Positions 1-32,121 of a stretch of 32,121 nt of DNA are shown in pieces. The notes below the pieces were generated by a model. The model was not told the origin of the DNA. It made no database searches and saw nothing but the letters and a program-made list of their open reading frames with translations. Every line of letters starts with the position of its first letter. Position 1 is the first letter of the stretch. The DNA comes from Chloroflexota bacterium (lineage in GTDB: Bacteria > Chloroflexota > Dehalococcoidia > UBA2247 > RBG-13-53-26): NCBI GenBank assembly GCA_003551705.1, contig PUNJ01000048.1, forward strand, positions 1-32,121. Direction: 5' to 3'. The position numbers and the translations under genes are program-made.

Positions 1-328
1 ACTTCAAGGTCACGCTCATCAAACATAGATACTCAATCTTATACCTTGCCTGGTTAAGGAGAACGTTGCGGAGAAATATCATCCGCATGAAGATTTCCCC
101 GCGGCACTGAAGGACTGGGTGCCAGTTGGAACGGTTCCGCCAGAGGGCGGCACAACCAACCAGGCCATATACCTGCTGGATTTCCAAAAACGACTACGAC
201 GATAGTACCTTAACGGGAGAGAGTTTGGCCAGGGTAGTACGGAATCCACCTTGACTGGTGAAGGCGAAGAGCGTTGGCGGGTTGGATTTGTACCGTGATT
301 ATGATAGCTTTCTTGGATACCGGCCGGG
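1..328. other. Left edge without a supported gene
   Basis: Three short open stretches enter from the left edge on the + strand and all stop early: one at 55-57, one at about 110, and one open from 29 that ends with TAG at about 205. None has a start codon with a ribosome binding site, and none is a family I recognise. The third could be the C-terminal tail of a gene broken upstream, but this cannot be shown from the window. I see nothing else here. Confidence 0.3.
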
Positions 329-352
329 TATAATCGTTTCAGAGGGGAGAAC
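329..352 (+). promoter_or_regulatory. Putative -10 box and RBS of the glycyl radical operon
   Basis: A perfect TATAAT lies at 329-334, preceded by GGG. No good -35 box lies 16-18 nt upstream. The strong ribosome binding site AGAGGGGAG at 341-349 follows, 8 nt before the ATG at 358. The transcript would start close to the RBS, giving a very short leader. The -10 is clear; the promoter as a whole is an inference. Confidence 0.45.
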
Positions 353-357
353 GTTTC

Positions 358-825
358 ATGGCTGAAGCAGGACTCAATCTATCGCACGTGCATCAGCTTG
401 GTTACGTAGTGGGGGACATGGAAAGGGCCTGCAGGTATTATGAAGGGTTGTATGGCATGTCCTTTTCCCCTGTCATCGACGTCGACATGGGTGGCGCGGT
501 CCTACGCGGCAGACCTGTGGCGACAACCATTAAAGTAGCCTTTGCACAGTCCGGGAGCGTCCAGGTCGAGTTTATCCAGCCCGTGGCTGGCGAGAACCTC
601 TATACGGAGTTCCTTGCCAGGCATGGTGACGGCATCCATCACCTGGCGTTCATGGTGGATGACTGGGAAGCTGCCAAGGCTGTCTTTGCGGCAAGAGGTT
701 TTACACCGGTGTTTCAACATGATATGGGAGTAATGGAGTTCGTCTACTATGACACCACGGAGGTAGGCGGGCTGATGACCGAGTTGCTCTACTATAAGAA
801 GAAGATACAGGGCATAAACGCCTGA
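358..825 (+). CDS. VOC/glyoxalase-fold protein, methylmalonyl-CoA epimerase-like
   Basis: This 155-residue protein of the vicinal oxygen chelate superfamily is about the length of methylmalonyl-CoA epimerases (roughly 140-160). Two beta-alpha-beta-beta-beta repeats are visible, with metal-ligand candidates in the expected order: H12 (in HQLGYVV), E71 (in QVEFIQP), H94/H95 (in GIHHLAF) and E142 (in TELLYY). Enzymes of this fold use a divalent metal to stabilise an enolate or to open or isomerise a substrate. Epimerases of 2-methylmalonyl-CoA and glyoxalase I are the closest comparisons. It is the first gene of the glycyl radical operon, 51 bp before the radical enzyme, so it probably acts on a substrate or product of that pathway. 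The exact substrate cannot be read from the sequence; a dioxygenase role is unlikely given the anaerobic context. Confidence 0.8.
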   Translation: MAEAGLNLSHVHQLGYVVGDMERACRYYEGLYGMSFSPVIDVDMGGAVLRGRPVATTIKVAFAQSGSVQVEFIQPVAGENLYTEFLARHGDGIHHLAFMVDDWEAAKAVFAARGFTPVFQHDMGVMEFVYYDTTEVGGLMTELLYYKKKIQGINA

Positions 826-876
826 CAGGGCAGTTCTGCCTGTTCCCATTAGCTGCAGCACACAGGGGGTCCGGAA

Positions 877-3303
877 ATGAGTACAGAGACCGGCATCAGA
901 GAAGAGACGAAACTGTGTCCCAGCACGCCGCGTACCAAGCAATTGAAGAAGGCCTACATGGAGGCCAAACCAAATATCTGCCTTGAACGCAGTGTTCTGG
1001 TTACGGAATCCTACAAGTCCACAGAGGCTCTGCCTCCCGTCCTGAGGCAGGCCCTAGCCTTTGACAAGGTCTTGACAGAAATGCCCATCTGGATACAGGA
1101 CGGCGAACTGGTTGTAAGCAATATAGCGTCGAGGCCCAGAGGTATATTCCTGTTCCCGGAGTATGACGACCTTTGGCTCAGGAAGGAACTGGACACCGTC
1201 TCGACACGGCCTGCCGATCCGTGGTTACTGAACGAGGAGGACAAGGAAAAGTGGCGGAACTGCGCAGAGTATTGGCAGAGGAGAAACCTGGCCGCGGTCG
1301 CCGATGCGCTTACTCTGGACGAAGTCAAGGCAGCGCAGCGGGTGCTCTTCATCGACATCAGCATGGGCAAACAGGGCGGTATCGGCCACATCGCGCCGGA
1401 TATAGAGGGGGTCATCAGGCATGGTCTAAATGCCTATATCGAGGCTGCCGAAAACCACATTCAGAGCCTGGACCACACAGATCCGGAGGACTATGCCAAA
1501 CTGCCCTTCCTCAAGGCTGTCCTCATTTCTGACAGGGCCGTTGTTAAATGGGCCGGCAGATTTGCGGCCCTGGCCCGGGAGAAGGCGGCCATGGAGGGTG
1601 ATCCTGTACGCAGGCAGGAGTTGGAGCAGATAGCCGAGACATGCGACTGGGTACCTGCAAAGCCGGCCCGGACTTTTCGCGAGGCGGTCCAAGTTGTGGC
1701 TCTTATAATGGCCTCCGTGCAGATCGAGTCAAACGGCGTCTCGATCGGCACCGGCAGGCTGGACCAGTACTGCTATCCCTTCTATGAGCGAGACATGCGG
1801 GAGGGCGTCATAACCAGGGATGGGGCCTTGGAACTCCTGGAGTGCCTGTGGCTGAAGATTGCCGAGTCCAACCGGGTGGTCAGCGCACGCAGCACCTATG
1901 TACATACCGGCTATCCCTTCTGGATACAGGTCCCCATAGGCGGCCAGACGCCGGACGGATATGATGCCACCAACGATGTTTCTTACCTCCTGCTGGATGT
2001 GTCCAGCAACATGCAGCTACACGAACCTACAGTCTCGGCCCGCATTCACAAGAAGACGCCGGACAGGTTTCTGATGCAGTGCTGCCAGGCCATCAAGTCT
2101 CATGGCGGCGGGCATCCAGCCCTGTTCAATGATGAGGTTATCATTCCCAGCCAGCTTGCCTATGTGCCCGGCATGACCAAGGAGGATGCCTACGATTACT
2201 GCATCATCGGATGCTCTGAAATATCCTTTGCCGGAAAGGGGACCGAAGGCATACCATACCATGCGGTGAGCCTGGGGAGGCTCCTCGAACTCATGCTGCA
2301 GGGCAAGGACCCGGTAACAGGAATGCCTGTTGAGCATGTTGGCGGGATGTTGGCCTGGGAGAACTTTGATGATATGATGCGGGCCTACCGGGAGCAGGTG
2401 CGCCGTTGTGCACGGATCATGTTTTTGCAGATACTGCCGCTGGTGGAGGCCCATAACAAACACAGGCCCTGCCCTTACCTGTCTTCGCTTACCATAGACT
2501 GCATCCGCCGGGGCAGGAGCTATTTTGATGGCGGGGCCCTGTACGGGAACTGGGTTGTCAATGCCTGCATCGTGGGCATAGCCACCCTGGCTAACTCATT
2601 GGCGGCTGTGCGCAAGCTCGTGTTCGACGACAGATCTGTCAGCATGGCCCAGCTGAAGCATGCGTTGGAAACCAATTTTGAGGATACCTCCACCAGTCCC
2701 ACTGGTCCGGAAATCCAGGACATGTGCATGGGTGCGCCCAAGTATGGGAACGATGAGCCCTACGTGGACAATCTGGCCAAGGACTGCCTGAACATCCTTG
2801 TTAAGGAGCTTCGCCGGTACGAGACCATGCCCGGCCAGGGCTATGGGGCCACCATATCGCCGGTGGCTGCGCACATAACCTATGGCGTGATCTGCGGGGC
2901 TACTCCGGACGGAAGGAAGGCGGGTACACCGTTGAGCGATGCTTGTTCGCCTGCCCAGGGCACAGACGTTAATGGACCGACAGCCACCATCAAGTCAGTG
3001 GCCAATCTGGAGCACATCAACCTTGTGCAAGGCACCATATTCAACATGAAGATGCATCCCGGGCCGCTGGGGACCAGGGCCGGCATGGTGAAGTGGGCTG
3101 ACCTGATAAGGACGTATTTTGATCTCGGAGGCTGGGAGATTCAGTTCAATGTAGTCGACGCGGACACCCTGAAAGCTGCCCAGAAAGAGCCGGAAAAATA
3201 CAGGGACCTGGTGGTAAGGGTGGTTGGCTACAGCGCTTTCTTTGTTGAGCTGGACCAGGCGGTGCAGGACGACATAATCAGGCGAACCGAGCATGGCATC
3301 TAA
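877..3303 (+). CDS. Glycyl radical enzyme of unassigned substrate (PFL-like family)
   Basis: This 808-residue protein has both signatures of the pyruvate formate-lyase/glycyl radical family. The thiyl cysteine is C446 in IIGCSEI, and the radical loop near the C-terminus is RVVGYSA with G784 as the radical site. The Cys-x-Glu pattern (C446, E448) is that of the eliminase/decarboxylase branch (diol dehydratase, choline lyase, hydroxyproline dehydratase) rather than the Cys-Cys of PFL. The middle residue is Ser where Val is usual, and the segment after it (ISFAGKGTEG) is not one I can tie to a known subfamily. Other family features are GRLDQYCYPFYERD near 293-306 and a PFL-type N-terminal domain. 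The activase follows 3 bp downstream. The enzyme would be cytosolic and destroyed by oxygen. Substrate unknown: dehydration, C-S, C-N or C-C cleavage are all possible. Confidence 0.93.
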   Translation: MSTETGIREETKLCPSTPRTKQLKKAYMEAKPNICLERSVLVTESYKSTEALPPVLRQALAFDKVLTEMPIWIQDGELVVSNIASRPRGIFLFPEYDDLWLRKELDTVSTRPADPWLLNEEDKEKWRNCAEYWQRRNLAAVADALTLDEVKAAQRVLFIDISMGKQGGIGHIAPDIEGVIRHGLNAYIEAAENHIQSLDHTDPEDYAKLPFLKAVLISDRAVVKWAGRFAALAREKAAMEGDPVRRQELEQIAETCDWVPAKPARTFREAVQVVALIMASVQIESNGVSIGTGRLDQYCYPFYERDMREGVITRDGALELLECLWLKIAESNRVVSARSTYVHTGYPFWIQVPIGGQTPDGYDATNDVSYLLLDVSSNMQLHEPTVSARIHKKTPDRFLMQCCQAIKSHGGGHPALFNDEVIIPSQLAYVPGMTKEDAYDYCIIGCSEISFAGKGTEGIPYHAVSLGRLLELMLQGKDPVTGMPVEHVGGMLAWENFDDMMRAYREQVRRCARIMFLQILPLVEAHNKHRPCPYLSSLTIDCIRRGRSYFDGGALYGNWVVNACIVGIATLANSLAAVRKLVFDDRSVSMAQLKHALETNFEDTSTSPTGPEIQDMCMGAPKYGNDEPYVDNLAKDCLNILVKELRRYETMPGQGYGATISPVAAHITYGVICGATPDGRKAGTPLSDACSPAQGTDVNGPTATIKSVANLEHINLVQGTIFNMKMHPGPLGTRAGMVKWADLIRTYFDLGGWEIQFNVVDADTLKAAQKEPEKYRDLVVRVVGYSAFFVELDQAVQDDIIRRTEHGI

Positions 3304-3306
3304 TCA

Positions 3307-4245
3307 GTGATGACGGGCAAGACGACCGGGCAGGTATTCAATATCCAGCGCTATTCCATCCACGACGGTGCCGGTATCCGGACACTGGTTTTCCTGAAAG
3401 GTTGTCCTTTCAGATGCCTATGGTGTTCCAATCCCGAGTCCCAGAAGGCCGGCCCGGAGCTTGGATATATTGAGTCCCGTTGTGTTGGTGCCGTCTCTTG
3501 CGGGGCACCATGTGTGGCGGTATGTGCTGCAGGGGCCCTGTCCCTGAATGCAGAGGATAGGGCTGTTGTTGACAGGCAGGGGTGTGATGTGTGCGGCAAG
3601 TGTGCCGGGGCATGCAGGAAGGGCGCCCTGAAGGTGGTCGGGCGTGAAATGATGGTGGATGAAGTCATGGCGGAGGTTGAGAAGGACAGGGCCTTCTACC
3701 GGCGGTCGGGTGGCGGGATGACGGTTGGCGGCGGCGAACCGCTGGCCCAGCCTGAGTTTACGGCTGTGCTGCTGAAGGCTGCTCAGGATGCCTTTCTCCA
3801 CACTGCCCTGGAAACTTGCGGCCATGCGCCTTGGAGACACCTCGAGGCAGTGTTGCGTCATGTGGACCAGCTGCAGTTTGATTTGAAACATCCGGACCCG
3901 GTCAGGCACCGTGAACTCACCGGGCAGTCCAACGAGCTGGCCCTGAGCAATCTCGAAAGGGTGCTCTCCGTGAAGGCTCCCGGCGACGTAATCATAAGAT
4001 TTCCCGTGGTCCCGGGATACACTGGCGAGATTGAGGACATCCAAGACATGGCCCGGTTTGTAGTCCGGCTGGGTTTCACGCAGGTGGAACTGGTCCCCTA
4101 TCACATGCTGGGAGCCTCCAAGTATGCCCAGTACGGGATGGTCTACCGGCTGGATGGTTGCGTTCCGCCGTCAGAGACGGTCATGGCCGGTCTTAGGCGT
4201 ACCGTGGAAGACCTCGGGTTGGCGGAGATGACCGGCAGGATCTGA
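3307..4245 (+). CDS. Glycyl radical enzyme activating protein (radical SAM)
   Basis: This radical SAM activase installs the glycyl radical on the enzyme encoded just upstream. The CxxxCxxC motif is C33, C37 and C40 (in GCPFRCLWC), binding the SAM-cleaving [4Fe-4S] cluster. A ferredoxin-like insert follows: C59-x5-C65-x3-C69-x3-C73 and C93-x2-C96-x2-C99-x3-C103, enough for two more clusters, as in activases of the eliminase-type enzymes and unlike the insert-free PFL activase. GGGMTVGGGEP near residue 136 is the SAM-binding glycine motif. Length (312) is normal. The start is GTG 3307 or ATG 3310, directly after the upstream stop, so the two genes are surely cotranscribed. Residue numbers use the GTG start. 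Confidence 0.95.
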   Translation: MMTGKTTGQVFNIQRYSIHDGAGIRTLVFLKGCPFRCLWCSNPESQKAGPELGYIESRCVGAVSCGAPCVAVCAAGALSLNAEDRAVVDRQGCDVCGKCAGACRKGALKVVGREMMVDEVMAEVEKDRAFYRRSGGGMTVGGGEPLAQPEFTAVLLKAAQDAFLHTALETCGHAPWRHLEAVLRHVDQLQFDLKHPDPVRHRELTGQSNELALSNLERVLSVKAPGDVIIRFPVVPGYTGEIEDIQDMARFVVRLGFTQVELVPYHMLGASKYAQYGMVYRLDGCVPPSETVMAGLRRTVEDLGLAEMTGRI

Positions 4246-4274
4246 AAAACACGACCTTGTGGAAGGAGCAGATG

Positions 4275-5240
4275 ATGGATGCAGTGTATTTCGACGACGG
4301 CAGGGTCCAATTACGTCAGGTGGCGGAGCCCGATTATGACGGCGTGAGGGTACGGGTGCGTTCGGCTGGGATCTGCGGTTCTGATTTGCACATGCTGGCC
4401 ATGAAGTACCCGCTGCAGTTCATCGTCGGGCATGAGGCTGCCGGTGTGCTTGATGATGGAACACCCGTGGCACTGGAACCCATCGTACCCTGTTCTTACT
4501 CCAACGCGGACCCAGCCTGCCGGTCCGGCAACTATAATCTCTGTGCGGCGGCTACGGGCCGGACGCTGGGGTTGGGCCGGGACGGGGGTATGGCCGGTGA
4601 AATGTGCGTTCCTGCGAGCTGCCTGGTCTATTTGCCATCCAATGTTGATGTCAAGGATGCCTGTCTGGTGGAACCGCTGGCTGTGGCGGTCCATGGCTTG
4701 CGTAAAGCCGGACTAACGGCAGGGGGGCGGCTGGAAGACTCTCCCGAGAGAGTGGCGGTGATAGGAGGAGGGGCGATCGGGTTGTCTGCAGTTGCCGTTG
4801 CTGGAGCGTGCGGGGTTGAAGTGGGCCTGGCGGCGCGATACGAGCACCAGATAGCTGCTGGGGAACTGCTGGGGGCAAGGAGCATCGAGGGTCAGTACGA
4901 CCTTGTGGTGGAGTGTGCGGGATCGGGCAAAGCGGTCGATCAGGCAGTGAAGTATTGCCGGCCGGGCGGCCGGGTGTTGCTGCTGGGCACTCACTGGGAG
5001 TCGATAACCTACAGGCCGATGACGGCGATGCTTAAAGAGGTAACGGCTATTTCCTCCTATATGTACGGTGCGAATGGCGCGGTGCGCGATGTGGAAGTCG
5101 CGGCCCTGCTGCTTTCGAGGAATCCCGAGATCGCCAGGTCGCTGATCACACACCGTTTCCCGCTGGCGGAGGTGGAGCGAGCTTTCGAGGTGGCGGAGGA
5201 CCGCAAGTCGGGTGCCATAAAGGTGGTGCTGGAGCCGTAA
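4275..5240 (+). CDS. Zinc-type medium-chain alcohol/polyol dehydrogenase
   Basis: This member of the medium-chain dehydrogenase/reductase superfamily (321 residues) probably oxidises or reduces a secondary alcohol with NAD(P). Catalytic zinc ligands are visible: C34 (GICGSD) and H53-E54 (VGHEAAG). The nucleotide-binding glycine motif is GGGAIG near residue 160. The structural-zinc lobe is incomplete: C73, C82 and C90 remain (the last two with normal CX7C spacing), but the usual CxxCxxC cluster is not there. The start is set at ATG 4275 because GGAAGGAG lies at 4261-4268 with normal spacing; ATG 4272 and an upstream TTG at 4257 are less likely. In this operon it could interconvert the alcohol and carbonyl forms of the radical enzyme's substrate or product. 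It resembles threonine or sorbitol dehydrogenases, but the substrate is not determined. Confidence 0.85.
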   Translation: MDAVYFDDGRVQLRQVAEPDYDGVRVRVRSAGICGSDLHMLAMKYPLQFIVGHEAAGVLDDGTPVALEPIVPCSYSNADPACRSGNYNLCAAATGRTLGLGRDGGMAGEMCVPASCLVYLPSNVDVKDACLVEPLAVAVHGLRKAGLTAGGRLEDSPERVAVIGGGAIGLSAVAVAGACGVEVGLAARYEHQIAAGELLGARSIEGQYDLVVECAGSGKAVDQAVKYCRPGGRVLLLGTHWESITYRPMTAMLKEVTAISSYMYGANGAVRDVEVAALLLSRNPEIARSLITHRFPLAEVERAFEVAEDRKSGAIKVVLEP

Positions 5241-5276
5241 GGAGAAGCCGGGGCAGGTCCGGTGAGAGGAGGGAAG

Positions 5277-5792
5277 ATGGAAGGCAGAACCGTTGAACAT
5301 TCATTCATAACAATGACGCAGATGGTCTTGCCGGAGCAGGGTGGCCGGGCAGGATTTGCTCACGGTGGCGAGATCATGAAGCTTATGGACAACGCTGCAG
5401 GTGTTGTCGGAATCCGTCATGCCCATAGCGATCTGGTGACGGCACGTGTAGAGGGGATAAACTTCTACCGGCCCATTAAGGTCTGGGACCTGGTCATCAT
5501 CACTGCCTATCTCACTTTCGTGGGGCGTTCTACAATGGAGGTCAGGGTGGAGGTGTACAGGGAGGATGCGGCCAAGGAGAAGAGAGAGCATGCCCTGACT
5601 GCCTATTTCATCATGGTCGCTGTCGACTCTGATGGCAAACCGACAGAAGTACCGCCCTTGATACTCTCCTCTGACCGTGAACGTGAATTGTGGCGCCAAG
5701 GTGAGCAAAGGTACCGGACATGCAAGGGCGAGATACTCTCGGAGGATTCGGGGTACAAGGTCTGCCGGGAGGAACCCACGCTGCTGGACTAA
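5277..5792 (+). CDS. Hotdog-fold acyl-CoA thioesterase (YciA/BACH type)
   Basis: This 171-residue single hotdog domain of the acyl-CoA thioesterase family hydrolyses acyl-CoA to free acid and CoA. The family hallmarks are present: an HGG motif with a following Asp near residues 29-38 (HGGEIMKLMD), then a conserved TARVEGINFYRPI segment. The C-terminal tail after about residue 125 is charged and variable. A GTG at 5262 is in frame, but AGAGGAGGG at 5265-5273 sits right before ATG 5277, which is the better start. It is the last gene of the glycyl radical operon, 36 bp after the dehydrogenase and about 120 bp before a terminator. This suggests that the pathway includes a CoA thioester, either released as an end product or removed as a dead-end intermediate. 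The acyl chain is unknown. Confidence 0.88.
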   Translation: MEGRTVEHSFITMTQMVLPEQGGRAGFAHGGEIMKLMDNAAGVVGIRHAHSDLVTARVEGINFYRPIKVWDLVIITAYLTFVGRSTMEVRVEVYREDAAKEKREHALTAYFIMVAVDSDGKPTEVPPLILSSDRERELWRQGEQRYRTCKGEILSEDSGYKVCREEPTLLD

Positions 5793-5916
5793 GTTGGATA
5801 CGCCCGGGAGGTTGAAACCAGCGGCCTTGGGTCCGTTTATGCGGTCGAGCAAACTGACTGTGTGAGGCTCGACTACCTTCCAAATGGAAGGGGCAGTTTA
5901 TCTCTTTCAACAAGTC

Positions 5917-5953
5917 TTGCCGCAACTCGGCTGCAAGTTGCGGCAAAGTTTTG
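5917..5953 (+). terminator. Rho-independent terminator of the glycyl radical operon
   Basis: An 11-bp perfect stem, TTGCCGCAACT (5917-5927) with AGTTGCGGCAA (5936-5946), closes an 8-nt loop and is followed by AGTTTTG. It lies 125 bp after the thioesterase stop, with no further gene of the operon beyond it. Confidence 0.75.
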
Positions 5954-6184
5954 TAACCAACGGGGACCTATTAGAAACCATAGCGTTACTTATTGGTCAC
6001 CAAACTTAACCGATGCTTAACCAGTGTCATGTTAATCTCAAGGGAGTTACTCCGCTTCGGGATCAATGAGACTGTAAGGGTGTGCTCAGGCTCCATGTCG
6101 CTTGCGTTTTCAAGGAGCATGCGCTGGACGGATTTCAGCCGGCGGAGCGGCCCTGTGATGGCAGATGTAAGGACACAAAGATGA
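5954..6184. other. Intergenic region between terminator and asp23-like gene
   Basis: About 230 bp with no supported gene. Short frames of 63 (+) and 68 (-) codons overlap each other here; neither has a ribosome binding site or a recognisable sequence. No strong promoter for the downstream gene was found by eye. Nothing else is visible. Confidence 0.4.
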
Positions 6185-6207
6185 GAGGCCATAAAGCCTC
6201 AGTTTTT
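6185..6207 (+). promoter_or_regulatory. Small hairpin with T-run just before asp23-like gene
   Basis: A 5-bp GC-rich stem GAGGC/GCCTC (6185-6189 and 6196-6200) with a 6-nt loop is followed by AG and TTTTT (6203-6207). It sits 18 nt before the start codon and just ahead of the RBS AAGGAG. It looks like a small intrinsic terminator or attenuator for a transcript entering from the left. The stem is short, so this is tentative. Confidence 0.4.
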
Positions 6208-6224
6208 ATTGAAAGGAGCCCAAA

Positions 6225-6629
6225 ATGACCCAGCAAGAAAAGGTAGGCGCCAAGAGCGAGCAGGTCCAGGTACAGGGCGAGACGATTATAGAGGACAACG
6301 TCATAGCATCCATTGCTGGTGTCGCCGCTCGTGAAATCGCGGGCGTGGCTGCCCTGGGCACCAGCTCTATTCGGAGTGGCGTGGCGGAGCGATTCACGGG
6401 CCGTGACTCTCGTGCCAGGGGCGTCGCGGTAGAAGCAGGCAAGAAGGAAGCCATTCTCGACCTTACCTTCAAGGTCATCTATGGTTATAGCATTCCAAAC
6501 ATCGTTGTTGAAGTGCGTCAGAATGTCGCTGAGCGCGTCCTGCAAATGACCGGGCTGATAGCCAAGGAGGTCAATATCAGAGTTGTCGACATAGATTTCC
6601 CGGAGAGGATGCCTGGCAGGCTTGAATAG
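6225..6629 (+). CDS. Asp23/Gls24 family envelope-stress protein
   Basis: This 134-residue protein matches the Asp23/Gls24 (DUF322) family. The pattern is an N-terminal beta-rich start (GETIIEDNVIASIAGVAARE), the conserved REIAGVAAL helix and the C-terminal IPNIVVEVRQNVAERV and VNIRVVDIDFPE segments. Family members are small cytosolic proteins linked to cell-envelope stress and membrane-associated complexes in Gram-positive and related bacteria; no catalytic activity is known. There is no signal peptide or membrane segment. A good RBS (AAGGAG, 6213-6218) precedes the ATG. The gene is monocistronic, with a terminator 65 bp downstream. It supports a cell envelope of monoderm or Chloroflexota type. 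Confidence 0.93.
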   Translation: MTQQEKVGAKSEQVQVQGETIIEDNVIASIAGVAAREIAGVAALGTSSIRSGVAERFTGRDSRARGVAVEAGKKEAILDLTFKVIYGYSIPNIVVEVRQNVAERVLQMTGLIAKEVNIRVVDIDFPERMPGRLE

Positions 6630-6693
6630 ATAGCGGGCAACCGGCCTTCGGGAACATACGGAAGTCAACGTAAAACGCGTTCAATAAACCGCG

Positions 6694-6730
6694 ATCGCAG
6701 GGGTGGCGCTTCTTGCGCCCCTGCGATTTT
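6694..6730 (+). terminator. Rho-independent terminator after asp23-like gene
   Basis: ATCGCAGGGG (6694-6703) pairs with CCCCTGCGAT (6718-6727). An inner GCGC/GCGC pairing encloses a small bulge and a TTCTT loop. The stem runs directly into TTTT (6727-6730). Confidence 0.85.
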
Positions 6731-7056
6731 CCATTTGGGAACCTTGGTAAAGGTCGCACCGCTTCGGCCCAAATCGGCAGCCCCATCCGGAGGCAGGTGG
6801 AGTAGCGTCAGGTCCGGGTAGTCCATACGGGGGTCGTTCTGATCGTGAGCATTGCTCCTGTAGGGGCGTAATTGTGATCCAGGTTTCCCTGGGGGTACGG
6901 GTTGTGCCTGACGTCCGCCCCGGAGCGTATGGCAAGGTCCCTACGGGGGAATAGTCCGCTATGCGCGAACATTGCTTCACAGAAGTGCCTGCTTCCTCTC
7001 ATGCGCAAGTCCAAAAGATGAGAGCACTCTTGCGCCGGTATGCGCCCGAGTCGCGT
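6731..7056. other. Intergenic region upstream of rarA
   Basis: About 330 bp without a supported gene. It contains GTAGGGGCG at 6860-6868 and CGCCCC at 6916-6921, which could be the arms of a decayed intergenic repeat. Several CCGG/GGGG-rich short inverted pairs occur, but no long stem. No tRNA fold, SRP RNA or RNase P RNA signature was found on either strand. Confidence 0.35.
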
Positions 7057-7085
7057 TTGCACCACAGGCCGGTTTCCCTCATAAT
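7057..7085 (+). promoter_or_regulatory. Putative promoter of rarA
   Basis: TTGCAC (7057-7062) and CATAAT (7080-7085) are separated by 17 nt. The transcript would begin near 7092, 22 nt before the ATG at 7114. This argues against any rarA start upstream of 7092, although the frame stays open to 6961. Confidence 0.55.
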
Positions 7086-7113
7086 CGATGTACGCATTGG
7101 ATGCAATTCTGCC

Positions 7114-8469
7114 ATGAAGAATCCCAGACCGCGACTCGATACCCCCAGCATGTTTGAGGAGACCCACCGGGCGGATGTCGCCAGGGCGGCTCCCCTGGCG
7201 GCCAGGATGCGGCCCCGCAACCTCGATGAATTCGTGGGCCAGGACCACCTGGTGGGGCCGGGCCGGGCCCTGCGCCGCAGCATCGAGTCCGACCAGATAC
7301 CCTCCATGATCCTATGGGGATATCCCGGCAGCGGCAAGACCACCCTTGCTTACATAATCGCCGGCATGACCAGGTCCCATTTCAGCCCGGTCTCAGCGGT
7401 CACCAGCGGCGTGGCCGATCTGAGGCGCGTAGTGCAGCAGGCCAGGGACAGGCTGCGGCACGAGGGACGCCGGACCATTCTCTTCATCGACGAGATACAT
7501 CGATTCAACAAGGCCCAGCAGGATGCCGTACTGCCTCATGTGGAAGACGGCACGGTCATTCTGATCGGCGCCACCACCGAGAACCCGTCCTTTGAGGTGA
7601 TCGGGCCGCTGTTATCCCGGACTCGTGTATATACCCTGAAACCGCTGGACGAATTTGACATAAGGACCATACTGTGCCGGGCTCTGGAGGATACGGATAG
7701 GGGCCTTGGTAGCATGCAGGCGGAGGTCAGCGATGAAGCCCTGGAGCATCTTATAGGCATGTCCGGGGGTGATGCCCGCGTGGCCCTGAATGCCCTGGAA
7801 ACGGCGGTGGTATCTACTCCGTCCGGGACGGACGGCGCTCGCTATGTATCCCTGGCCACGGTCGAGGATGCCATGCAGCAGCGCGCCCTTCTCTATGACA
7901 AGGCTGGGGAGGAGCACTATAACCTCATTTCTGCTCTGCACAAGTCGGTCCGCGGCTCCGATCCCGACGCAGCCCTCTACTGGCTGGGCCGCATGCTGGA
8001 GGCCGGGGAGGACCCTCTTTACATAGCCCGCCGCCTGGTGCGCATGGCCTCTGAAGATATCGGACTGGCGGACCCCCAGGCGCTTGTGGTGGCCGTGGCG
8101 GCGCAGCAGGCTGCACATTTCGTAGGCATGCCTGAGGGTAACCTGGCCCTGGCGGAGGCTGCTGTTTATCTGGCGACAGCACCCAAGAGCAACTCGCTGG
8201 AAACGGCCTATAGCGCCGTCAGGCAGGAAATCCGGCAGACAGGCAACCAGCCTGTGCCAGTACACCTGCGCAATCCCGTGACCCCGCTAATGAGAGAAGC
8301 CGGGTATGGCAAGGGCTACAAATATGCTCATGACTACCCGGGGCACTTTGTGGAGCAGCAGAACATGCCGGATAACTTGCAGCACAGGCGCTTTTACCAG
8401 CCCAGCGAAGAAGGTTATGAGAAGGAGGTCGGAGCCAGGCTCCGGGAATGGTGGAAAGGCAAGAAGTGA
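7114..8469 (+). CDS. rarA: Replication-associated recombination protein RarA (MgsA)
   Basis: This AAA+ ATPase of the clamp-loader clade acts at stalled replication forks. With the start at 7114 it has 451 residues, typical of the family. Visible motifs are LDEFVGQDHLVG near the N-terminus, Walker A GYPGSGKTT, Walker B LFIDEIHRF and the sensor-1 region GATTENPSFEV. The C-terminal domain includes the RarA-typical LHKSVRGSDPDAALYWLGRM and DNLQHRRFYQP segments. The frame is open upstream to 6961, but that part is not family-like and lies upstream of a promoter. ATG 7150, two residues before EETHRADV, is another possible start. No clear RBS supports either. The stop overlaps the next gene by 4 nt if that gene starts at GTG 8466. 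Confidence 0.95.
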   Translation: MKNPRPRLDTPSMFEETHRADVARAAPLAARMRPRNLDEFVGQDHLVGPGRALRRSIESDQIPSMILWGYPGSGKTTLAYIIAGMTRSHFSPVSAVTSGVADLRRVVQQARDRLRHEGRRTILFIDEIHRFNKAQQDAVLPHVEDGTVILIGATTENPSFEVIGPLLSRTRVYTLKPLDEFDIRTILCRALEDTDRGLGSMQAEVSDEALEHLIGMSGGDARVALNALETAVVSTPSGTDGARYVSLATVEDAMQQRALLYDKAGEEHYNLISALHKSVRGSDPDAALYWLGRMLEAGEDPLYIARRLVRMASEDIGLADPQALVVAVAAQQAAHFVGMPEGNLALAEAAVYLATAPKSNSLETAYSAVRQEIRQTGNQPVPVHLRNPVTPLMREAGYGKGYKYAHDYPGHFVEQQNMPDNLQHRRFYQPSEEGYEKEVGARLREWWKGKK

Positions 8470-9113
8470 GACAGGAATATGTGAAATTCTCCAGCACCGG
8501 CATAAACCTGGAAGGTATATTGCACATGCCTGCCGGTGATGGACCTTTCCCAGGAGTGGTGGTGTGCCATCCGCATCCTCTCTATGGAGGCTCCATGGAC
8601 AATAACGTGGTCATGGCCATAAGCCAAGGCCTGGCCCGTAAATCGATGGCTGTGCTCAGGTTCAATTTCCGCGGAGTTGGGTCAAGCGAGGGCCGCCATG
8701 ACGAGGGAGTCGGCGAGCAAAGGGACGTGGTTGCTGCTCTGGTTCACCTTGGAGAGCATCAGAACGTCGATCCCAGAAAGCTCGGACTCGCCGGATATTC
8801 TTTTGGCACCAAGGTGGCTGCTCCTGTGGCGCTGGGGGACAGGAGAATCAGGGCGCTGGCACTGGTTTCACCGTTTCTGGGCGTGCAGGAATGGGAACAG
8901 CTTGCCCGTTACAAGGTCCCGAAGCTGTTCCTCAGCGGCAACCAGGACGGCTTTATCTCCGATCATGAACTTGTGCAATGGACGGAACGATTGCCTCATC
9001 CCAGTTTCTGTTCAATAGTACCCGGCGCGGATCACATGTGGTGGGGCTATGAGGGTGAGGTGGCCGACCGGGTATCCGAATTCTTTGCCAGCTACCTGAC
9101 AGTTCTTACTTAG
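8466..9113 (+). CDS. Alpha/beta hydrolase (COG2945-like)
   Basis: This is a cytosolic alpha/beta hydrolase of about 215 residues. The nucleophile motif is GYSFGTK (Ser in GxSxG), the acid is probably Asp in GNQDGF and the base is His in PGADHMW. The segment HPHPLYGGSMDNNVV is characteristic of the dienelactone-hydrolase-like COG2945 group, whose substrates are mostly unknown. Start GTG 8466 is chosen because GGAAAGG (8453-8459) is well spaced and gives a GTGA overlap with the rarA stop. ATG 8448, adding six residues, is the alternative. The reductase gene starts 8 bp after the stop, so hydrolase and reductase are probably coexpressed; whether they share a pathway cannot be told. Confidence 0.85.
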   Translation: MRQEYVKFSSTGINLEGILHMPAGDGPFPGVVVCHPHPLYGGSMDNNVVMAISQGLARKSMAVLRFNFRGVGSSEGRHDEGVGEQRDVVAALVHLGEHQNVDPRKLGLAGYSFGTKVAAPVALGDRRIRALALVSPFLGVQEWEQLARYKVPKLFLSGNQDGFISDHELVQWTERLPHPSFCSIVPGADHMWWGYEGEVADRVSEFFASYLTVLT

Positions 9114-9121
9114 GAGGAGAT

Positions 9122-11047
9122 GTGCTAGATAAGGCCGCTAACAGACCCCGCTTGCTGTTCAGTCCTATCACGATTGGGAACCTGGAACTAAAGAACAGGC
9201 TCTTAATGCCTCCCATGATTGAACGCCTGGCCAAGCATGGCATGGTGACACAGGCGGTAACCGATTTCTATGCCGCCCGGGCCAGGGGTGGGGTGGGGCT
9301 CATAGTTCTGACCCCGGGCATTATCGATGAGAGCATGGCCTCTGATATACAACTGGGCATCTATGAAGACCGTTTCATTCCCAGTCTGAAGGCATTCACA
9401 GAGGTTATCCACTCCTGCGGCGCCGCTATTGGTATCGAACTGATGCACCTGGGCAGGCAGGGGGGAGAGATCAAACGCTACAAACCCGTGGCGCCGTCGC
9501 CCATTCCATGGTCGCCCAACGAAGAGGCGCCCCGGGAATTGACCACCGGTGAGGTCGAAGACCTGGTGGAGAAATTTGCCGAAGGGGCCAGGCGGGCCAG
9601 GGAGGCGGGTTTTGACATGGTAGAGCTTCATGCCTGTCATGGCTATCTGCTGAGCGGCTTCCTCTCGCCTCACACGAACCAGCGGACCGACAAATATGGG
9701 GGAGATGTGGCCGGCAGGGCTCGCTTCGTTGTCGAGATCGTTAAGCTGGCCAAGGAAAGAGCCGGCAGCGATTGCCCCGTCAGCTGTCGCATAAACGGTG
9801 CTGACTACATGGTGGGCGGAACAACCCTGGAGGAGTCCAAGCAGATTGCCCATCTGCTGGTTAAGGCCGGCGCCGACTTGATCAGCGTCTCGTCAGGCGC
9901 CTATGGCTCCTATCCAGTGATCGTGCCGCCCTATGACCAGATACAGGGATGCAATCTCTACCTGGCGGAAGGCATCAAGCAGGTTGTGAATGTGCCTGTT
10001 GCGGTGGCAGGGCGCCTGAGCGATCCCTGGGTGGCCGAGGAGGCGCTTGCTGCCGGGAAGACCGATCTCATAGCGGTGGCCAGAGGACTTCTTGCTGACC
10101 CGGAGTTGCCCAACAAGGCGGCAAGGGGCGACTATGAGGATATTCGGAACTGTCTATCCTGCAATGTATGCATCGATGCGGATGCAACCAAGCCCATTCA
10201 GTGTACCGTGAACCCCGAGGCGGGACGGGAGAGAGAAATGACGCTTCAACCTGCAGGCACGAAGAAGCGAGTTGTTGTGGTCGGTGGTGGACTGGCCGGT
10301 CTTGAGGCGGCCAGGGTGGCGGCCCTGCGCGGGCACAAGGTCACCCTGTATGAGGAGGACTCTGAAGTCGGTGGGCAGTGGCTGCTGGCGGCGGCTGCTC
10401 CGCACAAGGACAGGCATGCCGGAATACTGGACTACTATAAGCGCCAACTGGGCACGGCCGGCGTTGATGTCAAGACCGGTGTAAGGGCCACAGTGGAGAT
10501 GTTGTCGCAGGACGAGCCGGATGCTCTGGTGGTTGCCACGGGAGCCGAGCCATTGGTTCCACTCATACCGGGTGTAGACAGCGAGGACGTGGTCACAGCA
10601 TGGGAGGTCCTGTCGGGTCGTCAGGTGGGAAGCCGGGTGGCTGTGCTTGGAGGTGGTATGACGGGACTGGAGACGGCGGAGTTACTGGTCGGGCAGGGCA
10701 GGTCGGTGGTGGTCATTGAGATGCTGAAAAGGGTGGGGGCCGATCTGGGCGGTACGGTACGCTGGCACATGATGAACCGGATCAAGGGGCTGAGTATAGA
10801 GTTGTTCACTCTGACCAAGGTCAAGGAGATACGGCCGGGCGGCGAATTAGTGGTGGAGCGGAATGGGACTGAAGAGGTCTGGCCGGGGTTTGACAGCATC
10901 GTCCTTGCGTGCGGATCGCGTCCGAGAAAGGATATGAATGGTTTGAGTTCTTTGGTGAAAGAACTCTATGTTATAGGCGACGCGGTTAATATTCGCAAGG
11001 GATTGGACGCAATAGGCGATGGAGCCGAGGTGGGCCGGCAGGTATGA
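9122..11047 (+). CDS. 2,4-dienoyl-CoA-reductase-like FMN/FAD/Fe-S oxidoreductase
   Basis: This 641-residue protein is built like 2,4-dienoyl-CoA reductase and trimethylamine dehydrogenase. An N-terminal FMN TIM barrel of the old yellow enzyme type spans about 10-340 (MHLGRQGG near 108, HACHGYLLSGFLSP at 170-183). A [4Fe-4S] cysteine cluster lies at 344-361, and FAD/NAD(P)-binding Rossmann domains follow (VVVVGGGLAGLEAA near 384; second site AVLGGGMTGLETA). Cluster spacing is C344-x2-C347-x2-C350-x10-C361, one residue tighter in two places than the usual x2/x3/x11. The GTG start at 9122 follows AGGAGGAG closely; the overlapping ATG at 9120 runs into a stop. Likely role: NAD(P)H-dependent reduction of an enoyl/dienoyl-CoA or another activated double bond. 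Trimethylamine dehydrogenase activity is possible but not supported by neighbours. Confidence 0.9.
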   Translation: MLDKAANRPRLLFSPITIGNLELKNRLLMPPMIERLAKHGMVTQAVTDFYAARARGGVGLIVLTPGIIDESMASDIQLGIYEDRFIPSLKAFTEVIHSCGAAIGIELMHLGRQGGEIKRYKPVAPSPIPWSPNEEAPRELTTGEVEDLVEKFAEGARRAREAGFDMVELHACHGYLLSGFLSPHTNQRTDKYGGDVAGRARFVVEIVKLAKERAGSDCPVSCRINGADYMVGGTTLEESKQIAHLLVKAGADLISVSSGAYGSYPVIVPPYDQIQGCNLYLAEGIKQVVNVPVAVAGRLSDPWVAEEALAAGKTDLIAVARGLLADPELPNKAARGDYEDIRNCLSCNVCIDADATKPIQCTVNPEAGREREMTLQPAGTKKRVVVVGGGLAGLEAARVAALRGHKVTLYEEDSEVGGQWLLAAAAPHKDRHAGILDYYKRQLGTAGVDVKTGVRATVEMLSQDEPDALVVATGAEPLVPLIPGVDSEDVVTAWEVLSGRQVGSRVAVLGGGMTGLETAELLVGQGRSVVVIEMLKRVGADLGGTVRWHMMNRIKGLSIELFTLTKVKEIRPGGELVVERNGTEEVWPGFDSIVLACGSRPRKDMNGLSSLVKELYVIGDAVNIRKGLDAIGDGAEVGRQV

Positions 11048-11140
11048 ACCCTTTGTGACCCGATTGTGAGGCATATGTGAGCATGAATGTCAACACTATG
11101 TATACAAAAAGGCAAGTATGGACTAGCATTAAACTGGTAG

Positions 11141-13099
<1,959 letters not shown>

Positions 13100-13162
13100 G
13101 GCTTCATGCGTTTCCAAAGTGCTGTTGTCCGCCCGTGAACTATGTGATTGTCGAGGTCCGTC

Positions 13163-13196
13163 ACGGGTTGATGCCCAGTGGGGCCCGTCTTTTTTT
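13163..13196 (+). terminator. Rho-independent terminator of gyrB
   Basis: ACGGG (13163-13167) pairs with CCCGT (13184-13188). The inner GCCC/GGGC pairs stack inside, and seven T residues follow at 13190-13196. It lies between convergent gyrB and the ROK gene. Confidence 0.85.
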
Positions 13197-13198
13197 GA

Positions 13199-14200
13199 CT
13201 AGGACTTGAGTCCGTTCTGTTTCTTTTTTGCCTCATCACGAGCGAAAGCGGTACCTCCGAGCAGGGCGGCATCGTCCCCGAGTTCGCTCCTCACTATGCT
13301 GGTCCTCTGGAAAGGTAGCCGGAATGTCCTCTCGCTCGCCGCTCTCCTGGCCGGCTCCAACAACATCTCCCCCATGCGTGACATGCCGCCACCTATTACG
13401 ATGATTTCCGGATTGAAGATGTTGATTACATTTGCCAGTCCCACTCCAAGACAGGTAGCGGCCCTGTCCAAAATCTCCCTTGCCACTGTATCGCCCTGTC
13501 GTGCGGCCTCGCCGACCACCTTTGCTGTGATATTTGTTGGCTCGCCGTCTGCCAGCTTCATGATCCTGGTCGTTACACCCTGGGCCACCAGCCTCTGTGC
13601 CTCCCGGGCCACGGCCATCCCGGAAGCAAGCATCTCCAGACATCCGTTGCTGCCGCATTTACAGCGGGGTCCGTCGATATCTATGGTCATGTGACCAATC
13701 TCACCCGCGCTGCCCGATGCCCCGAGATAGAGCTTGTCCTCTACAACTATGCCACCCCCAATCCCTGTACTGACCGTCAGGTAGACCAGGTGTTTGCACC
13801 CTTTTCCAGCACCGAAACGGTGCTCACCCAAGGCAGCGGCGCTGGCATCGTTAACAAGGTAGGTCTTCATCTGGATGGCTTCCTGCATCATCTCCTGCAA
13901 GGGAACATCGATCCACCCGGGCAGATTCGGTGAAGCGGTCACGATGCCTTTCTCCGAATCAATGGCACCTGCTGCAGCAATTGTCAGGCTGTCTGCCTTT
14001 CCACCCGTGGCGGCTGGGCCTGCCATGGATAGGACGTGATCAATGGTGGCCAGCATTCGCGATATCACAGCCTCAACACCCTCTTCGGCCAGGGTCAGTA
14101 CATATTCCTGGCCCAGGATGTCGCCATTGCTTGCTACAAGGGCGGTTACGATTTTTGTACCGCCGAGGTCCAGTGCTAGAAGCGGCTTGTCATTGCTCAA
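13199..14200 (-). CDS. ROK-family sugar kinase (glucokinase-like)
   Basis: This 333-residue ROK protein without a DNA-binding domain is therefore probably a sugar kinase rather than a repressor. It has the N-terminal phosphate-binding DLGGTK (residues 11-16), LVNDASAAALGEH, STGIGGG, the ROK zinc motif CKCGSNGCLE and the C-terminal VIGGGMS. It would phosphorylate glucose or another hexose with ATP. The start is TTG 14200: GGAGGTG lies upstream with suitable spacing, and the TTG forms a TTGA overlap with the stop of the deacetylase-like gene. The frame stays open upstream to 14359, but that part belongs to the overlapping gene. Translational coupling to the deacetylase-like gene is strongly suggested. 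Confidence 0.93.
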   Translation of the reverse strand: MSNDKPLLALDLGGTKIVTALVASNGDILGQEYVLTLAEEGVEAVISRMLATIDHVLSMAGPAATGGKADSLTIAAAGAIDSEKGIVTASPNLPGWIDVPLQEMMQEAIQMKTYLVNDASAAALGEHRFGAGKGCKHLVYLTVSTGIGGGIVVEDKLYLGASGSAGEIGHMTIDIDGPRCKCGSNGCLEMLASGMAVAREAQRLVAQGVTTRIMKLADGEPTNITAKVVGEAARQGDTVAREILDRAATCLGVGLANVINIFNPEIIVIGGGMSRMGEMLLEPARRAASERTFRLPFQRTSIVRSELGDDAALLGGTAFARDEAKKKQNGLKS

Positions 14201-15267
14201 CGAAAACACCTCCAGTGGTGACTTAAGCGTTTCTTTAGCTCTTTTGCCAGCTCCTTCACGTCGCCCAATCGGGAGTCGCGTTGCATGGAGAAGGCGAAGG
14301 GCTCCTTCAGGTCGCCGGGGCGAGCTATTGATGAAGCATCCACAACCAGGGACAGCCATCCTCCGGGCAGCACCTGCTGATTGTAACCACTGCCTACCAG
14401 GTCCACAACCCGGCCATCAGAGACTCTGTCAGCCATCTTTCTCGTGCGTGAACCTATCATGGCCAGACCCTGAAAGGTCAGGCCGAGGTCTGTCAACTCA
14501 TCGGCGAAATGCGGGTCCGAGCCGCCATTCCTGATTACCAGTTGGGGTCGAAATTCCTGGGCCAAGGGCTCCACGATGTCCTCCATGATGAACTCGTAGG
14601 CAGCATCGGAGGTGCCCGGTGGCACCGGTATATTAACAGTATAGCCTTGACCTTCTCCTTCACCAACCTGATGCATGAAGCCGGTGCCCGGATACAAGGT
14701 GTAGGGGTCCTGGTGGATGTCAACGAAAAGCACCCTGGGATCCCGGTAGAATATTTCCGCCGTGCCGTCCCCAGCGTGGGCGTCTGTGTCCAGGACCATG
14801 ACTCTTTCCAGTCCGAGATTCTTCAGCAAGTGAAGCACGCTTACAGCCACGTCATTATAGATGCAAAAACCAGCCCCATAACGCTGTCTGGCATGGTGAA
14901 GACCCCCGCCGGTGCCTATACAGTGCTTCTTGTTCTGCCAGGCGAATTCAACGGCTTGTAGTGAGGCACCCACCAGGAGCCTGGCAGCCCGGGCAATACC
15001 AGGTGTCAAGGGAGTATCAGGGGTGAGGTAATCATAAGTCGATCCCCAGCGGGCGCTATGAGGATGGTCCAGGAAGTCTATGTATGCCCGATCATGTACC
15101 AGGAGCAGGGCTTCGTCAGGAGCGTATTCCGGTTCGATGACTTGGAAGTGCGTTACCATGTCACGAAAGAGCTGCATGAAGTTGGCATAGCGGTCGCCTC
15201 TGAAGGGATGACCGTGGCCAAAGTCATAAGACTTCATTTCCTCACTGTAGACTATGTGAACAGTCAT
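14197..15267 (-). CDS. Histone deacetylase / acetoin-utilisation (AcuC) family deacetylase
   Basis: This 356-residue zinc amidohydrolase of the arginase/deacetylase superfamily may remove acetyl or other acyl groups from lysine or polyamine-like substrates in the cytosol. The zinc ligands appear intact: D162 and H164 in DTDAHAGDG and D251 in NGGSDPH. The catalytic His pair is H124-H125 (GGGLHHA) and the transition-state Tyr is Y295 (GSGYN). The usual DxDxHHGDG has Ala at the second His (A165), and GGGY is GSGY, so it is a divergent member. The start ATG 15267 follows AGGA at normal spacing. The upstream J-protein gene ends 35 bp before it, and the ROK kinase gene overlaps its stop. Substrate unknown; it could regulate acetyl-CoA enzymes as AcuC does. 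Confidence 0.9.
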   Translation of the reverse strand: MTVHIVYSEEMKSYDFGHGHPFRGDRYANFMQLFRDMVTHFQVIEPEYAPDEALLLVHDRAYIDFLDHPHSARWGSTYDYLTPDTPLTPGIARAARLLVGASLQAVEFAWQNKKHCIGTGGGLHHARQRYGAGFCIYNDVAVSVLHLLKNLGLERVMVLDTDAHAGDGTAEIFYRDPRVLFVDIHQDPYTLYPGTGFMHQVGEGEGQGYTVNIPVPPGTSDAAYEFIMEDIVEPLAQEFRPQLVIRNGGSDPHFADELTDLGLTFQGLAMIGSRTRKMADRVSDGRVVDLVGSGYNQQVLPGGWLSLVVDASSIARPGDLKEPFAFSMQRDSRLGDVKELAKELKKRLSHHWRCFR

Positions 15268-15302
15268 TGTTCCTAGCTGAGCGGGTAGCGATGACCGGTG
15301 GT

Positions 15303-15977
15303 TTATCGGGAACCCTTGAGCGCAACCTTTACAAGTATGTCTCCGGGCTGGCCGTCAGTGACCTGTCGTGCGTTGCGTAGCCTGATTACGCTGCCTTCCT
15401 TGGTTCCCGCTGGTATCTTGACCTCGAGCCTCTTGCCCTTTCTCTTCAGTGTCTTGACAGTGCCTGATATGGCCTCTTCGGGTTTCAGTGTAAGCTCGTA
15501 GCGAACATCGCCCCTGGGCGGGCTCTTTGTGCGGCCCATCATTTCGTCGAAATTGAAGTGGACCTCCGGACCGGCTTCGTACCTTGACCGGCCGGGGCGA
15601 CCATATCTGCGGAAAGAGAAGGTTGATCCTTTGCCCCTGAGGACTTCGCCAAAGATGGAATCCAGGAACCCGAAATCAAGGCCGGCTCCCTGGAATTCCT
15701 TCATCAAATCTTCGAACGTCGACCTGGTATTGGCACTGCCGAAGACGTCGCCCGGATCGCCAACAGTGCCGAACTGGTCATACTGTTTGCGTTTCTTCTC
15801 ATCGCCAAGCACACCGTAGGCTTCGTTGATCTCCTTGAACTTTTGGTTGGCCCACTCTTCCTTGCCGGGGTTGCGGTCCGGGTGGTACTGCATGGCCAGT
15901 TTACGGTAGGCTTTCTTGATGTCCGCTTCCGACGCATTCTTGGGAACACCCAGAGTCTGATAATAGTCCTTTACCAT
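15303..15977 (-). CDS. J-domain protein (short DnaJ/CbpA-like co-chaperone)
   Basis: This 224-residue co-chaperone for DnaK has an N-terminal J domain (1-70) with HPD at 32-34 and the usual [14 protein letters not shown] helix. A Gly/Phe-containing linker follows (about 75-145). One C-terminal beta-domain repeat (about 155-224) has [16 protein letters not shown] and [15 protein letters not shown]. It lacks the CxxCxGxG zinc domain of true DnaJ and has only part of the two C-terminal substrate-binding domains, so it is shorter than CbpA (about 300 residues). No dnaK or grpE is nearby, which argues for a specialised role. A promoter lies 35-55 bp upstream and the deacetylase-like gene 35 bp downstream; the three genes may form one operon. 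Confidence 0.92.
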
Positions 15978-16018
15978 ATTGTCTCTTGTTCCTAGTCAGG
16001 ATATGTGTTCGCAGTGAT

Positions 16019-16032
16019 AGTATAGCACACCG
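16019..16032 (-). promoter_or_regulatory. Extended -10 promoter of the J-protein operon
   Basis: On the minus strand CGGTGTGCTATACT contains an extended -10 (TGC then TATACT). The -35 region is weak. Transcription would start near 16012, about 35 nt before the ATG at 15977. The same 14 bases recur in the promoter in front of the methyltransferase operon (30401-30414). Confidence 0.6.
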
Positions 16033-16200
16033 ACCCCGATAGGCTCTAAGCCGTCGAAGCTGATGTCAAGGTTGTGGAAATCTCACGCGTGCAGAAGCTC
16101 CGTTAAATGAGTGAAAGTTGCCGGTCTTATCAATGCATATGCTGGATTAATGGCAGGACCGTTCCACCTCTATTGGGAAAGCCAAATAGGCTCGAACGAA

Positions 16201-16231
16201 GAGGGTCCGAGGAACATCTCCTCGGACCCTC
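16201..16231 (-). terminator. Terminator of the acyl-CoA (MaoC/thiolase) operon
   Basis: A perfect 13-bp inverted repeat, GAGGGTCCGAGGA (16201-16213) with TCCTCGGACCCTC (16219-16231), has a 5-nt loop. It starts 45 bp beyond the stop of the MaoC-like gene on the minus strand. The tail (TTCGTTCG) is only weakly T-rich. Confidence 0.7.
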
Positions 16232-16275
16232 AGGTCATACGGTGTGTCTTGGCGTCGAAGGGCGCCCCGGCTCTT

Positions 16276-16683
16276 CTAGCCCAGGTTCATTACTCTGCCG
16301 ACGCTATTGGCCACCTCTTCACCGTTTTGATTGGTGATGATGGACCTCATGGAGATCAGCAGACGCTTGCCTTTCTCGCTGGACTTGTCCTCTACGTTAA
16401 ACAATTCGTTCTGTATGGTGATTGTATCTCCAGGCCGGATAGGCTTCATCAGGTTCAGTTCAAGGCCGCCGTCAACGATGCCCGGATAGGGCCATTCCAT
16501 GGGCACGCCTTCGCCCATGAACATGGCTGCGGTGAGAAGCCCTGGCGGCATCTCGTTCTGCCACCTGGGATTCCTGTCTTCAAGTGTGTCGCAGTAAAGG
16601 CGGATCATGCTCTTATCAATATAGAAGCTGGTGGGTCTGCCACGATTACCGATTAGTTTCTTCAAGTCCTCCACAGTGGCCAT
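16276..16683 (-). CDS. MaoC-like hotdog dehydratase/hydratase subunit, His-less motif
   Basis: This 135-residue hotdog protein of the MaoC/FAS1-type dehydratase (N-terminal domain) group is expected to act on the C2-C3 double bond of an acyl-CoA. The hydratase-2 signature normally reads D-x-N-P-x-H; here it is D36-R-N38-P39-R-W41, so the catalytic His is replaced by Trp. In the actinobacterial steroid pathway, hydratases of this type (ChsH1-ChsH2) work as pairs of unequal chains, so this could be a non-catalytic half. No second MaoC gene is visible in the operon. RBS GGAGG precedes ATG 16683. It is the last gene of the operon, 28 bp after the thiolase-like gene. Confidence 0.85.
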   Translation of the reverse strand: MATVEDLKKLIGNRGRPTSFYIDKSMIRLYCDTLEDRNPRWQNEMPPGLLTAAMFMGEGVPMEWPYPGIVDGGLELNLMKPIRPGDTITIQNELFNVEDKSSEKGKRLLISMRSIITNQNGEEVANSVGRVMNLG

Positions 16684-16711
16684 AATACGCCTCCTTAGCT
16701 GTTTTTCTCGA

Positions 16712-17926
16712 TTACCAGGCTTTGCTGACTATGCAGGCAGCGTTATTGCCCGCATAGCCGTAGGTCTGGGCAATGGCTACCTTTGGATCGTTCTTGACCT
16801 GCCGTTCTCCGGCCTCACCCCTGAGCTGTTTGGCGAGCTCGTAGATCTGGAACAGGCCTTGGGCAACGACGGCTTCACCACAGGAGCCCAGCCCACCGCT
16901 TGGACACACCGGCAGTTTGCCGGTCATTGGGTCCACCGCCCCACTCCTTAGCAGCTTCTCTGCTTCGCCATCATGGGCCTGCAAGATGCAGTCCAAGTAC
17001 GCGAAGTAATGCCATGAACTATTATCAGGCAATTCAATCAGGTCAACGTCTTCCGGCCGCCTGTTGGCCATTTTGTACGCTGCCGCGATCGAGTTCCTGC
17101 TCTCGGTCAGGATACCGACACCTGGTCTCGGGAAAGTGCTCAGATAGGTGAGAGGTATGGTATGGTCGCCGAAAGTGGGGCTGCCGATGACTGCGGCATC
17201 GATAAGGATCGGCTTCTGAGTATACTTCTTGGCCTTGTCCATGGAGCACACAATAATAGCGCCGGCACCGTCGCTGGTGGCGCAGATCTCGAGAAGGTGC
17301 AGGGGGTCACAGACCATTGGCGAATTAAGAACGTCTTCCTTGGTGAAGGCCTTCTTGTACCTGGTCTTGGGGTTGAACGGGGCAATCTTGCTGGTTACAA
17401 CCTTCACTTCGGCCAGGTCATCCTCAGTGGTGCCTACGTCGGCCATTCTTCTCTTGCATTCCATGGCCCAGTATGCCGGATTGGTCTCGCCGGTCATCAC
17501 ATAACGAATATAGTCCAAGTCGAACTGCGGGTCTTCCGACTGGGGACGGAAGAAGCCGCCGGCTGACTTGTCGGCTGCTACGGCAATGGCCGTATCATAG
17601 AGCCCGCTGGCTACTGCGAGGTAAGCCTCACGGAATATAGCCCCGCCGGTAGCACAGGCATTGGCGCAGCTGGTGATCGGGATGCCTATCCCTCCCATGG
17701 CTGCTGATATAGCGGTCCCGCTGAGTATGCCGAACATGCCTTCCCGCTGGGTGACCCAGAGATAGCCCCCGGATACCATGGACTCGACCTCGCGCCATTC
17801 CATATTTGCATCGGCCAGAGCCTCAGTGATGGCTTCGACTGCCATTTCGGGCATCGACTTTTCCCCGAAGACGCCCCAAGGGTGGAGTCCGACGCCGACT
17901 ATTGCTACATCCCTAAACTTTTGCAT
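16712..17926 (-). CDS. Thiolase-superfamily protein, Ltp2/SCP-x-like (probable acyl-CoA aldolase)
   Basis: This 404-residue thiolase-fold protein is of the lipid-transfer/SCP-x branch. The nucleophile position of thiolases is present (C91 in NACATGG). The GHPxG motif carrying the thiolase His is replaced by SCGEAVVAQG, and the last motif reads YGYAGNNAACIV. Loss of thiolase residues is known for Ltp2, which is a retro-aldolase in cholesterol side-chain breakdown and needs a DUF35 partner. The DUF35 gene lies 42 bp upstream in the same operon, so a DUF35-aldolase complex is the best guess. Simple thiolysis (acetyl-CoA acetyltransferase) is the alternative. ATG 17926 follows AAGGAG. Protein is cytosolic, with no signal peptide. 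Confidence 0.9.
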   Translation of the reverse strand: MQKFRDVAIVGVGLHPWGVFGEKSMPEMAVEAITEALADANMEWREVESMVSGGYLWVTQREGMFGILSGTAISAAMGGIGIPITSCANACATGGAIFREAYLAVASGLYDTAIAVAADKSAGGFFRPQSEDPQFDLDYIRYVMTGETNPAYWAMECKRRMADVGTTEDDLAEVKVVTSKIAPFNPKTRYKKAFTKEDVLNSPMVCDPLHLLEICATSDGAGAIIVCSMDKAKKYTQKPILIDAAVIGSPTFGDHTIPLTYLSTFPRPGVGILTESRNSIAAAYKMANRRPEDVDLIELPDNSSWHYFAYLDCILQAHDGEAEKLLRSGAVDPMTGKLPVCPSGGLGSCGEAVVAQGLFQIYELAKQLRGEAGERQVKNDPKVAIAQTYGYAGNNAACIVSKAW

Positions 17927-17968
17927 ATTCTCTTCTCCTTGGTCCTAATTTCTGGCAGCGGATACCCG

Positions 17969-18388
17969 CTAGCTTACGGGCTTCCACATCCAGGTGACGT
18001 ATTCGTTCTCATCGTCTTCGTACAGCTTGCCCGCCGTCAACTCGACTTTCCCGCCAAGTTTGACGTTATCTGTTGTTGTCAGGATGCCCAGAACGCGCAG
18101 TCCCTCCGAAGTGTCAACCATGGCGATGCCATAGGGCTCGAATGGTTCCTTCTTGAAAGGAGCTGGAGGAGCATAAATCTGGGTGGTGTAGGTCCACACC
18201 GTCCCCGTGTTGCTGAGGTTAACGATCTCTACATTATCTCTCTTCTTCTCGCAATCGGGATTGGCACAGAATGCCGCCTTGGGGAAGGTCACGGTCCCAC
18301 ACTTCTTGCACTTGCTTGCTATAAGTTGTGGTTTATCCGAGGGCCATGTAAACAACCCTTCGATTATGGGGATTTTGTTCTTAGCCAT
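17969..18388 (-). CDS. DUF35 zinc-ribbon/OB-fold acyl-CoA-associated protein
   Basis: This 139-residue stand-alone DUF35 protein has an N-terminal rubredoxin-like zinc ribbon (C27-x2-C30 and C41-x4-C46) followed by an OB fold (about 55-135, with GTVWTYTTQIYAP and PYGIAMVD). Such proteins bind thiolases or aldolases and can help hold the CoA substrate. In the steroid pathway DUF35 is fused to the MaoC chain ChsH2 and is needed by Ltp2. Here it is a separate gene between the acyl-CoA dehydrogenases and the thiolase-like gene, which suggests a partner role. ATG 18388 follows AAAGGAG. Confidence 0.93.
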   Translation of the reverse strand: MAKNKIPIIEGLFTWPSDKPQLIASKCKKCGTVTFPKAAFCANPDCEKKRDNVEIVNLSNTGTVWTYTTQIYAPPAPFKKEPFEPYGIAMVDTSEGLRVLGILTTTDNVKLGGKVELTAGKLYEDDENEYVTWMWKPVS

Positions 18389-18460
18389 ACAGGGTCTCCT
18401 TTCTCACCTTAACATATTCCCTTGATCCTTGGCGGGATATGGACCAGGACGGCAACTCAA

Positions 18461-19588
18461 CTAGAGTCCTATGGCCCTGGCCACAAACTGGCGCTGGGTC
18501 GGGGCATCGCCGAAAGCGAAAGCTGACGGCATAACCCGCTTGGAGTAGAGCGGTAAATCGTGGTCCTCACAGAAACCTATAGCGCCATGACATTGGTGCG
18601 CAAGATCACATATGCGTTTATAAGCATCACTATTCCATGACTTGGCCATGGCAGCCTCCTTGCTATAGGGGATGCCTTCGTTTATTCTCCAAGCTGCCAG
18701 GTATGTAATATACTTCATGCCTTCCAGATCGATCAGCATGTTGGCGCAATGATGTTGCAAAGCCTGCAGGCTACCAATAGGATGGTCGAACTGGACTCGC
18801 TCCTTGACGTAATCTGTAGTCATGTCCATGACCTGCTGGGCTCCACCGACCATCTCAGCGCACTTCAAGGTTGCTGCCCATTTGATCAACCGCCTCACTT
18901 CTCTCTCGGTTTCCATGCCCTCTGCAAGCATGCGACCATGGGGTACCTTCACATTCTTGAGTGTCACCTGGAATTGTTTTTCCCCTCCAAGGGACTGCAG
19001 GGGGGTACACACAACCCCGGGACTCCTCATGTCTACCAGAAAGGGCGTTACCTGTCTCTTGCCGGTGCCACTTCTGATTCCCGCAAGGCAGATCATCATG
19101 TCGGCCACGTCGGCGTTATCGACAAAGAGCTTGGTGCCTTTGATTACATAACCACCGTTCTTGACTGTGGCCTGGGAGCGTATGGCATCCAGTTCATATC
19201 CTACACCAGGCTCGCTGATTGCCAGGGTAAGGACCATGCTGCCCTCAGCTACCTGGGGAAGTAGTTCCTGCTTTTGTGGTTGGCTGCCCATATTCATCAG
19301 CGCGAGGGTGCCAACAAGCGTGGTAAAGAACGGTCCGGGCAGGCTGGCTCTTCCCGTTTCCTCAATCAGTGCGGCTGCATCCAGAAAGCTTCCGCCCGTG
19401 CCACCAAATTCTTCAGGAATGACAAGCCCCATCCAGCCAAGCTCTGCCATCTTCTGCCAGAGTTTGGGGTCATGCCCGGTCTGTTCCCTGATCATTTGCC
19501 TGATTGTATCTCTGGGACACTCCGTAGCCAGAAAATCCCTGGCTATCTTTCTCAGCATTTCCTGTTCTTCGCTATAAGAGAAATCCAT
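18461..19588 (-). CDS. Acyl-CoA dehydrogenase, degenerate subunit of a pair
   Basis: This 375-residue acyl-CoA dehydrogenase fold has the three usual parts: N-terminal helices (1-118), beta domain (119-220) and C-terminal helices. The flavin/substrate loop, normally SEPxAGSD, reads SEPGVGYE at 125-132, and the C-terminal FAD segment (usually GGTSEIQR) is FGDAPTQRQF. The C-terminal RVQFDHPIGSLQALQH and GAIGFCEDHDLPLYSKR segments are intact and resemble FadE29-like chains. This loss on one chain with retention on the neighbour fits an alpha2beta2 acyl-CoA dehydrogenase as known for steroid side-chain enzymes (ChsE). The companion gene ends 18 bp upstream. ATG 19588 follows AAGAGGA. Confidence 0.9.
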   Translation of the reverse strand: MDFSYSEEQEMLRKIARDFLATECPRDTIRQMIREQTGHDPKLWQKMAELGWMGLVIPEEFGGTGGSFLDAAALIEETGRASLPGPFFTTLVGTLALMNMGSQPQKQELLPQVAEGSMVLTLAISEPGVGYELDAIRSQATVKNGGYVIKGTKLFVDNADVADMMICLAGIRSGTGKRQVTPFLVDMRSPGVVCTPLQSLGGEKQFQVTLKNVKVPHGRMLAEGMETEREVRRLIKWAATLKCAEMVGGAQQVMDMTTDYVKERVQFDHPIGSLQALQHHCANMLIDLEGMKYITYLAAWRINEGIPYSKEAAMAKSWNSDAYKRICDLAHQCHGAIGFCEDHDLPLYSKRVMPSAFAFGDAPTQRQFVARAIGL

Positions 19589-19606
19589 GTTTATATCCTC
19601 TTCCTT

Positions 19607-20788
19607 CTAACTTCTCGGTAAGCCAAGTCCTCGCATGGCTATCGTGTTTCTCTGAATCTCTGATGTTCCACCGGCGAGGGATAGTCCTCTGTTGAAGTTA
19701 TAGAGGAAGGTGAACCTCTTCCTGAGTGCTGCCCACTTGGGATCGTCCTGTAGTTGGATTTCGGGGCCCAGTACCTGGAGTCCTATTGCGGCTATGCGCT
19801 GGCCGAGTTCATCAGCAAAGGTCTTCACGACTGAAGATTCCCAGCTCAGGCTGGCGCCCTGGTTCATCAGCCAGGCAGCCTTGTAATTGATCATGCGGCT
19901 GACTTCCAACTCAATCGCAATCTCGGCCAATTGGTCACGCAATACCTGGTCATCCAAGAGGCTCCGGCCGTTATAACGTGTTTGGGTTGTGTATTCCACC
20001 AGTTCTTCGAGGTCCTTCCGGCTCCCAGCGTGTCTCAGGCACCTGCCCCAGAACCTGTCTCCCTCCAGGCATTCAAAAACCAGGGGCAAGCCCCGGTTTT
20101 CCTGTCCCAGAAGGTTCTCCCTGGGCACGCGAACATCTTCCAGGAAGATCTCTGTGAATGACTCGGCTCCGGCCATGTCGATGATGGGGTTCACGGTAAC
20201 GCCAGGGCTTCTAACGTCGACGAGGAAGGTGCTCAGTCCTCGTGACTTGGGTGCTTCAGGGTCCGTACGAGCCAGAATAAGGGACCATTCGGCCAGGTGG
20301 GCGCCGGTTGGCCAGATCTTTTGGCCGTTAAGTATGTAATCATCGCCGCTCTTGATTGCTCTTGTAGCGGTATTGAGCAGGTCGGAACCTGCGCCAGGCT
20401 CGCTCAGCCCTGTAGAAAAAAGTATCTCGGCTCGAGCCAGCTTCGGCAGAAAGTCCTTTTTCTGTGCCTCGGTCCCGTGGGTGAGAAGTCCTGCAGCCAC
20501 GGCATCGCCGAATAAATGGCCGTACTGGGGGGCCCGGTGATAGGCAAGCTCTTCAGCGACGACGAATCGCTCCATGACGGTGCGGCCCATGCCGCCGTAT
20601 TCCTGGGGCCACGAGATGGACAACCATCCTTTCTGGCCAAGTCTGGTAGTGAAGGCACGCGACCACCCACCGAAGCCATAGCCCTCATCCTCGATCTCGC
20701 AGGGGAATGATTCGGGAGGTTCTTCTTCACAGAATTGGCGCACTTGGAGCCGGAGTTTCTCTTCCTGCTCGGAAAACCGGAAATCCAT
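19607..20788 (-). CDS. Acyl-CoA dehydrogenase, FAD-binding subunit of a pair
   Basis: This 393-residue acyl-CoA dehydrogenase introduces a 2,3 double bond into an acyl-CoA and passes electrons to ETF. The flavin loop is canonical (GLSEPGAGSD, 127-136), as is the C-terminal GGTSEIQRNTIAMRGLGLP. The MCAD-type base position (Glu of YEGT) is Gly, as in the isovaleryl/FadE-like groups, so the base must lie elsewhere. Similar long-range features place it near FadE28/ACAD11-like enzymes. It is second in the operon, 8 bp after the PPOX-like gene and 18 bp before the second dehydrogenase gene. The RBS is weak (GGGG), suggesting coupled translation. No etfAB genes are visible in the window. Confidence 0.92.
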   Translation of the reverse strand: MDFRFSEQEEKLRLQVRQFCEEEPPESFPCEIEDEGYGFGGWSRAFTTRLGQKGWLSISWPQEYGGMGRTVMERFVVAEELAYHRAPQYGHLFGDAVAAGLLTHGTEAQKKDFLPKLARAEILFSTGLSEPGAGSDLLNTATRAIKSGDDYILNGQKIWPTGAHLAEWSLILARTDPEAPKSRGLSTFLVDVRSPGVTVNPIIDMAGAESFTEIFLEDVRVPRENLLGQENRGLPLVFECLEGDRFWGRCLRHAGSRKDLEELVEYTTQTRYNGRSLLDDQVLRDQLAEIAIELEVSRMINYKAAWLMNQGASLSWESSVVKTFADELGQRIAAIGLQVLGPEIQLQDDPKWAALRKRFTFLYNFNRGLSLAGGTSEIQRNTIAMRGLGLPRS

Positions 20789-20796
20789 GATAATGC

Positions 20797-21180
20797 TTAC
20801 CCCGCTTTCATAGGAGGCATGATGACTGCCTCTTCGATGGCTATCTTGACGACGCTCTTGACCTCCATTTTGAGCGGCGCAAATTGTGCTTTGAAGGAGT
20901 CGAAAAGTTCACCGCTATCCAGTAACTCAGCATTCCCGCTTATGCGGCAGCCGCCCCATGTGGCCTGATTGAACATTACTATGGCTACTTGGGGATTCTC
21001 CTTGAGGTTGGCCAGGGTATTGGGGGATGCCATTTCGGCGAAGGCAACATGTTCATCGTCGAGTATCTGTAGGGACCCCTTAGGGGAGACGTTTGGCTTA
21101 CCGGTCTTGCTTGCGGTGGCAACGAAGGCGGGAAACGACTCGGAGATTACCTTCTTCATTTCGTCTGTTAACTTAGTCAT
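20797..21180 (-). CDS. Pyridoxamine-5'-phosphate-oxidase-like (PPOX/split barrel) flavin protein
   Basis: This 127-residue split-barrel protein belongs to the PNPOx-like family, which binds FMN or F420. Typical segments are FPAFVATASKTGKPNVSPKG, LANLKENPQVAIVMFN and GCRISGNAELL. Proteins of this size are usually FMN- or F420-dependent reductases of unknown substrate, not the vitamin B6 oxidase itself. The frame stays open far upstream, but ATG 21180 is the start: GAAGGAGGG precedes it, a promoter lies just beyond, and the upstream part is antisense to a real gene. It is first in the acyl-CoA operon, so a redox role there is possible. Confidence 0.88.
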   Translation of the reverse strand: MTKLTDEMKKVISESFPAFVATASKTGKPNVSPKGSLQILDDEHVAFAEMASPNTLANLKENPQVAIVMFNQATWGGCRISGNAELLDSGELFDSFKAQFAPLKMEVKSVVKIAIEEAVIMPPMKAG

Positions 21181-21202
21181 AAGCAGCCCTCCTTCAGGAC
21201 GA

Positions 21203-21231
21203 ATTCTAACATTGATGGGTTCAAAAGGCAA
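21203..21231 (-). promoter_or_regulatory. Promoter of the acyl-CoA operon
   Basis: On the minus strand TTGCCT (21231-21226) and TAGAAT (21208-21203) are 17 nt apart, with an extended TGT before the -10. The transcript would start near 21196, 16 nt before ATG 21180. Confidence 0.65.
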
Positions 21232-21257
21232 CCTGGAAGGCCCCTGGCTGAGCGTGC

Positions 21258-21287
21258 TTGCTTCATGGACGATGCATAAACTAGAAT
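21258..21287 (+). promoter_or_regulatory. Putative promoter of the MBL-fold hydrolase gene
   Basis: TTGCTT (21258-21263) and TAGAAT (21282-21287) are 18 nt apart, about 25 nt upstream of a GAGAGG RBS and ATG 21319. It is divergent from the acyl-CoA operon promoter, with which it shares a 138-bp intergenic region. Confidence 0.45.
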
Positions 21288-21318
21288 AGATGAACATCGC
21301 AGAGGAGAGGTAGGCATA

Positions 21319-22365
21319 ATGTTGGAATTCAGGACCGGGGGCACTAATGTACTTGAGACCAGAGTTGGGAACGTAGTGCAGTATTTGGCTGAGGGGGTCA
21401 AGATATACTGCATCGAGGTGGAAAGCTTTCCCAATCATGTCACCAACATGTACCTGGTACTGGATGGTGCCGCCACTTTTATCGATGTAGGGTTCAACGG
21501 GCCGCAGTCCCAGAAGGACCTGGCCAGAGGGTTTGACATAATCAACACCAGTTTCGGCGATGGTGTTGATCTGGCGGATGTAGCCAATATAGTAATAACC
21601 CACGGCCATGGAGACCACTTCGGCATGCTTGAATACGGCAAGCTGAAAGGTAGAAGGGTGTTCATCCATCCTCTGGATAGCTGGGTGATACGGGACTACT
21701 CCGGTACCTACCAGAATTGGAAAAGGAATATGCGGGAACTCCTCTTTGAAGCCGGTTGTGGCAGGGACCTGGACCAGATCTTCCCTGTGGAGCAACTGGA
21801 CTACCATATATCGGAGTACGATCTCGTAGAAGTGGTGGACGGCCAGCAGATCATCAATGGCTACGAAGTTTATCATACCCCCGGGCACAGCCTGGGTGAG
21901 ATATGCTTGAGGGTTGGCCCCTTGATGTTCCTGGGCGACCATATGTTGTCCATCACCACGCCACACCAAGTCCCGACTTCCGGCTGGCAGGGTGCCGGTC
22001 TGATGAATTACCTGCACTCGCTCAGGAAGGTGGCTGCTTCAGGGGTCGACCTGGGGCTGGCCGCTCACGAAAACGCCATATACCCGGTCAGTGCCAGGGC
22101 CAGGGAGATTGAGCACTTCCACATGAGACGGCTTGAGGAGATCCGCGATCTGTGCAGGTTTGCCATGACCTTGTACCAGGTCACGGACGAGTATTACCGA
22201 GGCCACCCCGAGTTGATACAGGCATCTTCCCTGGATGATCTCCCCGTTGATGATGTGCTGCTGGCCCTGGAAGAGATCAAGGCGCATCTGGAGTACCTGG
22301 TGGATGAGGGGAGACTGTGCGTGACCGGCGTGGACAGCGGTGTGCCGCGGTACCTGGCTATCTGA
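21319..22365 (+). CDS. Metallo-beta-lactamase-fold hydrolase
   Basis: This 348-residue MBL-fold protein has a canonical dinuclear metal site: H95-x-H97-x-D99-H100 (THGHGDH), the next His in YHTPGHSLGE, and the bridging Asp in FLGDHML. The helical C-terminal part (about 250-348) resembles the tail of glyoxalase-II/thioesterase-like MBL proteins with a winged-helix-like end. The family hydrolyses thioesters, lactones or phosphodiesters; with an acyl-CoA operon divergently placed, a CoA-thioester substrate is plausible but unproven. The start follows GAGAGG. The gene is followed 9 bp later by a small membrane-peptide frame. Confidence 0.9.
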   Translation: MLEFRTGGTNVLETRVGNVVQYLAEGVKIYCIEVESFPNHVTNMYLVLDGAATFIDVGFNGPQSQKDLARGFDIINTSFGDGVDLADVANIVITHGHGDHFGMLEYGKLKGRRVFIHPLDSWVIRDYSGTYQNWKRNMRELLFEAGCGRDLDQIFPVEQLDYHISEYDLVEVVDGQQIINGYEVYHTPGHSLGEICLRVGPLMFLGDHMLSITTPHQVPTSGWQGAGLMNYLHSLRKVAASGVDLGLAAHENAIYPVSARAREIEHFHMRRLEEIRDLCRFAMTLYQVTDEYYRGHPELIQASSLDDLPVDDVLLALEEIKAHLEYLVDEGRLCVTGVDSGVPRYLAI

Positions 22366-22374
22366 GAATTACTA

Positions 22375-22512
22375 ATGTTAGACATGATAAACCGTTTCAC
22401 GGAGTGGCTTTCAACCCGGCCGCTGAGATGCCTGATCATGTTGCTGGCGGCCGAGACGTTTGTCTTTTTGGCCTTGCTGGTGATACTGGTCTGGATTCTC
22501 GTATACCGATAG
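22375..22512 (+). CDS. Possible 45-residue single-pass membrane peptide
   Basis: An open frame of 45 codons starts 9 bp after the MBL-fold gene. Residues 1-19 are polar with a net positive charge (two Arg near 15-18). A nearly unbroken hydrophobic run then spans about residues 19-44 (LIMLLAAE, FVFLALLVILVWILVY). This is a good single transmembrane helix with a short charged N-terminus. It resembles no family I know. The RBS is poor, so translation may rely on readthrough coupling from the upstream gene. A chance frame cannot be excluded; the hydrophobic run is what makes it worth listing. Confidence 0.45.
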   Translation: MLDMINRFTEWLSTRPLRCLIMLLAAETFVFLALLVILVWILVYR

Positions 22513-22644
22513 GCCGATTGGGAACGCAAGAGTCAATCCGAACTAGGGCCCGGCTGTAGCGATGACAACCGGAAGGCCTGGACCGGCGCCTCGATTTGTG
22601 AGAATCCCCTGCCATGCGCAGGAGGAGCTGGGATATCTCAGCGG

Positions 22645-22667
22645 TCAGCCCGGCAAGCCCGGGCTGA
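22645..22667. terminator. Hairpin at the 3' end of the TIGR04076 gene
   Basis: TCAGCCCGG (22645-22653) pairs with CCGGGCTGA (22659-22667) with a 5-nt loop. It begins 5 bp after the stop codon of the minus-strand TIGR04076 gene, and could serve the convergent + strand transcript too. No T-run follows on either side. Confidence 0.5.
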
Positions 22668-22672
22668 GGAGC

Positions 22673-22939
22673 TTAATCCCTGACCCGGCGTAGCTCTATG
22701 GTCACCGCATTTGCTTTGTCTATGCATTCCCATTGCTGGACATCGGAATTACCCCATGGGAAACCTCCACCGTATTCCAACATGAGAATGAAGGGAAAGA
22801 GATCATGATAGAAGTACCCGCATAGACCTCCCGAGCTATAGCCGCTGAGCTCGAACTGGTCGCCGACTTTGTGGCCTATCGTACAGGACCCCTTGGCCTT
22901 CTTGATCGTGCCCATAACCCGGTAATGACCACTTGCCAT
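22673..22939 (-). CDS. TIGR04076 family protein
   Basis: This 88-residue protein matches the TIGR04076 pattern as I recall it: a first strand (GHYRVMGTIKKAKGSC), GHKVGDQFEL, the GLCGYFYHDLFPFILMLEYGG stretch, and a last strand ending in IELRRV. Two conserved Cys (C19 and C40) are typical. Function is unknown; members are short, cytosolic and common in anaerobes. RBS GAGGAGG precedes ATG 22939 well. It is the last gene before the convergent MBL-fold gene, 132 bp after the PhnP/PqqB-like gene. Confidence 0.85.
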   Translation of the reverse strand: MASGHYRVMGTIKKAKGSCTIGHKVGDQFELSGYSSGGLCGYFYHDLFPFILMLEYGGGFPWGNSDVQQWECIDKANAVTIELRRVRD

Positions 22940-23071
22940 TCAAAAACCTCCTCGTCGATATGAATCGTACGCAGTCAAGTGCATGGTCCAGTATAGAGCG
23001 AACATGGCTCGATGACCATCAGAGAGATTAACGTTTCCGAAGTTGGTCGCTTCAAGGCAGGCCTCCTTGCA

Positions 23072-23920
23072 TCAGACTGAGACCTGCATGCCGTCATAAG
23101 CAAAGCGGATGCCTGGATATTGAGACGCCAAGGCAAGGTAATCGTCATAACTGCGGTTCCAGTGCTCTTCGAGGTGAACAAAAAGTATCTGGCTAGCTCG
23201 GGCCTTTTGGGCCAGCTCTAATGTCTGCTCGAAGGAGTACAGGGTAGTTCGAGAAATATGGTCCGGTGGATAAGTAAATGCGTGCTTGATCTCGTCCTCG
23301 AAGAACCCGGGTTGTATGATCAACAGATCGGCCCCCCTAACTTCTTGTCGGTCATGGGGGAAGGGCCTGACGTCGCATGGGGCGTATACCACCTTCTTTC
23401 CGCCTGATTGAAAGACATATATGTACACTGTTTGACGGATACGGTCTACGGGCACCGCGGTCAGTTCTACTCCGTCTATCTTCAAGTGGCTGTTGAAGGT
23501 CCGGATTGTAATGAATTTCTGTCTCTGGTAGTAGTCGAATGTGGCCCCGTACTGTGACTTAAGGGCATACAAACGTTCCTCTTGCTTCTCGGGCAGGAGC
23601 AGATTTATGCTGCTTCCCGTATGGGCCTGCCAGGTGCGGTAGTCCAGGGTTATCTGCTCTAGTATCCGGCTACCCTCCACGTGGTCGGGGTCTAGATGGG
23701 TATAGAGGAGGTAGTCGAGCTGGGTAATACCGCCACGATTTAACATGCTTGATATCTCGGCGGGCGTGTCTATCAAGAGGTTGATATCATGCACGAAGAC
23801 TGCCGGGCCGCAGCGGGCATAAGGCGCGCCTTTCAGTCGCGCCTCAGTACAAACACGGCAATCACATAGGGGCTTAGGTATGGCGGCACAGCCGCCGGAA
23901 CCAAGTACTGTCAATTGCAT
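23072..23920 (-). CDS. PhnP/PqqB-like metallo-beta-lactamase-fold protein
   Basis: This 282-residue MBL-fold protein is of the PhnP/PqqB branch, recognised by the N-terminal VLGSGGCAAIPKP and the zinc-knuckle cysteines C19-x-C21-x2-C24 near the start. The metal motif is unusual: H75-L-D77-P-D79-H80, with Asp at the second His of HxHxDH. PhnP is a cyclic phosphodiesterase; PqqB acts on a peptide-derived cofactor precursor and also departs from the classic motif. No phn or pqq genes are nearby. Near the C-terminus ILFVHLEEHWNRSYDDY probably supplies the last metal ligands. Start ATG 23920 follows GGAG. A 32-codon frame ends 3 bp upstream of the start. Confidence 0.85.
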   Translation of the reverse strand: MQLTVLGSGGCAAIPKPLCDCRVCTEARLKGAPYARCGPAVFVHDINLLIDTPAEISSMLNRGGITQLDYLLYTHLDPDHVEGSRILEQITLDYRTWQAHTGSSINLLLPEKQEERLYALKSQYGATFDYYQRQKFITIRTFNSHLKIDGVELTAVPVDRIRQTVYIYVFQSGGKKVVYAPCDVRPFPHDRQEVRGADLLIIQPGFFEDEIKHAFTYPPDHISRTTLYSFEQTLELAQKARASQILFVHLEEHWNRSYDDYLALASQYPGIRFAYDGMQVSV

Positions 23921-23923
23921 TTG

Positions 23924-24022
23924 TCACACTCCAGACGCATGCTCCTCTTGGGGAAGCTGCATTAGCAGTGCTGGTGTTCCCGTAAACAGGTCCTCTCCTA
24001 TCTCGTTGTAATCCTGTAGCAT
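23924..24022 (-). CDS. Possible 32-residue peptide just upstream of the PhnP/PqqB-like gene
   Basis: An ATG-initiated frame of 32 codons ends with TGA three bases before the ATG of the PhnP/PqqB-like gene. The peptide is acidic (two D and five E), has one Tyr in its first half (DYNEIGED) and ends HASGV. No clear RBS precedes it; a 13-bp stem hairpin (24033-24071) lies just upstream. Position next to a PqqB-like protein makes a precursor peptide imaginable, but it lacks the Glu-x3-Tyr of PqqA. It may well be a chance frame or a decayed end. Confidence 0.25.
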   Translation of the reverse strand: MLQDYNEIGEDLFTGTPALLMQLPQEEHASGV

Positions 24023-24032
24023 AATCTGCTTC

Positions 24033-24071
24033 GCCCGGACCCTGACCACGGCAAGCGTTCAGGGTCCGGGC
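24033..24071 (-). terminator. Long hairpin after the asparagine-synthetase-like gene
   Basis: A perfect 13-bp stem, GCCCGGACCCTGA (24033-24045) with TCAGGGTCCGGGC (24059-24071), closes a 13-nt loop. It lies 33 bp after the stop of the minus-strand synthetase-like gene. No T-run follows, so it may be a 3'-end stabiliser, a processing site or a weak terminator. Confidence 0.55.
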
Positions 24072-24104
24072 ACACCAGTGCCTGGTTGTTGACCGCCAGG
24101 GTTG

Positions 24105-25589
24105 CTAGAAACCGGCGAATCGCCGGAAGAACTCCGGTCTCACCGGGTCCCACCTGCCTACGGTCCTGTCACAAGCAGGCTGCTTGAAGGTCTGCTTGAA
24201 CATTCTGTAGTAGTATAGTTCCTCTACCGACGATAGCCAGGGACTGGTGGGATCGCTGTTGTGCTTCTGTAGTTCCTCCTCGGAGATGAACTTCTCAGCT
24301 TCGGCTCTCATAATGGAAGCCACACCAGAACCCTGGGCGAAGAAGCGCTTGGTCTGGTAGATTATATGCTCCGGCAGGCAGCCCTCGAAGGCCTGCCTGA
24401 CGACCCACTTTCCAACTTGTTCAGGGCCATGGATCTTGTGCTGCATAGGTATCTTCATGGAAAAATCAACGACCTTGCTATCCAGGAAAGGTGCTCTTGA
24501 TTCGATGCCATTGGCGGCAGCCAGTCGGTCGAGCCTCTGCAAGGCCGTGTTATGGGCTACTCTGATGCTGTCCTCGACTATCCACGCGACTTCCTCAGGG
24601 TTTTTGCCTTGTCTAAACTGGCCGTCGTATCCCGCGAAGAACTCATCGGCCCCCTCACCGCTGAGAACGCAGTTGATGCTCTTTCTGACAAAGCCACCGG
24701 CCAGGAAATTGGCTATGGCCCCGTGTACACAACTCTCCTCATACATCTCCTGATGGTAGATGGCTTGAGGCAGAATTTCGTGGATCTCGTCGGTGCCGAA
24801 CATGAGGATATGGTGCTTGATACCGAGATACTTGGTCACATCTTTGGCGAGGGGCAGGTCCTGGCCCTCCGGCATGCTGACAGTGTAGCACTCGATTTTG
24901 GGGTCTATCTGGTAGGCCATGTAGGTTATGAGACTGCTGTCGAGCCCGCCGCTCAGCGTGATGCCTTTTACAGCCCCGTCCTTCATGCGTTTCTCGACTG
25001 CCTCCATGAGGTACTGTCTGACCAGCTTCTTAGCCTGTTCGTAGTTCTCAAACTCGGGGGTCTCCACGGCTGTGCTATGGAACCTGCGCCAGCCTATCTC
25101 TCGGGAGTATACATATCCCGGCGGAAACTCCTTGACATCATCGGCCACGCAGGCCACTCCTTTTGCTTCCGAGGCAAAGCAGAGAGTGCCATCTTGAGTG
25201 TGTCCAAAATAGAGCGGCTTTATACCGACCCAGTCGCGGGCCACAATCAGCTTTTCCCCGTCCATTATGGCACACGCGAAGTCGCCGTCTATCTTGGCCG
25301 CGAAGCCGGGCCCGTATTTCGTGTAAAGGCCTATCAAGGCTTCGGCGTCCCCGGCTTCCCCTTTTTCGACGTTGTATATCCTGCCGTCAATTACTGCTGC
25401 GATGTTGTCCTTGATGGCGAAATGCGAATCCTGTTTGCCGTGGCCTCCGACGTAGAGTTCGAGACAACCCAAGCCGATGTCGTTCCCCCGTCGGGTCCAT
25501 TTACCGTCAGGACCCCGGTGACTGATACTGGCAAGTATTTTGTCCAGTTCACCTTTGTCGGTGCCTTTTACGGCTGCTATTCCTGGCAT
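24105..25589 (-). CDS. Asparagine-synthetase-like protein without glutaminase cysteine
   Basis: This 494-residue AsnB-type protein has an N-terminal class II amidotransferase fold (1-165; HRGPD at 24-28, RDWVGIKPLYF near 118) and a C-terminal synthetase. The synthetase has the ATP-pyrophosphatase loop SGGLDSS at 213-219, LSGEGADEFFAGY at 309-321 and GIESRAPFLD. The catalytic Cys2 of the glutaminase (MCGI) is Pro (MPGI), and NGEIYN is DGRIYN. It therefore cannot use glutamine by the normal route and would use free ammonia or another amine. Beta-lactam synthetases lack this Cys too, but the C-terminal half looks like ordinary AsnB. It lies 127 bp after the corrinoid protein gene. The RBS AGGAGG is about 11 nt from ATG 25589. 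Confidence 0.88.
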   Translation of the reverse strand: MPGIAAVKGTDKGELDKILASISHRGPDGKWTRRGNDIGLGCLELYVGGHGKQDSHFAIKDNIAAVIDGRIYNVEKGEAGDAEALIGLYTKYGPGFAAKIDGDFACAIMDGEKLIVARDWVGIKPLYFGHTQDGTLCFASEAKGVACVADDVKEFPPGYVYSREIGWRRFHSTAVETPEFENYEQAKKLVRQYLMEAVEKRMKDGAVKGITLSGGLDSSLITYMAYQIDPKIECYTVSMPEGQDLPLAKDVTKYLGIKHHILMFGTDEIHEILPQAIYHQEMYEESCVHGAIANFLAGGFVRKSINCVLSGEGADEFFAGYDGQFRQGKNPEEVAWIVEDSIRVAHNTALQRLDRLAAANGIESRAPFLDSKVVDFSMKIPMQHKIHGPEQVGKWVVRQAFEGCLPEHIIYQTKRFFAQGSGVASIMRAEAEKFISEEELQKHNSDPTSPWLSSVEELYYYRMFKQTFKQPACDRTVGRWDPVRPEFFRRFAGF

Positions 25590-25663
25590 TTTTGGTATTT
25601 CCTCCTTTGTTCAACGGTCCAATCACCGTGTTATGCAATCCATTGATATCCGGCATTCTCAAT

Positions 25664-25705
25664 GACTGCAGTTAATGGCCTGAACCGGGCCTGCTGACTG
25701 CAGTC
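25664..25705 (-). terminator. Hairpin after the corrinoid protein gene
   Basis: GACTGCAGT (25664-25672) pairs with ACTGCAGTC (25697-25705), with an inner GGCC/GGCC pairing. It starts 11 bp after the corrinoid protein stop on the minus strand. No T-run follows, so it may partly separate the synthetase-like gene from the methyltransferase genes, or only protect the upstream mRNA. Confidence 0.5.
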
Positions 25706-25716
25706 GGGACTTAGCA

Positions 25717-26397
25717 CTATGAACGCAGGCTCTCCAGGACTCTGATGGCGTCGAAGCCGTCCACGCAATAAGCATCGGCCCCTATCTCCCGGGCGTAGTC
25801 CTCTGATACGGCTGCTCCGCCAATCAGCACCTTGACCTGGTCTCTGACTCCGTGCGTGGCCAGAGCGTCGATTACTTCCTTCATGGCGAGCATTGTAGTT
25901 GTCAGCAACGCTGAAAGGCCCAGATAATCGGGCTTCTCTTCCTTTACAAACTCGACTATCTTTTCCGTGGGGACGTCGATCCCGAGGTCATCCACCTGGA
26001 ATCCTGCTCCCTTCAGGAGAATGGCAACGATGTTCTTGCCTATGTCATGGATGTCGCCCTTTACCGTTGCTATGGCAAACTTACCTCTTGCCTGTGTCTG
26101 AGAGGCCTCCAAATAGGGTTTCAAAATGTCCATGGCAGCGCCGACGGCCTCGGCAGATGCCAGCATGTCAGGGATGAAGTACTCCTTATTGGCGAACTTT
26201 TCTCCGACCACCTCCATGCCGGCGGTGAGACCTTCAGAGATTATTCGACCGGTCGGGATTTTCTGGTCCAAGGCCTGCTGTGTCAATTCCAGGACACCGG
26301 GAGTTCCCGAAAGGTCGTCCTCAATTCCCTCATCCTCGGCTGTCTTCCTTCCCTGGATTACGTTCTCCTTCAACAAAGCAATGATGTCTTCACTCAT
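25717..26397 (-). CDS. Methyltransferase corrinoid protein (MttC/MtbC-like)
   Basis: This 226-residue methyl-carrying corrinoid protein has an N-terminal four-helix cap (about 1-95, with GLTAGMEVVGEKFANKEYFI and PDMLASAEA) and a C-terminal B12-binding Rossmann domain. The lower axial His is H117 in D115-x-H117-x-x-G120 (DIHDIG), with the SALLTTTM and GGAAVS stretches that hold the nucleotide tail. It accepts a methyl group from the MttB-type enzymes and hands it to another methyltransferase, not present here. ATG 26397 is chosen over upstream starts because GGAGGTG is directly before it. It follows the second MttB-family gene by 17 bp. Confidence 0.95.
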   Translation of the reverse strand: MSEDIIALLKENVIQGRKTAEDEGIEDDLSGTPGVLELTQQALDQKIPTGRIISEGLTAGMEVVGEKFANKEYFIPDMLASAEAVGAAMDILKPYLEASQTQARGKFAIATVKGDIHDIGKNIVAILLKGAGFQVDDLGIDVPTEKIVEFVKEEKPDYLGLSALLTTTMLAMKEVIDALATHGVRDQVKVLIGGAAVSEDYAREIGADAYCVDGFDAIRVLESLRS

Positions 26398-26414
26398 TTT
26401 CACCTCCTTGTTAT

Positions 26415-27944
26415 TCAATACACATTAAGCCTTGGCAACAGACCGGGAATCTCCTTGTACAGCTTTTGGGTCGTCTCTCGGTCAATATGTTCTACAGGTC
26501 TGGCGGCAAGCTCCTTCATGCGCTCGTAGGCAAGATGGAATACCTCGTCGCTGTCCCCGTTTCCTTCAAACGGGTAAGATTGCGATATGCGTCCGCTCCT
26601 GATCATGGGACGCATATGCTTGATGTACAGCTTCTGGGGCGTCTCTATTACTTCTCGTATTTGTTTCAACGTCTTTTCTGCTTCTTCGTTGTTGACGATG
26701 GCCGGCTTCAGGAAAAACTTGAGCATCTGGAAATGAGCATCGTCCAGCACAGCCTGTAAGAGGCAGAAGACGGAATTGCAGTCCAGCAGTCCATAGGCAC
26801 AGTGCAGGTACTGGGGGCCGCTGAGTGTCACCAGTATGTCGGAAAAGAGGCGCTCGACTGTGCTCTGCTGGCCGGGAGTCTTGGCGTCGCAGACGCCTGC
26901 TGTGGCGTAGCAGGGCAACTTGTAGAACCGGGCCAGTTGAGCGCAATCGACGTTATATTGTGCCGTCTCCGGTGCACCGTAGGAGTCTCCCAGGGTATCC
27001 AGCCGGGCCCGCACCGGCACGCTGCCATAGATTGTAGGACAACCCGGGTTAACTATCTGTCCCAGGGTGATCCCAGCCAGGACCTCGGCATTTATCTGCG
27101 AGAGGATGCCGTCTTCCTTCATGGGCGCACTGCTGCCCGCCTGCGGGGATGACGACACCACGGTGGGGAATCCCTTCCGGCAAATAGCCATGAAAGTATC
27201 AGTCGTATCGTCGACCATCTGCAGAGGGCTCTTGATGAGGCATGTTATGAAAGAAATCAATGGGTTCTTCTTGAGAGCCTCATCTCCTCCGACGACTATG
27301 CTTGCCATGCGCGCCACGTCGTCCAATCGCTTGGGATTCGTGAGGCCGGACATGAAGTGTTTGGTCATGTTATTCAGGGATGCGAAGTACTTGTTCACAT
27401 CCTTGTTGTCCTCGGTGATATCCTTGTCCTGGATGTTTACATTACGGATGAACCCGTCCAGCGTTTCCAAGTGCTCGCTGACGCGGGCTGATTCGCAGAG
27501 GTCTGCCAGCATGCCCCGGCGGGGTAGAAACTCGGGTAGCACGACCTCCCGACTGGAATCGCCCTTCCTTACATACGTTTGAAAATCAACGTCCAGCCAT
27601 ATGTTGGCCTCAGACCCGGTTATGAAGAAGACCCTGGCCTCGTCACCCTTCATAATGAGCACGTTCTCTTCTTTTCGAGCACCCAGTACGACGGTCTTGG
27701 GCGAACTCTGCAGGGCTTCGTTTACAAGCTTTGCGGGGATGCTCAGGTGCCAGCATGGCGGGCCGTCTGTCTGGATTGATTTTACCTGCGCTCCCTTGTT
27801 GGAGAACAGTTCCGCGGCTTCAGCATTGAAGCAGATTATTCCAGGATTCTCAAGTATCTCAAGGGAAGTCTTATGTATGAGTTCAATTTGTCCATCACTT
27901 AGTCGTTGATAAGGCTTCTCTATCAGTATACCTTCTCTTGGCAC
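26415..27944 (-). CDS. MttB-family (non-pyrrolysine) corrinoid methyltransferase, paralogue 2
   Basis: This 509-residue protein belongs to the trimethylamine methyltransferase (MttB/COG5598) superfamily, with a TIM-barrel fold. Typical stretches are the N-terminal LIHKTSLEILENPGI, FFITGSEANIWLD, the central SPLQMVDDTT, and GYPCYATAGV-like LPCYATAGVCDAK. The frame has no in-frame amber codon, so it is the non-pyrrolysine type, whose known members demethylate glycine betaine, proline betaine, carnitine or similar quaternary amines. GTG 27944 follows AGGAGGT. It lies 43 bp after paralogue 1 and shares its corrinoid protein. Substrate unknown; it differs clearly in sequence from paralogue 1, so the two may take different substrates. 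Confidence 0.93.
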   Translation of the reverse strand: MPREGILIEKPYQRLSDGQIELIHKTSLEILENPGIICFNAEAAELFSNKGAQVKSIQTDGPPCWHLSIPAKLVNEALQSSPKTVVLGARKEENVLIMKGDEARVFFITGSEANIWLDVDFQTYVRKGDSSREVVLPEFLPRRGMLADLCESARVSEHLETLDGFIRNVNIQDKDITEDNKDVNKYFASLNNMTKHFMSGLTNPKRLDDVARMASIVVGGDEALKKNPLISFITCLIKSPLQMVDDTTDTFMAICRKGFPTVVSSSPQAGSSAPMKEDGILSQINAEVLAGITLGQIVNPGCPTIYGSVPVRARLDTLGDSYGAPETAQYNVDCAQLARFYKLPCYATAGVCDAKTPGQQSTVERLFSDILVTLSGPQYLHCAYGLLDCNSVFCLLQAVLDDAHFQMLKFFLKPAIVNNEEAEKTLKQIREVIETPQKLYIKHMRPMIRSGRISQSYPFEGNGDSDEVFHLAYERMKELAARPVEHIDRETTQKLYKEIPGLLPRLNVY

Positions 27945-27987
27945 GCTTACCTCCTATGGCTAATCATTGGCGGCCTCGAGGTGTCCT

Positions 27988-29436
27988 CTACTCGAGGACG
28001 AGACCGCTTATCTCTTTCTTCAATCGCGAGCACATTTCCTCAGTTAAACAGGACCCGTTGCCACTCAGGATCTCATCGACACGCTCTCGGGCTCTTTCCC
28101 AGCTCTGCTTGCCTCCCTGGGCCAGCCACTCGTCCCGGCTGAGGCGGTCGCTGATGGTGGGCTGGTAATGCTCCCGCCTCATGTGAGTCCTCGTATGCTT
28201 GGCTGTAACAAAGTTGCCTCCCGGGCCGACTTCCTTGATGAGGTCATAGGCCAGAGTCTCCTCGTCGACCCTGATACCCTCAACGGCTCTCATGGCCATG
28301 CCCAGGATATCATTGTCTATCACATATTTTTCGTAGGACACGGTCATGGCGAACTCCATCAGTCCGGCCGAGTCATGGATGAAGTTTGATCCCGCCAGAG
28401 CGCACAGTGTGGCGGTGATGGCGGATTCGTAACCGCTTTGGGAATCGAGAGTTTTGGAGTCCGTCATTCCGCCGGTGGCGTAGTAAGGTAGTTCATAGAA
28501 CTGGGCCATCTGGGCAGAGGCGGCGTTAATCAGGCCCATCTCTACGGAGCCGGCCAGGTAGCCGAAATTGGCCAGATCGGTGCTTGTGGCGACGGAGCCG
28601 AAAATTACCGGTGTCCCGGGATTGACTAGCTGGGCCAGCATAACTCCGATGAGTGAGTCGACCGTCTGCATGAGCACGTTGCCTGCCAGAGTTACGGGCG
28701 AAGTAGCCCCGCACAATGGTTCGGATGGGCACACCACCGGGAGTCCTCGCTGGGCGATGTGGATCAGGTAATCCCCGTATTCGCCGTCGATCTTGAGGGG
28801 ACTGACTGTGCAAGCAATGAGCGATATGAACGGTCTTTCGCGGAGCTTGTCCGGCGATCCTGCAATGATTTCGGCCATCTGGATCACCTGCTTGAGGCCG
28901 TCCATGGTATAAAGCCCGCCCATAACGTGCTTGGTTGTGTTCTCGAGCCCTGCAAAGAAGCGATTAACGTCCACATTCTCAACGGAAAGCTCATTGGGAT
29001 AGGTTGGAAGCAGGAGAACGTGGATGTTATCGAGCTTGTCAACGAGCCTGCTGATTGTTTTGAGGTCGTCGAGGCTGGCCAGCCGCCTGTCACCGGTGGC
29101 GTGTTCATATACATAAAGCGCAGTGCCGCCGGTGGCCGAGTGGACCCTGGTTCCTCCCAGTCTGACGTCATGTTTCTTGTCCCGGCCGCAAAGCGTTACC
29201 TCGCTGGGAGCCAATTTGATCAACTCGATGGCCTTTTCCTGGGGCAGACGCACAAGGCGCGTTTCATCATCAACGCTCGCCCCGGCCTGCCTGAAGTAGT
29301 CCAAGCCGTCCTTAGTATGCACCTGGAAACCGACCTCTTCGATGAGGCGCATGGCATGCTGATGGATCATGTTGATGCCGTCTTCGTTCAGAGGCTTGTA
29401 GGTACCACCGGGTACCCCTTTCCGAATGGTCTTCAA
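27988..29436 (-). CDS. MttB-family (non-pyrrolysine) corrinoid methyltransferase, paralogue 1
   Basis: This 482-residue protein is of the same superfamily, with LNEDGINMIHQHAMRLIEEVGF at the N-terminus, SATGGTALYVYE, TKHVMGGLYTMDGL, LPYYATGGMTDSK and a C-terminal KHTRTHMRREHYQP tail typical of the non-pyrrolysine group. No in-frame stop interrupts it. It should transfer a methyl group from a quaternary or tertiary amine to the corrinoid protein encoded two genes downstream. The start is TTG 29436: AGGAAGGAG sits 6 nt before it, and it overlaps the stop of the upstream gene as TTGA. Longer starts up to 29481 would lie inside the upstream gene. The tight overlap suggests coupled translation with the activation-domain protein. 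Confidence 0.93.
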   Translation of the reverse strand: MKTIRKGVPGGTYKPLNEDGINMIHQHAMRLIEEVGFQVHTKDGLDYFRQAGASVDDETRLVRLPQEKAIELIKLAPSEVTLCGRDKKHDVRLGGTRVHSATGGTALYVYEHATGDRRLASLDDLKTISRLVDKLDNIHVLLLPTYPNELSVENVDVNRFFAGLENTTKHVMGGLYTMDGLKQVIQMAEIIAGSPDKLRERPFISLIACTVSPLKIDGEYGDYLIHIAQRGLPVVCPSEPLCGATSPVTLAGNVLMQTVDSLIGVMLAQLVNPGTPVIFGSVATSTDLANFGYLAGSVEMGLINAASAQMAQFYELPYYATGGMTDSKTLDSQSGYESAITATLCALAGSNFIHDSAGLMEFAMTVSYEKYVIDNDILGMAMRAVEGIRVDEETLAYDLIKEVGPGGNFVTAKHTRTHMRREHYQPTISDRLSRDEWLAQGGKQSWERARERVDEILSGNGSCLTEEMCSRLKKEISGLVLE

Positions 29437-30110
29437 CTCAGTCTCCTTCCTGGGCAGTTCTGTCTGTCGCATTCCGGACAAGGATTATAGTTTTCGACGT
29501 ACTTCCGCGAAGGCCCGATGCCCATTATCCCGGACAGCGACTTTGCGGGGTACATGAAGCACTCATCATTTAAGGTTATGCCTAGTTGTTGACCGTCTAC
29601 TGCGTTAAATACGAATTTCTGTTGTGTCATGTCCCAATCACAATAACCTGGACTGATCCGCCGGCTCATGCAAAGACCTTCCATCATGACTGCCCGCTTT
29701 GTCATCTCGTAGACTTGGTCAGCTACCTGCTCAACCGCGCGGGAACCCAAGACGTCAAGAATGTGCGCTTTGAGGACCATCCCCTCGCTGGACAGGGCGG
29801 AGACCCTCTCTTCAAGCTCGGGACCGATAGTTACGGCAAACATGGCCACACTACAGCACTTTTGCAGCAATCGAGCCACGACATGGCTGTTAAGGACTAT
29901 CATGCCTTGGAGAAAACAATGTTCCTCATGTACAAGGTACACGTCTCTCGTGATGCAGGCATATCGTGGCTGGATTAGTTCTTGCAGGGTCTCTAATTGT
30001 TCTTCGAGCAGAGAGGTGATCGATGAGGGAGGACGGTCTTCGTATCCCAGGTCTTTCCATATGAACGGCGGGTCGAGTTCGACCTTGAGCCTGTTTTTTG
30101 TTATTACCAT
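29433..30110 (-). CDS. MetH-activation-domain protein (SAM-dependent corrinoid reactivation)
   Basis: This 225-residue stand-alone protein corresponds to the activation domain of B12-dependent methionine synthase. The SAM-binding signature RRISPGYCDWD (150-160) is clear, as is the later YPAKSLSGIMGIG (187-199). The tail has C211-x2-C214-x4-C219, which could bind a metal or Fe-S cluster. In MetH this domain methylates the inactive cob(II)alamin with SAM and an electron donor. First in the methyltransferase operon, it probably reactivates the corrinoid protein encoded three genes downstream. Start ATG 30110 is preferred because GGAAAGG is 6 nt upstream; an overlapping ATG at 30116 has no spacing to it. 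There is no signal peptide. Confidence 0.88.
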   Translation of the reverse strand: MVITKNRLKVELDPPFIWKDLGYEDRPPSSITSLLEEQLETLQELIQPRYACITRDVYLVHEEHCFLQGMIVLNSHVVARLLQKCCSVAMFAVTIGPELEERVSALSSEGMVLKAHILDVLGSRAVEQVADQVYEMTKRAVMMEGLCMSRRISPGYCDWDMTQQKFVFNAVDGQQLGITLNDECFMYPAKSLSGIMGIGPSRKYVENYNPCPECDRQNCPGRRLS

Positions 30111-30394
30111 GATCATCCTTTCCAATGGGAGCAAAACGCCTTTTTCCTATTGGAGAGCGACGTCGGTGCCGCAGACGCTTTGATTGCTTCTGACGGGGGC
30201 CGATATTCGTTTTCTGGAGGGGGAAACTTGGAAGGACTAGTTACTTGGTGGGAGGGAATTGAACATCGAATTTGTGCGGTGGACTGATAGCGGTGATGCA
30301 AGACCGGTGGTGGAAACCCCCGAAACTATTACCCATTCCGTTGCTTATACCACCTACGGACCTCCTTTTTGGTCGCTAAACCTGCCTAAGTAGC
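30111..30394 (-). promoter_or_regulatory. Long 5' leader of the methyltransferase operon, candidate structured RNA
   Basis: About 285 nt lie between the predicted transcription start (near 30394) and ATG 30110, far longer than other leaders here. On the minus strand possible stems include GACC/GGTC around an A-rich loop near 30360 and GGTGGT (near 30350) with ACCACC (near 30308). I checked for cobalamin, SAM, SAH, THF, glycine and TPP riboswitch cores and did not find them. Function unknown. Confidence 0.4.
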
Positions 30395-30400
30395 TCCGCC

Positions 30401-30429
30401 AGTATAGCACACCGGATTCAGGATGTCCA
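30401..30429 (-). promoter_or_regulatory. Promoter of the corrinoid methyltransferase operon
   Basis: On the minus strand TTGGAC (30429-30424) and TATACT (30406-30401) are exactly 17 nt apart. The -10 is extended by TGC. The core CGGTGTGCTATACT is identical to that of the J-protein promoter at 16019-16032. Confidence 0.7.
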
Positions 30430-30535
30430 ATTGGCCACGACTTGCGATTGAGGCTGGGTTGAGGCAGGCTTACGAAGATGAGACAATAATGTATCAAGAT
30501 GATATGGAAACCGAAACCGGAGCTTAAGCGGTAAC

Positions 30536-30647
30536 CAGCAGACAGGCTACAAGAATGGTGCCCTTTTTACTTGGTAGGCTGGACGGTCCCCCCTTGTCTT
30601 CCAAGTTGCCGCCGATGGAAGACTTGCCTGCAGTAGCCTGTCTGCTG
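30536..30647. repeat. 15-bp inverted repeat around an internal hairpin
   Basis: CAGCAGACAGGCTAC (30536-30550) and GTAGCCTGTCTGCTG (30633-30647) are perfect inverted copies, 82 bp apart. Inside lies a second hairpin, GTCTTCCA (30596-30603) with TGGAAGAC (30616-30623). On the + strand the right arm is followed by TTTTT (30651-30655). There are no flanking direct repeats, so a miniature transposon is not supported. It could be a structured RNA on either strand. Confidence 0.5.
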
Positions 30648-30698
30648 ATCTTTTTGCGTGAAGTCGCCTTGTGCGAACCTCGTGTACGAATTTGATCG

Positions 30699-30727
30699 AT
30701 AATACCCGCCATTTTGACACTTGTCAA
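30699..30727 (-). promoter_or_regulatory. Near-consensus sigma-70 promoter reading into the inverted repeat
   Basis: On the minus strand TTGACA (30727-30722) and TATTAT (30704-30699) are 17 nt apart, the best -35/-10 pair in the window. Transcription would begin near 30692 and run through the inverted repeat at 30536-30647 towards the methyltransferase operon. No start codon with an RBS follows. Confidence 0.55.
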
Positions 30728-30883
30728 GACCTTGCAGGCCATTGTAATATTTTTGTAATGTGGCGATGCAAGTGGGGTCGCAGGCTTTCTCTTCAGGCGC
30801 AAACCGGCTCATTTGTGGGACATGTCCCGGCTGTTCTAGCCAGGAGACTAATCCTTAGTCGTGGCTAAAGGTTACAGGTACGC

Positions 30884-30912
30884 TTGTCTCACATGAATTA
30901 CATTGCTATAAT
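30884..30912 (+). promoter_or_regulatory. Promoter of the YifB/ComM-family gene
   Basis: TTGTCT (30884-30889) and a perfect extended -10 TGCTATAAT (30904-30912) have a 17-nt spacer. Transcription would start near 30919, about 30 nt before the TTG start. Confidence 0.7.
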
Positions 30913-30947
30913 CAAAGCTATCATTGGTATTACCAAAGGGGAACCTT

Positions 30948-32121
30948 TTGTCACTAGCCAGGGTTTTCTCATCTGCAACCGTTGGCCTTGAAGGACGTCT
31001 TGTAGAGGTAGAAGTCTACTTGTCCGGCGGCCTGCCCAGTATCACGGTTGTGGGCTTGCCCGATACTGCGGTACAAGAGGCACGTGAGAGGGTCAGGGCT
31101 GCCATACGCAGTTCCGGTTTCTTCTTTCCGGCAAGGAGGATCACGGTAAACCTGGCTCCTGCGGACCTCAGAAAAGAAGGGCCCGTATATGACCTGCCCA
31201 TCGCCATGGGCATTCTCTTAGGTTCGGGACAGGTCAGGGGAAACTTCGACGGGACCCTGTTTCTTGGAGAGCTGTCTCTGGATGGGAGTCTACGGCATAC
31301 CCATGGTATCCTGCCTATGGTAGCTACTGCCAGGGAGAAAGGACTCTCGACGGTCATAGTGCCCCGGATAGACGCAGCCGAGGCAGCCCTCATCGATGGT
31401 ATACAGATTCTTGCGGTGGACTGCCTGGCAGAACTGGTGGCCCATTTGAGAGGAGAGTTCCCGATTGCGCCTTACCAGGGGCTACCCCGAACTCTTGTTA
31501 ATGACTCTCTGTGGCAAGCTAACGATCTTGCACATGTCAAGGGCCAGGAAAATGCGAAGCGTGCTCTGGAGGTAGCGGCGGCCGGCGGACACAATATGAT
31601 CATGACCGGCCCGCCCGGCAGCGGGAAGACGATGCTGGCTCGCTCTTTGCCTTCCATACTTCCCCCCATATCGCCCGACGAAGCCCTGGAAGTCACCAAG
31701 ATCTATAGCGTCAGCGGTCTCCTGCCATCTGAGACCCCGTTGATTACCCGGAGGCCTTTCCGGTCTCCACACTACACCATCTCCCAGGCTGGGCTTGTAG
31801 GTGGTGGTCGCTGGCCTAAACCTGGCGAGATCAGCCTGAGCCACAGAGGTGTCCTGTTCCTGGATGAGTTGCCAGAGTTCGGTCATAATACCCTGGAGGT
31901 GTTGCGCCAGCCCTTGGAGGACAAGGTGGTGACCATCAGCAGGGCACAGGGCAGCGTTACTTTTCCAGCCGGGTTCACGCTGATTGCCGCACGAAATCCT
32001 TGCCCATGCGGTTATCTGGGACATTTTCGAAAAGAATGTCGTTGCTCGGCAAATGAGGTGACCCGCTACCAGAAGAGAATCAGCGGTCCGTTGCTCGACC
32101 GCATCGACATCTTCGTCGACG
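30948..32121 (+). CDS. YifB/ComM-family Mg-chelatase-like AAA+ ATPase (3' truncated by window)
   Basis: The frame runs open from TTG 30948 to the window edge, 391 codons so far of a family usually about 500 residues long. The N-terminal ChlI-like domain reads [47 protein letters not shown] and [10 protein letters not shown]. The AAA+ domain has Walker [12 protein letters not shown], the [16 protein letters not shown] motif, Walker [11 protein letters not shown] and [10 protein letters not shown]. ComM in naturally competent bacteria is a helicase that speeds branch migration during transformation, while YifB elsewhere has no firm role. RBS AGGGG lies 6 nt upstream of the TTG; no ATG exists near the conserved N-terminus, so the TTG start is well supported. 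It is divergent from the methyltransferase operon. Confidence 0.93.

Follow-up and report, generated by a model that had tools for sequence, protein, structure and literature searches.

The stretch of DNA analysed here (the window) comprises 32,121 nt, positions 1-32,121 of contig PUNJ01000048.1 from a sediment bacterium (Chloroflexota bacterium, GCA_003551705.1; GTDB lineage Bacteria; Chloroflexota; Dehalococcoidia; UBA2247; RBG-13-53-26). At 16276-21180 the minus strand carries an operon of six genes in the order P0006-P0005-P0004-P0003-P0002-P0001 (Table 1), with intergenic gaps, from P0006 to P0001, of 8, 18, 72, 42 and 28 nt. All the genes that an initial annotation had assigned to a single operon of igr type are present: two acyl-CoA dehydrogenases (ACADs), a DUF35 protein, a thiolase-fold protein and a MaoC-like protein. 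The sixth gene, P0006, lies within the same interval and had gone unnamed. Its product matches PF01243 (72 bits) and falls below the cut-off of NCBIfam TIGR04025; the gene is preceded by a strong Shine-Dalgarno sequence (AAGGAGG) and is the first gene in six relatives, at 68-73% identity.

Table 1. Genes and sequence features at the operon and elsewhere in the window.
Feature	Position	Strand	Description
Glycyl-radical enzyme and activase	877-4245		
Inverted repeat	16201-16231	-	Perfect 13 bp, 5-nt loop, 44 nt past the last stop codon
P0001	16276-16683	-	MaoC-like/FAS1_DH hot-dog protein without catalytic His, 135 aa
P0002	16712-17926	-	Thiolase-fold protein, non-canonical active site, 404 aa
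P0003	17969-18388	-	DUF35 (ChsH2-type zinc ribbon and OB fold), 139 aa
P0004	18461-19588	-	Beta-type subunit, heteromeric ACAD, 375 aa
P0005	19607-20788	-	Alpha-type subunit, heteromeric ACAD, 393 aa
P0006	20797-21180	-	PPOX/PNPOx-type FMN protein, 127 aa, first operon gene
Promoter-like site	21231-21203	-	TTGCCT-17-TAGAAT with TG, extended -10-like, just upstream of P0006
P0007	21319-22365	+	MBL-fold hydrolase (PF00753), divergent neighbour of the operon

Conservation and boundaries of the operon

The operon is found in 8 of 10 family genomes. Order and strand of all six genes are kept in five relatives (L032, L033, L034, L035 and L037); in L040 the six genes stand in order with P0003 and P0004 matched only partly, and in L036 the operon is cut off by the contig end after P0003. 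Values of dN/dS for the operon genes, where testable (dS not saturated), are 0.05-0.18 and indicate that the operon is under purifying selection. Together with the six-gene synteny, these values argue that the arrangement is not a product of chance. In L002/L033, too, the operon has a divergent P0007 orthologue as its neighbour (60% identity); none was found beside it in the other relatives.

The operon had been credited with its own promoter and terminator. One extended -10-like site does lie upstream of P0006, but promoter-like sites are no more frequent in the region than expected by chance (6 versus 3.2 +/- 2.0 in shuffled sequence), and a promoter at this position is plausible only. At the other end, the inverted repeat is perfect and folds with z = -3.8, but it is followed by no T-run and the consensus terminator scan, whose sites like those of the promoter scan were not above chance, made no call there: it is probably a terminator or 3' hairpin.

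Subunit types of the encoded proteins

The best PDB match of P0005 is ChsE4/FadE26 (4x28_A, 217 bits), against which it scores higher than against Tcur3483. The FAD-adenine motif and HGGxG are lost, AGGTSEIQR is kept, and at the position of the catalytic Glu247 of ChsE4 there is an Asp (EGDR) that is invariant in relatives. P0004 keeps RVQFDHPIGSLQ and HGAIG and has FGDA where the catalytic YEGT would stand. The pair thus shows the complementary loss of FAD and catalytic motifs seen in ChsE4-ChsE5 and Tcur3483-Tcur3481. In the ACAD tree (one ORF, L074/L078, was entered twice; ChsE, TcLtp2 and other PDB references throughout are the aligned parts printed by HMMER, not full chains) P0005 falls in the steroid-alpha clade with 100% support and P0004 clusters with ChsE5 and Tcur3481 (99%). 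Both stand apart from straight-chain MCAD and from other ACADs of the same genome, on which ground we rejected a straight-chain or ketone-body origin of these two proteins, in agreement with the initial annotation. They are not, as it had implied, specific relatives of the igr enzymes: P0005 scores higher with ChsE4/FadE26 than with Tcur3483, and within the alpha clade the steroid enzymes cluster with other paralogues of this genome. Five paralogues of P0004 are present in the genome at 42-53% identity; all other ACADs are at 30% or less. Among NCBIfam models a PimCD-type dehydrogenase is the top match of P0005, all PimC/PimD matches being far below cut-off. Motifs and tree placement make P0005 the alpha-type and P0004 the beta-type half of a predicted heteromeric (a2b2) ACAD of the steroid-type class.

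P0003 (PF01796 and PF12172) combines an OB fold with a four-Cys zinc ribbon, and its PDB matches are 6esq_E, BbsA and ChsH2-DUF35. The zinc knuckle, C-x2-C-x10-C-x4-C, is common to the DUF35 partners of thiolases of the P0002 clade; in the other DUF35 proteins of the genome included in the comparison, the knuckle ends in C-x2-C. In all neighbourhoods read a DUF35 gene adjoins the thiolase-fold gene, in most with the matching unusual knuckle, and P0003 is expected to be the structural partner of P0002.

P0001 (PF13452) carries D-x-N-P-x-W, an invariant Trp replacing the catalytic His. The nearest fold to its model (pLDDT 79) is the ChsH2 chain of ChsH1-ChsH2 (E 1e-7), supporting assignment to the inert, substrate-binding (ChsH2) type of MaoC protein and bearing out the claim that a MaoC-like protein of the cassette type is present. 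A ChsH1-type catalytic partner is absent from the operon, which holds just the inert-type half. A catalytic HadB-like MaoC gene adjoins each of the three paralogues of P0001 in the genome (C8, C9 and C36).

The active site of the thiolase-fold protein

P0002 scores 364.7 bits against NF004715 ('lipid-transfer protein'), below the curated cut-off of 424; relatives in its clade score 329-423, a Sphingopyxis plasmid protein 460 and a Nonomuraea protein 690. In P0002 PDNS replaces HDCF/YDHF and GEA replaces GHP, and the Cys of NACATGG is kept. PDNS is present in P0002 and every orthologue, and the longer PDNSSWHY is invariant in a clade of Chloroflexota and Nezhaarchaeota-type archaea that lies near NF004715/PRK06059. 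Six sequences gave a poor AlphaFold model of P0002 (pLDDT 47.5), which was set aside. Own-genome tandem paralogues in the P0002 tree (L013/L015, L016/L019, L017/L018) are in each case the same ORF twice; the motif comparison reads both members of these pairs apart and takes the place of those entries.

Description of P0002 as an Ltp2-like thiolase does not hold. Identity to Ltp2 is 28%, TcLtp2 ranks eighth among PDB relatives, Ltp2 forms a separate clade (100/100), and at the positions of Tyr294 and Tyr344 of TcLtp2 the residues are Pro and Val. Given the catalytic roles of the Ltp2/Sal motifs (PMC12329534), we rejected P0002 as a retro-aldolase of this kind: both catalytic Tyr are gone, YD(H/C)(F/Y) is missing and the clade is separate (the comparison with Sal was by motif only, that with Ltp2 by tree). 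An SCP2-type thiolase was rejected as well, for although the Cys is kept, HDxF and GHP, and so both catalytic His, are lost; the tree also separates P0002 from the SCP2, AACT and BbsB thiolases. Labels such as 'lipid-transfer protein' and 'acetyl-CoA acetyltransferase' therefore call for caution, since they hide enzymes whose residues exclude thiolase activity.

Three archaeal genomes encode proteins 65-67% identical to P0002, and two of the three are without a P0005-type ACAD; the reaction of P0002-P0003 would thus not depend on such ACADs.

Possible function and relation to known systems

The neighbours of the operon had been described as anaerobic, and this is upheld: besides the glycyl-radical enzyme and its activase the window holds MttB/corrinoid genes, and the genome, which is 95% complete, yielded no haem-copper oxidase (marker genes were searched with single queries). 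The host is apparently oxygen-independent. A search of the genome for ring-degradation genes found no KshA (KshA_C) and did find an IpdA-like gene with an IpdB-like neighbour. These IpdAB-like ring-hydrolase genes lie next to an ACAD alpha-beta-alpha set and a thiolase in C67, one of three further heteromeric-ACAD cassettes; the IpdA-like protein scores 194 bits to M. tuberculosis IpdA versus 111 to glutaconate CoA-transferase and retains the Glu at the position that is mutated in the IpdA variant of 6coj. A second cassette, C196, holds a thiolase-like pair and DUF35 genes and, like C67, CoA-transferase-like genes; the third, C8, holds SDRs, a HadB-like plus inert MaoC pair and FixC/FixX/EtfB-like genes. 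In C139 a glycyl-radical enzyme lies near thiolase/DUF35 genes.

We consider it somewhat probable, on sequence evidence, that the operon shortens a bulky, branched or cyclic acyl-CoA by a variant igr-like scheme. P0005 and P0004, as an a2b2 ACAD, would desaturate a bulky (branched or ring-bearing) acyl-CoA at the 2,3 position and pass the electrons on through an ETF. P0001 would then cradle the substrate as the inert half of a heteromeric MaoC hydratase whose catalytic half would have to come from another locus, for instance a HadB-like MaoC gene elsewhere in the genome. Finally, the hydrated product may be acted on at its C2-C3 bond, in the direction of breakdown, by a P0002-P0003 complex whose active site would be neither that of a thiolase nor that of a known steroid aldolase (Cys kept, PDNSS and GEA for His and Tyr). 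Favouring this scheme are the complementary motif loss of the ACADs and their placement with steroid pairs; the ChsH2-like, His-less P0001, with its paralogues beside HadB-like genes; the adjacency of the DUF35 and thiolase-fold genes, given that the MaoC, DUF35 and aldolase parts of igr assemble into a single complex (PMC12502768, PMC11321319); and the three further cassettes, the synteny and the purifying selection. Against it count the lack of a catalytic MaoC in the operon, the Asp in place of Glu as presumed base, the PimCD-type top match of P0005 (such enzymes are not active on steroids), the two archaeal genomes without the ACAD, and P0006, which has no place in the scheme. Cleavage by P0002 is a guess from fold and context, because its residues match no enzyme of known reaction.

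Alternatively, the operon could be a biosynthetic module in which the Cys of P0002 forms a C-C bond (by acyl transfer or condensation) and MaoC and ACADs run reductively. The clade keeps this Cys and TcLtp2 has lost it, both ACADs have acryloyl-CoA reductase among their top NCBIfam matches, a housekeeping product would suit an operon that nearly all of the family carries, and DUF35 complexes include the condensing archaeal AACT/HMGCS and PhlABC (PMC12329534). We nonetheless regard it as unlikely: functionally known heteromeric ACADs are catabolic, the thiolase His for Claisen chemistry is gone, and the paralogous cassettes have a catabolic look, with genes of ETF-quinone type in C8 and CoA-transferase-like ones in both C67 and C196.

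Degradation of a non-steroid acid, much as by PimCD or by BbsAB of anaerobic toluene degradation and with, for example, a dicarboxylic, alicyclic or arylsuccinate-type acyl-CoA as substrate, seems rather improbable. P0002 and P0003 do have BbsB and BbsA among their nearest relatives of solved structure, and C139 would fit; however, BbsB keeps the HDAF and GHP that P0002 lacks, the PimC (large subunit) and PimD (small subunit) models match the ACADs only far below cut-off, and a substrate-activating gene is missing from the operon.

A steroid is possible as substrate. It is quite doubtful that this is a genuine side-chain operon for steroids or hopanoids, an igr orthologue that works anaerobically and takes the final propionyl unit off a sterol side chain. 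The catalytic residues of Ltp2 are gone, yet no igr protein is better conserved than Ltp2 (61-64% from Comamonas to actinobacteria; PMC12502768); ChsH1 is lacking in the operon and KshA_C in the genome; and archaeal P0002 orthologues occur without P0005-type ACADs. Gene content, ACAD type, the fold of P0001 and the IpdA-like protein of C67 speak for it, but P0010-type IpdA is patchy across the family and shows no clear link with the operon as a co-occurrence marker. Very improbable indeed are ordinary straight-chain beta-oxidation or ketone-body genes misread as special: every fold belongs to a beta-oxidation superfamily and archaeal P0002 relatives lie near 3-hydroxyacyl-CoA dehydrogenase-like genes, but the architecture of the ACAD pair, the lost thiolase residues and the inert MaoC argue otherwise.

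Returning to the shortening of a bulky acyl-CoA, the rebuilt active site of the presumed C-C-cleaving enzyme probably points to another bulky acid and to new chemistry. Few model organisms are known for the oxygen-free degradation of steroid and terpenoid side chains and rings. It is conceivable, and we suggest it tentatively, that a Chloroflexota lineage of anoxic sediments processes polycyclic or isoprenoid acids without oxygen, by a pathway assembled from several parallel heteromeric-ACAD cassettes, one of which includes a ring hydrolase of IpdAB type. P0002-P0003 would then add to the thiolases and the Ltp2/Sal aldolases a third class of C-C lyase with a thiolase fold, and transfer would account for its presence in Nezhaarchaeota-type archaea as well. 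A family-wide operon of igr architecture with a rebuilt C-C-cleaving site would point to new chemistry on persistent sedimentary lipids.

Among known systems, the nearest named family to P0002 is NF004715/PRK06059, which shares the GEA motif, the N-terminal Cys and an adjoining DUF35 gene; we found no tested function for this family. PDNSSWHY is specific to the Chloroflexota/archaeal clade, the Sphingopyxis protein having ADNSVW and that of Nonomuraea YDLSTA. Ltp2 and Sal have in common with P0002 the SCP2-thiolase fold, a DUF35 partner and loss of the thiolase catalytic His, but differ in YDHF/YDCY and Tyr344. BbsAB and the archaeal AACT/HMGCS complex likewise pair a thiolase fold with a separate DUF35 subunit (~30% identity), but keep HD(A/C)F and GH(P/A). 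The steroid a2b2 ACADs ChsE4-ChsE5 (4x28) and Tcur3481-Tcur3483 (6wy8) fall in the same clades as P0005/P0004 without being their closest relatives there, and differ from P0005 at the alpha base position.

The nearest layout is that of the igr operon (ChsE1-ChsE2, ChsH1-ChsH2 and Ltp2; M. tuberculosis, T. curvata and Comamonas ORF40-44), which likewise unites a heteromeric ACAD pair, an inert MaoC type, DUF35 and a thiolase-fold protein. In igr there is a ChsH1, MaoC and DUF35 are fused (ChsH2) and the thiolase-fold protein has Tyr294/Tyr344; here ChsH1 and both Tyr are lacking, P0001 and P0003 are separate, a PPOX gene is added, the host is apparently oxygen-independent and identity is ~28-35%. 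The igr domains are functional when expressed apart, and splitting the halves in Comamonas leaves the function intact (PMC12502768). The igr-type composition first proposed is thus half right, standing for the ACAD pair and the inert MaoC and failing for ChsH1, Ltp2 and the fusion: the operon is not an igr operon, but an apparently oxygen-independent variant related to it in layout.

Steroid-type subunits in the six-gene operon

Both acyl-CoA dehydrogenases (ACADs) of the operon carry the signature of the heteromeric steroid enzymes. The top solved relative of P0005 is ChsE4 (FadE26) of M. tuberculosis (217 bits), followed by Tcur3483 (178 bits). P0005 has neither the adenine-binding R.QFG.P...FQ motif nor HGGxG but retains AGGTSE; P0004 retains the adenine-binding R.QFG.P...FQ motif and has FGDA instead of the base motif YEGT. 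Such a complementary split of FAD and base motifs is the hallmark of steroid-type α2β2 enzymes and is the same in ChsE4–ChsE5. The position of ChsE4 Glu247 (HER) is occupied by Asp (EGDR) in P0005 and in its orthologues. Phylogenetic analysis agrees with the steroid-type assignment: P0005 falls in an alpha clade with ChsE4 and Tcur3483 (support 100), P0004 in a beta clade with ChsE5 and Tcur3481 (support 99), and both are separate from MCAD and from the remaining ACADs of this genome. Within these clades the steroid enzymes have closer relatives than P0005 and P0004.

In the MaoC-like P0001 the catalytic D...H is replaced by D-x-N-P-x-W. The loss of His (here to Trp) is comparable to that in inert ChsH2, where Tyr replaces His (PMC11321319), and the best fold matches of the predicted model (pLDDT 79) are the ChsH2 chains of the ChsH1–ChsH2 complex. 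Each of the three paralogues of P0001 in the genome adjoins a HadB-like MaoC gene; no such gene is found within the six-gene operon.

Orthologues of P0002 occur in 8 of the 10 genomes of the same family, and in 3 of a sample of 400 members of the phylum. The six-gene order is retained at five loci of relatives (L032, L033, L034, L035 and L037) and, with partial matches, at L040; at L036 the operon stops where the contig ends. Across the operon dN/dS is 0.05–0.18, counting only comparisons in which dS is unsaturated.

Coordinates and content of the operon and of related features in the same genome (C5 is the contig of the window)
Feature	Contig	Coordinates	Strand	Content
Operon, six genes	C5	21180 to 16276	-	P0006, P0005, P0004, P0003, P0002, P0001 in order
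P0006	C5		-	PPOX flavoprotein
P0005	C5		-	ACAD, 393 aa
P0004	C5		-	ACAD, 375 aa
P0003	C5		-	DUF35
P0002	C5		-	thiolase-fold protein
P0001	C5		-	MaoC-like protein
Glycyl-radical locus	C5	877-4245		enzyme and activase
Flavoprotein	C5	9122-11047		Old-yellow-enzyme/BaiCD-like
PYLIS_3 match	C5	28368-28467	-	within MttB gene
C67 cassette	C67 (L089)	5340-13463		CoA-transferase-family pair (IpdA-like, IpdB-like), HMGCS-like, thiolase, ACAD alpha-beta-alpha
C196 cassette	C196			ACAD alpha-beta, tandem Cys-less thiolase-like pair, two DUF35s
Cys-less pair	C196 (L091)	2435-5757		tandem thiolase-like genes
C8 cassette	C8			SDRs, HadB-like and inert MaoC, ACAD beta-alpha, FixC-like, FixX-like, EtfB-like
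Electron-transfer genes	C8 (L090)	7052-9053		FixC-like, FixX-like, EtfB-like
Glycyl-radical locus	C139 (L095)	3-6592		enzyme and activase
Cys-less pair	C139 (L095)	7284-10578		tandem thiolase-like genes
Cys-less pair	C76 (L096)	1225-3558		tandem thiolase-like genes

The thiolase-fold protein and its DUF35 partner

P0002, initially described as an Ltp2-like thiolase, does not fit that name: its identity is 28–31% whether it is compared with TcLtp2 or with solved thiolases, and its clade is split from Ltp2 (100/100) and also from SCP2, AACT and BbsB. Its motifs are NACATGG, PDNSSWHY and GEAVV. Thiolases, defined by NxCxxG, HDCF and GHP, differ at the second and third of these; TcLtp2 has YDHF and GEAY, with catalytic Tyr294 and Tyr344, and CtSal uses Tyr302 and Cys304 (PMC12329534). 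PDNSSWHY is invariant across the P0002 orthologues, including those of three archaeal genomes and of two further families of Chloroflexota. P0002 falls short of the cut-off of NF004715/PRK06059, the named family nearest to it (365 vs 424 bits); members from Sphingopyxis and Nonomuraea exceed that cut-off. The conserved, unfamiliar active site of this clade is the clearest new element of the analysis.

A DUF35 gene adjoins the P0002-type gene in all neighbourhoods read. Beside the P0002 clade, in same-family Chloroflexota, archaea and Sphingopyxis, DUF35 carries a C-x2-C-x10-C-x4-C knuckle that differs from those of the DUF35s adjoining the other thiolases of the genome. Because of this constant adjacency and the distinctive shared knuckle, the two proteins appear to have evolved together as a pair. 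The archaeal pairs (L003, L004 and L005) are 64–71% identical to those of the window, which suggests transfer between Chloroflexota and archaea; two of the three archaeal genomes carrying the pair have no P0005-type ACAD. At these archaeal loci the pair adjoins 3-hydroxyacyl-CoA dehydrogenase-like and FAD/Fe-S oxidoreductase-like genes.

Parallel gene sets and the host

The genome (2.81 Mb, 95% complete) contains six P0004-type subunits and four alpha-beta ACAD cassettes, on C5, C67, C196 and C8. On C8 the electron-transfer genes immediately follow the heteromeric ACAD pair, for which they are a likely electron outlet. The Cys-less thiolase-like pairs (C196, C139 and C76), in which the nucleophilic Cys is missing, combine a member bearing YEPSNW or YLPFS with TN(P/A)IGAT and a degenerate partner, two of the three pairs being accompanied by two DUF35 genes; they probably form heteromeric complexes. 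The C139 glycyl-radical locus adjoins a thiolase-like/DUF35 set and, judging from sequence, probably a molybdopterin oxidoreductase.

That the host is an anaerobe, as first proposed from the operon's neighbouring genes, is a well-supported inference from gene content, since no haem-copper oxidase, the oxidase type searched for, was found in the genome, and genes for MttB/corrinoid methyltransferases as well as for a glycyl-radical enzyme and its activase lie in the window. The nearest named relative is Chloroflexi bacterium B9_G15 (L002), a MAG of the Guaymas series. The model nearest to the window's activase is the (2S)-3-sulfopropanediol dehydratase activase (351 bits, cut-off 430); the BaiCD-like flavoprotein scores 497 bits against a cut-off of 825. 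The Rfam PYLIS_3 element (mttB pyrrolysine insertion) matches within an MttB gene with an uninterrupted reading frame; this gene therefore probably encodes an MttB relative without pyrrolysine.

Relation to steroid degradation

Ring-degradation genes bear on the proposal that the operon may degrade a steroid: KshA was not found in the genome, and the A subunit on C67 is IpdA-like (194 bits vs 111 for glutaconate CoA-transferase). By alignment it retains the Glu altered in the 6coj variant. IpdAB is responsible for opening the final ring of steroids (PMC5380842). P0010-type IpdA is patchily distributed among relatives. The C67 set sits downstream of complex-I-type antiporter subunits and resembles the KstR2-regulon set for the last steroid rings.

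Of the igr-type cassette read in the initial annotation, the two ACADs (steroid-type), the MaoC-like protein (ChsH2-like) and DUF35 are confirmed; P0002 is not Ltp2, and the operon is not an igr operon. Most likely it acts on a bulky acyl-CoA in the manner of an igr module, and a steroid is one of several possible substrates.
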